Source of the DNA: Phascolarctobacterium faecium DSM 14760 | GTDB lineage: Bacteria; Bacillota; Negativicutes; Acidaminococcales; Acidaminococcaceae | Direction of reading: 5' to 3' | Length of the DNA: 64,000 bases | Assembly: GCF_003269275.1 (NCBI RefSeq) | Contig: NZ_QLTS01000001.1 | Span: 496,001-560,000, forward strand | In this document: one piece after another, positions 1 to 64,000 of the stretch | Layout: each line of letters opens with the position of its first letter | Position numbering within the stretch: position 1 is the stretch's first letter | Translations under genes and position numbers: made by a program | Notes under the pieces: generated by a model | What the model saw: the letters and a program-made list of their open reading frames with translations, nothing else | Told to the model about the DNA's origin: nothing | The model's database searches: none

Positions 1-694
1 TGACTTTTATCCCCGCCAGGGTTAATTTGCTGTATACATAAGCACTTTGCTCAACTGCTGCTTCCAGTGTCAGAGGCTCAAATTCACCACGTTCGTAAAT
101 ATGCTCAAGCGGCGTGCCTTTTATTACCAGCAAGGGATAAATACGGGCAAAAGAAGGACCGAGCCTGAGCACCTGCTCAACCGTAGCTTTGACGCTGTCA
201 AAGTTTTGACCAGGCATACCTACCATTAACTGCAGACCGATCTCAAAGCCATACTGTTTCAGCAAAGAAACAGCCTTATAAACATCGGTAGCCTGATGCC
301 CCCGCTCTGCCGCTGCCAGAACATTATCGTCCAGCGACTGCACACCCAGTTCTACCGTTTTTACGCCGTGTGCCTGCAGCAGCTCTAACCGGGCGGCATC
401 AATATAATCTGGTCGGGTAGATAAGCGAACACTGCCAATAACACCTTCCGCCAAAAGTTTATCTACAGGTCGGAAAAGTTCTGTCTGCAAGTCGGCCGGC
501 AAACCTGTAAACGAGCCACCGTAAAAAGCCGCTTCGTTGGAAGGGCCCGGTTTGATCCATTGCAGATAGCGTTCGAGCTGCTGCTCTACGTCTCTCGACG
601 ACGCAGTCTGCTGACCGCTGATAGTTTTTTGATTACAGAACACGCACTGGTGCGGACAGCCCGCATGCGGTATAAACACAGGTATGATTGCCAC
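1..694 (-). CDS. Elp3-like radical SAM protein (3' part cut off by window edge)
   Basis: The minus strand is open from a GTG at 694 to the window edge, so the C-terminal part is missing. Near the N-terminus it carries the radical SAM signature CPHQCVFCN (CxxxCxxC, binds the 4Fe-4S cluster that cleaves S-adenosylmethionine), then YGGSF and a glycine-rich GLQLMVGMPGQ strand, all typical of the COG1243/Elp3-like group. The GTG start is chosen because AAGGAGG lies 7 bases upstream; an ATG at 712 would place that ribosome site inside the gene. Members of this group sit near rnc in many Firmicutes. The substrate is unknown; a tRNA-modification role is inference. No acetyltransferase domain is visible in the part present. 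Confidence 0.75.
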   Translation of the reverse strand, partial: MAIIPVFIPHAGCPHQCVFCNQKTISGQQTASSRDVEQQLERYLQWIKPGPSNEAAFYGGSFTGLPADLQTELFRPVDKLLAEGVIGSVRLSTRPDYIDAARLELLQAHGVKTVELGVQSLDDNVLAAAERGHQATDVYKAVSLLKQYGFEIGLQLMVGMPGQNFDSVKATVEQVLRLGPSFARIYPLLVIKGTPLEHIYERGEFEPLTLEAAVEQSAYVYSKLTLAGIKV

Positions 695-845
695 TGCCCT
701 GCCTCCTTGCATTAAACGTTTATTATAATGCGGCTTATTAGTGCGCCTGCATTTTTATCAACATGCTTGATAATTGCATTATACCCGTATCACCGCTCCC
801 GGTCAATGCCCGCCATCCGCCCTGGTGTCATTCACAAAATTTTAC

Positions 846-896
846 TTGCCTTTTTTAGAAAATGTTGTTATAATTCAATTAGTCCGATTTCGGACT
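846..896 (+). promoter_or_regulatory. marR-smr promoter with palindromic operator
   Basis: A -35 TTGCCT (846-851) and a -10 TATAAT (869-874) are separated by exactly 17 bases. A perfect inverted repeat, AGTCCGA-TT-TCGGACT, occupies 881-896, at about the transcription start and just before the marR ribosome site (AAAGGAGGG). Position and symmetry fit an autoregulatory MarR operator that blocks transcription when bound. The operator assignment is inference; the promoter and palindrome are seen directly. Confidence 0.75.
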
Positions 897-918
897 TTAT
901 TAAAAAAGGAGGGCGCTT

Positions 919-1359
919 ATGCATAAAGATCTGCAACGGATACGCCACGGCTACTACGACCTTTGGTTCGGCACAAACGCCGTCTATGAACGCTGGGCCA
1001 AATCACACGGACTCAATAACAATTTACTACTGACCCTGTATTTGCTGAAGGAATTTCCAAATGACTGTACCCAGCATCTGATCTGCGAAAAACTGATGCT
1101 GCCCAAACAGACGGTCAACAGTATTCTGTCCGGATTGGAAGACAAAGGCTTCGTCGAAAAAATAATCAGCCCTACTGATAAACGCGTCAAGCTGTTGGTT
1201 TTTACCAGTCAGGGTGCTGCTTATGCCGACGGGCTTTTACAAAAAATGGATGATTTTGAAGAACGGGCGCTGCGTAATATGACCGACGCCCAGCGCAACG
1301 CACTGCTGGAAGGCGGCTTTGCCTGGATGAAGGCTTTACGTGACGCCATAGATGATTAG
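919..1359 (+). CDS. MarR-family transcriptional regulator
   Basis: A 146-residue protein of the usual MarR length. The central part reads as a winged helix-turn-helix (about 30-100: LICEKLMLPKQTVNSILSG, then the wing DKRVKLLVFTSQG), flanked by N- and C-terminal helices used for dimerisation. It starts 9 bases after AAAGGAGGG. It is followed after 9 bases by an SMR efflux gene, so it is probably the ligand-responsive repressor of that pump, acting on the palindrome at 881-896. The ligand cannot be read from sequence. Confidence 0.85.
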   Translation: MHKDLQRIRHGYYDLWFGTNAVYERWAKSHGLNNNLLLTLYLLKEFPNDCTQHLICEKLMLPKQTVNSILSGLEDKGFVEKIISPTDKRVKLLVFTSQGAAYADGLLQKMDDFEERALRNMTDAQRNALLEGGFAWMKALRDAIDD

Positions 1360-1368
1360 GAGGATATC

Positions 1369-1692
1369 ATGGGATTTGTATATTTAGGTTTAGCTATTGT
1401 TTTGGAATTACTGGGCACAACATTTTTGAAATACACACTGGGCTTTACTAAGCTGTCACCTTCGCTGGTAGTAGTTGCAGCTTACACAGGCGCTTTTTAT
1501 TTTCTGTCCCGTTCACTGCAGTTTATTGATTTGAACATTGCGTATGCAACCTGGGCAGGTATCGGTGTCGTTGCCGCAGCCATCATTTCAATGCTGGTCT
1601 TTCACGAAAGCATCAACGCCATCGGCGCCGTCGGTATGGCTTTGGTCGTCAGCGGCGTAGTTCTGCTGAACCTGTATGGACCTTCACACTGA
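1369..1692 (+). CDS. small multidrug resistance (SMR) efflux protein
   Basis: A 107-residue, very hydrophobic protein with four membrane segments, the size of EmrE/QacE proteins. The essential membrane-embedded glutamate is present in LAIVLELLGTTFLK (E14 of EmrE), as is the tryptophan of the YATWAGIG motif. Such proteins work as dimers that exchange protons for cationic or guanidinium-type compounds across the inner membrane. It is co-transcribed with the marR gene just upstream. Whether it exports quaternary amines, guanidinium or polyamines is not decidable here; as a single gene it is more like EmrE/QacE than the paired SMR transporters. Confidence 0.85.
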   Translation: MGFVYLGLAIVLELLGTTFLKYTLGFTKLSPSLVVVAAYTGAFYFLSRSLQFIDLNIAYATWAGIGVVAAAIISMLVFHESINAIGAVGMALVVSGVVLLNLYGPSH

Positions 1693-1710
1693 GCTGAACA
1701 GCAGACAAAG

Positions 1711-1742
1711 AAAACCCTTGCCGGTAAACCGGCAAGGGTTTT
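1711..1742. terminator. bidirectional terminator between smr and rnc
   Basis: A 15-bp perfect stem (1711-1725 with 1728-1742) with an AA loop has A/T-rich flanks on both sides. It can end the plus-strand marR-smr transcript and the long minus-strand fab-rnc transcript. Confidence 0.85.
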
Positions 1743-1745
1743 CTT

Positions 1746-2474
1746 TTATTTAGGAAAGCCTGTCAAAGGCGCGCCCATTTTTTCAAGAGCGCTTTTAGCA
1801 GCCTGCTGTTCCGCTTCCTTTTTCGTCCTGCCTTCGCCTGAACCGATATGTTTACCGTTAACGGAAACAATGGTGGCAAAATGTTTGTTGTGTTCAGGAC
1901 CTTTGGAACCGATCAGCTCATAGACGATATCAACATCGCCATCCTGCTGCGCAACTTCCTGCAGCCTTGTTTTAAAATCACTGCAAATGCCGTGCGTACA
2001 GATAAAATCCAGCTCGGCTTTCATTAACCCCAGTAAAAATACACGGGCTGCTTCCATACCCTGGTCTAAATAATAAGCCCCAAGTACAGATTCAAAAGCG
2101 TCGGCCAGGATAGAAGCGCGTTCGCGTCCTCCCGACAAACCTTCTCCCTTTCCTAAAAGCAGGTAATCACCAAGATTTATTTTACGGGCATATTCAGCCA
2201 GCGATGCTTCGCAGACGATATGGGCCCTGAGCTTGGTAAGTTCTCCTTCGTTAAGGTTGGGGAAAGTGCAGTACATATATGTACTGACGATAACGCTGAG
2301 CACGGAGTCGCCTAAAAATTCTACGCGTTCGTTATGTTCCGGACGCGGTAATTCTTTAGATTCGTGAGCGTATGATGTATGCGTCAGAGCGCTGTTTAGA
2401 AGTTCCAGCTTGTGCATTTCGATGCCAAGGCTTTGACAGAACTTCAGCAGCTGCTCTTTGCGCGTGTCTTGCAT
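1746..2474 (-). CDS. rnc: ribonuclease III
   Basis: A 242-residue endonuclease that cuts double-stranded RNA, for example in rRNA maturation. The RNase III signature NERVEFLGDSVLSVIVS carries the catalytic acidic residues, and the second acidic cluster is in ILADAFESVLGAYYLDQG. The C-terminal ~70 residues form a double-stranded RNA-binding domain ending in GEGRTKKEAEQQAAKSALEKM. Length is normal. It is the last gene of the fab operon, 20 bases after the fabF stop; the Shine-Dalgarno is weak (GAGTGAT), suggesting it depends on read-through from fabF. Confidence 0.95.
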   Translation of the reverse strand: MQDTRKEQLLKFCQSLGIEMHKLELLNSALTHTSYAHESKELPRPEHNERVEFLGDSVLSVIVSTYMYCTFPNLNEGELTKLRAHIVCEASLAEYARKINLGDYLLLGKGEGLSGGRERASILADAFESVLGAYYLDQGMEAARVFLLGLMKAELDFICTHGICSDFKTRLQEVAQQDGDVDIVYELIGSKGPEHNKHFATIVSVNGKHIGSGEGRTKKEAEQQAAKSALEKMGAPLTGFPK

Positions 2475-2494
2475 TTAAATCACTCTATTCTCAA

Positions 2495-3748
2495 TTAAGC
2501 TTGATATTTTTTGAAGAGAATGGTGGCATTATGGCCGCCAAAGCCGAAGTTATTGGACAGAGCCGCTCTTACTTCTGCTTTACGGGCTACGTTAGGAACA
2601 TAGTCGAGGTCCAGACCTTCTTCTAAATCAGGGTCTTCATAGTTGATCGTCGGAGGGATAATACCATTCTCAATGGTCATGACGGTAGCAATTGCTTCTA
2701 CGCCGCCTGCAGCGCCCAGCAAATGTCCTGTCATGGATTTGTTCGAGCTGATAGTCATTTTATAAGCATGATCGCCAAAAACCTTTTTAGCAGCTAAAGT
2801 CTCATTCAAATCATTACGATGGGTAGAAGTACCATGAGCGTTGATGTAATCAACGTCTTCCGGTTTCATACCAGCATCGTCGATAGCCTGCTGCATGCAC
2901 AGGGCAGGCATTTCACCGCTCGGATCAGGAGCAGTGATGTGATAAGCGTCGGCATTCATGCCAAAGCCTACTACTTCAGCATAGATATGAGCTCCACGTG
3001 CCAAAGCATGTTCCAGCTCTTCCATAACTACTACGCCGGCACCTTCACCCATAACAAAACCGTCGCGTTTTTTATCGAACGGACAGGAAGCCTTTTCAGG
3101 ATGTTCGTTGTTGGTGGAAAGAGCTTTCATGTTACCGAAGCCTGCTATAGCAACAGGAGAAACAGCAGCTTCTGTGCCGCCTGCGATCATAATATCGGCA
3201 TCGCCATATTGAATAGTGCGCAGAGCGTCGCCGATACAGTTAGTGCCGGTAGCACAAGCTGTGATGATAGCGGTATTAGGGCCTTTAAAGCCTAAAGCAA
3301 TAGAAATCTGGCCGGCAGGCATATTCGGGATCTCCATCGGAATGAAGAAGGGACTGATTTTGCCTGGACCTTTTTCGCCATATTTTAAAGACTGCTCGAG
3401 GAAGGTATGGATGCCGCCAATGCCGCTGCCAACGCAAACGCCGGCACGAACGGGATCAATTTTTTCCAGATCGAGTTCAGCATCTTCCACTGCCAGTTTA
3501 GCAGCCGCTACAGCAAACTGGGTCACACGATCCATACGTTTGCCTTCTTTTTTATCGCCATAGTTAGCGAAATCAAAATCTTTAACTTCGCCTGCAATTT
3601 TAGTGGTGAAGCCAGGATCAGAAGCATCAAACTGGGTAATGAGACCGATACCGGATTTACCAGCGATCAGATTGCCCCAAAATTCATCTTTGCCGATGCC
3701 GATTGGAGTAATCGGGCCAACACCGGTAATAACGACTCGTCTTTTCAA
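2495..3748 (-). CDS. fabF: 3-oxoacyl-ACP synthase II (KAS II)
   Basis: A 417-residue condensing enzyme that elongates acyl-ACP with malonyl-ACP in type II fatty-acid synthesis. The catalytic triad is visible: Cys in [15 protein letters not shown], His in [11 protein letters not shown] and His in [14 protein letters not shown]. The C-terminus ends in the family motif [14 protein letters not shown]. It is preceded by fabK (16-base gap) and followed by rnc. KAS II is the temperature-responsive elongation enzyme in many bacteria; whether it is the only elongating KAS here is not known. Confidence 0.96.
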
Positions 3749-3764
3749 AATAAATCACCTCAAA

Positions 3765-4718
3765 TTAAATTTTTGCTATTTCTTCTTTCAGTCTTCTGAA
3801 AATTTCTTTCACGGGTAAAATTTCTTTGATCTTCCACATATTGGCACCTGTAAAAACAAGGCCGGTTTCAACATCGCCCTGCTGAGCTCTGGTGAGCGCG
3901 CGGATGATGCAGAAGCTGCGGGAGCATTGTTTAAGGCAGTTATCACAGGTGCGGGGACGCGGCTGCGTACCTTCCAGAACCTGTTTGGCAAAAGGATTAA
4001 GGATCGCCCTGCCTTTATAGCCAACGGGACTGTCGATCTGTACAACGTCCTCTTTGGTCATTTTGAGATATAATTCTTTCAGCGCCGGAGCACCGTTGGA
4101 TTCTTCGCTGGCGGCAAAACGACTGCCCATCTGCACACCGCTGGCACCTAATTTAAGAAGCTCCGCTACAGCTGCGCCGTCAGTAGCTCCGCCGGCGGCG
4201 ATAACCGGAATATTGACCGCCTTGACAATGTCAGGCAGAATATCTTTGATGGACTGTTGAGTCCCAAGATGTCCTCCCGCCTCTGTTCCTTCCACTACAA
4301 TAGCGGCTGCACCGAGCTTTTCAGATATTTTAGCTAGTTTGACAGAGGAAACGATGGGCACTACGGCTACGTTATGTTCACGCCCCACGGCGAAAATATC
4401 TCTTGAAAAACCGGCACCGGCAACGATCAGGTCAATTTTTTCTTCGGCAGCAGTGGTAATTAGCCCAAGAAATTCGCGGGCCGCAACCATGGCATTAATG
4501 CCGATGATGCCTTTCCCGCCGGTAAGCTTTCTGGCCAGCCGGATCTCTTTACGCAGCTCGTCAAACGCCATGCCGGACGCTGCGATGAGTCCTATTCCGC
4601 CTTCCTGCGCAACGGCTGCCGCCAAACGCGCGGTAGACAGTCTGATAGCCATTCCGCCTTGTATGATCGGTACTTCGGCTGTCAAATCACCTATTTTAAG
4701 TACTGGTAGTTTCAACAA
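3765..4718 (-). CDS. fabK: enoyl-ACP reductase II (flavoprotein FabK)
   Basis: A 317-residue TIM-barrel flavoprotein of the nitronate monooxygenase/FabK superfamily. Motifs seen: PIIQGGMAIRLS at the start, VVEGTEAGGHLG in the centre, VIAAGGATDGAAVAELLKLGASGVQMGSRF for the FMN phosphate site. The cysteine-rich tail CDNCLKQC is also seen. Its place between acpP and fabF supports the FabK assignment (NAD(P)H reduction of trans-2-enoyl-ACP) over a nitroalkane oxidase. No FabI-type reductase is seen in the window. FabK enzymes are insensitive to triclosan, so this reductase step is expected to resist it (family knowledge). Confidence 0.88.
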   Translation of the reverse strand: MLKLPVLKIGDLTAEVPIIQGGMAIRLSTARLAAAVAQEGGIGLIAASGMAFDELRKEIRLARKLTGGKGIIGINAMVAAREFLGLITTAAEEKIDLIVAGAGFSRDIFAVGREHNVAVVPIVSSVKLAKISEKLGAAAIVVEGTEAGGHLGTQQSIKDILPDIVKAVNIPVIAAGGATDGAAVAELLKLGASGVQMGSRFAASEESNGAPALKELYLKMTKEDVVQIDSPVGYKGRAILNPFAKQVLEGTQPRPRTCDNCLKQCSRSFCIIRALTRAQQGDVETGLVFTGANMWKIKEILPVKEIFRRLKEEIAKI

Positions 4719-4750
4719 ATATCCCCCATTTCAGGACTACTGCAACTGTC

Positions 4751-4776
4751 AGGGAAAGCTCCTAAGAGCTTTCCCT
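4751..4776 (-). other. intra-operon stem-loop behind acpP
   Basis: A perfect 11-bp stem (4751-4761 with 4766-4776) and a 4-base loop lie between the acpP stop and fabK. No T-run follows on the minus strand, so it is not a standard terminator. It may stabilise the upstream acpP message, since ACP is needed in far larger amounts than the enzymes. Function is inference. Confidence 0.6.
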
Positions 4777-4791
4777 TGAGCTGCTAAAAGA

Positions 4792-5022
4792 TTATTTTTC
4801 TTCATCCAACATTTTGACTGCATCAGCCACGGTGCGGATTTTTTCAGCTTTTTCGTCAGGGATTTCAACTTCAAATTCCTCTTCGAAAGCCATGATTAAT
4901 TCAACGATGTCGAGGGAGTCAGCGCCCAGATCATCGATGAAGGATGATTCCATCTTTACTTCATCAGCGTCAACGCTCAATTGCTCGACAGTAATGTCTC
5001 TTACTTTTTCGAAAGTGCTCAT
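4792..5022 (-). CDS. acpP: acyl carrier protein
   Basis: A 76-residue acidic four-helix protein. The Ser that receives 4'-phosphopantetheine is in [18 protein letters not shown], the standard DSLD(I/M)VEL motif. It carries the growing acyl chain between all Fab enzymes encoded around it. A strong AAGGAGGTGA ribosome site precedes the ATG, in keeping with high expression, and a stem-loop follows the stop. Length and sequence are fully typical. Confidence 0.97.
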
Positions 5023-5068
5023 TTACGATTCACCTCCTTCCAAAGGTCTTTTTTTAAGAATTGCATAA

Positions 5069-5812
5069 TTACATTACCATACCACCGTCAACATGTAAAG
5101 TCTGACCGGTTATGTAAGCAGCATCGTCACTTACAAGGAACAATACTGCCTTGGCAATATCTTCAGGTTCGCCAAGACGCGCCAGCGGGATACCGGCTTC
5201 CATATCGGCTACTACTTTTTCTGGTAAAACGCTGGTCATATCAGTTTTGATAAAACCAGGTGCAACACCGTTAACAGTGATCCCACGGGCTGCAACTTCT
5301 TTAGCTACAGATTTGGTGAAACCTATGCAGCCTGCTTTTGCTGCAGCATAGTTGGCCTGACCGGCATTGCCCATTACACCTACGACAGAGGTGATGTTGA
5401 CGATACGGCCCGCTCTTTGTTTCATCATGTATTTGACAGCTGCTTTAGTGCAGTTGAAAACACCTTTGAGGTTAGTGTTCAGCACTGCGTCCCAATCTTC
5501 TTCCTTCATACGCATCAGTAGATTGTCACGAGTGATGCCTGCATTATTGACTAAAATGTCGATACGGCCGAATTCTTTGATAACGGCATCGATCATTTCA
5601 GTGCAGACTTCAAGCTGGGCAACGTCACCCTGCAGCAGCAGAACTTTGCGTCCCATAGCTTCGATTTCAGCAGCCACTGCTTCAGCAGCAGCTTTGTTAC
5701 CGGCATAATTGACAGCGACATCAGCTCCTGCAGCAGCCAGCGCCACTGCGATAGCTTTACCGATACCGCGGGAAGCACCTGTAACCAGTGCGATTTTACC
5801 TTCTAACTGCAT
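5069..5812 (-). CDS. fabG: 3-oxoacyl-ACP reductase
   Basis: A 247-residue short-chain dehydrogenase that reduces 3-oxoacyl-ACP with NADPH. The cofactor motif [11 protein letters not shown] lies near the N-terminus and NNAG follows. The catalytic Ser-Tyr-Lys set is in [21 protein letters not shown]. The C-terminus ends in [12 protein letters not shown], as usual for FabG. The ATG at 5812 is chosen because AAGGAGG lies 10 bases upstream and it matches the family start [14 protein letters not shown]; a longer reading frame to 5863 runs into fabD and is not needed. One base separates it from the fabD stop, so translation is probably coupled. Confidence 0.96.
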
Positions 5813-5813
5813 T

Positions 5814-6761
5814 TTAACGAACCTCCTTAAAATAAGCAAGTGTTTTTTCAAGGCTTGCTTCATCTTCGACGTTCAAAGCAGCCATACCCTTGGCAATTTT
5901 TTTAGTAAAACCGGACAGAACCTTGCCTGGGCCGACTTCGACAAAAGTATCGACGCCGCCTGCGATCATATGGTTGACAGAGGTTTCCCAAAGTACAGGC
6001 ATAGCAGCCTGACGGATCAGAGATTCTTTGATTTCTTCTCCTTTGGTAACTTCAGTTGCAGTTACATTAGCGACGACAGGAATCTTAGCGTCGTGGAAGG
6101 TAATAGTTTCAAAAACTTCAGCCAGACGTTTGGAAGCCGGCTGCATAAGAGTGCTGTGGAAAGGTGCGCTTACGGGAAGAAGAACAGCGCGTTTGGCGCC
6201 GGCTTCTTTCAACGCCGCCAAAGCTTTGTCCACTGCGCCTACAGAGCCTGCAATAACGACCTGGCCAGGGCAGTTGAAGTTTACTGCCTGTACAGCTTCA
6301 CCGCATTCAGCTTCAACAGTACGGCAGATATCAATGATTTTATCGCTTTCAAGACCTAAGACAGCGGCCATGCTGCCTTCGCCAACAGGAACAGCTTCCT
6401 GCATGAACTGGCCACGTTTACGAACGATACGGACAGCATCAGCAAAGTCCAAAGCACCTGCCAAAACCAAAGCAGAATATTCACCCAGGCTATGGCCAGC
6501 AGCAACTTCGCAGCTCAGTCCGTTTTCTTTCAGCACCTCAGCACAGGCTACGCTGGCAGTCAGGATAGCCGGTTGAGTATTAAAGGTCAGACGCAGCTGA
6601 TCTTCCGGACCATTAAAACACATATCGCTGATGGAGAAACCCAAAGCTTCGTCAGCAGCTTCAAAAACCTTGCGAGCGCAAGTATAGTTATCATAAAGAT
6701 CTTTACACATACCTACAGTTTGGGAACCTTGTCCCGGGAATACAAATGCAATTTTGCTCAT
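5814..6761 (-). CDS. fabD: malonyl-CoA:ACP malonyltransferase
   Basis: A 315-residue enzyme that moves malonyl from CoA to ACP. The start [18 protein letters not shown] is the family hallmark, the active-site Ser is in [10 protein letters not shown], and the partner His is in [10 protein letters not shown]. Length is standard. It sits between fabH and fabG in the operon, and its 3' end contains the fabG ribosome site. Confidence 0.96.
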
Positions 6762-6806
6762 TGGGAAAACCTCTCTTTCGTCTTTTGCTCAATTGTTCTT
6801 GCAGGT

Positions 6807-7796
6807 TTATTTACTCCATTTAAGCACAATGGAAGACCATGTGAGGCCAGCACCGAAACCAACCAACAGTACTGTACCGCCTTTTTTAAGTACGCCCTGC
6901 TCCTGCGCCTCGCACAGGGCAATGGGAATGGAAGCAGCGGAAGTATTGCCGTATTTATCGACATTTACCCAAACTTTTTCCATTGGCATTTTCAAACGTT
7001 TAGCAGCACTGTTAATAATGCGGATATTAGCCTGATGCGGAACCAGAAGATCGACATCAGCCGGTTCAAGACCTGCTTTAGCTAAAGCTCGTTTAGCCGT
7101 TTTACCCATGATCTGGATTGCAAATTTAAATACTTCATTGCCGTTCATATGGATAAAATGCTCTCTTGCATCTACTGTTTCGTGAGAAGCCGGTCTGCGG
7201 CTGCCTCCAGCCGGCTGGAACAGATATTTACCGCCGCTGCCGTCGCTGCCGAGATCGATACCCAAAACACCAAGACCATCCTCGACTTCACCAATGACCG
7301 CCGCTCCTGCACCGTCACCAAAAAGAACGCAGGTATTGCGGTCTTCCCAGTTCATAATGCGGCTTAAAGTTTCAGCACCGATGATGAGCGCTTTTTTGTA
7401 CAAACCGGATTTTACCATCTGGCTTGCTACGCCCAGACTGTAAACAAAGCCGGAGCAGCCTGCGGACAGATCGAATGCGGCTGCATTTTTAGCGCCGATA
7501 CGGTCCTGTACCAGACAAGCGGTAGAGGGAAAAGCATGGTCAGCAGAAGCAGTTGCCACGATGACCAGTTCGATTTCTTCAGGGCTTACGCCTGCGTCAG
7601 CCAAAGCACGTTCTGCCGCAATAACGGACATATCGGATGTAGCTTCGCCTTCAGCGGCAATATGCCTGTTTTTAATGCCTGTACGTTCAACGATCCACTC
7701 GTCGCTGGTTTCTACTATTTTTTCAAGATCATGGTTGGTCAGCACCTTTTCAGGCACATAGCAGCCCAGACCTAAAATACCAACTGCTTTTTCCAT
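6807..7796 (-). CDS. fabH: 3-oxoacyl-ACP synthase III (KAS III)
   Basis: A 329-residue initiating condensing enzyme that joins an acyl-CoA primer to malonyl-ACP. The catalytic Cys is in FDLSAGCSGFVYSL, His in VPHQANIRI and Asn in VDKYGNTSAAS. It ends in GFGAGLTWSSIVLKW, as in typical FabH. The gene begins directly after plsX: the plsX stop and fabH ATG are adjacent (7797/7796), so the two are translationally coupled. Primer preference (acetyl or branched) cannot be judged from this reading. Confidence 0.96.
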   Translation of the reverse strand: MEKAVGILGLGCYVPEKVLTNHDLEKIVETSDEWIVERTGIKNRHIAAEGEATSDMSVIAAERALADAGVSPEEIELVIVATASADHAFPSTACLVQDRIGAKNAAAFDLSAGCSGFVYSLGVASQMVKSGLYKKALIIGAETLSRIMNWEDRNTCVLFGDGAGAAVIGEVEDGLGVLGIDLGSDGSGGKYLFQPAGGSRRPASHETVDAREHFIHMNGNEVFKFAIQIMGKTAKRALAKAGLEPADVDLLVPHQANIRIINSAAKRLKMPMEKVWVNVDKYGNTSAASIPIALCEAQEQGVLKKGGTVLLVGFGAGLTWSSIVLKWSK

Positions 7797-8816
7797 TTAT
7801 ATTTCCTCGTTTCCTTTTCTTGATTTCACGATATTGCCGGCAATATGTTCAACTACATCACGCTCAGCAAAATCTATAGCCACGCCGATTGCATTTTTGA
7901 TAGCCTTTGCTTTACTGCTGCCATGGCAGATAATAAAAGGTGCCTTGACACCCAAAAGCAGCGCACCGCCGTATTCAGCCGGATCAAGCCGCTTGGCAAG
8001 CCCCTTCATAGCCGGTTTGATCAAAAGTCCGCCCAGCTTGGCCAGAAAACCGCCATTCAAAATAGCTTCTTTCATTAACTTCATTATAGCACTTGCAAGA
8101 CCTTCTGCAAACTTCAGGACTACATTGCCGACAAACCCGTCGCAGACGACTACGTCAACAGTGCCTTTGTTAATGTCACGGCCTTCTACATTACCGACAA
8201 AGTTGATATGTTCTTCAGCCTTGAGCAGAGGATAAGTAGCAAGAGCCTGCTCGTTACCTTTTGTTTCTTCTTCACCGATATTCAAAAGCCCGACGCGCGG
8301 ATTTTTTATTTTCAGCATCAACTCAGCATAAACGCTGCCCATGATAGCACTTTGCACCATATGTTCGGGTTTGGCGTCGACTTTAGCACCGCTGTCTAAA
8401 ACTACTGTCGTCCCGGTAAGACTTGGGATAGGAGTCGCGATAGCCGGACGTTCGATGCCCCTGATGCGTCCCAGTCCAAACAATGCTGCGGCTACTGCCG
8501 CCCCTGTGCTTCCGGACGATACCAGCGCATCACACTCTTTATCACGCAGCAGCTTCGTAGCAACGACGATAGACGCATCTTTTTTAGTTTTTACTGCTAT
8601 ACCTGGATGTTCATCCATATTAATAACTTCGCTGGAATGATGTACTGTGATTTTTCGTTCATCAGCAGCATTATATTCCTCCAGCAGTTTTTTTATAATT
8701 TCGGAGTCGCCTACGAGAACGACTTCACAGTCATACGCTCTGACAGCCTGGACAGCTCCCAAAACCAGTTCTTGAGGTCCATAGTCAGTTCCCATCACAT
8801 CAACCGCAATTTTCAC
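7797..8816 (-). CDS. plsX: phosphate acyltransferase PlsX
   Basis: A 339-residue enzyme making acyl-phosphate from acyl-ACP for phospholipid synthesis. The N-terminus MKIAVDVMGTDYGPQELVLGA and the segment SSGSTGAAVAA are diagnostic. It is downstream of fapR (sharing one base at 8816) and upstream of fabH, the order seen in Bacillus-type fapR operons. Through PlsX and PlsY the fatty acids made by this operon enter membrane lipid. Confidence 0.96.
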   Translation of the reverse strand: MKIAVDVMGTDYGPQELVLGAVQAVRAYDCEVVLVGDSEIIKKLLEEYNAADERKITVHHSSEVINMDEHPGIAVKTKKDASIVVATKLLRDKECDALVSSGSTGAAVAAALFGLGRIRGIERPAIATPIPSLTGTTVVLDSGAKVDAKPEHMVQSAIMGSVYAELMLKIKNPRVGLLNIGEEETKGNEQALATYPLLKAEEHINFVGNVEGRDINKGTVDVVVCDGFVGNVVLKFAEGLASAIMKLMKEAILNGGFLAKLGGLLIKPAMKGLAKRLDPAEYGGALLLGVKAPFIICHGSSKAKAIKNAIGVAIDFAERDVVEHIAGNIVKSRKGNEEI

Positions 8817-9388
8817 TATTTCTCGATCCTTTCGTTGGGCAGTGATACAATAATGAATTTAGCACGAAACACTTCTTCGTTATTGTTGCGAACTTTGACC
8901 CAGATAACATATTTATCATGCTCACGGCGGATCACCTCCGCCTTAGCGACTAAGGTTGCACCGGCATAGACCGGTACTTTATACTTAACATTACCCACCC
9001 CTGTCAAGGCCGCATCTGCATCGACTACAGCCAGAGCCAGGGTATTGGCCATCGCAAACATATAGTAACCGCGTGCGACGCCTGTTTTTTCCAGCACCAT
9101 TTCCGGCGTTATTTTCAGCATCGAAATACCGATCTTATTCAATTCCAGATCAATAAGATCGCCGACAATATCTTTTTTGTCGATGGCTTTCAATTTTGTC
9201 TGCGCATTTTCGGCCATCTGACGTGTACGTTCACGTACTTCCGGAATATTCATTCGCAGGCGATCCAAACGGATTGTCTGGATACTGACTTCAAGTGCTT
9301 TAGCAAGCTGCTCGTCTGTCAAAAATGGATTGCGTTCCAACATCTTGGACAGATTTTCCTGCCGTATTATTTTTTTGGAAGAATTCAT
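8816..9388 (-). CDS. fapR: fatty-acid/phospholipid synthesis repressor FapR
   Basis: A 190-residue regulator: an N-terminal helix-turn-helix (about 20-50, LTDEQLAKALEVSIQTIRLDR) linked to a C-terminal hot-dog fold that senses malonyl-CoA (YAGATLVAKAEVIRRE region). In FapR proteins malonyl-CoA binding releases the operator and induces lipid synthesis. The ATG at 9388 is chosen, with a GGGTGAT site upstream; a TTG at 9412 would fall inside the operator itself. It is the first gene after its own promoter and should repress plsX-fabHDG-acpP-fabKF. Confidence 0.93.
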   Translation of the reverse strand: MNSSKKIIRQENLSKMLERNPFLTDEQLAKALEVSIQTIRLDRLRMNIPEVRERTRQMAENAQTKLKAIDKKDIVGDLIDLELNKIGISMLKITPEMVLEKTGVARGYYMFAMANTLALAVVDADAALTGVGNVKYKVPVYAGATLVAKAEVIRREHDKYVIWVKVRNNNEEVFRAKFIIVSLPNERIEK

Positions 9389-9401
9389 TTTATCACCCGA
9401 C

Positions 9402-9459
9402 TTTAGTACCAACTATTAATATCTAGAGGTATTATAAAAGCTCACAATAAAAAAAGCAA
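9402..9459 (-). promoter_or_regulatory. fapR operon promoter with FapR operator
   Basis: On the minus strand, -35 TTGCTT (9454-9459) and -10 TATAAT (9431-9436) are 17 bases apart. Just downstream, 9402-9421 holds an imperfect palindrome containing TTAGTACC and TATTAA half-sites, in line with the known FapR operator core TTAGTACC. It lies between the promoter and the fapR ATG, where bound FapR would block transcription. The operator call rests on motif recall and position. Confidence 0.85.
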
Positions 9460-9561
9460 GTAAAAATTTTAATTCCATGCTTAATTTTCCTAATAATTCA
9501 CAAGTTAGTCACAATCAAATGCCCGACGGTTTTCAAACAGCTTTTTTTACTCTGCCTGTAT

Positions 9562-9582
9562 CACTTTAGTACCAGCCAATAA
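9562..9582 (-). promoter_or_regulatory. second FapR-like half-site upstream of the fapR promoter
   Basis: The 11 bases CTTTAGTACCA at 9564-9574 are identical to the core of the operator at 9401-9411. The other half-arm is degenerate (GCCAATAAA). It lies about 105 bases upstream of the fapR -35, next to the rpmF terminator. It may be an auxiliary FapR site or a remnant. Confidence 0.4.
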
Positions 9583-9589
9583 AAAGCAA

Positions 9590-9620
9590 AAATCCCCGTA
9601 CCGTTAAGGTACGGGGATTT
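9590..9620 (-). terminator. terminator after rpmF
   Basis: A 13-bp perfect stem (9590-9602 with 9608-9620), 5-base loop, followed on the minus strand by TTTTTGCTTTTTATT. It separates the yceD-rpmF transcript from the fapR promoter. Confidence 0.88.
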
Positions 9621-9632
9621 AAAGCTGCAAGA

Positions 9633-9812
9633 TTATTGTTCTTTAACGATAACTTGTTTGCCGTTGTAATAACCACATTCGGGACAAACGCGATGCGGCA
9701 TTTTCATCTCATGACATTGCGGACATTCGACTAAGCCAGGAACTGTAAGTTTCCAGTTCGCACGACGGGAATCGCGGCGAGCTTTGGACATTTTTCTCTT
9801 TGGTACTGCCAT
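9633..9812 (-). CDS. rpmF: 50S ribosomal protein L32
   Basis: A 59-residue basic protein starting MAVPKRKMSKARRDSRR, the usual L32 start. It contains a zinc ribbon with CPQC (C30, C33) and CPEC (C43, C46), i.e. the zinc-binding (C+) form of L32. It is preceded by yceD, as in most bacteria, and has a GAGGAGG-type ribosome site. The terminator at 9590-9620 follows. Confidence 0.96.
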   Translation of the reverse strand: MAVPKRKMSKARRDSRRANWKLTVPGLVECPQCHEMKMPHRVCPECGYYNGKQVIVKEQ

Positions 9813-9847
9813 CTTTGATACACCTCCTCAAGCTAATGAATGTGAAT

Positions 9848-10351
9848 TTAATTTTTGATGAATTGCTTTAATGCCGCCAACCTGGGATCGACTGTGGTAG
9901 TATCACAGCCGCAGTCGCCTTTATTTCTATCGGCGCCGCAGACCGGACACAAGCCCTGACAATCGATCCTGCACAAAGCTTGAAGGGGCTCTGCCAGCAG
10001 GAGACTTTCACGAATCGGTTCCGTCAGATCGACGATATCAGATTCATAAATAAAAGCATCATTTTCGATATTCTCAGCACTTGCCGGATAGAATTTTTCC
10101 AATACTTCAGCCGTACTCTTACCTGTAAAGGCTTTAAGGCAGCGTCCGCAGGTCCTGTTGACCATGGCTTCAACCATAGCTTCCAAAAGCAAAACATCAC
10201 CAGCATTGGATATCGTGCCTTTTACGGTCACCGTTCCTGTCAGCGGAAGATCCGCTTCGGTAATGTTCAATTCTGCTGGTTTCAGTTCATAGGAAAAGTC
10301 TTTTTTACCGACCAGTCTTTTCTTGATTTCTGCGACATTTATCTTTATCAT
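9848..10351 (-). CDS. yceD: YceD/DUF177 protein
   Basis: A 167-residue protein of the DUF177 family, nearly always encoded before rpmF. It has a conserved CGRCL motif in the centre and a Cys-rich tail (CRIDCQGLCPVCG, then GDCGC) that could bind zinc. In plants and E. coli, DUF177 proteins have been linked to 23S rRNA accumulation. Here it heads the yceD-rpmF pair, 35 bases upstream of rpmF. Confidence 0.88.
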   Translation of the reverse strand: MIKINVAEIKKRLVGKKDFSYELKPAELNITEADLPLTGTVTVKGTISNAGDVLLLEAMVEAMVNRTCGRCLKAFTGKSTAEVLEKFYPASAENIENDAFIYESDIVDLTEPIRESLLLAEPLQALCRIDCQGLCPVCGADRNKGDCGCDTTTVDPRLAALKQFIKN

Positions 10352-10417
10352 ATTTCACCAATCGTATCAATTATAGCTATGCTCTAAATCTTTGTCAAGA
10401 AAAAAGCGTAACTTTTA

Positions 10418-11626
10418 TTATAATTTAATGATGCGGCGGCAGATATTCAGAGTATCACGGGCAATGACCAGTTCTTCATTCGTGGGAATCACAAAGATCT
10501 TGACCCGCGCCCTTTTGATACTGATTTCCATCTGTTTACCGCGCAGCTTGTTAAGTTCCGGATCAATACGCGTACCAAGATATTCCAGACCATTACAGAT
10601 CTTATCACGCATAAACGGAGAGTTTTCACCCAGACCTGCTGTAAAGATGATGGCATCAACGCCACCCATGGCAGCAACATAACCGCCAATATATTTTTTG
10701 ACCTTATAAGCAAAAATGTCTATAGCAAGCTGACTGCGTTCATCACCGCGGTTAGCGGCACTTTCCAGATCACGGAAATCACTGGATAGCCCTGAGATAC
10801 CTAAAATACCGCTGCGACGATTCAGATAATCGTCGATCTGCTGTGCATTCATATTTTCTTTTTCCATCAAAAAAGGAATGATAGCAGGGTCGATCTCGCC
10901 GGAACGTGTACCCATGACAAGTCCTTCCAACGGTGTGTACCCCATGCTGGTATCAATGGATTTACCATATTTGATCGCAGCAATGCTGGCGCCATTACCC
11001 AAATGACAGGTAATAAAACGCAGGTCGCTCATATGCTCGCCCATCATTTCGGCCGCCTGCTGGGCTACATATTTATGGGAAGTTCCATGGAAGCCATAGC
11101 GGCGCAGTCCGTATTTGACATACATTTCGTAAGGCAGGCCATACAAATAGGCAACCTTTGGCATAGTCTGATGGAACGCCGTATCAAAAACAGCTACCTG
11201 AGGAGTATTATACATCAGGCGCATACAGGCTTTGATACCATACAGGTTCGGCGGATTGTGCAGCGGCGCAATCTCAGCGCAGGCCTCGATCCCGTTCAAA
11301 ACATCATCGCTGATCAGTACCGAATCGGTAAAGCGTTCGCCGCCGTGCACTACACGGTGGCCAACAGCATCGATTTCATCCATACTGTCAATAACGCCAT
11401 ATTCTTCATTAGTCAGAGCATCCAGCGCCATCTGGATGCCAACGGAATGGTCAGGTATCTCGGCGCTGATATCTACTGTGTATTTGCCCGTAGGCGTGTG
11501 TTTGAGAACAGAACCTTCCATACCGATCCGTTCGATCAGACCTTTGGCCAGCACCTGCTCGCCGTTCATATTAAGAAGCTGATATTTAATTGAGGAGCTA
11601 CCGCAGTTGACAACGAAAATAATCAC
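10418..11626 (-). CDS. ackA: acetate kinase
   Basis: A 402-residue enzyme interconverting acetate + ATP and acetyl phosphate + ADP. The N-terminal phosphate-binding motif is [25 protein letters not shown] and [12 protein letters not shown] are the other acetate-kinase signatures, and [13 protein letters not shown] lies near the C-terminus. The GTG at 11626 is chosen because GGAGG lies 6 bases upstream. The usual partner pta is not adjacent. It is divergent from tmcAL, another acetate-using enzyme. Confidence 0.96.
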
Positions 11627-11675
11627 AGTTTTCCTCCATTTGTGCAAAATTTAGCTTGCGCTCATAGCACGTTTT

Positions 11676-11704
11676 ATTATATCATATAGTATACACTATT
11701 TAAA
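11676..11704 (-). promoter_or_regulatory. probable ackA promoter
   Basis: On the minus strand a perfect -10 TATAAT (11676-11681) stands 17 bases from a weak -35 (TTTAAA, 11699-11704), about 50 bases before the ackA GTG. The -35 match is poor, so the start site is tentative. Confidence 0.45.
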
Positions 11705-11747
11705 TGATAATCGCTAGTATAAACATTATAAATGAGGGAGAATATGA

Positions 11748-12965
11748 ATGAGCAAAGCAATAGGAATCGTAGCAGAATATAATCCTTTCCACAACGGCCA
11801 CGCCCATCATCTGCGCGAAGCAAAGCGGATAGCCGGCAACAGGCCTGTCATTGCCGCTATGAGCGGCAGCCTTGTACAGCGCGGCTTGCCTGCCCTGACT
11901 GACAAATGGACCCGTGCCAGAATGGCCGTTTTAGGCGGCGTTGACCTTGTTTTAGAGCTGCCGACAGTTTTCACCTGCCGCAGTGCGGAATTTTTTGCTG
12001 CAGGAGCTGTAAAATTACTGGCTGCTACCGGGATGGTATCGCATCTTGCTTTTGGTGCGGAAGCAGCCAATTCGCAGCAGCTGATGCTGACCGCAGAATT
12101 TTTGAACGAACCTGTTTTTCAGGATGCACTGCATCATTATCTGGATGAAGGGCACAGTTATGCCAAGTCTTTAGAGCTTACGCTGGCGGAAGACCCTTCC
12201 ATGCTGACGATTGCTGAACATCCTAACAATATCCTGGCTTTAGAATATTGCCGCCAGCTTCTGCACGGCGGTTACGAGATCGAACCTGTCGTCGTTAAAC
12301 GCCGCGGCAGCGGCTATAAAGATAAAACCATCAACGGGCCTATTGCCGGCGCAACAGCCATTCGTGAGCATTATCGCGGCTATGGCATCGATGAAGCGCT
12401 GCTCAGCACAGTTCCGGCAACTACAGCCCAGCTGCTGCGTGAGGCAGATCTTCAGCACCGAATGGATATCAGTGATAAAATTCTGAACCATCTGCTTTTA
12501 TACAAGCTGCGTTCTTTGACACCGGCCCAAATAGCCGCAGCCTGCCAATGCAGCGAAGGATTGGAAAACCGTCTGGCAGAAGCTGCTTCCTGCACTACAT
12601 TCCAAGACGTAGTCAGCGCCACAGTTACCAAACGTTATCCCGCTTCACGTGTCAGAAGACTGCTGATGCAGCTTTTACTGCAGCAGTATCGCGCTATGTT
12701 CGATAATGCCAAAGACCCAGCTTACATCCGTGTTCTGGCCTTTAACGACCGCGGCCGCGAACTGTTGAAAGAAATGCAGGATTCTGCTCAGCTGCCTGTA
12801 ATTATCAAACTGGGCCGCAACGTCTTGGAAAAATACGGAGAGAAAGTCGAGCAGCAGCTTTCCGTTGATATTGCGGCAACTAATCTGCTGACACTTTTGC
12901 AAAAGAACCACCAACCACAATACAACAACGATTATACTGTCTCTCCGATCTATATTCAAAAATAA
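11748..12965 (+). CDS. tmcAL: tRNA(Met) cytidine acetate ligase TmcAL
   Basis: A 405-residue nucleotidyltransferase-fold protein (formerly YlbM). The motif EYNPFHNGHAHHL near the N-terminus is the ATP-binding HxGH-type site, and YLDEGHSYAKS and LAVEYCRQL-like segments match the family. TmcAL makes acetyl-AMP from acetate and ATP and acetylates the wobble cytidine (ac4C34) of elongator tRNA-Met. The ATG at 11748 has GAGGGAG upstream; another ATG at 11744 is out of frame. It ends at a bidirectional terminator. Confidence 0.93.
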   Translation: MSKAIGIVAEYNPFHNGHAHHLREAKRIAGNRPVIAAMSGSLVQRGLPALTDKWTRARMAVLGGVDLVLELPTVFTCRSAEFFAAGAVKLLAATGMVSHLAFGAEAANSQQLMLTAEFLNEPVFQDALHHYLDEGHSYAKSLELTLAEDPSMLTIAEHPNNILALEYCRQLLHGGYEIEPVVVKRRGSGYKDKTINGPIAGATAIREHYRGYGIDEALLSTVPATTAQLLREADLQHRMDISDKILNHLLLYKLRSLTPAQIAAACQCSEGLENRLAEAASCTTFQDVVSATVTKRYPASRVRRLLMQLLLQQYRAMFDNAKDPAYIRVLAFNDRGRELLKEMQDSAQLPVIIKLGRNVLEKYGEKVEQQLSVDIAATNLLTLLQKNHQPQYNNDYTVSPIYIQK

Positions 12966-12982
12966 TAAAGCAACAAAACAAA

Positions 12983-13008
12983 AAGCCTTCCGCTTGAGCG
13001 GAAGGCTT
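12983..13008. terminator. bidirectional terminator between tmcAL and the coiled-coil gene
   Basis: A 12-bp perfect stem (12983-12994 with 12997-13008) with A-run before and a T-run (TTTTTTT) after. It can stop tmcAL on the plus strand and the 13025-13633 gene on the minus strand. Confidence 0.85.
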
Positions 13009-13024
13009 ACTTTTTTTCAAAAGC

Positions 13025-13633
13025 TTATTCTTCGTCTTCTTCCTCTTCCATCGCCAGAAGTTCCATATCACGCTGAGGGCGTGAAGACATAACGCTTTCA
13101 CGTTCAGCATTAACGGAAGCGCGGTTATCGTTTACAGCCTGCAAAGCGGACTGCAGACTACCGCTCAAATAGCCAAGCATATCATCGGCATATTGCAACA
13201 CATCGTGTTTTACACGCTCAACATAAGCATCAGCTTCGTCTTTCATTTCCTGCTGATTACGCAAAGCAGTACTCTTTACATCTTCAGCAAAGGCTTCTGC
13301 CTGTTTGGAAATTTCCTCCTGACGCATTAGTCTTTCAGATTCGGATTTTGCCAATTCTAAAATACGGTCAGCTTCGGTTTTAGCCTGCAAAACAATATTG
13401 TCAGCTTCTTCATGAGCTTTGGTGACGATTGCTTTTTGTTCTTCAAGCAGTCTGGTAGCGCTTTTGACTTCTTTGGGAATCGCTTCCTTCAAATCATCCA
13501 GGATACCCGCCAAATCGCTCTCTTCGATAATGATCTTATCAGTAAGAGGTATACGGTTAGCCTCAGAAATAAGGTTATACATTTCATCAAAAATTCTGTC
13601 CAAAGTCGCACTTGTACTTCTATCAATCATCAT
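13025..13633 (-). CDS. coiled-coil protein, function unknown
   Basis: A 202-residue, highly charged protein that is almost entirely helical. A heptad-rich stretch from about 60 to 150 is rich in Glu, Ala and Lys, with no membrane segment or catalytic motif seen. Similar proteins are often auto-annotated as 'ATP synthase subunit B-like' or DivIVA-like because of the coiled coil; I see no firm evidence for either. The C-terminus is very acidic (EEEEDEE). It is downstream of coaD (22 bases away), and the pair rsmD-coaD-coiled coil is probably one conserved cluster. The ATG at 13633 (AGAGG upstream) is preferred to a TTG at 13642. Confidence 0.6.
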   Translation of the reverse strand: MMIDRSTSATLDRIFDEMYNLISEANRIPLTDKIIIEESDLAGILDDLKEAIPKEVKSATRLLEEQKAIVTKAHEEADNIVLQAKTEADRILELAKSESERLMRQEEISKQAEAFAEDVKSTALRNQQEMKDEADAYVERVKHDVLQYADDMLGYLSGSLQSALQAVNDNRASVNAERESVMSSRPQRDMELLAMEEEEDEE

Positions 13634-13655
13634 CAAACTCAACCTCTTTCTAATA

Positions 13656-14144
13656 TTATTCTTTGCTTATAACAAGGCTTTTGATCCGATCTTCCACACA
13701 TTCAGGAACAAGACCATGGATACAACCGCCAAAGGTTGCCAATTCTCTTATTCCAGAGGAACTTAGGAAAGAGTAATTAGCATTAGTCATAATAAAGACT
13801 GTTTCTAAGTTATTGTCTATTTTTTTTATGAGCAGAGCGCGCTGAAATTCATATTCAAAATCAGAAAACGCACGTAAGCCCCTTACAATAAAAGGAGCTT
13901 TTTCCTGCCTGCAGAATTCATTTAAAAGACCGGAAAAACAGGTTACTCTGGCATTAGGGATATGTTTTGTCGCATCCCTGAGCATTTCTACCCTTTCCTC
14001 CATGGTGAACATTGCTTTATCTTTACCCGGATTATGAAAAACGCTGATAATGATCTCGTCAAACATTTGGCTCGCCCGTTCAAAAATATCGAGGTGGCCA
14101 TTAGTAACCGGGTCAAAACTACCCGGACAGATCGCTCTACGCAC
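13656..14144 (-). CDS. coaD: phosphopantetheine adenylyltransferase
   Basis: A 162-residue enzyme for the fourth step of coenzyme A synthesis (4'-phosphopantetheine + ATP to dephospho-CoA). The nucleotidyltransferase motif CPGSFDPVTNGHLDI carries the HxGH-type site (NGH), and the second ATP motif is SFLSSSGIREL. Length matches CoaD. It commonly follows rsmD, as here (minus strand, 128-base gap). Confidence 0.96.
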   Translation of the reverse strand: MRRAICPGSFDPVTNGHLDIFERASQMFDEIIISVFHNPGKDKAMFTMEERVEMLRDATKHIPNARVTCFSGLLNEFCRQEKAPFIVRGLRAFSDFEYEFQRALLIKKIDNNLETVFIMTNANYSFLSSSGIRELATFGGCIHGLVPECVEDRIKSLVISKE

Positions 14145-14272
14145 TGTTTAACCTCCTAGAAGCTGCAACGCAGTCTGGTCATAAATTCAATTATCTTGTT
14201 CCTTATTCGACGTACGTTTCTGTATTCCTGCTATTTTTTTACAAATTTATTTTATTATTTTACAACATTTTA

Positions 14273-14830
14273 TTATACTTTGGCAAATCTTATAAACGAA
14301 AGTAAAGTTTCACCATAGGGTTCCTGACGCACAAGCTCAAAGCACGCTGCCAGCACGCCTATTTCATCGTGCTTCGAATGTTCGATGATCAGATAGCCTC
14401 CGTCTTCAAGTACTTGAAAGTGTTCCATTTTCTGCAGAACTTTCTGAACCCAGCCTTTATTATAGGGAGGATCGCAGAATGCAAAATCAAATTTTAATCC
14501 CTGATGATGCAGATGTTCGATAATATTTACCGCGCTGCCTTTGAGAACCTGAACATCAGCCTCCGCCCGGCATTTAACGATGTTGCTTTGTACCAGGCGC
14601 AGCGATTCCCGGCTTTCATCGACAAAAGTAACCGCAGCAGCGCCGCGGCTCCACGACTCCAACCCCAGATTACCTGTTCCGGCAAACATATCCAACACAC
14701 GTGCGCCAATAATTTTAGTGCCAATAATATTAAACAGAGATTCTTTGACCCTGTCAGCCGTGGGACGTACGTCCATATTCTTTGGCACAGTCAATTTCAG
14801 CCCCCGTGCCTTTCCCGTAATTATCCGCAT
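14273..14830 (-). CDS. rsmD: 16S rRNA (guanine966-N2)-methyltransferase
   Basis: A 185-residue SAM-dependent methyltransferase. It begins MRIITGKARGLKLTVP, the RsmD hallmark with the RPTADRVKESLFNII segment following. The SAM-binding loop is DMFAGTGNLGLE and the catalytic motif is CDPPY. It methylates G966 of 16S rRNA. The rsmD-coaD order is common in bacteria. The 128 bases between it and coaD are AT-rich and hold nothing else I can support. Confidence 0.94.
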   Translation of the reverse strand: MRIITGKARGLKLTVPKNMDVRPTADRVKESLFNIIGTKIIGARVLDMFAGTGNLGLESWSRGAAAVTFVDESRESLRLVQSNIVKCRAEADVQVLKGSAVNIIEHLHHQGLKFDFAFCDPPYNKGWVQKVLQKMEHFQVLEDGGYLIIEHSKHDEIGVLAACFELVRQEPYGETLLSFIRFAKV

Positions 14831-14858
14831 TCAAAAAACTCCGTATCTGTAATATAAT
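14830..14858 (+). promoter_or_regulatory. probable promoter of the first DUF4127 gene
   Basis: A -35-like TTCAAA (14830-14835) and a perfect -10 TATAAT (14853-14858) are 17 bases apart, 32 bases before the ATG at 14891 and overlapping the start of divergent rsmD. Confidence 0.6.
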
Positions 14859-14890
14859 AAATATAACAAGAACGGCAAAGGAGACAGCCT

Positions 14891-16543
14891 ATGAACAAGA
14901 AAAAATTTATTCTGCTCGCATTACTGCTGCTCTGCGCCTATTTTTATGAATTATTCGGCGGTATGCCTGCAACTGTCCCATTTGCGCCTCAGCCTGTAAA
15001 AGCCGATACTTCGCTGCTGCTGGCTCCGTTAGACAGCCGCCCTCCCTGCAGCGCTATGGTCAGAAAACTGGGAGCACTGGCTTCTATCAACGTAATTACA
15101 CCGCCGCAAGAACTTCTTGACAATTATAACACACCTGCTGATAAAGAAAAACTGTTTGCCTGGCTGAAAAATGAAATGCCGCAGCATCCAGCCGCAATTT
15201 TATCAGCTGATCTTTTAGTACACGGCAGTCTGCTGGGCTCACGCGTACCTTTAGGAACAATTAACGATGAAGAAAAGTTTTTGACTTTCGTAAACAAACA
15301 GCATGCTCTCAACCCACAAATCGATATGGTGTTTTTTTCCGTCATTCCAAGATTGCTGGTCAGCGATCAGCTTATACCGGACAGCTGGTATCAATGGCAT
15401 CTGATGCGTTATGCAACATTAAAGGATATGGCAGAAACATTCGGCGATCCTTACTTTACCAGGCAGCTGCTGGCGATCGATGCACGCATACCGGATGATA
15501 TTAAAACGAAGTACAGCAGTCTGTATGCCGATAACGACAGTTTTAACAAAAAACTGGTCCAGCTGGCACGCGCAGACGGTCTGACTTTGGCTATAGGGCA
15601 GGACGACGCCCAGCCATTCGGGCTTCCTAATCGTAATGCTAATCATGCGCTGGCATATATGAAACATGCAGATTTAGGTTCCAGCGGGCTTATTACAAGT
15701 GGAGCTGATGAAATATCAGTTTTACTGCTGACCAGATATTATAATAAACTGTATAATTACAAGCCACGCATTTTTGTAGAGTATTCCTCGCCTAAAGTCG
15801 CAGCTAAAATCATGCCCTATATGCCCTGTTCTGTTGACGCAAGCATCCGGGACAAAATAAATTTTATCGGCGGTCAGCTTACAGATGATGCTGCTGTCGC
15901 CGACTTTATTTTATTCGTACACTGCGGCGACGCCGACAATCAGCCTAATAAAGCTATGCTGCAAAAACTTAAACCCCTGCTTATATCAGACCGCCACATT
16001 GCGCTGGTTGATCTTACGGCCAACTATACTGAAAACGAACTTTTAATACCTAAGCTTTTGGAGGCTAAAGTACCGCTCAGCAGGCTGGCAGCTTTTTCAG
16101 GCTGGAATACTTTAAGTAATTCACTGGGAACCGCGCTTAGTCAAGCAACATTATTTACCGGCCAGCTGCACCGATTACCGCAATCAGAACATCCGTCACT
16201 GTATGCCCAAAATCTGAACTTCACAGTTGAACGTTTACTTGATGATTATGCCTATCAGAAATTAATGCATGCACAGTTAACTACATTACTGAAACTGAAA
16301 GGCTATAAGCCAACTGATTTGGGAGACAACAAGTTTTTTGCAGAAACGCTTATTCGTGGCTTTTTACAGCGTCAAAAGATTCAGCTTCTATATGGAGACC
16401 TTGGCCGTACACCTTTTTATCGCAATAACGACAGCAATTATTATTTAACAGGTATCGACATCAATGTAAACCTGCCCTGGGCACGTATTTTCGAAATCAA
16501 TCTTGATACAAACTGCAGTTTTGGGGAAAACCACAGACAGTGA
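14891..16543 (+). CDS. DUF4127 family protein (first copy), exported
   Basis: A 550-residue protein with an N-terminal membrane/signal segment (about 5-20) and no lipobox. The domain start LLAPLDSRPPCS and the segments AAILSADLLVHGSLLGSR, DDAQPFG and FSGWNTLSNSLGTALSQ are shared with a second DUF4127 protein at 46061-47650. The C-terminus PWARIFEINLDTNCSF also matches that paralog (PWNRLFEIDVEL). The family has no assigned function. The conserved Asp/Arg pairs and Gly-rich turns suggest an enzyme, but I cannot name a reaction. It stands alone, followed by about 350 bases with no annotated gene. Confidence 0.75.
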   Translation: MNKKKFILLALLLLCAYFYELFGGMPATVPFAPQPVKADTSLLLAPLDSRPPCSAMVRKLGALASINVITPPQELLDNYNTPADKEKLFAWLKNEMPQHPAAILSADLLVHGSLLGSRVPLGTINDEEKFLTFVNKQHALNPQIDMVFFSVIPRLLVSDQLIPDSWYQWHLMRYATLKDMAETFGDPYFTRQLLAIDARIPDDIKTKYSSLYADNDSFNKKLVQLARADGLTLAIGQDDAQPFGLPNRNANHALAYMKHADLGSSGLITSGADEISVLLLTRYYNKLYNYKPRIFVEYSSPKVAAKIMPYMPCSVDASIRDKINFIGGQLTDDAAVADFILFVHCGDADNQPNKAMLQKLKPLLISDRHIALVDLTANYTENELLIPKLLEAKVPLSRLAAFSGWNTLSNSLGTALSQATLFTGQLHRLPQSEHPSLYAQNLNFTVERLLDDYAYQKLMHAQLTTLLKLKGYKPTDLGDNKFFAETLIRGFLQRQKIQLLYGDLGRTPFYRNNDSNYYLTGIDINVNLPWARIFEINLDTNCSFGENHRQ

Positions 16544-16695
16544 AACAGCTTTGCCAACATTTAGTAAATAAATAAAAGCAGAATGTCGGCTTTTTTCTTT
16601 GACAAGAGCATGATATCATAATTGATAAACAAGAAGTCACCATTAATAGCTACAACAATATAGCTTAACTTTTGAAATAAAGAAGGGTTTATTTT

Positions 16696-16776
16696 ATGAT
16701 TTCTCTTTCAAGACTGATCATTTATGTTTTTATATTATGGTTTTGTTATATGGCGTATCTGGTAAAATTCAGATAG
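16696..16776 (+). CDS. possible 26-residue membrane peptide
   Basis: In the 352-base stretch between the DUF4127 gene and tRNA-Pro, an ATG at 16696 opens a 26-codon frame ending in TAG. AGAAGGG lies 9 bases upstream. The peptide is one hydrophobic helix (IIYVFILWFCYMAYLV) with basic residues at both ends (SR and KFR). A perfect TTGACA hexamer is at 16599-16604 without a good -10. It could be a small membrane protein or chance; I do not recognise it. Confidence 0.3.
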   Translation: MISLSRLIIYVFILWFCYMAYLVKFR

Positions 16777-16861
16777 CTATTTGAAAAGAAACACTATGGG
16801 AAATTTTTTCACTGCTCCAGCAAAAATCACTTTAAATACTTCCTTTAAAACAAAATAAAAA

Positions 16862-16884
16862 AGCCGCAGATACGCTCTGCGGCT
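16862..16884 (-). terminator. terminator of tRNA-Pro
   Basis: A 9-bp stem (16862-16870 with 16876-16884), followed on the minus strand by a T-run. It lies 12 bases beyond the 3' end of the tRNA. Confidence 0.85.
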
Positions 16885-16895
16885 AACTTTTTAAG

Positions 16896-16972
16896 TGGTC
16901 GGGGCGGCGAGATTCGAACTCACGGCCTCTTGTACCCGAAACAAGCGCGCTACCAAACTGCGCCACGCCCCG
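16896..16972 (-). tRNA. tRNA-Pro (anticodon CGG)
   Basis: A 77-base cloverleaf with acceptor stem CGGGGCG pairing CGCCCCG, D-arm GGCGCAG...GCGC, anticodon stem CTTGT/ACAAG with loop TTCGGGT, and T-arm with GTTCGAATC. The anticodon is CGG, reading CCG (Pro). The CCA end is encoded. It is a single gene with its own promoter and terminator. Confidence 0.96.
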
Positions 16973-17004
16973 ACTTAAGTTACATCACTTACTGCAACGT
17001 AAAT

Positions 17005-17033
17005 ATTATATAAAATAACAAATAGTTTGTCAA
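17005..17033 (-). promoter_or_regulatory. tRNA-Pro promoter
   Basis: On the minus strand TTGACA (17028-17033) and TATAAT (17005-17010) are both consensus and spaced by 17 bases, about 33 bases before the mature 5' end of the tRNA. This is one of the strongest promoters in the window. Confidence 0.85.
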
Positions 17034-17058
17034 TGATATTTTTTATATTTTTAAAATA

Positions 17059-17088
17059 AAAAGCTTCCCTGCTGCCAGAGAAGCTTTT
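17059..17088 (-). terminator. terminator after the DnaA-domain-I-like gene
   Basis: A 9-bp stem (17059-17067 with 17080-17088) lies just after the stop of the 17095-17430 gene, with TTTATTTTAAAAA following on the minus strand. Confidence 0.7.
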
Positions 17089-17094
17089 CAGACA

Positions 17095-17430
17095 TCAGCC
17101 TTGTGTAACTACACGAATATTAGTAACGTTGAATGCTTCTGCGATAGCAGGCAGGCATTCGCGTTCGATATTAGTACGGTGCAGCTCATTATCGGCGACC
17201 AGCATGATCCTCGGTCCGCTCAAATTGATATTATGCACATTACTGATCAAGCGTTTGAAACTGTCTTCTCCCAAGCTCTCTTTCAATTTGGCAAGGCCTT
17301 CCATCAGATACGGCTTTTCTTTAGCCATACGCTGTTCCAGCGGAGTAAACGGAACTGTAACTACACGCGCATCTTTAGCCAGTACAAAATTTTCCTCATG
17401 CTCGCCTGGTACTACTAAGTCATCTCTCAT
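17095..17430 (-). CDS. small protein resembling DnaA N-terminal domain
   Basis: A 111-residue protein. Residues about 48-108 (from LKESLGEDSFKRLI through MLVADNELHRTNIERECLPAIAEAF) follow the pattern of DnaA domain I: an L...SF helix, an L.G..+ strand, an (A/P)NE..R motif, then an E...L..I helix. No AAA+ or DNA-binding domain follows, so it would be a free-standing domain I. In DnaA this domain binds partner proteins and self-associates. The first ~45 residues are not recognised. The assignment rests on pattern only; a strong ribosome site (GAAGGAGGG) precedes the ATG. Confidence 0.45.
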   Translation of the reverse strand: MRDDLVVPGEHEENFVLAKDARVVTVPFTPLEQRMAKEKPYLMEGLAKLKESLGEDSFKRLISNVHNINLSGPRIMLVADNELHRTNIERECLPAIAEAFNVTNIRVVTQG

Positions 17431-17486
17431 GGTTTTCCCTCCTTCACTGCCTAATTGTTACAGAATTATTATAAATTATTGACGAT

Positions 17487-17516
17487 TTGCAGTCAAGCCG
17501 GCAGGATTATTATAAC
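17487..17516 (+). promoter_or_regulatory. probable mscL promoter
   Basis: TTGCAG (17487-17492) and TATAAC (17511-17516) are 18 bases apart, 51 bases upstream of the mscL ATG. Confidence 0.45.
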
Positions 17517-17567
17517 TTAAAGCGAATATATATAAAATATTTTGAATTTATGATGGGAGTTGTTAAT

Positions 17568-17999
17568 ATGTCTTTTTTTGAAGAGTTTAAAAAATTTGCT
17601 ATGCGCGGAAATGTTATCGATCTGGCAGTCGGCGTTGTTATCGGCGGCGCCTTCGGCAAAATAACATCGTCTTTAGTAGATAATATTATTATGCCCCCTT
17701 TGAGTCTCTTATTTGGCAAAGTGGATTTTTCCGGACTATTCATCAGCCTGAACGGACAGCATTACGATACTTTAAAGGCTGCTCAGGATGCACATGCCCC
17801 TATTTTAGCCTACGGTCTTTTTATAAATACTATCGTTAATTTCCTGATCATTGCTTTTGCTATTTTTGTACTGATCAAACAAATCAACAGGCTTACGCCT
17901 CCGCCGGCTCCGGCTCCAGAACCGCGTTTATGCCCCTTCTGCAAAACTGCAATCGCTGACGATGCGACCCGTTGCCCGCACTGTACTTCGCAATTATAA
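17568..17999 (+). CDS. mscL: large-conductance mechanosensitive channel with C-terminal zinc ribbon
   Basis: A 143-residue channel that opens under membrane tension during osmotic downshock. The first half is standard Msc[27 protein letters not shown] (pore helix), [12 protein letters not shown], and the second membrane helix around [19 protein letters not shown]. After a Pro-rich linker the C-terminus adds CPFC and CPHC, a small zinc ribbon, in place of the usual charged tail. That form occurs in other Firmicutes. The ATG at 17568 has GGGAG upstream; a longer in-frame reading from 17487 lacks support. Confidence 0.95.
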
Positions 18000-18023
18000 A
18001 AACAATTCATTTTTGTGCATCAA

Positions 18024-18047
18024 AGGCGCTTCTTTCAGGAAGCGTCT
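18024..18047 (+). terminator. terminator after mscL
   Basis: A 9-bp stem with one G-T pair (18024-18032 with 18039-18047), followed by TTTTC. It separates mscL from the tyrS promoter. Confidence 0.75.
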
Positions 18048-18055
18048 TTTCTTAT

Positions 18056-18084
18056 TTGCGAAACCAGCCCATTCGTTGTATAAT
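18056..18084 (+). promoter_or_regulatory. tyrS promoter
   Basis: TTGCGA (18056-18061) and TATAAT (18079-18084) are 17 bases apart. Only about 65 bases lie between here and the tyrS ATG, with no T-box motif, so unlike pheST and thrS this synthetase gene has no T-box leader. Confidence 0.75.
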
Positions 18085-18149
18085 GTTTAGAAGATTTGCT
18101 TCTTCACTTTATCACGAGGAAGTTTCCAGTAATATTAGGAGGTTATTTC

Positions 18150-19370
18150 ATGTCCGTTTATGACGTATTAAAGGAACGTGGTTTTTTAAAGCAACTCTCC
18201 CACGAAGATGAGATCAAAGAGCTGCTGGAAAAGGAAAAAATCACTTTTTATATTGGTTTCGACCCCACAGCCGACAGCCTGCATGTAGGTCATTTTATTG
18301 CTTTGATGGTTATGAGCCATATGCAGCGTGCCGGACATCGTCCAATCTGTCTTTTAGGAGGCGGGACCGGTATGGTTGGCGACCCCAGCGGCAAAGACGA
18401 TATGCGTAAAATGCTGACTCCTGAATTTATCTCTCATAACATAGCCTGCTTTAAAAAACAGATGGCACGCTTTATCGATTTTTCTGAAGGCCAGGCTATT
18501 ATGGTCAACAACGCCGACTGGCTGCTTGAACTGAATTATATCGAACTGCTGCGCGATGTCGGTGTACATTTCTCAGTAAACCGTATGCTGACAGCGGAAT
18601 GCTTTAAAAAACGTTTGGAAAAAGGCCTGTCTTTCTTCGAATTCAACTATATGATCATGCAGTCTTATGACTTCCTGCAGCTGTTTAAAAAACACGGCTG
18701 TATCATGCAGCTCGGCGGTGATGACCAATGGTCCAATATGCTGGCCGGCGTTGAACTGATTCGCCGCAAAGAACAGAAACCAGCATACTGCATGACCTGT
18801 AAATTACTTACAACCAGCGATGGACGCAAAATGGGCAAAACAGAAAAAGGAGCCCTGTGGCTCGATCCAGAAAAGACTTCACCATATGATTTCTACCAAT
18901 ACTGGCGTAATATCGACGACAGCGACGTTGAAAACTGCCTGTCACTCCTTACCTTCCTGCCTATGGAAGAAGTACGCCGCTTAAGCTCCCTGCAGGATGC
19001 TGAGATCAACGAAGCAAAAAAAGTTCTGGCTTATGAGGTAACAAAGCTGGTACACGGAGAAGCTGAAGCTGAAAAAGCACAACAGGCTGCTGAAGCACTG
19101 TTTGGAGGAGGCGGCGCACTTACCGATGTCCCGACTATTGAAATCACTGCTGCTGACGCCGAAGGTAAAATAATTGATGTTTTGACCGCAGGTAAAATAT
19201 TCAGCAGTAAACGTGAAGCCCGGCAAATGATCCAGCAAGGCGGACTTTATATTGGCGAAAATACAGTGTCCGATCCTGAGGCAAGCTTTGCGCCTTCAAT
19301 GTTTGATGCAGAAAAAAGCCTGCTTATCCGTAAGGGTAAAAAGAAGTATTTCCGCCTCATCATCCAGTAA
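18150..19370 (+). CDS. tyrS: tyrosyl-tRNA synthetase
   Basis: A 406-residue class I synthetase that charges tRNA-Tyr. The HIGH motif is HVGH in [11 protein letters not shown], and the KMSKS loop reads KMGKT. The core [12 protein letters not shown] and GGDDQWSN segments bind tyrosine. The C-terminus has an S4-like RNA-binding domain ([18 protein letters not shown]). The ATG at 18150 has AGGAGG 8 bases upstream. Confidence 0.96.
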
Positions 19371-19373
19371 TTT

Positions 19374-19397
19374 AAAGGCTGCCTGAGGGCAGCCTTT
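19374..19397 (+). terminator. terminator after tyrS
   Basis: A 10-bp perfect stem (19374-19383 with 19388-19397), TGAG loop, immediately after the tyrS stop. Confidence 0.8.
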
Positions 19398-19451
19398 ACT
19401 TAATAGTAGAATTATCAGAATTTTATATCTATTCACGATGGGAGACTTTTT

Positions 19452-20780
19452 ATGAAACAGAACCTGACGTTTTGGGAAATCTTACCAGTAGGGTTGATGC
19501 TCTTTTCGTCCTTTTTCGGTGCCGGCAATCTAATCTTTCCACCGGCATTAGGCCAAGCCGCAGGCGACCATTTCTGGTCAGCTGCGATTGGCTTCTGCGT
19601 TACCGGCGTAGGTATGCCGCTTTTGGGTATTATTGCTATGGCACTAACTAAAAACGATAACCCCAATGCCCTGGCAGATCCTGTTCATCCGGACTTTGCC
19701 AAAATCATAGTTATGCTGGCAGTACTGACGATCGGCCCGTTGTTTGCGATTCCTCGTACAGGTGCGGTGTCTTATGACGTCGGTATCAGACCTTTTGTCC
19801 CTGAAGACTACTATACCGCAGGTTTGGCTATTTATTCGCTTTTCTTTTTCATCGTAACCTATGTCTTATCTATAAATCCATCTAAACTGGTAGACTGGCT
19901 TGGAAAAGTTTTAACGCCAATGCTGCTATTAAGTCTGGCTGTACTTATCATCAACGTTCTGCTTGCTCCAATGGGTCCTATGCAGCCGGCAACAGGCAGT
20001 TATATAAACCTTCCTTTTCTCAGCGGCTTTCAGGATGGTTATAACACAATGGATCTTCTGGCGACGCTTCTCTTCGGCGCAACCGTCATCAATGCCATTA
20101 AACTCAAGGGTATCACCGATGACCGTCTGCTGACAAAAATCTGTGTCTACTCCGGTTTGATCGCAGCATTTTTCCTAGCTCTTATTTATGTAGCATTGGC
20201 TTATACCGGCGCTACCAGCGTCAGCATTCTTGGAATCTCTCCTAACGGCGGTGTAGCTTTAGCTGATATCGCCAACTATTATCTTGGTGCGGCCGGCAAT
20301 GTTGTTTTATGTCTAATGATCTTTTTTGCCTGTCTGACCACAAGTATTGGCCTGACAGCTTCTGCAGCCTCTTATTTTACCAAAGTAACACACGAACAGG
20401 TCCAATACCAGAGGTTTGTAGTGGCGATCTGTGTTTTCAGCTTTGCTGTTTCCAACGTTGGTCTGACTAATATCATCTCTTTTTCGATACCTATTCTCTG
20501 CGCCCTTTATCCGATTATTATTGCTTTAGTTCTGCTGGGAGTAACCTCTAAGCTTTTCCATGGCGATAAGCGAGTTTATCGCTGCTGCCTGTTTTTTACA
20601 ACTATTTTTGCCTTGCTGGATGGACTAAAGGCAGCAGGTATCAAACTTTCAGCCTTAGAAACCATACTTGGCAACACAATCCCCCTTTATGCCGACGGCT
20701 TCGGCTGGATCGTACCTTCAGTCTGTGGCGCTTTATTAGGATTGCTTTGGAAACTTCTGGTTCCAGCACAAACTAAATAA
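19452..20780 (+). CDS. brnQ: branched-chain amino acid transporter BrnQ
   Basis: A 442-residue inner-membrane protein with about 12 hydrophobic segments. The start FGAGNLIFPPALGQAAGDHFW and PRTGAVSYDVG are characteristic of the LIVCS family. It imports Leu, Ile and Val with Na+ or H+. It is a single gene with a terminator on each side. A later Lrp-type regulator (47793-48233) is not adjacent. Confidence 0.93.
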   Translation: MKQNLTFWEILPVGLMLFSSFFGAGNLIFPPALGQAAGDHFWSAAIGFCVTGVGMPLLGIIAMALTKNDNPNALADPVHPDFAKIIVMLAVLTIGPLFAIPRTGAVSYDVGIRPFVPEDYYTAGLAIYSLFFFIVTYVLSINPSKLVDWLGKVLTPMLLLSLAVLIINVLLAPMGPMQPATGSYINLPFLSGFQDGYNTMDLLATLLFGATVINAIKLKGITDDRLLTKICVYSGLIAAFFLALIYVALAYTGATSVSILGISPNGGVALADIANYYLGAAGNVVLCLMIFFACLTTSIGLTASAASYFTKVTHEQVQYQRFVVAICVFSFAVSNVGLTNIISFSIPILCALYPIIIALVLLGVTSKLFHGDKRVYRCCLFFTTIFALLDGLKAAGIKLSALETILGNTIPLYADGFGWIVPSVCGALLGLLWKLLVPAQTK

Positions 20781-20795
20781 TCCATTTTCAAATTT

Positions 20796-20820
20796 ATGCG
20801 CAGTTTTTTTAACTGCGCAT
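20796..20820 (+). terminator. terminator after brnQ
   Basis: A 10-bp stem (20796-20805 with 20811-20820) with a T loop, followed by TTTTTATTT. Confidence 0.85.
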
Positions 20821-20892
20821 TTTTATTTCACAAATAAAACAGCATCTATCAAGCAGGAAAAGAGTTATAATAAAGAAAAGGAGTGTGATATT

Positions 20893-21738
20893 ATGACACA
20901 GACGAACGGCTTTTTTACTACCTCAGACCAGGCGCATCTTTATTATGAAGTTCATGGTAAAGGCCAGCCACTTTTTCTTGTACATGGCTGGCAGTGTTCT
21001 TCCAGATTTTGGCAGCACAATATTCCAGAACTTTCCAAGCACTTTCAGGTAATAGTTATGGATAACCGCGGGCACGGCAAATCCTCCAAAGGTCTGCAGG
21101 GCCAAATCGTTGCCCGTTACGCACAGGATATCCGCGAACTTTCTGAATTTCTGGGTCTGAAAAATTTTATCCTCATGGGCTGGTCTTTAGGCGGACCTAC
21201 AGTGCTTTCCTATTGGCAGCAATATAAAACCGACAGCAATCTGATCGGTCTGGGGCTGATAGATATGACGCCATTCCCTTTCAGTCCTGAGGAATGGAAC
21301 AGTCAGGGTTTGCGCAACTACAATATGGAAGGGTTCAATGCACAGGTCAACCGATTGGTCAACGAACGGGAAGAATATTTTGAATTTTTTGCAAACGCAA
21401 TTTTTAAAGACGGCAAACGACCAGCCGGCACAGACTGGGTAATTGAAGAATTCCGCAAGCTGCCGCCCTGGCTCTCAGCAGCCATCTACAGCGACTATAT
21501 TGCAACAGATTTCACTAACGTTCTGCCAACAATAACTGTTCCCACGCTGGTCGTCAACGCCGACGGACCTGTTTTTGCCTGGGGAATCAAGCAGGGCACT
21601 TACCTGACGTCTCTAATCCCCAATGGTAAATTTGTAGCTTTTACAGAAAGCGGTCATATGCTCTTTTATGAAGAAGCAGAAAAATTCAATCAAACAGTCA
21701 GTGATTTTATCAAAGACTGTCTGCCCCAGAATGTTTAA
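20893..21738 (+). CDS. alpha/beta hydrolase
   Basis: A 281-residue protein of the alpha/beta-hydrolase fold. The oxyanion region is LFLVHGWQCSS, the nucleophile Ser is in MGWSLGG, the acid is probably in TLVVNADGPVF, and the His is in TESGHMLFYEE. No signal peptide is seen, so it is cytoplasmic. It resembles non-heme peroxidase/esterase relatives; the substrate is unknown. It stands as a single gene with AAAAGGAG upstream and a terminator after. Confidence 0.85.
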   Translation: MTQTNGFFTTSDQAHLYYEVHGKGQPLFLVHGWQCSSRFWQHNIPELSKHFQVIVMDNRGHGKSSKGLQGQIVARYAQDIRELSEFLGLKNFILMGWSLGGPTVLSYWQQYKTDSNLIGLGLIDMTPFPFSPEEWNSQGLRNYNMEGFNAQVNRLVNEREEYFEFFANAIFKDGKRPAGTDWVIEEFRKLPPWLSAAIYSDYIATDFTNVLPTITVPTLVVNADGPVFAWGIKQGTYLTSLIPNGKFVAFTESGHMLFYEEAEKFNQTVSDFIKDCLPQNV

Positions 21739-21749
21739 CTAAAAAAACA

Positions 21750-21777
21750 AAAGGCTCCCGAAAATTCGGGAGCCTTT
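21750..21777. terminator. bidirectional terminator between hydrolase and phosphatase genes
   Basis: A 13-bp perfect stem (21750-21762 with 21765-21777), AA loop, A-rich before and T-rich after. It serves both converging genes. Confidence 0.85.
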
Positions 21778-21783
21778 AACTTT

Positions 21784-22248
21784 TTAAAATCGGCGCAAGT
21801 GCTTCAGCAATGCTGCGCATCCCGCTTTGATCTCCGCATACGTAATTTCAAAATCACCAGTATACCAGGGATCAGCAATGTCACGCGGCAACTCGGTAAA
21901 ATCCAGCAGACGATGCACCTTTTCCTGCGGGTCACTGCCTATGATCCGCAGAATATTACTGATATTGGCACGATCCATACCCAAAATAAGATCATATTTT
22001 TCATAATCTTCTTTGGTAAGCTGCACAGCATATTTACCCGCCGCACTGATATGATCCTGCGCCAGTTTTTTACGTGTTTCCTGATGCACAGGATTACCTA
22101 TTTCTTCCCTGCTTGTACCTGCCGATGCAATCACAAACCTGTCCGCAAGCCCTTCTTTTTTGATCATGTCCTTCAGCAAAAATTCTGCCATTGGCGAACG
22201 ACAGATATTACCGTGACAAACAAACATGATACGATGAGTTCGTTCCAT
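21784..22248 (-). CDS. low-molecular-weight protein tyrosine phosphatase
   Basis: A 154-residue enzyme. The P-loop VCHGNICRSP (C11 nucleophile, R17) is at the N-terminus, as always in this family, and the general acid Asp is in IADPWYTGDF near the C-terminus. It removes phosphate from protein tyrosines or small phosphoesters. No tyrosine kinase or capsule genes lie nearby, so its target is open. An AGGAGG site precedes the ATG. Confidence 0.94.
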   Translation of the reverse strand: MERTHRIMFVCHGNICRSPMAEFLLKDMIKKEGLADRFVIASAGTSREEIGNPVHQETRKKLAQDHISAAGKYAVQLTKEDYEKYDLILGMDRANISNILRIIGSDPQEKVHRLLDFTELPRDIADPWYTGDFEITYAEIKAGCAALLKHLRRF

Positions 22249-22414
22249 AAAACCTCCTCAAGTTCTGCAAAACAATGTAATAAGAACAATATTTTAACGC
22301 TGTCATATCAATAGTTTTTGATATGCAAAATGAATGATTATCTGCTTAGTAATCTGGCTGCTTTTATTATACTAAAGGCTGATAAAATTAGAAAGAAAAA
22401 ACTTTATGTTTTAT

Positions 22415-23617
22415 TTATTCTCTCCCCCATGCTCCGTCCCAAACGATACGACGATAATTTTCTTTATCAGTATCGCCTTCGGTATTGAAGCACAACACCA
22501 CCGAGTTTTCGTCCAGCTGCAAGGCCTGTTTCAGATCACTTAAGCGCTCGTCGCGCATGGCTTCTGCCACCAGTCCCACGGTCGCCGCACCGCTTTCACC
22601 TGCACTGACTTTCGTATCACCCGCCAGCGGATTTCCCAAAATACGCATTCCCTGAGCAGCGGTATAATCAGGACAGCTGATAAAACCATCGCTCAAATTT
22701 CCAAGTATTTCCCAAGCAATACTGTTTGGCTCTCCACAGGCCAGTCCAGCCATAATCGTCTCAAGACGGCCTGTTACACTATGCAAGCTGCCGTCATTTG
22801 CCGCGGCTGTCTGATAAAGGCAATCTGCCCCTTTGGGTTCAACTATAAAAGTCAGCGGGCAGGAACTGCCATAAATATCAGCAAAAAATCCCTGTACAGA
22901 ACCTGCCAAAGAGCCGACCCCGGCCTGCAAAAAGATATGCGTAGGCTTGACCGGCAGCTGCTCATACGCTTCCAAAGCCATTGTCATATAGCCCTGCATG
23001 ATCCACAGAGGTATCCTTGTATACCCATCCCAAGCTGTATCCTGTACAATGATCCAGCCGTTTTTCTGTGCCAGCTCACTGGTATATCGTACTGTATCGT
23101 CATAGTTCATATCTGTGATTTCGGCCTGCGCACCTTCGGCACGAATATTGGCCAGACGTTCTGCCGCAGAGCCCTGAGGCATATAAACTATAGCCTGCTG
23201 CTTCAATCTGTTGGCTGTCCAGGCAACACCACGCCCATGATTACCGTCAGTAGTTGTAATAAATGTTTTGCTCCCCAACAAACTGCGCACCTCATCTGAG
23301 ACCAGACGCATATAAGGTAAATCATCTATATCTTCACCTAATTCATTAGCGATATAACTACCAATAGCAAAACTGCCGCCCAGAACTTTAAAAGCATTGA
23401 GTCCAAAGCGATAGGATTCATCTTTGACAAAAAGGTTTTTGATACCCAAATGCTGCGCCAGACTGGTAAGTTCTATCAGCGGTGTTGGACTATACTCTTT
23501 GAAACTGCTGTGAAAACTCCGCACTCGACGTGCCTGCTGCTCAGTAAAAACTTCCGTTTTCGCTGCAATTTTCCGGTTGCGCTCACGCAGCACCCACTTA
23601 AACCTTGCTTTTTCCAT
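22415..23617 (-). CDS. dpaL: diaminopropionate ammonia-lyase
   Basis: A 400-residue PLP enzyme (fold type II) that degrades 2,3-diaminopropionate to pyruvate and ammonia. The PLP lysine is in YRFGLNAFKVLGGSFA, the Asn-Gly motif is TTDGNHGRGVAW, and the glycine-rich phosphate loop is QAGVGSLAGSV. These match the YgeX group rather than threonine dehydratase. The ATG at 23617 has GGGAGG upstream. No partner genes of a purine or ureide pathway adjoin it. Confidence 0.88.
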   Translation of the reverse strand: MEKARFKWVLRERNRKIAAKTEVFTEQQARRVRSFHSSFKEYSPTPLIELTSLAQHLGIKNLFVKDESYRFGLNAFKVLGGSFAIGSYIANELGEDIDDLPYMRLVSDEVRSLLGSKTFITTTDGNHGRGVAWTANRLKQQAIVYMPQGSAAERLANIRAEGAQAEITDMNYDDTVRYTSELAQKNGWIIVQDTAWDGYTRIPLWIMQGYMTMALEAYEQLPVKPTHIFLQAGVGSLAGSVQGFFADIYGSSCPLTFIVEPKGADCLYQTAAANDGSLHSVTGRLETIMAGLACGEPNSIAWEILGNLSDGFISCPDYTAAQGMRILGNPLAGDTKVSAGESGAATVGLVAEAMRDERLSDLKQALQLDENSVVLCFNTEGDTDKENYRRIVWDGAWGRE

Positions 23618-23855
23618 AGTTTCCTCCCTGCACATCAGTTAACATTATAAAAAATGCCGCGACAGAAGTTACCATCACGACATTCTCATCATTTAACCAA
23701 TATCAAATTCTGCCGCTCCGGCAGCCTATAATATGCAAACACAAATAGCAGTATTTATTCACCAAAAAGCCTTTATAATTATGTCGACTTCCTCCGGAAA
23801 ATTCTGCATTCCTGTTCACCGCAGCACCTTCAGCTTGCAGCAAACGATACCTGAT

Positions 23856-24341
23856 CTAGAACATTATGTCGCCGGGTTCATAATCAACGGTCGTTTTGAC
23901 AAAGGCCAATTCGTTGCAATACGGATATTGCGGGCAATATACACATTCTTTCCAAACCTTCTGCGGGAGCTTTTCTTTCGCCGTTTCGATATAATCACAT
24001 TTTGCAAAAAATCCCGGCTGATAAGTAAGGGTAAAGAACATCTTCACTCCGCGTTCAATGCCTTCAGCTTCCAGCAGTTCAACCATTTTTCGTCCAATCC
24101 CCTGTGTTTTACGTTCAGGATCAACAGCTAAAGAACGAATCTCAGCCAGACGATCCCAAACAAAGTGCAGTGCGCCGCAGCCAATCACATGATTGTTCTC
24201 AACGGCCACCACGTAATCGCGCAGATTTTCATAGATGGAATTACGCGAACGCGGCAGCATCAGGCCTTCGGCAGCATAATCATTGAGCAGTTTATGAAGC
24301 TTCTCTACATCATCAAAAGTAGCAGAGCGATAAATAACCAT
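23856..24341 (-). CDS. GNAT acetyltransferase, ArgA-like
   Basis: A 161-residue Gcn5-type acetyltransferase. The acetyl-CoA motif is VDPERKTQGIGRKMVELL, preceded by IRSLAV and followed by FFTLTYQPGFFAKCDY. The C-terminal WKECVYCPQYPYCNELA segment with four Cys resembles the short stand-alone N-acetylglutamate synthases of Clostridia and Mycobacteria, so a role in arginine synthesis is possible; other substrates cannot be excluded. The ATG at 24341 has AAAGGAG upstream. Upstream (minus sense) is AT-rich DNA before the hydrogenase operon's end. Confidence 0.7.
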   Translation of the reverse strand: MVIYRSATFDDVEKLHKLLNDYAAEGLMLPRSRNSIYENLRDYVVAVENNHVIGCGALHFVWDRLAEIRSLAVDPERKTQGIGRKMVELLEAEGIERGVKMFFTLTYQPGFFAKCDYIETAKEKLPQKVWKECVYCPQYPYCNELAFVKTTVDYEPGDIMF

Positions 24342-24408
24342 GGGCGCACTCCTTTCATTTTGTATTTTCTCAATATTACCATTATTGAGCCGTAAACACA
24401 ATATATTT

Positions 24409-25131
24409 TTATAAGCGTTTTTTTAGCAAGTCGGCAGCCGCTGTCAAAGCAATAAGCATAGCCGACGGTCTTGGCGGACAGCCTGGCACAGCTATGTCTA
24501 CCGGCAATACTTTATCCAATGCACCGACAATAGCATAGGTAGACCCATACGTTCCTCCGCTGGCAGCACAGGCACCACAGGCCATTACCAGCTTCGGTTC
24601 TTCCATTGCTTCATAAGTCATTTGCACTGCCTGCGCCAAATTACGTGTTACCACGCCTGTAACCATTATCATATCAGCATGTCGCGGTGAAGCCACAAAA
24701 GCAATACCAAAACGATGCAGATCATACAGCGGATTACTCAAAGCACCCATTTCAAAATCGCAGGCATTACAGCTGCCGGCATCCAAATGCCGTACATGCA
24801 GTGAACGCCCCAGCTTGGCCCTGATCTCTCGTTCTATGGTCATCTGTACATCTGTCAATATCTCCGGCAAAGTATCAATATCAGTATGCAGCAGCGCACC
24901 TGCAGCACACGCTTCTACACATTTACCGCAAAAAAGGCAGCGTTTATAATCCAATACTGGTTTGCCATCACACAGCGCAACAGCACCAGTCGGGCAAACA
25001 GCCGCACATTTTGCACAGCCATTACAGTCAGTTCCACAAGTCAGTTGTCCCCGCATTCTTGGAGCACCGCTGGTCGTTACATCTTCTGTTGTTATCTTAT
25101 TGGCCAAAATCCCCTGTAACAATTTAAGCAT
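24409..25131 (-). CDS. hydrogenase small subunit fused to 2[4Fe-4S] ferredoxin (HyfI/HycG-like)
   Basis: A 240-residue fusion. Residues about 30-80 form a ferredoxin with CxxCxxCxxxCP (C36, C39, C42, C46) and CxxCxxCxxxC (C65, C68, C71, C75). From about 105 on it is a NuoB/HycG-type small subunit with C121, C124, C185/C188 and C218 (PGCPP) for the proximal 4Fe-4S cluster. In E. coli the ferredoxin (HycF/HyfH) is a separate protein; here it is one chain. It passes electrons to the large subunit encoded next to it. It is the last gene of the operon, 12 bases after the large subunit. Confidence 0.88.
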   Translation of the reverse strand: MLKLLQGILANKITTEDVTTSGAPRMRGQLTCGTDCNGCAKCAAVCPTGAVALCDGKPVLDYKRCLFCGKCVEACAAGALLHTDIDTLPEILTDVQMTIEREIRAKLGRSLHVRHLDAGSCNACDFEMGALSNPLYDLHRFGIAFVASPRHADMIMVTGVVTRNLAQAVQMTYEAMEEPKLVMACGACAASGGTYGSTYAIVGALDKVLPVDIAVPGCPPRPSAMLIALTAAADLLKKRL

Positions 25132-25143
25132 TATTGTTCCTCC

Positions 25144-26646
25144 CTAACGATCCAGACAGGCATAGCATAATTCAAAGCTTTTATTGATCAGCGGAAAATC
25201 CGGAATAATATCTCCCTGCACAGCTATGGTAAGCGCCGGCCAGTTAGGATAGGAAGCTGAACGGATAAATAATCTTTCGATACATCCGTCTGCATCCAGC
25301 ATCAGCCAATGCAGATTACTGCCACGTGCTGATTCGCTGATCCCCCAGCTGCCAGTCAGAGTTTTATACGCCAGTTCACCGCAATGCAGCTGCGAATCGT
25401 CTTGCTGCAACAGCTTCAATGCTTTTCTAATCAAAGTGATCGATTCGGCAACCTCACCCATCCGTACCTGCAGCCTGGCATAGACATCGCCGTCGGTTTT
25501 CGTAATTACATTAAAAGGCAATTCGGCATATAAACCATATGGCAGATCCCTGCGGCAATCACAGTCCACACCCGAAGCTCTGGCTCCAACTCCGACCAGC
25601 GCCAGGTCAAGCGCTACATTTTTACTGATAATACCAGTAGTTTTAGCACGATTCAAAAATCCGTCCTGCTCGGCAATGATCTGCACAATATCGTTGTATT
25701 CATTTTCAACTTTAGTTAAAGCAACTGTTAGTTCAGTGCATAAAGACTCAGTTAAATCATATTTTACACCGCCCGGAACTATCAGGCCACGCAGAAAACG
25801 ATTGCCGGCTATCGCCTCATTACAGCGCAGCAGTATTTCCTTCAAGCGGCTGCCCATACTGATAACAGGCGCAAATCCGACTCCGGCACACATATTACCT
25901 GTATCGCCGATGTGATTATAAAGACGTTCCAACTCTGCAGCTATTGTACGGATAAGCCAGGCTCGCCTGGGTACATTCTGACCGGACAGCTTTTCCAGTG
26001 CCTGACAATACGACAAGGTATTGGCCACAGAACAGGCACCGCAAATCCGTTCTACAATCAGCAGTGCTTCCTCTGGAGTTTTACCTTCTACTGCTTTTTC
26101 GATTCCCCGATGAGTAAAAAACAACTTGGCATCTAACTGCAGAATAGCTTCACCGGCCTGGCTGAATCGAAAATGCCCCGGTTCAATGATACCTGCATGA
26201 ATAGGACCGACAGGTACTTCGAACAGCCCATCGCCGTGCGAAACAGCCATTTCATACTTTCGCTCTCCACGCACATCAGCATCAATATCAACACATTTGC
26301 GCAGCGGATGAAAATCTTCAGGATAAGTTTCATGCAAAACCAACGGCCGCAGATCCGGATGATCATCCGGTATAAACCCGAACATATCATGCAGTTCACG
26401 TTCATACCAGGCAGCAGCCGGTAAAACAGGTGTTAATGCTGGATAATGAAGATCACTGCCTGCATCAAATTCAGCCTTTAAGATATCTATATCATGCTTT
26501 TCTTTATTTTCAAACAGACAGTAAACAGCATACCCGCCGCCGAAGCTGGTTTCATCGGCCCCGAACATTGCTGTCAGCGGATGCCTGCCACCGCGTGAAC
26601 AAATATTAGCAGCCCCCCGCAGGCCTTCTGGTTTAACCTTCATCAA
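25144..26646 (-). CDS. group-4 [NiFe]-hydrogenase large subunit (HycE/HyfG-like, NuoC-D fusion)
   Basis: A 500-residue fusion of a NuoC-like N-terminal part (about 1-120, ERELHDMFGF) and a NuoD/HycE-like part. The L1 nickel motif is ERICGACSVAN (C202, C205); the usual CxxH histidine is Asn here. The L2 motif is FELCYACLDR (C494, C497) and the protein ends there. In HycE/HyfG this reads roughly DPCxSCTDR and is followed by a cleavable tail, so this form would need no endopeptidase. All four nickel cysteines are kept, unlike Nuo. Its ATG overlaps the hyfF-like stop by 4 bases. Confidence 0.85.
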   Translation of the reverse strand: MMKVKPEGLRGAANICSRGGRHPLTAMFGADETSFGGGYAVYCLFENKEKHDIDILKAEFDAGSDLHYPALTPVLPAAAWYERELHDMFGFIPDDHPDLRPLVLHETYPEDFHPLRKCVDIDADVRGERKYEMAVSHGDGLFEVPVGPIHAGIIEPGHFRFSQAGEAILQLDAKLFFTHRGIEKAVEGKTPEEALLIVERICGACSVANTLSYCQALEKLSGQNVPRRAWLIRTIAAELERLYNHIGDTGNMCAGVGFAPVISMGSRLKEILLRCNEAIAGNRFLRGLIVPGGVKYDLTESLCTELTVALTKVENEYNDIVQIIAEQDGFLNRAKTTGIISKNVALDLALVGVGARASGVDCDCRRDLPYGLYAELPFNVITKTDGDVYARLQVRMGEVAESITLIRKALKLLQQDDSQLHCGELAYKTLTGSWGISESARGSNLHWLMLDADGCIERLFIRSASYPNWPALTIAVQGDIIPDFPLINKSFELCYACLDR

Positions 26647-28130
26647 AATTGACCGCCTCCTACTATCCGTACCGCCTGAGCCAGCAGTTTTTCCAAATAA
26701 GGTATTTCACCGATTCCGGCACCTATGATGACGCTGCCTAAAAGCAGCGCTGCCAGAAACGGCGTATCCGCATGCTCAAGCAAGTCTCCGACAGGCTTTC
26801 GTTTAGCTTTATCACACAGCATTCGTAAGGCATGGTACAAAATACCGATCAGTATCCCGGCAAGCAGAACAATGATCACTATACCCAACAGATAGTGCCC
26901 GCTTAAAAACAAACTGTATAAAATATAAAATTTACTAAAAAACAAACCCAACGGCGGCATACCTAAAATTCCAATAATACCCAGAAGCCAAAACGTCGCA
27001 GTATGAGGTACATCACCGATCATTCCATGAATACGCATCATATTTTTAGTCTGATATTCCTGCACTATAGTACCAGCTATATAGAACAATACAAATTTGA
27101 TCAGTGCATGATTAAACATATGCACTAAGGTCGCGCCAATAGAAAGCTGGCTGAAAACACCGATACCCGCTATCATCAGACCTATATTTTCCATTGAGGA
27201 ATAAGCCAGCATACGCTTGATGTCGCGCTGCACTACTACAAACGGTACAGCTACAGCAATGGTCAGTGCCGCAAATGCCAGGCACAGCGTACTGATAAAT
27301 TCTACACCTACAGTCGGTATCACAACTACTATGTTACGCAGCAATACATAAATAGCGCAGGTACATAAAGCTCCGGATAAAAGGCCGCTGGTCAGAGACG
27401 GAGCTTCTGAATAAGCATCAGGCAGCCATGTATGCATCGGAGCCATACCGATTTTAGTACCATAACCAATAAAAATAAATAAAAAAGCCAGCTTTGTCAG
27501 CGACGGGTTAAGAAGTTCTGCATGTTCGGTCAGCCACAGCCAGCTCAAAGCCTTTTCAGCCCCAAGTGCCGAAATCTGCGCATAATACAGGATCATTGTT
27601 CCCAAAAGTGCCAGACAAATACCAACAGTACAAACCATCACATATTTCCAGGTCGCTTCCAGAGCACTGCGGGTAAATTTAAATGATACCAGAAAAGCAG
27701 ACACCAACGTTGTCGCCTCGATAGCGACCCACATCAATCCCAGATTTTTCACCATCAGTACCAGAAACATAGTCCAAACAAACATCTGGAACAAAGCATA
27801 ATAACGGCCAATCAAACCAGGCGTACGGCTAAGATAGCCACGGCTGTGCTCGCGCAGCAGATATGACTTGGAAACCCATGCTGCCGCTACATATAAAGCT
27901 GTAATGATCAGTATTACCCAGACATTAAGCGCGTCCAGATAAACATATTCACTGTTAAAAGGCTGTGTTGGCGTAAAACTCTGTGCTAAAAGAATAACTG
28001 CAACGCCTACAGCAGCAGCAGTCAATCGATTAAGCCAGTGCAGCAAACTGCCGCTGCCTAAAACGCCGCTGATAGCTAAAGCCGCACAAACCACCGGCAA
28101 AGCAAAAATTATATAAATCAGCTCCAGCAT
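26643..28130 (-). CDS. hydrogenase membrane subunit, NuoN/MrpD-like (HyfF-like)
   Basis: A 495-residue, strongly hydrophobic antiporter-type subunit with about 13-14 membrane helices. The core LAFLFIFIGYGTKIGMAPMHTWLPDAYSEAPS and the lysine-bearing RDIKRMLAYSSMENIG are typical of proton-translocating NuoL/M/N and HyfF proteins. It should pump H+ or Na+ in step with hydrogenase turnover. It lies between the HyfE-like gene (5-base gap) and the large subunit. Confidence 0.88.
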   Translation of the reverse strand: MLELIYIIFALPVVCAALAISGVLGSGSLLHWLNRLTAAAVGVAVILLAQSFTPTQPFNSEYVYLDALNVWVILIITALYVAAAWVSKSYLLREHSRGYLSRTPGLIGRYYALFQMFVWTMFLVLMVKNLGLMWVAIEATTLVSAFLVSFKFTRSALEATWKYVMVCTVGICLALLGTMILYYAQISALGAEKALSWLWLTEHAELLNPSLTKLAFLFIFIGYGTKIGMAPMHTWLPDAYSEAPSLTSGLLSGALCTCAIYVLLRNIVVVIPTVGVEFISTLCLAFAALTIAVAVPFVVVQRDIKRMLAYSSMENIGLMIAGIGVFSQLSIGATLVHMFNHALIKFVLFYIAGTIVQEYQTKNMMRIHGMIGDVPHTATFWLLGIIGILGMPPLGLFFSKFYILYSLFLSGHYLLGIVIIVLLAGILIGILYHALRMLCDKAKRKPVGDLLEHADTPFLAALLLGSVIIGAGIGEIPYLEKLLAQAVRIVGGGQF

Positions 28131-28134
28131 CCCG

Positions 28135-28767
28135 TCACCCCTTCAGCTTTCTCAACACATTGGTATCTGTCGTCATAAACGACAAACGCAGACGGTTAGT
28201 CAGTATTACCAGTACCATGACAGCAATCAGCACGTCCAAAAAGATACCCATTTCTATAACCAGAGGCAGACCTTCCGTCATCGCCATCCCTAAAAGGTAA
28301 ATGCCATTTTCCATTGTTATCAAGCCTACCATCTGCATAATAGCTCGGCTGCGCATAACGATCAACGTCAGACCAGTCAAAATCATTACGATGGAAAGCG
28401 CCAGAATATCGCGACCTTCCACTCCGGGCAGCATTTTATCAACAATAAGATAACTCAGAACCAGAAAAACTGCACTTGCGGCAGTTGAATAATTAACATT
28501 GATCTCTGAAATGAGCTCACGCTCATCAGCCAGCTTACTGACAAGCCGCAGCATTGCATAAGGCACTAAAAGGACTTTTACGATAATTGTCAGCAGTCCC
28601 GGAGCATAAATATGAATACCCTCGCCATGCGCAATACCGGAAATAAAGCAGGCAAGAGCAATAACAGCCGATTGAACACTAAGGCAGATGATTGCCTGGC
28701 GCAGGTCCATAATACGGGTCTGCAAAAAGACAACGAACAATAAGACGATTACCAAAAAATTCATCAT
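28135..28767 (-). CDS. hydrogenase membrane subunit, HyfE-like
   Basis: A 210-residue protein with about six hydrophobic helices, the length of HyfE. Segments ENGIYLLGMAMTEGLPLVIEMGIFLDVLIAVMVL match the NuoK-like C-terminal part of HyfE. No redox motif is expected or seen. It probably carries part of the proton channel together with the HyfF- and HyfB-like subunits. Confidence 0.8.
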   Translation of the reverse strand: MMNFLVIVLLFVVFLQTRIMDLRQAIICLSVQSAVIALACFISGIAHGEGIHIYAPGLLTIIVKVLLVPYAMLRLVSKLADERELISEINVNYSTAASAVFLVLSYLIVDKMLPGVEGRDILALSIVMILTGLTLIVMRSRAIMQMVGLITMENGIYLLGMAMTEGLPLVIEMGIFLDVLIAVMVLVILTNRLRLSFMTTDTNVLRKLKG

Positions 28768-28775
28768 ACCCCTCC

Positions 28776-29660
28776 TTACTGCGCTACAATTGCCAGCAGC
28801 AGTAAAATACCGGCTGCGGCCAGATATACGCGAACTTTGAACAGACGCATTTTATTCTTCAGAGTTTCCATAACACTTACCGCTGTCGCTGCCAAGAGCA
28901 CTTTCACTGCCAGCGGCAGTGAAAGCGGCAGATACAACAACGAAAACAAGACCAAAAATACTAATGTTTTCAGCATGCTTGCCCAATGGATCACTGCCAG
29001 CAACCGTCCGGAATATTCAAGGAGCATACACTCGTGAATCATTGTCAGTTCCAAATGCGTATCAGGATTATCGACAGGAATTCTTCCATTCTCAGCCAGC
29101 AGCAGGCAAAAGAAAGCAATACATGTCAGCACGCTGGCTACGCTTAAATAAACCGCCTGAAAATCAAGCGCCATTCCCGCTAAAGTTGTGCTGCCACTGC
29201 GCAGCGCATTCACCAGTACAGCCAGCAAAATTACAGGTTCTGCTAAAACAGAAATATAAATTTCACGAGATCCGCCCATGCCGCCAAACGCCGTAGCCGT
29301 ATCCAGAGACGATAAAGTCATAAAAAAGCGCCCCAGCGTTAGAACGCCAATAAAAACAAAGACATCTCCAAAACTGAATTGAGTTCCAAAAAAGTTAGGC
29401 AGCATCGCCGCTGCCACTACTACACTGGCAAAATATACCAGCGGCGCAATAATAAAAACCAGACTGGTATAAGGCGTAAGTATTGTAGGCTTCTGCCACC
29501 ATTTATAAAGATCGAAATATTCCTGGAAAATACTGGAACCGATACGATTCTGCAGCAAGGCTTTCACTTTTTTTATGATACCGGCAACTAAAGGAGCGCT
29601 GCACAAAAGCAGCAACACTTGTGCCAGCATCCAGCCCAAATCATAAATATGCATAGCCAT
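28776..29660 (-). CDS. hydrogenase membrane subunit, NuoH-like (HyfC/HycD-like)
   Basis: A 294-residue membrane protein of the NuoH family, which joins the hydrophilic arm to the membrane arm. Motifs: RIGSSIFQEYFDLYKWWQKP near the N-terminus and DNPDTHLELTMIHECMLLEYSG, with the conserved acidic residues, in the middle. It starts next to the HyfB-like stop (29661), so the two are translated together. Confidence 0.88.
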   Translation of the reverse strand: MAMHIYDLGWMLAQVLLLLCSAPLVAGIIKKVKALLQNRIGSSIFQEYFDLYKWWQKPTILTPYTSLVFIIAPLVYFASVVVAAAMLPNFFGTQFSFGDVFVFIGVLTLGRFFMTLSSLDTATAFGGMGGSREIYISVLAEPVILLAVLVNALRSGSTTLAGMALDFQAVYLSVASVLTCIAFFCLLLAENGRIPVDNPDTHLELTMIHECMLLEYSGRLLAVIHWASMLKTLVFLVLFSLLYLPLSLPLAVKVLLAATAVSVMETLKNKMRLFKVRVYLAAAGILLLLAIVAQ

Positions 29661-31649
29661 TTACATCGCCCCCCAAATCAAAACCAAAAGCATAGCCACC
29701 ATTACATAACTGATATACAGACGTACGCTGCCCTGCTGAATACGACGCAGAAAAGAAGCAGACCAGACCATATAGTGCTGAATCGGTACATATAGCTTTT
29801 CTGTAAACTGATCCGGGATCGATAATTTATATTCCAGCTGCCGCCCAAAATACGGATTACCCTTTTTCAGATAGGTTGCCGTTCGCTTTGGCTTCAGCAA
29901 AAAATCAAAAGCCCGGCGGAGCGGCTTGGAAAAACCAGTAGCTGAATATTGCTGGCGCGCTGTAGGATAAGTACCGCAGTTCCAAGTAACTTCACGATGA
30001 ACAAAGCTTTTATCGCCGCAGGTCATAAGGGCCACAGCCAGTAAAACAACCGACAATACTGTCAATAGCAGTAACGGTGCATAAACTGCATAACTTCCGC
30101 TGCCAAACCACCAAACCTTCTGCATATCTGCAAAACTGCGCCAAAGAGTTTGCTGGTTCTGCACTGCCGTTTGCAGCACAGCAACTACCGGCCCCGGGAC
30201 AATACCAAGCAGCAATACCAATATTGCCGCCAACCCCATTCCCAAACGCATCGACCAATCGCTTTCGTGAGCACGTTCTACGAGCCTGCTTCGATTCCGG
30301 CCCAAAAAAACTACTCCATAAAGACGCACAAAGCAACCAACTGCTAAAGCACTTGCTAAACCGAACAGAACAAAAGCCAGTGCTCCTAAAAGCCGCAGCC
30401 CCTGTCCTTCACTGCTGCCGGCCAAAGTAACAAAACTCTGCAGTGCGAGCCACTCCCCCACAAAACCACCTGTCAGAGGCAGGGCAGACAAGCCCATCGA
30501 ACCTACCAGTGTAAAAACCGCAGTCCATGGCATCAATTTACCCAAGCCACCCATTTTTTCAATATCCTTACTATCGGTAGCATGCATTACAGCCCCTGCC
30601 GACATAAACAACAGTGATTTCATCACCGAGTGGTTCAAGGAATGTACAACAGCGGCCAAAAAACCAATTAATGCATAGTCATGCCGTGGCGTTGTCATAA
30701 GTACCATCCCACAACCAAAAGCTCCGAAAATAATCCCCATATTTTCTACAGATGAATATGCTAAGATCCTTTTGATGTCTTTTTCCATCTGTGCATATAA
30801 AGCACCCAAAACTGCTGATAGCAGACCTACCACCAGCACAAAAGCCCCCCACCAGAATTCTGTCGGGCCAAGAAACTGAAAAACAAAACGTCCGAAACCA
30901 TATAAGGCTATTTTCAGCATAACGCCGCTCATCAGCGCCGAAACATGACTTGGTGCAGCAGGATGCGCATTAGGCAGCCACACATGCAGCGGCAATAACC
31001 CCGCTTTTAATGCAAAACCGGCAAAAGCAGTGATAAACGCCGCATTACGAACATTATCACTCAACACTCCCTGACCGAGCACAGCAAAATCTAAAGACCC
31101 TGCCTGACTGCCTATCATCAAAAAAGCAATCATGATTGCCGCTGTTCCGATATGGGTCATAACCAAATATTGATACGCTGCATTATGTGCAGCTTTTTTT
31201 TCAGCTTCGTGGTTGACCAGCAGAAAGCTTACTACGGCCATCAGCTCCCAAGCCAGTAAAAAACTGAAAACATCAGCAGCCAGTAAAACCAGCACCATAG
31301 AAAGCAAAAATGCATTCCAGAGTCCTCCCAAAAGTCTCAGCCTTTTACCCAGATAGCTTTTCGCATAACCCCAAGCATAAATGCTCGTCACTGTTCCTGC
31401 CAAGCCCGTAATCAATAAAAAAACTGCGCTCCACCGATCAGCATTGAAAGTAAAAAATGCCCAGCTGCCGCTCAGCAGGCTCCCACTTCCCTGCATCAGA
31501 TAAGCCGCAGACTGATACAGCAGAGCTCCGCTGCCAAATACTGCTGCCAAAACCGCACAGTAATGTGCCGCCATCTCCATTTTTTTAGGAAACAGTGCCG
31601 TAGCGGCACCCATACCATACACAGCAAGCGTTATATATATAAGTTCCAT
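29661..31649 (-). CDS. hydrogenase membrane subunit, NuoL-like (HyfB-like)
   Basis: A 662-residue membrane protein, first gene of the operon. The antiporter core is FALKAGLLPLHVWLPNAHPAAPSHVSALMSG, with EKDIKRILAYSSVENMG and a second lysine/histidine-bearing helix HSLNHSVMKSLLFMSAGAV. Length and order fit HyfB. The ATG at 31649 is preferred because GAGG lies 9 bases upstream; an ATG at 31655 leaves only 3 bases. Together with the next five genes it forms a six-subunit complex analogous to Hyf/Hyc, coupling H2 or ferredoxin chemistry to ion pumping. Confidence 0.87.
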   Translation of the reverse strand: MELIYITLAVYGMGAATALFPKKMEMAAHYCAVLAAVFGSGALLYQSAAYLMQGSGSLLSGSWAFFTFNADRWSAVFLLITGLAGTVTSIYAWGYAKSYLGKRLRLLGGLWNAFLLSMVLVLLAADVFSFLLAWELMAVVSFLLVNHEAEKKAAHNAAYQYLVMTHIGTAAIMIAFLMIGSQAGSLDFAVLGQGVLSDNVRNAAFITAFAGFALKAGLLPLHVWLPNAHPAAPSHVSALMSGVMLKIALYGFGRFVFQFLGPTEFWWGAFVLVVGLLSAVLGALYAQMEKDIKRILAYSSVENMGIIFGAFGCGMVLMTTPRHDYALIGFLAAVVHSLNHSVMKSLLFMSAGAVMHATDSKDIEKMGGLGKLMPWTAVFTLVGSMGLSALPLTGGFVGEWLALQSFVTLAGSSEGQGLRLLGALAFVLFGLASALAVGCFVRLYGVVFLGRNRSRLVERAHESDWSMRLGMGLAAILVLLLGIVPGPVVAVLQTAVQNQQTLWRSFADMQKVWWFGSGSYAVYAPLLLLTVLSVVLLAVALMTCGDKSFVHREVTWNCGTYPTARQQYSATGFSKPLRRAFDFLLKPKRTATYLKKGNPYFGRQLEYKLSIPDQFTEKLYVPIQHYMVWSASFLRRIQQGSVRLYISYVMVAMLLVLIWGAM

Positions 31650-31701
31650 TCCCATCTACCTCACATTCAAAACTCAAAAAAGCTCATAAAAAAACGTATA
31701 T

Positions 31702-31707
31702 ATTATA
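31702..31707 (-). promoter_or_regulatory. probable hydrogenase operon promoter (extended -10)
   Basis: On the minus strand TGGTATAAT places a consensus -10 at 31702-31707 with a TGn extension, 53 bases before the hyfB-like ATG. No good -35 is found 16-18 bases upstream, so it may need an activator. Confidence 0.5.
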
Positions 31708-31773
31708 CCACATTCTTCATAATTTAGCACTCATAAATATTAACAAACCCTTGTAAAATCTACGTTAATACAA

Positions 31774-31807
31774 AAAAATCCTATTTGCATACGCAAATAG
31801 GATTTTT
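31774..31807 (-). terminator. terminator after the amidohydrolase gene
   Basis: A 15-bp perfect stem (31774-31788 with 31793-31807) with T-runs on both sides, 8 bases after the amidohydrolase stop. It isolates the hydrogenase operon from upstream genes. Confidence 0.85.
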
Positions 31808-31814
31808 GTAGATT

Positions 31815-32687
31815 TTATAAAATTTTCTGTATACGACTATAAACCCGCAAAGCATTGCTGTAAAAAAATGCTTCCTGATGTTCTTCCGGGATCAGTTGAC
31901 GCATTATCGCTATATAATCAGGAATATTGATTAACGGCCAATCACTGCCATACATCAATTTGTCCCAGCGGTTCATATAACGCAGCCACATACCCAAATA
32001 ATCAAAATAACCCTGATTCTGCCTATAAAAATGCGGCCCCGGTATTCCTTCCAGTAAACCGGACAGATCTACAGCTACATTATCATTTTTCGTAGCCACC
32101 TCAGTTGCGTCAAGCAGCCATGGATTTCCGCAGTGACAGATAACAAACTGCACGTCCGGGAAATCCGCAGCTACCTCATCCACCGTCAACGGGTGGGCAT
32201 AACGCAGTTTAGCAGCAGGCGTTGCTGTATCGCCTGTATGCACTGCCACAGGCACATTATAATGCCGGGCCAATTCAAACAGCGGATAATGACGTTCATC
32301 ATAAATAAATACAGGCCGGTAACCTGGATAAAACTTTATGCCCAGACAATGAGGATCACTCAGATAGTGCTCAAATTCCTGAGCTGTTTTTTCAGCATTT
32401 GCCAGTGTAATATCTTCACTTTTGACGCCTAAACAATACCCCATTGAAAGAGGCTGGTTATAATTTTTCTCATCAAAAGGACCACTTAGATTAATCAGTC
32501 TCGGTGTACTGCCGCCGTAACGACTGGGCGCATCTTCAGAATTACCCATCGCCACAGCAAAAACAATATTATTCTCTTGGCATATCTGCTGCCAACAAGC
32601 CGCAGTATTTTCATGTCCTGCATTTTCTGCGACCTCATAAAACTTGTCTATATCATAATAATGCATATGCGCGTCAATGATTTTCAT
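31815..32687 (-). CDS. amidohydrolase family 2 (TIM-barrel metal hydrolase)
   Basis: A 290-residue protein. The metal-binding HxH-type motif is IDAHMHYYD at the N-terminus, later metal/catalytic residues are in VAVHTGDTA, VICHCGNPW and LMYGSDWPLINI. Such enzymes hydrolyse or decarboxylate small carboxylates; the substrate is unknown here. The ATG at 32687 (GAAGGTG upstream) is preferred to one at 32696. It stands between pheT and the hydrogenase operon with terminators on both sides. Confidence 0.82.
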   Translation of the reverse strand: MKIIDAHMHYYDIDKFYEVAENAGHENTAACWQQICQENNIVFAVAMGNSEDAPSRYGGSTPRLINLSGPFDEKNYNQPLSMGYCLGVKSEDITLANAEKTAQEFEHYLSDPHCLGIKFYPGYRPVFIYDERHYPLFELARHYNVPVAVHTGDTATPAAKLRYAHPLTVDEVAADFPDVQFVICHCGNPWLLDATEVATKNDNVAVDLSGLLEGIPGPHFYRQNQGYFDYLGMWLRYMNRWDKLMYGSDWPLINIPDYIAIMRQLIPEEHQEAFFYSNALRVYSRIQKIL

Positions 32688-32763
32688 AAAATGCACCTTC
32701 TTTCATACAATTCCATTATAACACCTTTGACGATAGCCGATGCAGTTTTATTATTTACGAAAA

Positions 32764-32790
32764 AACAGCCCTTATTTATAAAGGGCTGTT
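32764..32790 (-). terminator. terminator after pheT
   Basis: A 10-bp perfect stem (32764-32773 with 32781-32790) lies 14 bases after the pheT stop, with TTTTTCG following on the minus strand. Confidence 0.8.
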
Positions 32791-32803
32791 AAAAAATCAT
32801 TTA

Positions 32804-35236
32804 TCAGGCTCTTAATTTAGCTTTATATTCTTCTCCTACTTTATCAACTACATTTTTAATTACCGTATCTATCTCCGTATCAGTCAAGGTACGATCACCG
32901 GCCTGGAAAGTAAGATTAAAGGCCATGGATTTACAGCCGCCTGCTACCTGCTTACCGGTATACACATCAAACACCTTTACATCAGCCAAAAGCTCGCCTG
33001 CATTAGCACGAATCACGCCTTCAAGCTCGCGCATACTTACTTCCAACGGTACAACGACAGCTATATCACGCGAAGTACCGGGGAATTTAGGCAGATGTTT
33101 ATATTTAGGCACCTTAACAGCAGCAGCGACCAAAGGTTCGATTGCCAGCTCCAGAACATAGGTTTCACTGCTCAGTTCAAAGTTAGCAGCAACCGTGGGA
33201 TGCACTTCACCGAAATAACCAATCAGCTCTCCCTGATATTCGATTGCGCAGCTCTTTCCCGGATGCAGATATGGCTGTGTTGCCAGTATCAGCTTGTAAT
33301 CAGTGACCTGTAATTTGCTCAAAAGCCCTTCTACGACACCTTTCATATCATAAAAGTCTACATTATCTTTTCCCTCAGTCCAGTTTAACACATTACGTTT
33401 ACCGCTCATTGCAGCGCACAATACACGCTTTTCAACCGGGAACTCTGTCAAAGGCAGCGCTTTCGGCAGATAAGTGCGCCCGACTTCAAAAATTTTGACA
33501 CTTTCACTTTGACGTGCCAAATTATAAGCAACTGTACTTAAAATGCTTGGTACTAAAGTAGTGCGCATAACTTTGAATTCATCGCTGATCGGATTCATTA
33601 CTTCAATAAACCGACGGCGTTCATCATCTGCAGGTAATTCCAGCTTGTCAAAAGAACATGGATGGATAAAACTGTAAGTCATAACCTCACTCAGTCCGAC
33701 CGAAGCCAAATAATCCTCCACACTGTCGCGTACGTCCTCAATCACATCCTGACGCCCCTGTACCAAAGGCAGCGCAGGCATATGTGAGGCAATCTTGTCA
33801 TACGAATGCATACGCGCGATCTCTTCACTGATATCAGCATCACAGGTCACATCATAACGCCAGCTGGGCGCTGTAACGATCAGATCTTCTCCTTCCTCAT
33901 GTACTTCGAACTGAAGCTTCTGCAGAATAGAAATCATTTCCCCTGTCTCTATCTCTACACCAATGCGGGTATTGATAGCAGACGGATTAACTTTAACAAC
34001 AGCCGGCTGCGCCTCAGTCGGATAAGCTTCTACGATACCGCAGACAGTCTCGCAGGCACCCATCTGTTCCAGCAAATGTGCTGCACGATTAAGCGCATTA
34101 TGAGTCAGCACGGTATCAACACCGCGCTCGAAGCGCCCTGACGCTTCGCTGCGTAATCCCAATGCTTTCGAAGTACGGCGAATCGAAGGTCCGTTAAAAG
34201 TAGCGGCCTCTAACATAACATTTACGGTATCGACAGTAACTTCTGTTTCCAAACCACCCATAACACCGCCCAGGCCTACCGCATGTTCAGTATCAGCAAT
34301 AGTGATCATGCTGGAATCAAGACTCCGCTCCTGATTATCCAGCGTCACCAGCTTCTCACCTTCAGCAGCACGCCGAACGATCAGCGTATGTCCACTGACC
34401 CTGTCATAATCATAGGCATGCATCGGCTGCCCTAATTCAAGCATTACATAGTTAGTCACGTCGACAACATTACTGATGGGGCGCATACCGCAGGCACGCA
34501 GATGTTTCTGCATCCACTCCGGCGACTGACCGATTTTAATATTTTTCAATATCCGCACAGCAAAACGACTGCACAGATCTGCCGCCTGCACATCTACTTT
34601 CGCCATTTCGGCAGCATTGCCGCCGGCAGTTTCCTGTACGCTCATATCTGGCATTCTGAATTCCGTACCCAAAACAGCAGCAGCTTCACGTGCCAGACCA
34701 ATGATATTTGTACAATCACCGCGGTTGGCGGTCAGGTCAATATCCAACACCACGTCATCCAGTCCCAAAATCTTTTTTATATCCACGCCAATCGGTGTAT
34801 CCGGCGGCAGGATGAAAATACCATTGCGCTGTTCCGGCAACAAAAGCTTAGCATCAATGCCCAGCTCTTCAGCGCTGCACAACATTCCAAAAGAATCAAG
34901 CCCGCGCATTTTTGCTTTTTTAAGCTTCATCCCACTGGGAAGCTGCGACCCAACAACTGCAACCGGTACGATATCGTTTTGATGGACATTTTGCGCACCA
35001 GTCAGAATCTGTACGATCTCACCGCTGCCGTAATCCATCATACAAATCCACAAATGATCAGAATTAGGATGCCGCTCAATCTGTGTTACTTTGCCGGTAA
35101 CAACGCCTTCCAACCCCGCTCCCAGATAGTTCACACTTTCAACTTCCAAACCTACGCGTGTCAGTTTTTCAGCCAACTCTTCAGGAGTGACATTAATATC
35201 AACATATTTTTTTAACCAGTCAATAGATGCTAACAT
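32804..35236 (-). CDS. pheT: phenylalanyl-tRNA synthetase beta subunit
   Basis: An 810-residue subunit of the (alpha-beta)2 enzyme. In order: tRNA-binding EMAP-like domain (about 40-150), B3/B4 editing domain, B5 domain, the catalytic-like domain, and the C-terminal FDX-ACB anticodon-binding domain (KFPGTSRDIAVVVP to the end). Length is typical. It starts 11 bases after pheS and shares its T-box-controlled transcript. Confidence 0.96.
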   Translation of the reverse strand: MLASIDWLKKYVDINVTPEELAEKLTRVGLEVESVNYLGAGLEGVVTGKVTQIERHPNSDHLWICMMDYGSGEIVQILTGAQNVHQNDIVPVAVVGSQLPSGMKLKKAKMRGLDSFGMLCSAEELGIDAKLLLPEQRNGIFILPPDTPIGVDIKKILGLDDVVLDIDLTANRGDCTNIIGLAREAAAVLGTEFRMPDMSVQETAGGNAAEMAKVDVQAADLCSRFAVRILKNIKIGQSPEWMQKHLRACGMRPISNVVDVTNYVMLELGQPMHAYDYDRVSGHTLIVRRAAEGEKLVTLDNQERSLDSSMITIADTEHAVGLGGVMGGLETEVTVDTVNVMLEAATFNGPSIRRTSKALGLRSEASGRFERGVDTVLTHNALNRAAHLLEQMGACETVCGIVEAYPTEAQPAVVKVNPSAINTRIGVEIETGEMISILQKLQFEVHEEGEDLIVTAPSWRYDVTCDADISEEIARMHSYDKIASHMPALPLVQGRQDVIEDVRDSVEDYLASVGLSEVMTYSFIHPCSFDKLELPADDERRRFIEVMNPISDEFKVMRTTLVPSILSTVAYNLARQSESVKIFEVGRTYLPKALPLTEFPVEKRVLCAAMSGKRNVLNWTEGKDNVDFYDMKGVVEGLLSKLQVTDYKLILATQPYLHPGKSCAIEYQGELIGYFGEVHPTVAANFELSSETYVLELAIEPLVAAAVKVPKYKHLPKFPGTSRDIAVVVPLEVSMRELEGVIRANAGELLADVKVFDVYTGKQVAGGCKSMAFNLTFQAGDRTLTDTEIDTVIKNVVDKVGEEYKAKLRA

Positions 35237-35247
35237 AATCTTCCTCC

Positions 35248-36273
35248 TTATTTGAACTGGCGGATAAACCGCAAATCATTTTCAAAGAATAAGCGCAGAT
35301 CGTCAATGCCGTATTTAAGCATAGCGATGCGTTCAACACCCATTCCAAAAGCATAACCATTAATTTTATCCGGATCGTAACCGCTCATCCGCAGCACATT
35401 GGGATGAACCATACCTGAACCCAAAATCTCGAGCCAGCCTGAATTCTTGCAGACGCGGCAGCCTTTGCCGCCACAGATAACGCAGGAAATATCTACTTCG
35501 GCACTTGGTTCCGTAAAGGGGAAATAACTGGGACGCAAGCGTATCTCCACACTGCCGCCGAACATCTCTTTACAAAAGGTTTCCAGCGTACCCTTTAAAT
35601 CAGCAAGGCTGATATTTTCACCAAGTACCAAACCTTCTACCTGATGAAACATCGGAGAATGAGTAGCATCATAATCGTTGCGGTAAACTGTTCCAGGGGC
35701 GATCATCCTGATCGGTGTGTCAGGCTCACAGGCCTGCATTGTACGAGCCTGCACAGGTGAAGTCTGGGTACGCAGCAAAAATTTTTCAGTAATATAAAAT
35801 GTATCCTGCATATCCCGTGCCGGATGATCCTGCGGCAGGTTCAAAGCTTCAAAGTTATAATAATCGCTTTCTATCTCAGGGCCTTCCATAACATCAAACC
35901 CCATCCGCATAAAAATCTTTTTGATCTCGCGCAGTGTCAGTGTCACCGGATGCAGATGCCCGCAGTTTTGTGTGCGTCCAGGCAAAGTAATGTCCACTTT
36001 TTCATTTGCCAGCCTTGCTTTTAAGGACTCTGCTTCTAAAACCTCGGTTTTGGCATTGATAGCCGTTTCCAAGGCGCTTTTTACTTCGTTGACGATTTGT
36101 CCGATTTTCGGTCTTTCCTCTGCCGGCAGTGCGCCCATACCGCGCAGAATTTCTGTCATCGGGCCTTTTTTACCCAAATATTTGATGCGCAAATCTTTGA
36201 GTTCGTCTGGAGTCGTTACTGCTCCCAGCTCTGCCAGCGCTTGTTCCTTAAGTGCCTGCAATTCTTCTCTCAT
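35248..36273 (-). CDS. pheS: phenylalanyl-tRNA synthetase alpha subunit
   Basis: A 341-residue class II synthetase subunit. After an N-terminal coiled coil, motif 2 is in [17 protein letters not shown], and [12 protein letters not shown] and [18 protein letters not shown] (motif 3) are standard. It aminoacylates tRNA-Phe with PheT. The ATG at 36273 follows GAGGAAG; a reading upstream would enter the T-box terminator. Confidence 0.96.
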
Positions 36274-36295
36274 ATTCTTCCTCCTATAAAAAAAT

Positions 36296-36540
36296 AAAAC
36301 TCCCGCCCCTGGTAAGGGGCGAAAGTTATGCTTCCGCGGTACCACCCTAATTTGTACTCTGCTGTCTTAACGCGACTGACGTTGCGCCTACAAACCAAAG
36401 CCTTCAGCGCAAACACTCACGAGTGAACTTCCGCTTTAGTGTATCGCAAGGCTTGCAGCCGTGGCCTCGCTCTCTGTGTCGCACGTCTGGCGTACTCTCT
36501 CGGTCATAGTGTCGAAAAAATGGGGCGTATTCAATTGACG
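36296..36540 (-). promoter_or_regulatory. T-box riboswitch of pheST
   Basis: On the minus strand the leader carries the T-box GGTGGTACCGCGGAAG (revcomp of 36331-36346), followed by an intrinsic terminator (36298-36310 with 36315-36327) and a T-run. A stem I region with an AGAGAG motif is upstream, and TTC in GGAAGTTCACTC is the likely Phe specifier codon. Uncharged tRNA-Phe would pair with the T-box and switch off the terminator. The variable T-box base is U, which pairs with the A73 expected for tRNA-Phe. Confidence 0.92.
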
Positions 36541-36546
36541 TTACTT

Positions 36547-36575
36547 ATTTTATCACAACTTGCCTTTACCTGCAA
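36547..36575 (-). promoter_or_regulatory. pheST promoter
   Basis: On the minus strand TTGCAG (36570-36575) and TAAAAT (36547-36552) are 17 bases apart, just before the T-box leader and overlapping the 3' end of the rRNA methyltransferase gene. Confidence 0.65.
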
Positions 36576-37365
36576 GCCGTTGCCGCAGACATTCAAACAT
36601 AACGATTCCAGCTGCCACAGCAGCATTCAACGATTCGGCCTGCCCTTCCATCGGAATAAAAACTTTTTTTACGGCTGCTTCCAGCAAGCCGTCTGAAACA
36701 CCTTCTGCTTCGCTGCCGACAACAACTGCTACCGGGCCCTGTAAATCTGTTTGATATAAACTGTCTGCATTTTCCAGGCAAGTTACCGTTATTTCATAAC
36801 CGTTCTTACGTGCCCAGCTGATAAAGTCTGCTTCGCATATACCTTCAGCTACCGGTATATGCAGCAGTGATCCCATTGTAGAACGTACTGCTTTCGGTGC
36901 AAAAATATCAGTACAGCCAGCCAGTAGTACTACGCCGCTGATACCTGCCGCATCAGCAGTACGAATCATCGTTCCCAGATTACCAGGATCGCCGATGCGG
37001 TCTAATACGAGCACAATACCACCGGCAGCAGCCAGTTCCTCTAAGGCCGCACTTTGTCTGGCAACAACGGCAGTCAGAGCCTGCGGCGTTTCTGTATCGG
37101 CAATTTTTTTCATTACAGGTTCGGTAACCTCATACAATTCAACTCCTTCTGCCGCAGCCGCTGCTATAATAGCGGTCTGCCTTGCCGAAGCAGTTTTACT
37201 TCCTTTAAGCACAAAAAGCTGTTTCACTATGCCACAGTTTACAGCTTCCTCCACCGATCGCATTCCCTCCACTAAAAAAGCCTGCTGTTCTGTCCGATAT
37301 TTTTTTTGTTTCAGCTCTGCGGCAGCTTTAACGATCGGATTACTTACGCTGCTCAGTTCTTTCAT
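36553..37365 (-). CDS. SpoU-family 23S rRNA 2'-O-methyltransferase (TrmH/RlmB type)
   Basis: A 270-residue SPOUT methyltransferase. Motif 1 is VLDRIGDPGNLGTMIRTADAAG, motif 2 is VVVGSEAEGVSD and motif 3 is IPMEGQAESLNAAVAAGIVMFE, forming the knotted SAM site. The N-terminal SpoU substrate-binding part (KYRTEQQAFLVEGMRSVEEA) is present. The exact target, rRNA or tRNA, is not fixed by sequence; such genes often precede pheST, as here. Its ATG overlaps the ktrA stop by one base. Confidence 0.88.
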   Translation of the reverse strand: MKELSSVSNPIVKAAAELKQKKYRTEQQAFLVEGMRSVEEAVNCGIVKQLFVLKGSKTASARQTAIIAAAAAEGVELYEVTEPVMKKIADTETPQALTAVVARQSAALEELAAAGGIVLVLDRIGDPGNLGTMIRTADAAGISGVVLLAGCTDIFAPKAVRSTMGSLLHIPVAEGICEADFISWARKNGYEITVTCLENADSLYQTDLQGPVAVVVGSEAEGVSDGLLEAAVKKVFIPMEGQAESLNAAVAAGIVMFECLRQRLAGKGKL

Positions 37366-38030
37366 CAGACCACTTCCTCCAGTGCTTTAATATTACTATG
37401 CTCACCGATAATGATCATTTCATCGCCGAGGTTAAGTACCATTTTGGGATCGGGATTGACCAGAGTTTCACTGCCGTGCTTAATCGCCACGATATTGACA
37501 TTATAGCGGCTGCGCAGATTGGATTCGATCAGGTTTTTCCCTGCCAGACTTGGCGGCACAGTGATACTCATCAAGCTGATGGTATCAGACAGTTCGATAT
37601 AATCGACGATACTGTTGGAAATAAGGTTATGCGCTACACGCTGTCCCATATCACGTTCCGAATAAACGATCTTATCAGCGCCGATTTTTTTGAGCATTTT
37701 TCCATGAACCTGATTGATAGCTTTAACGACAACCACAGGAACACCAATTTCCTTAAGCAGTAAGGTCGTAAGCATATTCGCTTCCAAATCCCCGATCGCC
37801 ACGACTGCCACATCAAAATTCTGAGCGCCCAAAGAACGCAGCGTACGTTCATCAGAAGAATCTGCCGTTACAACATGAGTCAGCTCATGTGCCAGACGCT
37901 GAACATTATCTTCATCAGTATCAACACCCATGACCTGATAACCAAGTTCGTTAAGTGTCAATGCTACGCTCGTACCAAAACGTCCTAACCCGAAAACAGC
38001 ATATTGTTTTTCACGTTGTTTTTTAATCAT
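37365..38030 (-). CDS. ktrA: potassium uptake regulatory subunit KtrA
   Basis: A 221-residue RCK protein: an N-terminal Rossmann fold with YAVFGLGRFGTSVALTL for ATP/NAD binding and a C-terminal RCK_C domain (about 140-221). It forms an octameric ring under the KtrB dimer and gates it. It begins 14 bases after ktrB, so ktrB-ktrA-spoU make one transcript. Confidence 0.92.
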   Translation of the reverse strand: MIKKQREKQYAVFGLGRFGTSVALTLNELGYQVMGVDTDEDNVQRLAHELTHVVTADSSDERTLRSLGAQNFDVAVVAIGDLEANMLTTLLLKEIGVPVVVVKAINQVHGKMLKKIGADKIVYSERDMGQRVAHNLISNSIVDYIELSDTISLMSITVPPSLAGKNLIESNLRSRYNVNIVAIKHGSETLVNPDPKMVLNLGDEMIIIGEHSNIKALEEVV

Positions 38031-38044
38031 TATCGTTACCGCCT

Positions 38045-39433
38045 TTAACCAATCATAATATTTTCCGAAGGATATCTGATCTTATCATCTTTAGAATGAA
38101 GGAAGGATAAAACAAAGGTCAGCACGCCGATACGTCCGGCATACATAGTCAAAACCAGAATCAGTTTGCCCCAGTCGTTCCAGTCTGGCGTAATCCCAAC
38201 TCCCAGACCAACAGTCGCAAATGCAGAAACCACTTCAAATAAAACGTAATCCGCCCGATGCAGCCCACCATCGCAGATCAGGAGCAGAAAATACGCTCCA
38301 AGCATCCACAACAGGCAAACTGTAAAAACATTATAAGCTTTATCGACTGTTTCCGAAGCTATCCTCCTGTCAAACAGCACCGTATCACGCCTGCCATGCA
38401 GAAGTCCCCACGTCGATACCAGCAGAACGAGCACAGTTGTCGTTTTCATACCACCGCCAGTAGACGTCGGCGAAGCACCGATCCCCATTAAAAGAACCAT
38501 AAAAAACAGAGAACTGGCCCGCATATCAGTCAAATCGATCGTATTAAATCCGGCAGTGCGGCAGGTAACCGCCTGAAAAGCAGCCGCCATCCATTTGTCC
38601 AATTCGTTGGGCATGCCGCCAAGAGTAGCCGGATTCGTATATTCCAAAGCCAAGATCACCAGCGTACCGCCAAAAGTCAGGATCGCGCTGGCCGTCAGCA
38701 CTATTTTACTGTGCAAACGCAGCTTCTTCCATTTCCGGTTACGACGCAGATCATCCAAAACCGTAAAACCAATACCACCGATGGTTATCAGCGCCATAAT
38801 ACACAAATTCAGAGTTATATCGTTATAATGCCCTGTCAGACTGGCATAATCTCCAAACAAGTCAAACCCGGCATTGCAAAAAGCCGATATAGCATGCCAG
38901 TAACCCCAGGCAATACCTGTAAGCCCCATGTCCAAAGCAGAATAAAAATGCCAGGCCAGAATAGTCCCAAAAATAAATTCGATCGTCAAAGCGTATTTAA
39001 CAACATTTAACGACAACCGTACTACCCCGGAAGGTTCATTCAGATTAAGCGATTCCTGAATAAACAGCCTTTCTCTCAGATTGATCCTTTTACCAACCGC
39101 CACGCTCAGTAAGGTGGTCAGAGTCATAATGCCCAACCCACCGATCTGGATGAGAACGATCATCACTAATTTTCCAAACCAGGAAAAATAATGCCCTGTA
39201 TCTACAACAACAAGTCCTGTTACGCATGAAGTAGAGGTCGCTGTAAACAAAGCGTCGATAAAACGCATACTACTGCCGTCAGCACTGGCCATTGGCAGCA
39301 TCAACAGCAGGGAACCGCATAAGATAAGCATGGCAAAAGTAAACGCCACCATCTGGCTGCCATTCAAACTGCGATTAAGCAGCTTTAACCATTTGTGCAA
39401 TAAATTGATCAAAAACAACAAATTTTTCACCAT
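38045..39433 (-). CDS. ktrB: potassium transporter KtrB
   Basis: A 462-residue membrane subunit with four M1-P-M2 repeats. The pore-loop glycines are seen in TSTSCVTGLVVVDTG, ISAFCNAGFDLFG, TCRTAGFNTIDL and the last repeat (TVGLGVGI). GASPTSTGGGMKTTT is the conserved gate loop. It imports K+ with Na+ coupling under control of KtrA, important for turgor. Length is a little longer at the N-terminus than Bacillus KtrB. Confidence 0.94.
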   Translation of the reverse strand: MVKNLLFLINLLHKWLKLLNRSLNGSQMVAFTFAMLILCGSLLLMLPMASADGSSMRFIDALFTATSTSCVTGLVVVDTGHYFSWFGKLVMIVLIQIGGLGIMTLTTLLSVAVGKRINLRERLFIQESLNLNEPSGVVRLSLNVVKYALTIEFIFGTILAWHFYSALDMGLTGIAWGYWHAISAFCNAGFDLFGDYASLTGHYNDITLNLCIMALITIGGIGFTVLDDLRRNRKWKKLRLHSKIVLTASAILTFGGTLVILALEYTNPATLGGMPNELDKWMAAAFQAVTCRTAGFNTIDLTDMRASSLFFMVLLMGIGASPTSTGGGMKTTTVLVLLVSTWGLLHGRRDTVLFDRRIASETVDKAYNVFTVCLLWMLGAYFLLLICDGGLHRADYVLFEVVSAFATVGLGVGITPDWNDWGKLILVLTMYAGRIGVLTFVLSFLHSKDDKIRYPSENIMIG

Positions 39434-39546
39434 CCCGACAAAAGCCGCTAAATATTACTTATTGAATATAAATCAAGTTTACTCTCATTACTTTATGCTT
39501 GTCAATTTTACTTGCTTACTAAAAGACCGCTTTATTTAATTACAAA

Positions 39547-40470
39547 TCAAATGTGCAGAAATGTAAAAAACAGCGTCATCAAAATAATACTGAGCACAAT
39601 AGTTATGGAATTAGCAAAACCGGCCAGTTCCACATTACCGCCCATTCTGGCAATAAAGATCGGGCCGATAGCCGTAGAAGGCGCCAAAAAAACCAGCGTC
39701 AGTACTTCCTTGACCTCTGCACTCAGCGGCACATGATAAAAACACAGCCATGCCAGGGCAATTCCAAAAACATAACGGTACAGCACTACCTCTCGCACTT
39801 GCTTCAGCTTATCTAAATCCAACGTCATTTCAAACATCATTCCGATCATCAGCATCGATAAAAAAGTATTGGCACCGCCGATAAGACCAGTAAGAGTATA
39901 AACAGGCTGAGGTAAATGCAGCTGTAGTACCGCACAGACCAACATCAGCATATAAACAACAAAAGGCACAGATCCCAGCAGTTTAGCAGCTATACTGCGC
40001 AGATTCACAGGCTCGTATTTTTCACCCGTATGCACCAGCCCACTGGTCAGAGCATAAGTTCCGCCAGTACACATAATCGAATTACCCACATCAAACATAC
40101 AAGTAGCTACTACAGCGAAAGGGCCCAAAAAGCTTTGTGCAAACGGTAAAGTAAAACAGCCGATATTATAACCGGCCAGATTAAATACGTAAAAAATCTT
40201 TGCCGCATTCGTCTGATAACGCGTCAATATAAATCCCCAGGCAATCATCAGCAAATTTCCACAAAAACCGATCAGAGTCAATATAAACAGCGTATAATCC
40301 ATTTTAAAAGCTGCAAAGCTGGTAATAACGGCACATGGCAGCGTAATATTTAAGACTATTTTGGCAATAAGTTCATAGTCATGCGGTTTAAAAAAGCCGC
40401 GCTTCTTTAAGAAATAACCTAAGGCAATAACGGCTACAAACGCCAGTGCCTTAGTTAAAACCTGTTCCAT
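39547..40470 (-). CDS. AEC-family (auxin efflux carrier-like) transporter
   Basis: A 307-residue membrane protein with about ten hydrophobic helices and the AEC pattern: KIVLNITLPCAVITSF in the first half and LVFLAPSTAIGPIFIARMGG in the second. Bacterial members move organic acids such as malate or lactate; the substrate here is unknown. It is a single gene upstream of ktrB, separated by 113 bases. Confidence 0.85.
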   Translation of the reverse strand: MEQVLTKALAFVAVIALGYFLKKRGFFKPHDYELIAKIVLNITLPCAVITSFAAFKMDYTLFILTLIGFCGNLLMIAWGFILTRYQTNAAKIFYVFNLAGYNIGCFTLPFAQSFLGPFAVVATCMFDVGNSIMCTGGTYALTSGLVHTGEKYEPVNLRSIAAKLLGSVPFVVYMLMLVCAVLQLHLPQPVYTLTGLIGGANTFLSMLMIGMMFEMTLDLDKLKQVREVVLYRYVFGIALAWLCFYHVPLSAEVKEVLTLVFLAPSTAIGPIFIARMGGNVELAGFANSITIVLSIILMTLFFTFLHI

Positions 40471-40605
40471 ATGGTTCCCTCATTTTCATCAAAAGAGATC
40501 TTGTCTTTATCTACTGCTTCATAAAAAACTCACCTTAAATTATACTGCTGACGTAAAAATTAAGCAAAATTCTTTTTATCTTAAAAATATTCCTTAAACA
40601 AAACT

Positions 40606-40633
40606 TTGCTTTTACCATTTTGTTTGCTATAAT
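40606..40633 (+). promoter_or_regulatory. promoter of the M48 protease gene
   Basis: TTGCTT (40606-40611) and TATAAT (40628-40633) are 16 bases apart, and TGC before TATAAT gives an extended -10. The ATG is 32 bases downstream. Confidence 0.75.
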
Positions 40634-40665
40634 AGTTCACAGAATATACACAAAGGGGGATATCA

Positions 40666-41760
40666 ATGTTTAAAAAATCTAAAATAATAGTAGGTGCGGC
40701 TCTTTTAGCCGTATCAGTACTGAGCTTTACTCTGCCACAGCAGGCTGAAGCCATCAACCTTGGCAGTATTGCCGGCAAAGCCGTAGGCGCCGCCAAGGAA
40801 CAGCAGGAAATCAACAAGGCACTGAATTATTATGATAACGAAGGCCGCCATGAGCTGTTCGAAGCCCTGAAACAGGAAGACGGCGTCAACAGCGATTATA
40901 ATGCCAATGCCATGCTTGGCCGCATTATGCAGCGTATGACCCCGGCCATCGCCAAAAGCGACGCAACCATCAATAGTAAACCATATAATTATTTCGTTAA
41001 TAATCAGGAATTTTTCAATGCTTACTGTGCATTAGGGCACAATATGTCCGTAAATATCGGCGCTTTCTGGTTCCTGGACTACAATGAAGATAAACTGGCT
41101 GCCGTTATCGCCCATGAGCTTGTACACGGTCAGAAAGAACATCCAATCAAAGGCGCAAAGAAAAAGATGTCCGTTGACTTCGTGATGAAAACTGTAGGCT
41201 CTGAAATCGGCGGTGCTAACGGTCTGGCAGCACAAGTAGTAGCAGTCCATGCCAAAAACACCGGCGTTACCAAACCCAACGAATGGGAAGCTGACAATAT
41301 CGCCTTCACTTATATGGCTGATGCCGGTTATAATGTAGGCGCTCCTGCAGCTGTTTGGCAGGCAGTTATCGAAAGCTCCAGCGACAGCTCTAAAAAAGAT
41401 GTTCTCAGCGACATACTCAACCCGTCTACTCATCCGAAAGACAGCGACCGCCGCAATAATTATTCCAAAAAGCTTACCGAATACAGTAACGGCAAAGTTA
41501 CTGTTGACGCTAACAGCGGCGAAGTGAAAATTAACGGAAAGACCTTTATGACACCGGCTGCTGCAGGCAATATGAGCGGTATGCAGCGTTCTTACTTCGT
41601 AGCAGGCAATCTTGCAGCGATCTATCATGCAGGTCAGAATACTCAAAATGCCTATGCTGAGGGCGGCACTGTAAAAATCGCAGGCAAAGGTATTATTACT
41701 CCTGTTGCCGGTGATATCAGCGCTGGTGAATTAGTTACTATCCTTAATAACATTAAATAA
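40666..41760 (+). CDS. secreted M48-family zinc metalloprotease
   Basis: A 364-residue protein with a signal peptide (1-28, cut near QAEA). The zinc motif is VIAHELVHGQKEH (HExxH) and the third ligand is in NEWEADNIAFTYMADAGY. This resembles the BepA/LoiP-type periplasmic M48 proteases, which help outer-membrane protein quality control in diderm bacteria. A C-terminal region of about 100 residues beyond the protease core (DSGEVKINGKTF onward) has no domain I recognise. AAAGGGGG precedes the ATG. Confidence 0.88.
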   Translation: MFKKSKIIVGAALLAVSVLSFTLPQQAEAINLGSIAGKAVGAAKEQQEINKALNYYDNEGRHELFEALKQEDGVNSDYNANAMLGRIMQRMTPAIAKSDATINSKPYNYFVNNQEFFNAYCALGHNMSVNIGAFWFLDYNEDKLAAVIAHELVHGQKEHPIKGAKKKMSVDFVMKTVGSEIGGANGLAAQVVAVHAKNTGVTKPNEWEADNIAFTYMADAGYNVGAPAAVWQAVIESSSDSSKKDVLSDILNPSTHPKDSDRRNNYSKKLTEYSNGKVTVDANSGEVKINGKTFMTPAAAGNMSGMQRSYFVAGNLAAIYHAGQNTQNAYAEGGTVKIAGKGIITPVAGDISAGELVTILNNIK

Positions 41761-41771
41761 CAACTTAAAAT

Positions 41772-41805
41772 AAAACAGTGTAAGTCCTAAGACTTACACT
41801 GTTTT
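41772..41805. terminator. bidirectional terminator between M48 protease and rplT
   Basis: A 15-bp perfect stem (41772-41786 with 41791-41805), 4-base loop, T-run on both sides. It serves the protease gene and the converging infC-rpmI-rplT operon. Confidence 0.88.
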
Positions 41806-41857
41806 TTATTGCCGCCGCAGCAGCACTTCAATTCATTTGTACTGTAAGCAGTAATTC

Positions 41858-42211
41858 TTACAGAGCAGCTTTAGCAGCTTCTACCAGTTTGGTGAAAGCA
41901 GCTGCATCATAAATAGCCATATCAGCCAAAACTTTACGGTTCATTTCGATACCAGCTTTAGCCAGACCATTCATGAAACGGCTGTAGCTCATGCCGTTAG
42001 CACGGGTAGCAGCGTTGATACGAGCGATCCACAAACGACGGAATTCGCGTTTTTTAGCACGACGGTCACGACGAGCATAGCTCAAAGCTTTCATAACAGT
42101 TTCATTAGCTTTTTTGAACAGCAAATGTTTAGAACCGCGATAGCCTTTAGCCAGTTTTAAGATTTTTTTATGACGACGATGAGCAGTAACGCCCACTTTA
42201 ATTCTTGCCAT
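41858..42211 (-). CDS. rplT: 50S ribosomal protein L20
   Basis: A 117-residue basic protein starting [19 protein letters not shown], typical of L20, with the C-terminal globular part including [14 protein letters not shown]-like sequence. L20 is also a translational repressor of its own operon in E. coli. It is the last gene of infC-rpmI-rplT. Confidence 0.97.
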
Positions 42212-42233
42212 TATAGTCAGCCTCCCTTATCTA

Positions 42234-42431
42234 TTATGCGTACGGCAGCATTTTTGCTACGCGTTCATGATCAGTTTTGTGAACAAGTGCAGCCTTACGC
42301 AAGTTTCTCTTGCGGGAAGGAGATTTATGTTCAAGAATATGGCTTTTAAAAGCTTTAGCACGTTTGAATTCACCGGTACCAGTCTTTTTAAAACGTTTAG
42401 CAGCAGCTCTGCGGGTTTTCATTTTAGGCAT
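42234..42431 (-). CDS. rpmI: 50S ribosomal protein L35
   Basis: A 65-residue basic protein beginning [20 protein letters not shown], the L35 hallmark. The ATG at 42431 follows AAGGAGGACTTAAC; an upstream extension to 42470 would overlap infC without a ribosome site. The conserved order infC-rpmI-rplT is kept. Confidence 0.97.
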
Positions 42432-42444
42432 TGTTAAGTCCTCC

Positions 42445-42963
42445 TTATTTGGTAGCTTTAGGCGCAACAATCATAATCATGTTTCTGCCTTCTAATTTAG
42501 GTGCACGCTCAATGACAGCCATGTCTTTGAGCTGTTCAGCCATTTTTTTGAGCAACACTTCGCCAAGCTCAGGATGCGATAATTCGCGGCCACGGAACAT
42601 GATGGTGACTTTTACTTTGTCGCCGTCTTCCAGGAATCGCACTGCATTTTTGAATTTGACGCCGAAGTCATGATCCTCAATACCGGGGCGCAATTTGACT
42701 TCTTTGATATCAAAGGTCTTTTGCTTTTTACGAGCTTCTTTATCTCGTTTTTGCTGCTCGTAACGATACTTGCCGTAATCCATAATCCGGCACACCGGAG
42801 GTTTCGCTGTAGGAGCGATCTCCACTAAATCAAGATGTCTTTCCTGCGCCAGCTGCAAAGCATCACGACCGGACATAATACCCAGCTGTTCGCCTTCACC
42901 GGCAATAACGCGCACTTCCCGTGCCCGAATTTCTTCATTGATACGCAAGCTTTCTTTGCTAAT
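42445..42963 (-). CDS. infC: translation initiation factor IF-3, AUU start
   Basis: A 172-residue factor that keeps ribosomal subunits apart and proofreads the initiator codon. Read from ATT at 42963 it begins [27 protein letters not shown] lies 7 bases upstream and no ATG or GTG stands in frame near it. AUU starts are classical for infC and let IF-3 repress its own synthesis. N- and C-domains are complete ([19 protein letters not shown] in the C-domain). Length is standard. Confidence 0.95.
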
Positions 42964-42993
42964 AACCGTTCACCTCCAAAATTAAATAAAAAA

Positions 42994-43017
42994 CGCGAGC
43001 AGATAATACTGCCCGCG
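42994..43017 (-). terminator. infC leader attenuator
   Basis: On the minus strand a 9-bp stem with one mismatch (42994-43002 with 43009-43017) is followed by TTTTTTATTTAAT, between the infC promoter and the infC ribosome site. It is therefore an attenuator inside the leader, as described for Bacillus infC leaders, not a terminator of the preceding gene. Confidence 0.75.
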
Positions 43018-43093
43018 CTGAAAATCATATCCGACCCTGTCGAGCTTTTGCTGCAAGGTGAGAAGCGAGCGGCTTCTGCTTTGTTACTTGGAT

Positions 43094-43122
43094 ATAATAT
43101 CATAATGTTAACTTTGTGTCAA
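43094..43122 (-). promoter_or_regulatory. infC operon promoter
   Basis: On the minus strand TTGACA (43117-43122) and TATTAT (43094-43099) are 17 bases apart. About 125 bases of leader separate it from the infC AUU start. Confidence 0.85.
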
Positions 43123-43130
43123 CATATTTA

Positions 43131-43619
43131 TTAACCTTTTCTTGCTCCCAGCTGTCCGTCAAGATAAAACAATCCGGAAATATTATCGCCGATCATTTCC
43201 AGCTTTTCAACAATCTCAGAAGCATTGGCTTCTTCTTCTACCTGCTCATCGATAAACCATTTAAGACAACTTTGAGCCGCGTAATCTTTTTCTTTCAAAG
43301 CTACTTCATACATATCATAAATACGGGAAGTAACATATTTTTCATGCTCTAAAACTTTTTTGAACAAATTCAGAGGGGTACTGTAATCAGCCGCCGGCAT
43401 ATCAATCTGCAGAAGCTGAGGCTGCACACCGCAGTCCTGCATAAATTTTACAAAGCGCAAAGCGTGTTCACGTTCTTCTTCATATTGCAGATAAAGCCAT
43501 TTAGCCATACCTTTATAATTTTTAGCTTCCATATCCAGGCTCATCGCAAGATACATATATGCAGAATACAATTCAGCCTGGACTTGTTCATTAAAAACCT
43601 TATAAACTTTTTTATTCAT
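43131..43619 (-). CDS. ftn: ferritin
   Basis: A 162-residue non-heme ferritin that stores iron as ferric mineral. The ferroxidase residues are visible: Glu in VQAELYSAYMYLAMS, and the E-x-x-H of YEEEREHALRFV with FIDEQVEEEANA later. Length and the four-helix pattern match Ftn. An AAGGAGG site precedes the ATG. A Fur/PerR-like box overlaps its promoter. Confidence 0.93.
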   Translation of the reverse strand: MNKKVYKVFNEQVQAELYSAYMYLAMSLDMEAKNYKGMAKWLYLQYEEEREHALRFVKFMQDCGVQPQLLQIDMPAADYSTPLNLFKKVLEHEKYVTSRIYDMYEVALKEKDYAAQSCLKWFIDEQVEEEANASEIVEKLEMIGDNISGLFYLDGQLGARKG

Positions 43620-43665
43620 GATAACATCCTCCTTAACAGCTTAAAATGCCGTTTTTACTGGGTAT

Positions 43666-43704
43666 ATTATAACACTTTTCATTCGTTTTTTCAATAATTA
43701 TTAT
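43666..43704 (-). promoter_or_regulatory. ferritin promoter with PerR/Fur-like box
   Basis: TTGAAA (43689-43694) and TATAAT (43666-43671) on the minus strand are 17 bases apart. The core ATAATAATTAT (43694-43704) overlaps the -35 and matches 11 of 14 fixed positions of the PerR consensus TTATAATNATTATAA; it also resembles Fur boxes. This suggests control by peroxide or iron. Which regulator binds is not known. Confidence 0.6.
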
Positions 43705-43746
43705 CTATTTCCGTTGCCACTTATCTAGCACGACATTCATATCTGA

Positions 43747-45657
43747 TTATTTTTTATCGGCAATTTCTTCTTGCAGCATGGCAATAAAATCTTCCTGCTT
43801 CATAGCTCCGATATCTCCTTCGCCGCGGCGGCGCACAGCAACTGTACCGTCTTCAACTTCTTTATCACCGATAACAAGCATATACGGAACTTTCTGCAGC
43901 TGTGCTTCACGAATCTTATAACCGATTTTTTCGTTACGATCGTCAAGATAAACGCGCAGCCCCAATTTAAACATTTCATCACTCAATTTTTTAGCATACT
44001 CATAATGCTTGTCGGTAATCGGCATTACACGCACCTGGCAGGGAGCAAGCCAGGCAGGAAAAGCACCGGCATAGTTCTCAATCAGGATACCGATAAAACG
44101 CTCTATAGAACCATAAACCACACGATGGATCATAACTGGACGATGCTTCAAACCATCTTCGCCGGTATAGGTCAAATCAAATTTTTCTGGCAGCAGCATA
44201 TCCAGCTGAATAGTGCCGCACTGCCATGTACGACCGATAGAATCTGTCAGATGAAAGTCGATCTTAGGGCCATAGAAAGCTCCGTCGCCTTCATTGATCA
44301 CATATTCAAGTCCAAAATCTTCCATTGCGCTCTTCAAAGCATTAGTTGTAGTTTCCCAGGTTTCGGCATCACCCATTGAATCTTCCGGGCGGGTCGAAAG
44401 CTCGGCATGATATTTCAGCCCAAAGGTTGCATAAACCTCGTCAAATAAACGAATAACATTTTGGATCTCGTCTTTGATCTGGCTCGGCATCATAAAAATA
44501 TGAGCATCATCCTGCGTAAAGCAGCGCACACGGAACAAGCCATGCAAAGCACCGGACAATTCATGACGATGTACCAGTCCAAGCTCGCCGGCACGGATCG
44601 GTAATTCCCTGTAGCTATGCGGATGAGTTTTATAGACCAGCATACCACCGGGGCAATTCATGGGTTTGATAGCGTAATCTTCGTTGTCGATCTCAGTAAC
44701 ATACATATTTTCACGGTAATGGTCCCAGTGTCCAGAAGTCTCCCATAACTTACGGGACAAGATCATCGGAGTTTTGATTTCCTGATAACCATAACGTCTG
44801 TGCACTTCACGCCAATAATTGATCAGCTCGTTGCGGATTACCATGCCATTGGGATGGAAAAACGGGAACCCAGGACCTTCTTCCATGATACTGAACAGAT
44901 CCAGCTCTTTGCCAAGTTTTCGATGATCACGTCTGGCAGCTTCTTCAAGCATATGCAGATAAGCGTCCAGTTCTTCCTTACTAGGAAAAGCGGTGCCGTA
45001 GATACGCTGCAGCATTTTATTTTTTTCATCACCACGCCAGTAAGCGCCGGCAATACTTTGCAGTTTAAAAGCTTTTACCCTGCCGGTCGACGGACAATGC
45101 GGCCCTGCGCATAAGTCTGTGAAATCCCCCTGCGTATAAGTGCTGATAACTGCATCTTCAGGCAGATCATTGATCAGTTCGACCTTATATTTTTCATCTT
45201 TGTCTGCAAACATTTTCAACGCTTCACTGCGCGGCAATTCACTGCGTACAAGCGGAAGATTGGCTTTAACGATCTTAGCCATTTCTTTTTCAATAGCAAT
45301 CAGATCTTCCGGGACAAAAACATGCTCGCTGTCTAAATCATAATAAAAACCATTAGCAATAGCAGGTCCGATAGCAAATTTAGTATCGGGGAACAAGTGC
45401 TGAATTGCCTGGGCCATGATATGTGCCGCCGTATGGCGAATCGCATGCAGTCCTTCAGAGATTTCAGGAACAACAAATTCAACTGATGCATCATGCTCCA
45501 ATTTATCTGTCAAATCTTTATTCACACCGTCTACCACAGCCAAAAGCGCCTGTTTGCCAAGTTTCTGCGACAAACCTTTTGCTACTTCCAGCAATGTCGT
45601 TCCGGCAGCAACTTCTTTTACACTGCCATCTTTTAAGGTTACTTTAACATTTGCCAT
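43747..45657 (-). CDS. thrS: threonyl-tRNA synthetase
   Basis: A 636-residue class II synthetase. In order: TGS domain (1-60), editing domain with HTAAHIMAQAI and the HxxxH/C site (TDLCAGPHCPS), catalytic core with MNCPGGML, FRVRCFTQDDAH and GSIERFIGILIENYAG, and the anticodon-binding domain. It charges tRNA-Thr and removes mis-attached serine. It is controlled by the T-box leader just upstream. Confidence 0.96.
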   Translation of the reverse strand: MANVKVTLKDGSVKEVAAGTTLLEVAKGLSQKLGKQALLAVVDGVNKDLTDKLEHDASVEFVVPEISEGLHAIRHTAAHIMAQAIQHLFPDTKFAIGPAIANGFYYDLDSEHVFVPEDLIAIEKEMAKIVKANLPLVRSELPRSEALKMFADKDEKYKVELINDLPEDAVISTYTQGDFTDLCAGPHCPSTGRVKAFKLQSIAGAYWRGDEKNKMLQRIYGTAFPSKEELDAYLHMLEEAARRDHRKLGKELDLFSIMEEGPGFPFFHPNGMVIRNELINYWREVHRRYGYQEIKTPMILSRKLWETSGHWDHYRENMYVTEIDNEDYAIKPMNCPGGMLVYKTHPHSYRELPIRAGELGLVHRHELSGALHGLFRVRCFTQDDAHIFMMPSQIKDEIQNVIRLFDEVYATFGLKYHAELSTRPEDSMGDAETWETTTNALKSAMEDFGLEYVINEGDGAFYGPKIDFHLTDSIGRTWQCGTIQLDMLLPEKFDLTYTGEDGLKHRPVMIHRVVYGSIERFIGILIENYAGAFPAWLAPCQVRVMPITDKHYEYAKKLSDEMFKLGLRVYLDDRNEKIGYKIREAQLQKVPYMLVIGDKEVEDGTVAVRRRGEGDIGAMKQEDFIAMLQEEIADKK

Positions 45658-45671
45658 TTTACTAGCCTCCT

Positions 45672-45935
45672 AAAAATAAATAAACTCCGTTCCCTGGAAA
45701 GGGACGGAGTTGACCGCGGTTCCACCCTAATTGACCTGCCGCTGGCAAGTCCACTCGGTACCGTTAACGCCGGCATACGACACTGCATACTAACTGCCAG
45801 AGCAGAGGTTCCGCAATGTGGTTTGAAGGTGGTAAGGTCTATCATTTTTCCAAAGCGCTTACAGCCAGGGCGCCTCTCTCTGCAGGAAAGATATGTTAGC
45901 CTCTTCCTTCGCATAACCGATTGATTATGTGACTA
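45672..45935 (-). promoter_or_regulatory. T-box riboswitch of thrS
   Basis: On the minus strand the leader contains GGTGGAACCGCGG (revcomp of 45714-45726), then an intrinsic terminator (45683-45694 with 45700-45711) and a T-rich run. Stem I carries AGAGAGAGG; ACC in CCTTACCACCTTC is the likely Thr specifier. The variable T-box base is A, matching the U73 common in Thr tRNAs, while pheST has U for A73. The 403 bases between thrS and the next gene hold this leader and the promoters only. Confidence 0.92.
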
Positions 45936-45941
45936 TGATTA

Positions 45942-45970
45942 ATTATAAACTTAACAATAATTATTGTCAA
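45942..45970 (-). promoter_or_regulatory. thrS promoter
   Basis: On the minus strand TTGACA (45965-45970) and TATAAT (45942-45947) are both consensus, 17 bases apart, immediately before the T-box leader. Confidence 0.88.
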
Positions 45971-46060
45971 TAATTTTGATTTGTAAAATTCTTGTAGCCA
46001 AATTTATATCGTTACCTTATAATTATATTAAGATTAGTAATAGTTTTAGGAGATGCCCCG

Positions 46061-47650
46061 ATGAAGATCTGGAATAATCCATTCAGAAAAATACTGCTGT
46101 TTTCCCTGCTGCTTCTATCTTTTAGTTCGGCTCAGGCAGAAGAAAACAAAAAAGAAACTCTGTTGTTTTTACCTTTGGATAACCGTCCTGTCTGTTCCTC
46201 TTATGTTGCCAAAACAATGGAAGCAGCGGGTTACAAAGTGCTGCTTCCGCCTGATAAATATCTGGCTTCATATAATCGAAACGGCAGTCCTGATGAATTA
46301 TGGAAATGGCTCGTCAGCCGTGCGCCTCAGGCAGACGCTGCCGTCATTTCCACAGACAGTCTGATCTACGGCGGTCTGGTTGCATCACGTACTCATCACG
46401 AACCGCAGGCAGTTTTAGAGCAGCGTCTGCAGCGACTCGAAACACTGCGTGATCAGTTCCCAGTACGGCTTTATGCTTTCTCTACCTTGATGAGAACTCC
46501 GCGCGCCAGTTTTGGCGCTGTTGAGCCTCCATATTATTCGAAAATCGGTCCGGCTATTTTTCGTTATTCCGAGCTTTGTGACTCCGAAGATTTGATTGGA
46601 CTCAGCCTCAAAGATGCTTTAACGAAAAAAACTTTGTCTACCAACCTGCCTAAAGCAGATTTGCAGGACTGGCTGGAACGCCGCCAAAAAAATCTCAATA
46701 TCAACAGCAAGCTGACGGAAATGACCCGCAGCAACCGTTTTCACTTTCTCGCAATCGGCAAGGACGATAATGCTCCGTTATCGCATACCCATATGGAAGC
46801 ACGCAAGCTCACTCAGGAAACCTATGATCTTACGCAGCGAACTTTTCAGATAATCCCCGGTGTCGACCAGCTCGGGCTGCTGCTGCTGACCAGAGCCGGA
46901 AACGAACTGAAGCGTTATCAGCCACGTGTTTACGCCTATTATGCAGATGGCTGGGGACCGCGAACGCTGCCGCAATATTCTGATATGACCTTGGGGCAAT
47001 CAGTGCCACAGCAGATTTTAGCAGTAGACGGACGTACTGCTACCAGTGCCGCTAACGCAGACGTTGTTTTGGCACTAAACACGCCCTTTGACGGCATAAT
47101 GATGGATTCTACCGCTCCTTCCAATCAGTTTTTCTCTTCACCGCAAAACCGTGCCTATATCAAACAGCTCAAGCAGCTTATGGATAACGGCTACCGGGTA
47201 TCTTTGGCCGACGTAGCTTATTCTAACGGAGCTGATAATGGTTTTATGAACGAACTGGCTAAACAAGGGCAGTTGGAACAGCTGACAGCCTATAATGGCT
47301 GGAATACTGCGGACAATACCGTTGGATTCGCCATTTGTCAGGGTATACTGACTCCGCAGATGTCAAAACCGGATGCTGAAAAACTGATGCGTATCAGAGT
47401 TATAGACGACTGGTATTATCAGGCCAATGCCCGACGCAGTGCTACTGCATTTTTGGAAAGCAAAAATCAAAAAAATGCAGTTTACCTTCTCGGCCCTTAT
47501 CAGAAACCAGTTCACGATCTGGCTTTAGGCGTTTGCCGAGATTTATCAGGACGTTATAAATTTACAGAAAAAAGTAATTTTGATATTTCTTTCCCCTGGA
47601 ACAGACTTTTTGAAATTGATGTAGAACTGAAAAAAGATAAAAAGAAATAA
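46061..47650 (+). CDS. DUF4127 family protein (second copy), exported
   Basis: A 529-residue protein with a cleavable signal peptide (1-26, ending SSAQAEE). It shares the family blocks FLPLDNRPVCSSYV, LPPDKYLASYNRNGSPDELWKWL, VISTDSLIYGGLVASR, IGKDDNAPLSHTH, YNGWNTADNTVGFAI and PWNRLFEIDVEL with the protein at 14891-16543. The function of the family is unknown. It is a single gene with TAGGAG before the ATG and a terminator after. Confidence 0.8.
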   Translation: MKIWNNPFRKILLFSLLLLSFSSAQAEENKKETLLFLPLDNRPVCSSYVAKTMEAAGYKVLLPPDKYLASYNRNGSPDELWKWLVSRAPQADAAVISTDSLIYGGLVASRTHHEPQAVLEQRLQRLETLRDQFPVRLYAFSTLMRTPRASFGAVEPPYYSKIGPAIFRYSELCDSEDLIGLSLKDALTKKTLSTNLPKADLQDWLERRQKNLNINSKLTEMTRSNRFHFLAIGKDDNAPLSHTHMEARKLTQETYDLTQRTFQIIPGVDQLGLLLLTRAGNELKRYQPRVYAYYADGWGPRTLPQYSDMTLGQSVPQQILAVDGRTATSAANADVVLALNTPFDGIMMDSTAPSNQFFSSPQNRAYIKQLKQLMDNGYRVSLADVAYSNGADNGFMNELAKQGQLEQLTAYNGWNTADNTVGFAICQGILTPQMSKPDAEKLMRIRVIDDWYYQANARRSATAFLESKNQKNAVYLLGPYQKPVHDLALGVCRDLSGRYKFTEKSNFDISFPWNRLFEIDVELKKDKKK

Positions 47651-47657
47651 CTGTCTT

Positions 47658-47693
47658 AAAATACCGTTGAACAACTTAGTCCAACGGTATTTT
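47658..47693 (+). terminator. terminator after the second DUF4127 gene
   Basis: A 12-bp perfect stem (47658-47669 with 47682-47693) with a 12-base loop, ending in a T-run. Confidence 0.85.
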
Positions 47694-47792
47694 TTTATAT
47701 TATCTGCCTATTTACTTAAATATTTATCGTTTTTCAATAAATTATTTACTTTTAATAAAGAATTGCTATATTATTTACTTAAGGAGGTTTTT

Positions 47793-48233
47793 ATGGACAA
47801 TATTGATACTGCAATTCTAGACTGTTTAAAGGAAAATGGGCGCGTCACCGCTTCTGAGATAAGTAAAAAAGTAAAACTGTCAATTCCTGCTGTTGCCGAA
47901 AGAATACGTAAACTCGAACAAAATTCGATTATTCAAAAGTATACAATCAAGCTCGACCGCCGGCAGACCGGGCAAAAACTTTTAGCTTTTATTTTTGTAA
48001 ATATTGATAAAACCGAGCATATCAATGCTTTCCGCAGTCAGATAACCGTTCTTCCGGGTGTACTTGAATGTCATCATCTTGCCGGAGCTTACGACTATTT
48101 GCTTAAAGTAAGCGTCAGCGATACCGATGCTCTGGAAAGCTTTCTTACTAATAAGCTAAAAAAAATCACCGGCGTCAGCAGTTCTAATACCTTTATTACT
48201 CTGGCAACGCTAAAGGAAGAGTTAAATTGCTGA
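47793..48233 (+). CDS. Lrp/AsnC-family transcriptional regulator
   Basis: A 146-residue protein: N-terminal helix-turn-helix (DTAILDCLKENGRVTASEISKKVKLSIPAVAERIRKLE) and C-terminal RAM/AsnC ligand domain (ITVLPGVLECHHLAGAYDYLLKVSV). The ATG at 47793 follows AAGGAGG; an upstream in-frame reading to 47667 is not needed. It overlaps the TTG start of a LysE-like exporter, the arrangement in which Lrp proteins control amino-acid export. Confidence 0.92.
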   Translation: MDNIDTAILDCLKENGRVTASEISKKVKLSIPAVAERIRKLEQNSIIQKYTIKLDRRQTGQKLLAFIFVNIDKTEHINAFRSQITVLPGVLECHHLAGAYDYLLKVSVSDTDALESFLTNKLKKITGVSSSNTFITLATLKEELNC

Positions 48234-48824
48234 ACTCTTTTATACGCGGTCTGCGCCTTGGTATAATTTTACAGCTGTCAATCGGTCCGGTTTGTCTTTT
48301 TATTCTGCAAACAGCTATTGCCCGGGGAATAACCGAAGCGTTGAAAGCCGTACTGGCAGTAGTTTTGGTTGACGCTTTCTATATCCTGCTGGCATTATAT
48401 GGTTTAGGAACTTGCCTGAAAAATTATCCGGGCATACCGTTATTGCGGTGCTGCCGTGCTTCTCTACTTTGCAGTTACTGCTTTAGCTGATGTTTTTCAT
48501 CCACAGATTTCAACTGCCACTATTATGCTGCCACAAATCAGCAGTTTTTACGCTGCAGGACTGCTTACGCTCAGCAATCCCCTGACGATTATTTTCTGGT
48601 TAGGTATGCTTTCAGCACAAGTTTCCCAGTACCGGCTCAACAGACAGCAGCTTCTTTCTTTCACCTGTGGCTGTATAAGTGCAACGTTCTTATTTCTCTG
48701 TATGCTTGCTTTTTTAGGTAACAGCAGCGCACCTCTATTGTCACCTTCACTACAGCAATTAATCAACATCTGCATCGGATGTCTTCTGATTTTTTTTGCA
48801 TACCGATCAGCAACTTGTAGATAA
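48227..48824 (+). pseudogene. LysE/RhtB-family amino-acid exporter, frameshifted
   Basis: Two overlapping frames encode one LysE-type transporter. The first (from TTG at 48227, overlapping the lrp stop, with AAGGAAG upstream) gives GLRLGIILQLSIGPVCLFILQTAIARG, a typical start; the second (to 48824) continues with GAAVLLYFAV and LTLSNPLTIIFWLGML, the conserved mid-protein motif. The change of frame falls near 48440-48456 (around TTGCGGTGCTG). Either the gene is broken or there is one base of sequence error. In its intact form it would export amino acids under the Lrp regulator. Confidence 0.75.
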
Positions 48825-48897
48825 ACATTTAATAAATTTAATCTAAACATCTCTCTTTCTTTAACTTTGAGCTGAGCACCAGAATTCCACAATACAG

Positions 48898-48929
48898 AAA
48901 AGCCATCTGCAAATACACAGATGGCTTTT
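48898..48929. terminator. bidirectional terminator between exporter and TonB receptor
   Basis: A 12-bp perfect stem (48898-48909 with 48918-48929), A-run before and T-run after. Confidence 0.85.
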
Positions 48930-48946
48930 GCTGTTTTCCTGAAGCA

Positions 48947-50884
48947 TTAAAAACTGTAGTTTATACCAATTTGATAGTTACGCCCAGGTTCGGCATACCA
49001 CTCATCAAATCCAAGAAATCCGCCGCTTTCATTGTCCCAATTGGAATAAAACTGATTAAAAATATTATTGACCTTGACATAAAGCCTGGTATTTTTCTGC
49101 AGTTTATAGTTCAATGAAGCATTCCATACCCAGTAATTATTATTGGCAAAACGATTTTCACCACGGCCGTTAGCCTGATCAAAAACTCCGCGCCCCTGCA
49201 GCAGCACACTATACTTATCATATTCGTACATCAAATCAAGCAACAGTTCACCGTGAGGTATCATCGTACTTACAGGGCTTGAGTTTTTACGTTCCGTATC
49301 CACTTTCGTCTGTGTATAAGCCACCAGAGAACGCCACTTTTCTGAAAACCGTTTCGATGCGGAAACAGTAAATCCTGTTGCTTTCTCATGCGCAATATTG
49401 GCATATCGACGAAGATATTTGGGCAAACTTATATCTACTGCAATGACATCAGTTGCATCACGATGAAAAACATTCATTTTTAATGACGAAGACTCATTCG
49501 GTACATAAGTTAATCCCGCTTCATAAACCCTACCTTCTTCTGGCTTCAGCGCCTCGTCACCATAATCAGGAGAAAATATCTGCAGCTGCTTGGGCGGCGC
49601 AAAATATTCTGTATAGGCCAAAGTATATAATACCTTTTCAGAGGGCTGATATTCCAACGACAAAGCAGGAGAAAGCTTGCTCCCTGCATAAGAATTCCAA
49701 TCCTGACGCAGACTGCCGACAGCTTTGACGCTGTCAGCCAGCTGCCAGACATCCTGCAGATAAACAGCTTTACTGATCACAGTTCCGTCACTATATTTTG
49801 CTGCCAGATCCTGATAATCAAGGACCTGATCCTTGTAATATTCCACACCGCCGGTCAAAGTATGTTTGGGGTGCCACTGTTTACTGTAACGGTCAAAAAA
49901 ACCTTCCGTCTGTAAATCAAGCAGCCATGGTCGTTCAACATTTAAACTTCTATCATAGGCGGCATTGCTGCTGCGTCTGTAAATACCCACAATATTATTT
50001 TCTGTATCCGAAAATTTACGCTCATATTCCAGAGTTAGATTATCTTCTGTCTTGCGGGCATCGGTCATAAAAATATTTTTAACTAACTTTGGCGGCTTAG
50101 TTTCATCAGGTTCCGTATTCTTATAATTGAAGATCTTTGATTTATACCTGCCGCTGAAAACGCTGTAGCTTAAAGTCAGATCAGCAGTTTCACCCCAGGC
50201 TTTGGTCAATTTGATACCAGCATTTTCAACATTTTCGTACGAAGGTATATTCTTCCTTGCACTACTGTAATCGCCCATAATACTTTTTCGGGCATAAACC
50301 GACCAGCTCCATTCACCGCTTTTGCCTAAATGTAAAATATTCTCTTGCTCACGTCCATAACTGCCCGTTTCCAGATTGATACTGGTTTTAACACCTTCAA
50401 CAGCTTTTTTTGTAGTTATCCTGATCACACCGCCTTTAGCAGCATTACCGTAAACGCTTCCGGCCGCTGACGGCAAAACCTCTACACTTTCCAGCATTCC
50501 CGCCGGCAGTACACCGAAATCAAAATCATTATAACTGCTGCCGTTCCAGTTAGAACGCACACCGTCAATAATTACCAAATAACGATCAGAACCATTCAGC
50601 AAAATCTTACTATAGGCATTCATACCACCGCTGGCGCCCCTTGCCATCAAAGTAACACCCGGAAGTTGCTGAATCACATCCAAAGCATTATCATAATTGC
50701 CGTTTTCCAGCTTCTTTTCATCAACTTTATAGTAACCTGGTTTACCTGCACTATTGTCATAACGCGCGGCCGTAACTATCATCGGCTCCAAATAAAATTC
50801 CGCTTCACCCGCTGCAGCCGCGGTTTTCATTGAGAAAAGCACCAGGTAAAATATAGCCAAGAAACACAAATATTTTTGCTGCAA
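48947..50884 (-). CDS. TonB-dependent outer-membrane receptor
   Basis: A 645-residue protein with a signal peptide (1-25), a TonB-box-like YLEPMIVTAARYD, the plug domain (IQQLPGVTLMARGASGG to SVEVLPSAAGSVYGNAAKGGVIRI) and a 22-strand-type barrel ending YQIGINYSF with the aromatic C-terminal residue. It takes up scarce nutrients (metals, heme, siderophores, vitamins) using TonB-ExbBD energy. The substrate is unknown. Its presence in a Firmicute gene setting indicates an outer membrane. It lies 56 bases downstream of a hybrid sensor kinase. Confidence 0.92.
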   Translation of the reverse strand: MQQKYLCFLAIFYLVLFSMKTAAAAGEAEFYLEPMIVTAARYDNSAGKPGYYKVDEKKLENGNYDNALDVIQQLPGVTLMARGASGGMNAYSKILLNGSDRYLVIIDGVRSNWNGSSYNDFDFGVLPAGMLESVEVLPSAAGSVYGNAAKGGVIRITTKKAVEGVKTSINLETGSYGREQENILHLGKSGEWSWSVYARKSIMGDYSSARKNIPSYENVENAGIKLTKAWGETADLTLSYSVFSGRYKSKIFNYKNTEPDETKPPKLVKNIFMTDARKTEDNLTLEYERKFSDTENNIVGIYRRSSNAAYDRSLNVERPWLLDLQTEGFFDRYSKQWHPKHTLTGGVEYYKDQVLDYQDLAAKYSDGTVISKAVYLQDVWQLADSVKAVGSLRQDWNSYAGSKLSPALSLEYQPSEKVLYTLAYTEYFAPPKQLQIFSPDYGDEALKPEEGRVYEAGLTYVPNESSSLKMNVFHRDATDVIAVDISLPKYLRRYANIAHEKATGFTVSASKRFSEKWRSLVAYTQTKVDTERKNSSPVSTMIPHGELLLDLMYEYDKYSVLLQGRGVFDQANGRGENRFANNNYWVWNASLNYKLQKNTRLYVKVNNIFNQFYSNWDNESGGFLGFDEWYAEPGRNYQIGINYSF

Positions 50885-50940
50885 AGCAACCTCTCCTTGA
50901 TAAAAGTTTCTTTTGTTATGACTTCAGCAAATACTATCAG

Positions 50941-53706
50941 CTAATGCAGAAACTTTTCAATACTTTTATACAATTGTTCCACATCGAACGGCTTGGGAAT
51001 AAAAGCATTCATTCCCGCAGCCAGCGCTTTCTCACGATCTTCCTGCAGCGTATTGGCGGTCATAGCGATAACTGGTATTTCCTGTGCGTCGTCCCTGCTC
51101 AAAGACCTGATCTCTGCAGCAGCTTCAAGCCCGCCCTTTAGCGGCATCTGCAGATCCATTAAAATCAGGTCATAAGTGCCTGGCAAAGTTTCCTGAAACC
51201 TGTCTACAGCCTGCTGTCCGTTTACAACGCGTTCAACGTGTACCCCCTGCATTTCCAACATCGTTACGGCAATCTCGGCATTAAGATCATTATCTTCTGC
51301 CAACAAAATATTTTTACCCGCTAAATAACTATGTATTCTGACTTCGTTATTATTCTCCAGGATTTCATCAAACTGTTTTTCGTAAACAGGCAGCTTGATA
51401 GTAAAGAAAAATTCAGAACCTTTTTCAACCTCACTGCGTACACTTAAAATACCGCCCATCAATTCTACCAAATTGCGGCTGATAGCCAGCCCCAACCCAG
51501 TTCCCTGCTGATTGCTGCGGCTTTTTCGGAAAACCTGCTCAAACGATCCAAAAATACGTTCCAGATCTGTTTCAGGAATACCAATGCCTGTATCACAAAC
51601 ACTGAAACGCAGCTCAAAAACCCCTTCTTCAGCAGCACTTTCCAGAACCGTCACCGTTATCTCGCCATTGTTTTCTGTAAATTTATGGGCATTGGAGAGC
51701 AAATTAATAAGAACCTGTTTTAAACGCAGCTCATCTCCAACAAAATTTTTATGTGTAAAACAGCATTTAAACTGTAATTTGATTTTCCTCTCTTCCGCCA
51801 TCACCAGAAAAATATTGCTCAGCTGCCGCAGCAGATTATCCATAGAAAAAGGTCTGCTTTCGATCTGGATCTTGCCGCTTTCTATTTTTGACATATCAAG
51901 GATATCATTGACGATCGATAATAAAAATTTAGCAGAAGAATCAATTTTGGAAATATTTTTCTGCGTCACAGGATCCCCTTCACCGGAAAGCCGCATCAGA
52001 TTAGCCAATCCGATGATTGCATTCAAAGGAGTTCTTATTTCATGTGACATCCTGGAAAGGAACTCTGAACGCACCTTGCTGATGTTTTCTACTTTTTTCA
52101 TTTTAAAATAAATGACCTGATTTTTCATTTTAAACCAAAAATACATAAAAACAATCGTTACCACAAGTAAAATAAACCCAATTATGATCAGAGAAAATAT
52201 GACTGGATTAGAATAAACCAAAGCCTTGAAAGACATTTCTTTCTTGCCAGACATCAAGGTATTATTGGATAAAATCTGCGCAGTCTGCTCATTGGACAGG
52301 TTGACCAGACTTTTATTCAAAATAGAATACAGCTGTATATCATTACTGCTGCTGATCCCCAAAGACAAATATATCTCAGGACTCTCTATAACAGGAATGA
52401 TATTAGTATAATAATCACTCATATACAGATCTTCCAAAACAACGACAGGTATTCTGCTATAAGAAGCTTCTCCCGAATCTACTGCATTCAGACATTCTTC
52501 ATATGTATCAAAATGCGCAACGTCTGTATGTTTGATATTACGCGATGCACAGCTGCCGTTTATGACTGCAGCAATATTTTTATCATTTGGGAAAGGTGTA
52601 TACTTATTACGCATGATGATAGAATTAAGCATCATATAATTTTTGGTGATATTTAAACCATCAGGATTAAAGGCGTCATTTTCATTGATATAATAACCAA
52701 GGATATCTGCCTGACCGCTTTTGACCAATTCCAAAGTCTGCCCATAGGAAGCAGCCGTTATATACTCAAACTCCGCTCCGATCTGAGCAGCAATCAATGC
52801 AAAAATTTCAGGAACGATACCTTTAGGTTCACCATCCTTAATATAATAAAAAGGATAATTGTTTTTTACTACAGCTACCTTAAATGGGCCATTTTTATGT
52901 ATAAACGTACTTTCCTGTTCTGAGAATACAGCAGTGTTACTGTAATTAACAGGAAAATATTTTTGAAACAGGGCTTCGCCAAAATTCGGATTGACTGCAT
53001 AAATCTTTTTTATAGCTTCATTCAGCTGCGCACTTGTTTCCGGATCGTCCTTTCTGGCAACGATATAACAAGGTTCAGAATTAAAACGCAATGCGACATT
53101 ATAATCAGCCAGCTTGTTAAAAAGATCGCTTACTAAAAGCAGATCCACTTCACCATTATCCAAAGAACTTTCAAATTCATCAGAAGTACCGTAATATTTG
53201 ATATCGCTTTTTATATCATTGAATTCTAAAACATTATTTAAGCGCTTTATTTTATCAGTAGCCTTGGCAAAAACACCAATCGTTTTCCCTTCCAGACTTT
53301 TGATATCAAATCCCTTGATATTCTGGTCATTTTTGTTATAAATCAGCAAACTGTAGCTATAACCCATCAGATGTTCAGGATAATACAGGTTTTCACCAAA
53401 TCCAGGTGACTTTAACACAGCACCCATAAGATCATATTTATTATGTTCCATATTTTTTATTGACTGGCTAATGGAATCTCCAATAAACTCATATTCCCAA
53501 CCTGTATATTTAGCGATTTCAACTAACCATTCATAGACAACACCGCCACGTGTGCCATCTGCGTATGTCTCACATATACCGCGTGTTTCAGGGAATGCCA
53601 CCTTTAAAACTTTTTTAGCCTGTGTTTCTGCAGCATTTGCAGTCACACAGGCACAAATAGATATTATTATCGCTAACCAAACAAAAGTACTTTTAAGAAG
53701 CTTCAT
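50941..53706 (-). CDS. hybrid histidine kinase with two periplasmic solute-binding domains
   Basis: A 921-residue protein of BvgS/EvgS-like design. A signal segment (1-25) is followed by two SBP_bac_3-type periplasmic domains (about 33-255 and 275-485), one membrane helix (502-525), HisKA with SEFLSRMSHEIRTPLNA (H555), HATPase (NLLSNAHKFTENNG, DTGIGIPE, GTGLGLAI), and a C-terminal receiver (ILLAEDNDLN, LMDLQMP, PKPF). No PAS, HPt or DNA-binding domain is present, so phosphate must pass to a protein encoded elsewhere. The adjacent TonB receptor may be its target or the source of its ligand. Unlike BvgS no PAS is seen. Confidence 0.93.
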   Translation of the reverse strand: MKLLKSTFVWLAIIISICACVTANAAETQAKKVLKVAFPETRGICETYADGTRGGVVYEWLVEIAKYTGWEYEFIGDSISQSIKNMEHNKYDLMGAVLKSPGFGENLYYPEHLMGYSYSLLIYNKNDQNIKGFDIKSLEGKTIGVFAKATDKIKRLNNVLEFNDIKSDIKYYGTSDEFESSLDNGEVDLLLVSDLFNKLADYNVALRFNSEPCYIVARKDDPETSAQLNEAIKKIYAVNPNFGEALFQKYFPVNYSNTAVFSEQESTFIHKNGPFKVAVVKNNYPFYYIKDGEPKGIVPEIFALIAAQIGAEFEYITAASYGQTLELVKSGQADILGYYINENDAFNPDGLNITKNYMMLNSIIMRNKYTPFPNDKNIAAVINGSCASRNIKHTDVAHFDTYEECLNAVDSGEASYSRIPVVVLEDLYMSDYYTNIIPVIESPEIYLSLGISSSNDIQLYSILNKSLVNLSNEQTAQILSNNTLMSGKKEMSFKALVYSNPVIFSLIIIGFILLVVTIVFMYFWFKMKNQVIYFKMKKVENISKVRSEFLSRMSHEIRTPLNAIIGLANLMRLSGEGDPVTQKNISKIDSSAKFLLSIVNDILDMSKIESGKIQIESRPFSMDNLLRQLSNIFLVMAEERKIKLQFKCCFTHKNFVGDELRLKQVLINLLSNAHKFTENNGEITVTVLESAAEEGVFELRFSVCDTGIGIPETDLERIFGSFEQVFRKSRSNQQGTGLGLAISRNLVELMGGILSVRSEVEKGSEFFFTIKLPVYEKQFDEILENNNEVRIHSYLAGKNILLAEDNDLNAEIAVTMLEMQGVHVERVVNGQQAVDRFQETLPGTYDLILMDLQMPLKGGLEAAAEIRSLSRDDAQEIPVIAMTANTLQEDREKALAAGMNAFIPKPFDVEQLYKSIEKFLH

Positions 53707-53842
53707 ATGAAAATTGCTACCTTATCTTTCCTGTCAATCAAGCTTGTTTATTATGTTTTTTAATATTTATATTCATTTTAACAAAATTATATCTTTTGAG
53801 CAATTAAATATAAGTTTTATTATTAATTTTACAATAAAAACA

Positions 53843-53881
53843 AAACACCCTCCATCAAATAATTATTGGTGGAGGGTGTTT
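53843..53881 (-). terminator. terminator after phoR
   Basis: A 12-bp perfect stem (53843-53854 with 53870-53881) just after the phoR stop, with TTTTGTTTTTATT following on the minus strand. Confidence 0.85.
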
Positions 53882-53884
53882 AAA

Positions 53885-55546
53885 TTATTTACGCGGCAAA
53901 AAGATTTTTATAGTAGTCCCTTTGTCCAGTTCACTTTCCAGCTCAATGCGACCTTTATGGAACATCACCCCATGCTTGACTATGGAAAGTCCCAAACCTG
54001 TGCCGCCGGTTTCTTTAAAGTGACTTTTATCAACCCTGTAAAAGCGTTCAAAAACCCGCTCTTTATCAGCACTGCCGATACCGCAGCCGGTATCCTTAAA
54101 TGTCAGTACTGCTTCACCGGGAATTACGGCTACTGTAATCTCAACGCTGCCGTTTTCACGATTATACTTGATCCCGTTGTCAATAAGGTTATAAATAACC
54201 TCGCTCAAAACTGCAGGTACTCCTTCTACCTCAGCTTCACAGCCACTGACGCTTATTGCGACATTTTTTCCGGCAGCCTGTTCCTGCAGACGCTGAACTG
54301 TACCTTCAGCCAGCTTTTTCAATTCGATAATTTCCAGGTTGTTCATATTATTCGCCGACTCGTCTAAACGCGACAGTTTCATAATATTATCGATAAGCAC
54401 AATCAGATGCCCGGCCTCACTGTAGATTTTTTCCAGGAAGCGCTGCTTATCTCCTTCCTGAACTAACCCGTTTTTCATAATCTCAGCATAACCCAAAATC
54501 GACTGCAGCGGTGTTTTCAGTTCATGCGAAACATTTGCAGAAAACTCACGCCGCAGTGTTTCTGCTGCACGCTTTTCAGTAACATCAAAAATCAGCAATA
54601 CGCTGCCTTTACCGCCAACACTGCTGCCGCATAGCTGATAAAAGCGCCCGTCCTTCTGATACAGACTTTCACCGCTGCCGCCCACAGCTACCTTCTGCAG
54701 CAGCTCCTGCACTTCCTGGCCTCGCTCCAAAGTCAGAATATTTTTACCAACTACTTCATGATCCTGCAAACCAAATAATTTGGCGGCACTGTCGTTGATC
54801 GATAAAATATTCTGCCGGTCATTCAAAAGGATCAGACCCTCATTCATACTCTGAGTAATAGCCGCCAGTTCATTCTGCTTCTGCCGCAGCTGCTTTAAGC
54901 CTTCTGAAACCTGCCTCTGCTGCTGGGCGATCCGTGTTAAAAACGGTGCCAGTTCATCATAAGTATCATTTTCCAGTGGATTTTCCAGGTCCACCTGATC
55001 CAGCGGTAAAACCATTTTATCAGTAATCCGCCGTGCCAGAAGCATAGCCACCAAAGCCACCACCAGCACTACCGCGATCATATAGGGAATACTGCCGGCC
55101 ACCGTCGCAAAAACAGAGTCTGTCGTTCTTGCAACACGCAGTATATCACCATTATCCAACCGCAGCGCAAAATAAAAAGTTTTTTCTGACAGAGTATCGC
55201 TCATACGCTCGGCCAAACCAATTCCACTTGCTAACGCTTCCTGTACTTCCTCACGATCTTTATGATTGAGCATTTTTTCGGCTGCCACATGATTGTCATA
55301 GATGACCCTGCCGTCAGGAGCAATCAAAGTAACACGAGTCAGCTTACCGCTTTCCATGGTCAATGCCTGCAGATAGCTTTTCCCGCTCTGTTCCAGACCC
55401 ATTTTTATAAAAGTTGCTTCCTGTCTCAAATCACGCTGCATTGTGGTCATCGACCCCTGGTACATAATAACCGCAATCAGCACGGAAGCAATGATAACAG
55501 CCGCCGTTGACAAAAACAGCAGACCGCTGAAAATTTTATTTCTCAT
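53885..55546 (-). CDS. phoR: phosphate sensor histidine kinase PhoR
   Basis: A 553-residue membrane kinase: TM1 (about 8-28), an extracytoplasmic domain, TM2 (about 152-172), a linker, PAS (ITQSMNEGLILLNDRQNILSI), HisKA (FSANVSHELKTPLQSILGY) and HATPase (NLIDNGIKYN, DTGCGIG, GTGLGLSIVKH). It is the last gene of the pst-pho operon and overlaps phoB by 11 bases. It should phosphorylate PhoB when phosphate is low, with PstSCAB and PhoU acting as the sensor complex. Confidence 0.94.
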   Translation of the reverse strand: MRNKIFSGLLFLSTAAVIIASVLIAVIMYQGSMTTMQRDLRQEATFIKMGLEQSGKSYLQALTMESGKLTRVTLIAPDGRVIYDNHVAAEKMLNHKDREEVQEALASGIGLAERMSDTLSEKTFYFALRLDNGDILRVARTTDSVFATVAGSIPYMIAVVLVVALVAMLLARRITDKMVLPLDQVDLENPLENDTYDELAPFLTRIAQQQRQVSEGLKQLRQKQNELAAITQSMNEGLILLNDRQNILSINDSAAKLFGLQDHEVVGKNILTLERGQEVQELLQKVAVGGSGESLYQKDGRFYQLCGSSVGGKGSVLLIFDVTEKRAAETLRREFSANVSHELKTPLQSILGYAEIMKNGLVQEGDKQRFLEKIYSEAGHLIVLIDNIMKLSRLDESANNMNNLEIIELKKLAEGTVQRLQEQAAGKNVAISVSGCEAEVEGVPAVLSEVIYNLIDNGIKYNRENGSVEITVAVIPGEAVLTFKDTGCGIGSADKERVFERFYRVDKSHFKETGGTGLGLSIVKHGVMFHKGRIELESELDKGTTIKIFLPRK

Positions 55547-56216
55547 AGCCAGCTCCTATACGATAACCGACGCCGCGTACAGTTTCTACCAATGCTCCTG
55601 CTTCGCCCAGTTTCAGCCGCAGCGTACGCACATGAACATCGACAGTACGTGTCTCGCCGGCAAAATCATAACCCCAGATATCAGTTAAAAGCTGTTCGCG
55701 CGTAAAAACCTGTCCCGGCCGCTCTAACAGCTTATGTAAAAGCTCAAATTCCTTAAATGTCAGAACTACCTCCTGACCACCGGCCATCACGCGGTGTTTA
55801 TCGATCTCCATTACCAACTCGCCGGCAGTAAGCCTGCTCTGCTTATCCTCCTGCTTATAACGCCGCAGTACGGCTTTGACCCGCGACACCATTTCCATCA
55901 TGCCGAAAGGTTTGGCTATATAATCATCAGCCCCATTATCAAGACCATGAACTTTGTCGAATTCTGAGCCTTTGGCTGTTGCCATGATCACCGGCACCTG
56001 TGCGGTCCGTTTATCGCTGCGCAGCCGCTTCAGCAGACTAAGGCCATCTTCACCCGGGAGCATGATGTCCAGCAGAATCAGAGTCGGCTTGCCGCATTCC
56101 AGCGCTTTGAACAACTCATCACCGCTGCCTACGCCCAGAGCTTTAAAACCAACTGACTGCAATGTATAAACTTCTAATTCACGAATATTAGGATCGTCCT
56201 CCACGCAAAAGATCAT
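55536..56216 (-). CDS. phoB: phosphate response regulator PhoB/PhoP
   Basis: A 226-residue OmpR-type regulator. Receiver domain with CVEDDPN, phospho-acceptor in LILLDIMLPGEDG and IAKPF; winged-helix DNA-binding domain with LTFKEFELLHKLLERPGQVFTREQLL and TVDVHVRTLRLKLG. The ATG at 56216 has AGGAGG 9 bases upstream and lies inside the 3' end of phoU, so it overlaps phoU by 29 bases. It should bind the repeats upstream of pstS. Confidence 0.94.
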   Translation of the reverse strand: MIFCVEDDPNIRELEVYTLQSVGFKALGVGSGDELFKALECGKPTLILLDIMLPGEDGLSLLKRLRSDKRTAQVPVIMATAKGSEFDKVHGLDNGADDYIAKPFGMMEMVSRVKAVLRRYKQEDKQSRLTAGELVMEIDKHRVMAGGQEVVLTFKEFELLHKLLERPGQVFTREQLLTDIWGYDFAGETRTVDVHVRTLRLKLGEAGALVETVRGVGYRIGAGYEK

Positions 56217-56868
56217 GCACAGTATCCTCCTCATGTGCTCCTGTAATCATAAACAGCACCCATTGGGAAATGTTTACCGCATGGTCGCCGATTTTTTCAA
56301 AATACTTGGCGATCATCAGGTAATCAATAGCCTGCTCTCCGCTATCCTGCGTGCTGCGTATGACCTGGATCAATTCTTTTTTTGCCCTGCTGAACAATTC
56401 GTCAACGACATCATCGTCACGCTCTACCTGCTGAGCCAGGCGCAGATCGCCCTTCACAAAAGCGTCCAGACTGGTACTGACCATCTTTTTCGCCGCTGTC
56501 GCCATTTGCTGCAAAAGCGTTGTATCGTAATCCCTGCCAAATTCAGCCTTGCCTAAAATCTCAGCAATATTGCCCGCCTGTTCGCCGATACGGCTCAAAT
56601 CCGTAATCATTTTCAGCGCCGCTGAAATCTGACGCAAATCAGAAGCGACAGGCTGCTGCTTCAAAAGCAGATTTATACAAATATTCTCTACTTCCCGCTC
56701 TTTTTCCTCTGTGCGTTTGCCTAAAATAATAATTTCTCTGTTCAAAGCATCATTATCTTCCTGCAAAGCCTGCATCACATGCTCCAAAGCATTCTCGCAC
56801 AAAGTGCCCATTACGATCAGTTCTGTGTTCAAAAGCTCCATCTGAGCCGCAAATCTGCTCCTTACCAT
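56188..56868 (-). CDS. phoU: phosphate signalling protein PhoU
   Basis: A 226-residue helical protein with two PhoU repeats (EVENICINLLLKQQPVASDLRQI and its second copy DYLMIAKYFEKIGDHAVNI). It links the Pst transporter to PhoR and restrains the regulon when phosphate is plentiful. It begins on the last base of pstB. Its 3' end contains the phoB start. Confidence 0.95.
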   Translation of the reverse strand: MVRSRFAAQMELLNTELIVMGTLCENALEHVMQALQEDNDALNREIIILGKRTEEKEREVENICINLLLKQQPVASDLRQISAALKMITDLSRIGEQAGNIAEILGKAEFGRDYDTTLLQQMATAAKKMVSTSLDAFVKGDLRLAQQVERDDDVVDELFSRAKKELIQVIRSTQDSGEQAIDYLMIAKYFEKIGDHAVNISQWVLFMITGAHEEDTVHDLLRGGRS

Positions 56869-57620
56869 CAGCCAAACCTCCCTGTAATATAATCTTCAGT
56901 CTTTTTCTCCTGCGGGTTCGAGAACAAACTATCAGTATCGTTGAACTCTACCACTTCACCCAAAAGAAAAAAGGCTGTTTTATCAGAAATACGCACCGCC
57001 TGCTGCATATTATGCGTTACAATCACGATAGTATAATTTTGCTTCAATTCCAATGCCAAATCTTCTATTTTCAGGGTCGAAATCGGGTCCAGTGCCGAAG
57101 TAGGCTCGTCCATTAACAAAACCTCCGGCTGTACCGCCAGCGCGCGGGCAATGCAGAGCCGCTGCTGCTGACCACCAGAAAAACTCAAAGCGCTTTTATC
57201 AAGCCTGTCCTTGACTTCATCCCAGATTGCCGCCTTACGCAAAGCCTCCTCCACCATATCATCCAGCTTAGCTTTGCCTTTGACGCCATGTGTTCGAGGT
57301 CCGAAAGCAATATTATCATACACACTCATCGGAAAAGGATTCGGCTTTTGAAAAACCATGCCCACACGTTTACGCAGCAAATTAACATCGTCATTGGCAT
57401 AAATGTCATCATTGTCCAGCAAAACCCTGCCTGTAATACGGCAGCCTTCGATAAGATCGTTCATTCTATTCAAAGATTTCAGCAGTGTTGATTTGCCACA
57501 GCCAGAAGGACCTATAAATGCAGTAATCTCTTTTTCCGGTATCCGCATATTGATATTTTTTAGCGCATGGAATTCACTGTAATATAAATCCAAAGTTTCA
57601 ATAGCTATTTTCGTATCCAT
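56868..57620 (-). CDS. pstB: phosphate ABC transporter ATP-binding protein PstB
   Basis: A 250-residue ABC ATPase. Walker A is [15 protein letters not shown], signature [17 protein letters not shown], Walker [18 protein letters not shown]-loop VTHNMQQA. Length and sequence are typical PstB. It follows pstA directly (one base between). Confidence 0.97.
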
Positions 57621-57621
57621 A

Positions 57622-58488
57622 TTATTTTCCCTTCATCAATTGTTTTGCCAGTCTGCTCGACAGAGCGTTGATAGCAACAACGATCACAACTAAAATTACA
57701 GCCGTCGCATAAGCCTGTTTCATGTACAAACCCTCGCTGGCCAGCACATACATATGTACTGCCAGAGTTCGTCCTGACGACAGCACCCCGTCAGGAAGTG
57801 CCGCCACCGTACCGGCTGTATAAATAAGCGCTGCCGTTTCGCCTACGATTCTGCCAATGGAAAGAATAACGCCCGCCAGAATACCGGGAACCGCTGAAGG
57901 CAGAACTACGGCAAAAACGGTCCGCAGCTTGCCTGCCCCTAAGCCATAACTGCCTTCACGGTAGCTGTCAGGGATCGCTTTTAATGCTTCTTCTGTCGTG
58001 CGCATGATAAGAGGTAAAATCATGATCGCAACAGTACAGGCGCCGGCAAGTAAGGAATAGCCCCATTTCAAATAAGTAACGAAGAACAGCATACCAAACA
58101 AACCATATACAATCGAAGGGATACCGGCAAGAGTATCAGCAGTTACACGTACCAAGCTTACCAGCCTGTTGCCGCGGCTGGCATATTCGACCAGATAGAC
58201 CGCCGCAAATATACCAAGCGGAGTCGCAATAGCCAGCGCCATTATTACCATCAGCACTGTATCAACCAAAGCAGGAAACAGAGAAACATTTTCTGAATTA
58301 TACTGCAAAGCAAACAAACCTGTTTCTATATTTGGCAGCCCCTGCCACAAAATATACCCCAGTAAAAAACTCAACACCATGAAAGTAATCAGCGCTGCAG
58401 CAATCACACAGCCCAGTAAAAACAACGACAGCGGATCGCGTCCGCATTCATGCAGCTTACGGTTAAGCTGCGCTTTTAAACCCGTCAT
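57622..58488 (-). CDS. pstA: phosphate ABC transporter permease PstA
   Basis: A 288-residue permease with about six membrane helices; the ABC-coupling loop is [24 protein letters not shown]. The pattern [11 protein letters not shown] is shared with PstC. Its ATG overlaps the pstC stop by 4 bases. Confidence 0.95.
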
Positions 58489-59339
58489 TGCTGCACCACC
58501 TTACCTTTCAGGTACGAAAAAGTCAAATTAATAATCAGGATAAATACAAACAGAACGACAGCCGTTGCAATCAACGCATCACGGTGCAGATCCGCAGCAT
58601 ATCCCATTTCAATGACAATATTTGTTGTCATCGTGCGCACGCCTTCTAAAATACCTATAGGCATTCTGGCCTGATTGCCTGCGACCATAATTACAGCCAT
58701 CGTCTCGCCGACGGCCCGTCCCATTCCCAGAATGATCGCCGCCATAATCCCCGACTTGGCAGCCGGCACGACTGTAAAAAATACACTGCGGACATGCCCT
58801 GCTCCTAAAGCCAGAGCCCCTTCATAATAACTGTCAGGCACCGCACGCAACGCGGCTTCAGCGACGCTGATCAGTGTCGGCAAAATCATCATGCCTAAAA
58901 GCAGTGAAGCCGTAAGCATACTGCTGCCGGTACCGCCGATATGTTCACGGATAAACGGGACCATCACTACCAGTCCGAAAAAACCATAGACAACTGAAGG
59001 AATACCAGCCAGCAATTCTACAGAAGGCTTCAGCACATTGTATATTTTCTCAGGACAGAAACGCGCCATAAAGACAGCCGTCAAAATCCCGACCGGAACT
59101 CCAACGACGATCGCTCCCAGCGTAACGTACAAGCTGCCCAGGATCATCGGCAGAATGCCGTAGACATCGTTGGCAGGACGCCATCTTTCTCCTAAGAAAA
59201 AATCTGCAGCGCCGATTTTGCCGATAGTCGGCAGCCCGTTGGCAAACAAAAACAGACAAATCATAGCTACTGTAGCGATAGAGGCACACGCCGCCAGCAG
59301 AAAAACAAACTTCATTATTTCTTCTTTACGCTTCTCCAT
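58485..59339 (-). CDS. pstC: phosphate ABC transporter permease PstC
   Basis: A 284-residue permease with about six membrane helices; coupling loop EAALRAVPDSYYEGALALGAGHVRS and GIPSVVYGFFG match PstC. It pairs with PstA as the membrane channel. GAGGGAG is just upstream of the ATG at 59339; an ATG at 59315 is an alternative start. Confidence 0.95.
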   Translation of the reverse strand: MEKRKEEIMKFVFLLAACASIATVAMICLFLFANGLPTIGKIGAADFFLGERWRPANDVYGILPMILGSLYVTLGAIVVGVPVGILTAVFMARFCPEKIYNVLKPSVELLAGIPSVVYGFFGLVVMVPFIREHIGGTGSSMLTASLLLGMMILPTLISVAEAALRAVPDSYYEGALALGAGHVRSVFFTVVPAAKSGIMAAIILGMGRAVGETMAVIMVAGNQARMPIGILEGVRTMTTNIVIEMGYAADLHRDALIATAVVLFVFILIINLTFSYLKGKVVQQ

Positions 59340-59359
59340 ACTCCCTCACATTATACAGG

Positions 59360-59381
59360 CGGCTGCCCCTAGAGGCAGCCG
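59360..59381 (-). other. stem-loop between pstS and pstC
   Basis: An 8-bp G+C-rich stem (59360-59367 with 59374-59381) without a T-run follows the pstS stop. It may protect the pstS part of the message so that more binding protein than permease is made, as in other binding-protein operons. This role is inference. Confidence 0.55.
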
Positions 59382-59409
59382 TTAGTTTACAGTGTTCAGT
59401 TTTATCTGC

Positions 59410-60297
59410 TTACAGTTTATTCCATTCAGTAATCTTGCCGGTAAAGATCGCTTCGACCTGTTCTTTTTTCAGATCGCCGACTTTATTATCTTTATTTACG
59501 ATTACCGCAATACCGTCAGTAGCGATAACAGTTGCTTTTAAGCCCTGTTCCAGCTCGCTCTTCTTCAAGTCGCGTGAAGCCATACCAATGTCACATATAC
59601 CGCTGACAGCAGATTTAACGCCGGTAGTGGAATCACTGCTCTGGATCTCGATATTAGCAGCCGGATTGATTTTCATATACGCTTCTTTCAGTTTCTCCAT
59701 TGCCGGAGTTATGGAAGACGAACCTGCTACAACTACTTTACCTGCCGGTTTGGTTCCTTTATAAGGCGCAGCTTTGTCATCGCCGATGCAGCCGGCCTTA
59801 GCTACTACCTCCTGGCCTTCTTTTGACATAATGAAAGCAACGAAATCCTGGGCAACTTCGCTCAAACCATCTTTCGTACAGATATTGAACGGACGGGCGA
59901 TTTTATAAGCACCGCTTTTTACATTGGCTGCACTTGCTTCTGCACCATCGATTTTCAGCGCTTTTACTGTATCATTTAAAGAGCCCAGTGAAATGTAGCC
60001 GATAGCGTCTTTATTACCGGCGACAGTAGTCATCATGACCGAAGTATTATTGGTAATGGCAGCATTATCAGTAGTATGGTCGATTTTTTTGCCGTCAGCA
60101 TCCTTCTTCTCAATACCGAACAATTCTATAAAGGCACCGCGTGTACCGCTTCCATCCTCACGGGAGATAACAACGATCTTACTGCCTGCTGCCGCATTAT
60201 CAGCCTTCTTTTCCGATTCACTGCTGCCGCAGCCGGTAAAAATAATCGTACTCATTGCTGCTAATAAAATACCTGCTGCTTTTTTGTTCATTTTCAT
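59410..60297 (-). CDS. pstS: phosphate-binding lipoprotein PstS
   Basis: A 295-residue periplasmic binding protein. The signal ends in IIFTGC (lipobox, C23). The phosphate-binding loops are seen in SREDGSGTRGAFIELFG, VVAGSSSITPAMEKLKEAY and SSDSTTGVKSAVSGICDIGMASRD. The ATG at 60297 has GGAGG 8 bases upstream. It is the first gene of the pst-pho operon and follows the Pho-box-like repeats. Confidence 0.95.
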   Translation of the reverse strand: MKMNKKAAGILLAAMSTIIFTGCGSSESEKKADNAAAGSKIVVISREDGSGTRGAFIELFGIEKKDADGKKIDHTTDNAAITNNTSVMMTTVAGNKDAIGYISLGSLNDTVKALKIDGAEASAANVKSGAYKIARPFNICTKDGLSEVAQDFVAFIMSKEGQEVVAKAGCIGDDKAAPYKGTKPAGKVVVAGSSSITPAMEKLKEAYMKINPAANIEIQSSDSTTGVKSAVSGICDIGMASRDLKKSELEQGLKATVIATDGIAVIVNKDNKVGDLKKEQVEAIFTGKITEWNKL

Positions 60298-60390
60298 CAC
60301 TATAGCCTCCAAAATTTTTATGATTTATTTTTAGTTTTCTGACTATGGCTATAGCATATCCCAGCAAAGTAAAATCCGTTAGCGCAGTTT

Positions 60391-60416
60391 TGTAAAATCA
60401 ATGTAAAGTTTGTAAA
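60391..60416 (-). promoter_or_regulatory. Pho-box-like repeats upstream of pstS
   Basis: On the minus strand three TTTACA hexamers (60411-60416, 60402-60407, 60391-60396) occur at 9- and 11-base steps, about one helix turn apart. They resemble the TT(A/T/C)ACA direct repeats bound by PhoP in Bacillus. They lie 94-120 bases before the pstS ATG. A consensus -35 is lacking downstream, fitting activator dependence. Confidence 0.72.
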
Positions 60417-60434
60417 ACGAACTGTTTTACAAAA

Positions 60435-60474
60435 AACAGCCTCCAACAAGTAATAAAACTTGTTGGAGGCTGTT
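60435..60474 (-). terminator. terminator after the exported paralog pair
   Basis: A 17-bp perfect stem (60435-60451 with 60458-60474), 6-base loop and a T-run, 11 bases after the stop at 60486. Confidence 0.88.
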
Positions 60475-60485
60475 AAAGATTATTT

Positions 60486-61064
60486 TTAAAGCGGAAGCTT
60501 GACTGAAATCGCTTCGCCAGCTCTGAACAGTATGGTATCTAACGCCTTCTGTGCAACTGATCCGCTGCCGATAAAGAAATAGTCAGTAGAATCTTCAGCT
60601 TTTATCAAATATTTTTTATTATAAAGTTCTTTATCATTCTTTAAATCCACGATCCGCAAAACCAGCCCGGTTTCCACATTTTTATCAAAATATATAAAAT
60701 TAAAATGTGTTTCTTTTGTAATGGGCTGCAGCTCGGTATAAACAAAATAATCTGCCCCGCAGCCATCAACCTGCGCCGTCAATTCTGCAAATGAAGCTTT
60801 TTCGAATGACTTTTCTTTGAAGTTTTCACCATAAGGTTCAGCATCGATTTCAAGATAAATTCCTTCGATTTTCTTCTGCAGCTTTTCCAATGCTATTTGG
60901 GTAAGCTTTTCATCATAACGTGTTCCGGCGATATTGTTAAACACCAAAAGCACGCTGCTTTTCTGTCGCAAGCTTTTAGCCGCTTCAGCTTCGCAGGCCG
61001 CAGTAAAAAATACAAATATCATTAAAAAGACCCCCATAAGCCTTTTATCAAAATATTTTTTCAT
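60486..61064 (-). CDS. exported protein of unknown function (paralog B)
   Basis: A 192-residue protein with a signal sequence (about 1-27; FFTAAC could be a lipobox). Its core SSVLLVFNNIAGTRYDEKLT, DYFVYTELQPI, GLVLRIVDLKNDKELYNKKYLIKAED and SVAQKAL matches the next upstream gene, so the two are paralogs. No catalytic motif is recognised. It starts 8 bases after its paralog's stop, and both share a terminator. Confidence 0.7.
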   Translation of the reverse strand: MKKYFDKRLMGVFLMIFVFFTAACEAEAAKSLRQKSSVLLVFNNIAGTRYDEKLTQIALEKLQKKIEGIYLEIDAEPYGENFKEKSFEKASFAELTAQVDGCGADYFVYTELQPITKETHFNFIYFDKNVETGLVLRIVDLKNDKELYNKKYLIKAEDSTDYFFIGSGSVAQKALDTILFRAGEAISVKLPL

Positions 61065-61072
61065 TATAGAAC

Positions 61073-61768
61073 CTATTTTTTATCAGCAGCTACCGCAACA
61101 GATTTTTCTTCCGGCAATCTGACAGTTAAAACAGAAGTGATCTGTTCGTTGATCTTATTCAGGGCTTTCATGGCAACCGATTTATTACCTATGCCGCCGA
61201 TCATTGTTCTGTCGGAAGCTTTCTCAGTAAACTTGCCATTATATAAATATTTACCATTTACCAAATCAATGATTTTCAATGGTACAGTAGTCGTTATATC
61301 TTTACCAACTGTAAAGAACGTCACTTTGTCTCTTGCTATAAACGGCTGCACTTCAATAAAAACGACATAATCAACATCTTCACCTTCAAAAGCATCAACT
61401 ATATCGGCTCTTTCAGCCGTAGTAATATCAACAATACCAACTTTGTTTAACTTTTCGATATATGGTTCACCATTGATATAAATATATTTATCATCATTGA
61501 TGCATTTTTCCAAATTGCCTAAAACCACTCCATCTACTTCGTCATTATAAGTAGTCTCGGCATTATTTACATAAAGCACAGCTACTTTAGGCATATTTTC
61601 CATTCTTTTGGCTTTTTCTGCCTGATATACCGGGTCGCTCTCCACCCTGATTTTTTCCATTCTTTCACGCATAGACACAGGAGCGTCAGCAGGTTCTGCA
61701 GCAAGTGCCGTAGCTGTGCTGAGTGCAAAGATCATAGTTAATAAATACAAAATTACTTTCTTCACCAT
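61073..61768 (-). CDS. exported protein of unknown function (paralog A)
   Basis: A 231-residue protein with a signal peptide (1-24, ending ALAAEP). Core blocks KVAVLYVNNAETTYNDEVDG, DYVVFIEVQPF, VPLKIIDLVNGKYLYNGKFTEKASDR and NKSVAMKALNKI are shared with paralog B. The alternation of strands resembles periplasmic lipoproteins that form small assembly structures, but no function can be named. The ATG at 61768 (GGTGGG upstream) is likely; GTG 3 bases later or an ATG at 61801 are alternatives. Confidence 0.7.
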   Translation of the reverse strand: MVKKVILYLLTMIFALSTATALAAEPADAPVSMRERMEKIRVESDPVYQAEKAKRMENMPKVAVLYVNNAETTYNDEVDGVVLGNLEKCINDDKYIYINGEPYIEKLNKVGIVDITTAERADIVDAFEGEDVDYVVFIEVQPFIARDKVTFFTVGKDITTTVPLKIIDLVNGKYLYNGKFTEKASDRTMIGGIGNKSVAMKALNKINEQITSVLTVRLPEEKSVAVAADKK

Positions 61769-61867
61769 TATCCCACCATTCTTATTTTTATGGACTTCCA
61801 TAAATTCTTTACTGTATCTGATAATTTATCACCTCTTAATTCTACAGGTAAAAAACTTCACCCAATT

Positions 61868-61896
61868 ATTATTCTTACAGCAAAAATACTATGCAA
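61868..61896 (-). promoter_or_regulatory. probable promoter of the exported paralog pair
   Basis: On the minus strand TTGCAT (61891-61896) and AATAAT (61868-61873) are 17 bases apart, about 100 bases before the ATG at 61768. The 337 bases between this gene and speE hold this promoter, AT-rich DNA and the speE terminator. Confidence 0.6.
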
Positions 61897-62040
61897 ATAC
61901 ACTTTAAAGTTTTGCTTGTATTTTTATAAATAAATCATAACACACATACATATATCCAGCAATACTGTTAAAATAAAATTACAAAAAAATAATCTTATCA
62001 CACATTTTTCAAACAAAGCCATCTATGTTATAAAATCACA

Positions 62041-62071
62041 AAGCGGCAACACAATAAATGTGTTGCCGCTT
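62041..62071 (-). terminator. terminator after speE
   Basis: A 13-bp perfect stem (62041-62053 with 62059-62071) with an ATAAA loop lies 35 bases after the speE stop. Confidence 0.82.
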
Positions 62072-62105
62072 TTGCAGACAAACCTGAATACCTTGTTACG
62101 AATCA

Positions 62106-62966
62106 TTAATCTTCTTTTTGAAGTTCTTCCTGTACATAATTAGGCAGAGCAAAAGCACCGAGATGTACCCCGGGATTATAATAACGATTTTGCAGCCCAA
62201 ATTCAGACCAGCGTTTAAAGTCAGCATCTTTCACTGGATCAAGACCTTTCGAAGCAAACCCGAACAACCAGTGTCCAGAAGAATAGGTAGGCATATAAAA
62301 TTGATAAACTGTTGCTATGGAAAATACCGAAGCAAGTTTTTTATGCGCCCGGCGCATTTCATACGCATATTCTTTATAGTAAGGTGATTCGTGCTGATTG
62401 ATCAAGATACCCTTATCATTCAGCGCCCGGTAGCAATTGCGGTAAAACTCGGTCGTAAAAAGACCTTCGCCAGGTCCAAGCGGATCTGTAGAATCGACGA
62501 GTATCAAATCATATGCACCCTCAGGCGCGTCTTGTACGAATTTTAACCCGTCGCCAAAAATCAGATTGATCCGCGGATCATTATCCAGCGCACAAGCAGT
62601 CTGTGGAAAATATTTCTGGCACAGACGTACGACACGTTCATCGATTTCGACCATATCTACCTGCTCTACTGTTTTAAAGCGGCAGACCTCACGTGCAGTA
62701 CCACCGTCACCGCCGCCAATGATCAAGACCTTTTTGATGTCCGGATTAACTGCCATCGGCACATTACTGATCATTTCATGATAAATAAATTCGTCCTTTT
62801 CGGTAATCATAATCAGCCCGTCTAAAGTGAAAAATTTACCAAAGGTTTCCGAATCAAAAAAGTCTATTTTCTGAAAGGGAGTCTGCTCGCTATATAATTG
62901 CTCTTTGACCAAAATCGAAAGTTTGGCGTCGGGAGCGTGAAATTCAGAAAACCATAAATCCAGCAT
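62106..62966 (-). CDS. speE: spermidine synthase
   Basis: A 286-residue aminopropyltransferase that joins putrescine with decarboxylated SAM. The SAM-type loop is VLIIGGGDGGTAREV, and the catalytic segment is LILVDSTDPLGPGEGLFTTEFY. Length is typical. It follows speD by 12 bases, so one transcript supplies both the donor and the transfer step. The C-terminus ends within a short helix after NYVQEEL. Confidence 0.95.
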   Translation of the reverse strand: MLDLWFSEFHAPDAKLSILVKEQLYSEQTPFQKIDFFDSETFGKFFTLDGLIMITEKDEFIYHEMISNVPMAVNPDIKKVLIIGGGDGGTAREVCRFKTVEQVDMVEIDERVVRLCQKYFPQTACALDNDPRINLIFGDGLKFVQDAPEGAYDLILVDSTDPLGPGEGLFTTEFYRNCYRALNDKGILINQHESPYYKEYAYEMRRAHKKLASVFSIATVYQFYMPTYSSGHWLFGFASKGLDPVKDADFKRWSEFGLQNRYYNPGVHLGAFALPNYVQEELQKED

Positions 62967-62978
62967 ACTTACTCCTCC

Positions 62979-63794
62979 TTAAAGATTGATGCGGTCCATA
63001 TTTTTACCGTAGAAGATCTCGTCCATTTCATGACGCAGCTTGGCCTCAATCCGTTTTACTTCGCCTGGATGCAGCTGTTCTTTGCTAAGCCCGAACAGAT
63101 AGTTATCAAGGTCGAAATCTTTGAGCTTACACTTGGTATGGAAAATATTTTCCTGATACACGTTCACGTCTATCATCTGGTAATGTTCCTTTACCAGCTC
63201 AGGGATATAATCTTGAATTGAAGTGATATTGTGATCTATAAACAGTTTATGTCCTGTAATATCACGCGTAAAACCACGCACACGGTAATCGATAGTCATA
63301 ATGTCGGTATCGAAACTGTGGATCAGATAATTAAGCGCTTTCAGCGGTGAGATCTCACCGCAGGTAGATACGTCGATATCGGCCCGAAAGGTACTGATAC
63401 CACCGATAGGGTTATATTCGGGATAGGTATGCACCGTGATATGGCTTTTATCTAGATGGGCTAAAACTGTTTCCGGTAAAGGGCCCGGAGCGGAACTGTT
63501 ATCTTCAGCACCAACGCTGTGCAGACAGCCTTCGGCAATGAGGATAGTGACACTGGCGCCCTGCGGCTCATAATCCTGCTTGGCGATGTTCAGAATGTTT
63601 GCTCCGATAATGTTGGAAACATTTGTTAAAATTTCCGTAAGACGGTCGGCATTATACTGCTCGTCGATATACTGCAGGTAAGCCTCCCTGTCTGCTACCG
63701 TCTTAGTGTAGCAAATGTCGTACATATTAAAGCTCAGGCTTTTCGTCAGATTATTGAAACCATGTAGCTTTAATCTCTTTACCTCTTTCTCCAA
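62979..63794 (-). CDS. speD: S-adenosylmethionine decarboxylase proenzyme, E. coli (SpeD) type
   Basis: A 271-residue pyruvoyl proenzyme. It reads very close to E. coli Spe[22 protein letters not shown] at the start, the self-cleavage site LDKSHI (Ser117 becomes pyruvoyl) and [19 protein letters not shown]. It makes the aminopropyl donor for SpeE. The only in-frame start near the ribosome site AAGGAG is a TTG at 63794, 13 bases away, so the start is uncertain. The short SpeH form is the one common in Firmicutes, so this long form is unusual. Confidence 0.94.
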
Positions 63795-63895
63795 TTCAAC
63801 AAATCAGCTCCTTGTCACCAAATTTATTGCAAGTTTGCAATATGGATTATATTTATTATATAGGCAAACTCTGGCAAAAACAATAAAATAAAAAA

Positions 63896-63922
63896 ATACT
63901 TCCTACGTTACGTAGGAAGTAT
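63896..63922 (-). terminator. terminator after yajQ-like gene
   Basis: A 12-bp perfect stem (63896-63907 with 63911-63922) lies 11 bases after the stop at 63934, followed by TTTTTATTT on the minus strand. Confidence 0.85.
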
Positions 63923-63933
63923 CAAAATCCAGT

Positions 63934-64000
63934 TTAGCGCATATTGATGAATTGTAAATCTACGCCGAAGTCGCCTGCTTTCAGCATTTGGATAACAGCC
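63934..64000 (-). CDS. probable YajQ-family nucleotide-binding protein (3' end only)
   Basis: Only the last 21 codons are present: they read AVIQMLKAGDFGVDLQFINM plus Arg and stop. This is the usual C-terminus of YajQ/UPF0234 proteins, which bind nucleotides including cyclic-di-GMP. The fragment is too short to exclude other proteins. Confidence 0.55.
   Translation of the reverse strand, partial: AVIQMLKAGDFGVDLQFINMR

Follow-up and report, generated by a model that had tools for sequence, protein, structure and literature searches.

Hyf and Hyc of E. coli (group 4a), Ech (group 4e) and the group 4f (Ehf) enzymes of HydDB are described systems to which the complex analyzed here bears likeness. 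A proton path has been described for FHL, and Asp529 of the DPC motif of HycE was called strictly conserved (PMC9474812). The [NiFe] cofactor requires six Hyp proteins, and every [NiFe]-hydrogenase studied has its Fe(CN)2CO assembled on HypCD (PMC12134894, PMC12130793). Group 4f has EhfE of Desulfosporosinus orientis (WP_014183752.1) as its HydDB reference (PMC7811984), is filed as H2 evolving, and surveys of the rumen and of the environment have counted its genes as those of hydrogenases that cycle H2 (PMC6776011, PMC9562222, PMC13383528). Other complexes have departed from the hydrogenase pattern. MBS, the sulfane sulfur reductase of Pyrococcus, is a hydrogenase-derived ion pump without a NiFe site, which has lost two of the four metal-binding cysteines and reduces polysulfide (PMC7684303), and the Ehr complexes are defined by the loss of metal ligands (PMC6349859). 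In Thermus brevis PS18, a six-gene 4f-like cluster that has lost its CxxC motifs lies in a genome without hyp genes (PMC13019369).

In the window, which is the whole stretch of 64,000 nucleotides analyzed here, six adjacent ORFs on the minus strand (24409-31655) make up one operon. The preliminary description had recognized HyfB-, HyfC-, HyfE-, HyfF-, HyfG- and HyfI-like genes in one operon, and the domain calls match (PF00361 twice, PF00146, PRK11492 "hydrogenase 4 membrane subunit," PF00329 + PF00346 + PF00374, and Fer4_7 + PF01058); of the span it gave, 24409 to 31649, the inner end stands and the outer start moves to 31655. All six genes being on the minus strand, they encode a HyfB-like antiporter subunit of 664 aa (29661-31655; PF00361, NF005086), a HyfC/HycD/NuoH-like membrane anchor (28776-29660; PF00146), a HyfE-like membrane subunit (28135-28767; NF008556, with a score under the curated cut-off), a HyfF-like antiporter subunit (26643-28130; PF00361), a HyfG/HycE-like large subunit of 500 aa that is a NuoC-NuoD fusion by its domains, AF2 model and fold match (25144-26646), and a HyfH-HyfI-like fusion of a 2x[4Fe-4S] ferredoxin with the small subunit, of 240 aa (24409-25131; Fer4_7, PF01058). 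For the large subunit, the ATG at 26643 is a more probable start than the TTG at 26646. A GNAT acetyltransferase and a diaminopropionate ammonia-lyase are encoded on the downstream side, and an amidohydrolase and phe-tRNA synthetase genes lie on the upstream side. As had been noted before, the window proteins scanned include neither a regulator nor a formate dehydrogenase nor a hyp gene product. The gene order B-C-E-F-G-(Fd-I) is kept across relatives, so the six-gene arrangement is far beyond chance. A near-identity search of plasmids returned short hyfB matches only.

The covalent union of a HyfH/HycF-type ferredoxin with the small subunit, also proposed earlier, is borne out by the 240-aa ORF, an in-frame fusion. 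Its ferredoxin module carries two 4Fe-4S motifs at residues ~34-80 (24892..25032, minus strand; Fer4_7/Fer4_9) with eight cysteines, and the small-subunit module with the proximal cluster covers residues ~121-231 (24439..24771, minus strand; PF01058), with the motifs GSCNAC, GAC and GCPP. The small subunit thus has the CxxC typical of hydrogenases, where complex I has CC. We considered the fusion itself as the novelty of the locus and rejected this idea, because it is the majority state of the family: among the 73 relatives in which the small subunit could be identified, 52 have the fusion by a rule based on length and Cys count. The other 21 comprise nine with a long N-terminal extension and only 4-5 Cys and twelve that are short; some nonfused relatives have a separate adjoining ferredoxin gene (Anoxybacillus).

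The large subunit has E. coli HycE as its best PDB sequence match (1e-76), and its AF2 model (pLDDT 90, pTM 0.91) is closest in fold to HycE as well (7z0s_E, TM 0.93), which together with the domain calls upholds the homology to group 4 complexes. Both CxxC motifs of [NiFe]-hydrogenases are present. The L1 motif ERICGACSVAN (26020..26052, minus strand) supplies C202 and C205 and the L2 motif FELCYACLDR-stop (25147..25176, minus strand) supplies C494 and C497, and these four residues align with the four Ni/Fe ligands. The residues of the FHL proton path (E155, H245, R395, E438, and R462) are all kept. The surroundings of the site are altered: DPC is replaced by ELC, so the canopy Asp (D529 of HycE) becomes Glu; the position of HycE Ser283 is Asn244; and in the window's subclade Asn stands in place of the usual His209 of L1. 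A C-terminal extension is missing: the last residue is the mature Arg, the cleavage point of other large subunits. This proves nothing alone, because the true hydrogenases Ech and group 4c likewise lack the extension (PMC12134894), and the Ech copies found in this order have none either. In the alignment, the positions of the quinone His and Tyr of complex I (NuoD) are Ile/Glu and Gly.

To collect relatives, 84,980 species genomes were scanned with degenerate patterns for two conserved peptides, which lie near the ELC motif but do not include it. At least 569 were found; the best 80, which were examined, come from Negativicutes, Desulfosporosinus, Anoxybacillus, Brocadiaceae, Acidobacteria, Myxococcota, Chloroflexi, and others. 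ELC and Asn244 occur together in 81 of 81 family sequences, compared with DPC and Ser in 10 of 10 hydrogenase rows. C205 and C497 are invariant (81/81), and C202 and C494 are found in 79 of 81, with Ser at both of these terminal-ligand positions in the other two rows (Anaerospora and one Desulfosporosinus MAG). These Ser-bearing relatives and the Thermus complex without CxxC (PMC13019369) indicate that the cysteines are not essential in every branch. In the large-subunit tree the family occupies its own long branch (support of 100) and is sister to HycE/HyfG, with Ech as the outgroup. Since Jettenia ecosi, whose complex has been called group 4f (PMC6828613), and several Desulfosporosinus species sit inside this clade, and D. 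orientis EhfE is the group 4f reference, the family would correspond to group 4f/Ehf of HydDB, an identification that depends on the clade members named in papers.

The preliminary description took the complex for a [NiFe]-hydrogenase and named the absence of hyp genes from the genome as evidence to the contrary. HypD was not found in the home genome, which is 100% complete, and HypF gave only TsaC/TsaD-type cross hits under the cut-off; the Hyp searches of this genome comprised these two proteins. Together with the separate clade and the change from DPC to ELC, this speaks against a [NiFe]-hydrogenase. Applied to 381 genomes of the class, the same search found HypD in 282. Among these 381, HypD occurred in none of the 41 that have this large subunit as their sole hydrogenase-like one, a status assigned by PF00374 score and by looking for Ech-type copies, a procedure that could overlook a very divergent hydrogenase, versus 74 of the 75 carriers with another [NiFe] hydrogenase (Fisher p = 1e-30); the one miss is a MAG with a completeness of 58%. 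For 50 named genomes from several phyla, which were reached through their loci, without completeness values, and which overlap in part with the class sample so that the two are not fully independent, the figures were 0/9 for family-only genomes and 39/41 for those with another [NiFe] hydrogenase. Eight independent pairs on the large-subunit tree differ in the other hydrogenase, and HypD follows it in seven and never goes in the opposite direction (p = 0.016); two species of one genus (G169 and G170) differ in exactly the other [NiFe] hydrogenase and HypD. Within the order, 18 of 19 carriers are without HypD. The exception, G032 (4% contamination), is a mixed case that also carries an Ech-type fragment. 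As a positive control, HypD was found in 15 of the 17 genomes of the order with a DPC-type Ech, and the two misses are 75% and 73% complete. Contamination or incompleteness was rejected as the cause of the missing hypD, which is absent from MAGs of 97-100% completeness and from the isolates Anaerovibrio lipolyticus DSM 3074, A. slackiae, Anaerospora hongkongensis DSM 15969, and Anoxybacillus sp. J5B. The family occurs irrespective of whether the cofactor machinery, as represented by HypD, is present. Because HypCD makes Fe(CN)2CO in all [NiFe]-hydrogenases studied and the family is independent of HypD, the best interpretation is that the family does not carry this cofactor; that the complex has no NiFe(CN)2CO is very probable, and the label "group 4f [NiFe]-hydrogenase" is probably wrong for the family.

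With regard to electron partners, the search for UbiA-family prenyltransferases found none in the home genome and none in the 19 carriers that belong to the order. UbiA-family matches occur in 3 of the 63 genomes of the order, one of them above the cut-off, and none of the three is a carrier; a quinone is thus unlikely as the acceptor here. A ferredoxin-using, energy-conserving complex, as suggested in the preliminary description, is supported by the fused 2x[4Fe-4S] module and by two antiporter-like subunits with intact ion-channel residues: a residue check found the equivalents of Glu (TM5), Lys (TM7), and Lys336 kept in both HyfB and HyfF, and the HyfC-like anchor retains most of the acidic residues of the E-channel. 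Three genera (g9, g14, and g18) have the complex without RnfD, which fits a role as a ferredoxin-oxidizing ion pump. Some carriers, the home genome among them, do have RnfD, and the idea that the complex and Rnf are mutually exclusive was dropped, since the home genome has both.

We therefore favor, with some reserve, the interpretation that the family is a relative of complex I from the FHL/Hyf branch, ferredoxin fed and ion pumping, with a Hyp-independent four-Cys site, and is not a canonical [NiFe]-hydrogenase; the ferredoxin supply and the ion pumping, taken by themselves, are likely. Electrons would enter at the fused 2x[4Fe-4S] ferredoxin domain and pass through the proximal cluster of the small subunit to the large-subunit pocket at the position of the NiFe site, where the four conserved cysteines may hold a site built without Hyp, such as a simple metal, an Fe-S center, or a dithiol. 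They might leave to a small nonquinone acceptor, for which sulfur species or disulfides, as in the paralogue MBS, are our first guess and protons, probably not the true acceptor, the second, and this redox step would drive the translocation of H+ or Na+ through HyfC, HyfF and HyfB. Some points count against this interpretation. The four cysteines, the FHL proton path, and the hydrogenase-type proximal cluster are all kept, which one would hardly expect of a site that had given up all metal and proton chemistry, and the lack of Hyp genes is indirect evidence.

The same conserved features, together with HycE as the nearest fold and the HydDB-style classification of close relatives as group 4f hydrogenases (PMC6828613, PMC9888536, PMC7248197), would suit a true H2-evolving, ferredoxin-dependent group 4 [NiFe]-hydrogenase, the NiFe(CN)2CO of which is matured by unrecognized or very divergent Hyp proteins. 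This is quite improbable, however, because HypD is well conserved and is found with other [NiFe] hydrogenases, yet is missing from every family-only genome (0/41 and 0/9), and DPC has been lost family-wide, even in Hyp-bearing genomes. A hydrogenase that manages without Hyp, in which the four cysteines bind Ni and/or Fe directly without CN or CO and H2 is formed from ferredoxin, is unlikely too. It would explain why the four cysteines are kept in 79 of 81 sequences while other cysteines drift, and it agrees with the intact proton path and with the apparent absence of a quinone in the carriers of the order. Nickel-substituted rubredoxin, which has a Ni(Cys)4 site, evolves H2 and counts in its favor. 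No natural precedent is known, however, and the complex persists in relatives without the terminal cysteines or without any CxxC (PMC13019369). That such a natural hydrogenase, ferredoxin driven and ion pumping, with Ni and/or Fe on four cysteines and no CN or CO, is spread over many phyla as "group 4f" is rather unlikely.

The complex belongs to the complex I superfamily, and the family also occurs in Thermus, Anoxybacillus, and Acidobacteria, so it might be regarded as a short complex I acting as a ferredoxin:quinone oxidoreductase. These three groups are expected to have quinones. For the home genome this function is nearly excluded, and overall we regard it as very unlikely, because the home genome and the 19 carriers have no UbiA-type gene, the His and Tyr of the quinone site are absent, and NuoA is not among the six genes. 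The missing cofactor machinery could also point to a decaying remnant without activity, but the operon and its key residues are conserved over many families and several phyla. Moreover, the six-protein group 4f complex of D. hafniense is present in the proteome, where its amount varies with the growth condition and is lower with H2 than with lactate (PMC9888536), and a remnant is hardly credible.

Compared with E. coli Hyf/Hyc, the complex has the same HyfB/C/E/F/G/I-type subunits and the NuoC-NuoD fusion, but formate dehydrogenase, HycB/HyfA, HyfD, and a maturation protease are all missing from its six genes, the large subunit has ELC for DPC and no C-terminal extension, and the ferredoxin is fused to the small subunit. 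Like Ech, it is probably ferredoxin fed, has few subunits, and lacks the extension. The earlier suggestion of an Ech-like complex nevertheless fails, since Ech forms a separate clade, and its copies in the order have DPC, a large subunit of ~355 aa without a NuoC domain, and hypD in the same genomes. MBS has an open proximal cluster and two of the four cysteines (PMC7684303), whereas the hydrogenase-type CxxC and all four cysteines are retained here; the CxxC motifs lost in T. brevis PS18 (PMC13019369) are likewise kept. With group 4f the family shares the six-gene cluster in the same organisms, Desulfosporosinus and Jettenia (PMC7811984, PMC6828613, PMC7248197), but group 4f is filed as H2 evolving, and the family here occurs independently of the cofactor machinery as represented by HypD. 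The combination of four kept ligands and absent machinery was not found stated in the literature searched, outside which most subscription journals lie, and this combination, across families and phyla, appears to be new. If the family has no [NiFe] cofactor, the surveys that count group 4f as H2 cycling are in error, and a widely distributed ion pump linked to ferredoxin has gone unnoticed. In that case the family may also stand midway between hydrogenases and the quinone-reducing complex I, with four cysteines kept and the cofactor gone.

Conserved neighbors gave no clue to the acceptor that is general across the relatives. AOR is a neighbor in Desulfosporosinus, outside the window's clade. 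An ArsR-type regulator directly adjoins the operon in one deep subset (Anoxybacillus, Propionispira, and Massilibacillus), which is also distinct from the window's clade.

Among the 81 aligned large subunits of the family, the usually conserved His of the L1 motif is replaced by Asn in 27, all of which belong to the subclade of the window (motif at 26020-26052) and its Acidaminococcaceae and Selenomonadaceae relatives. The large subunits of two related loci, L065 (8001-9488) and L068 (4394-5827), carry Ser at both terminal-ligand cysteine positions (SGVC/ELSYAC) and retain both bridging cysteines, a two-Cys step within the family.

An ArsR-type regulator without conserved cysteines immediately follows the operon or sits close by at L081, L082, L084, L097, L105, and L107. 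Desulfosporosinus copies at L075, L091, L112, and L116 are next to two genes, one resembling aldehyde ferredoxin oxidoreductase and the other MoeA. A tandem second HyfB...G-like set is present at L080, L088, L090, and L093; the second large subunit of L088 has the C-terminal residues ...NLSY, its L2 motif apparently being altered or truncated by the contig end. A near copy of the window operon (67%) lies on a contig labelled Acholeplasmataceae (Mycoplasmatota; L044), which is probably a Negativicutes MAG under a wrong label.

In the class scan, the genomes G381-G397 of family f33 lack a PF00374 [NiFe] large subunit and carry an orphan HypD (match E about 1e-130).

Elsewhere in the window, two proteins (14891-16543 and 46061-47650) belong to the DUF4127 family, and at 48947-56234 a TonB-dependent receptor lies beside a sensor kinase that contains a solute-binding domain and beside a second two-component pair.
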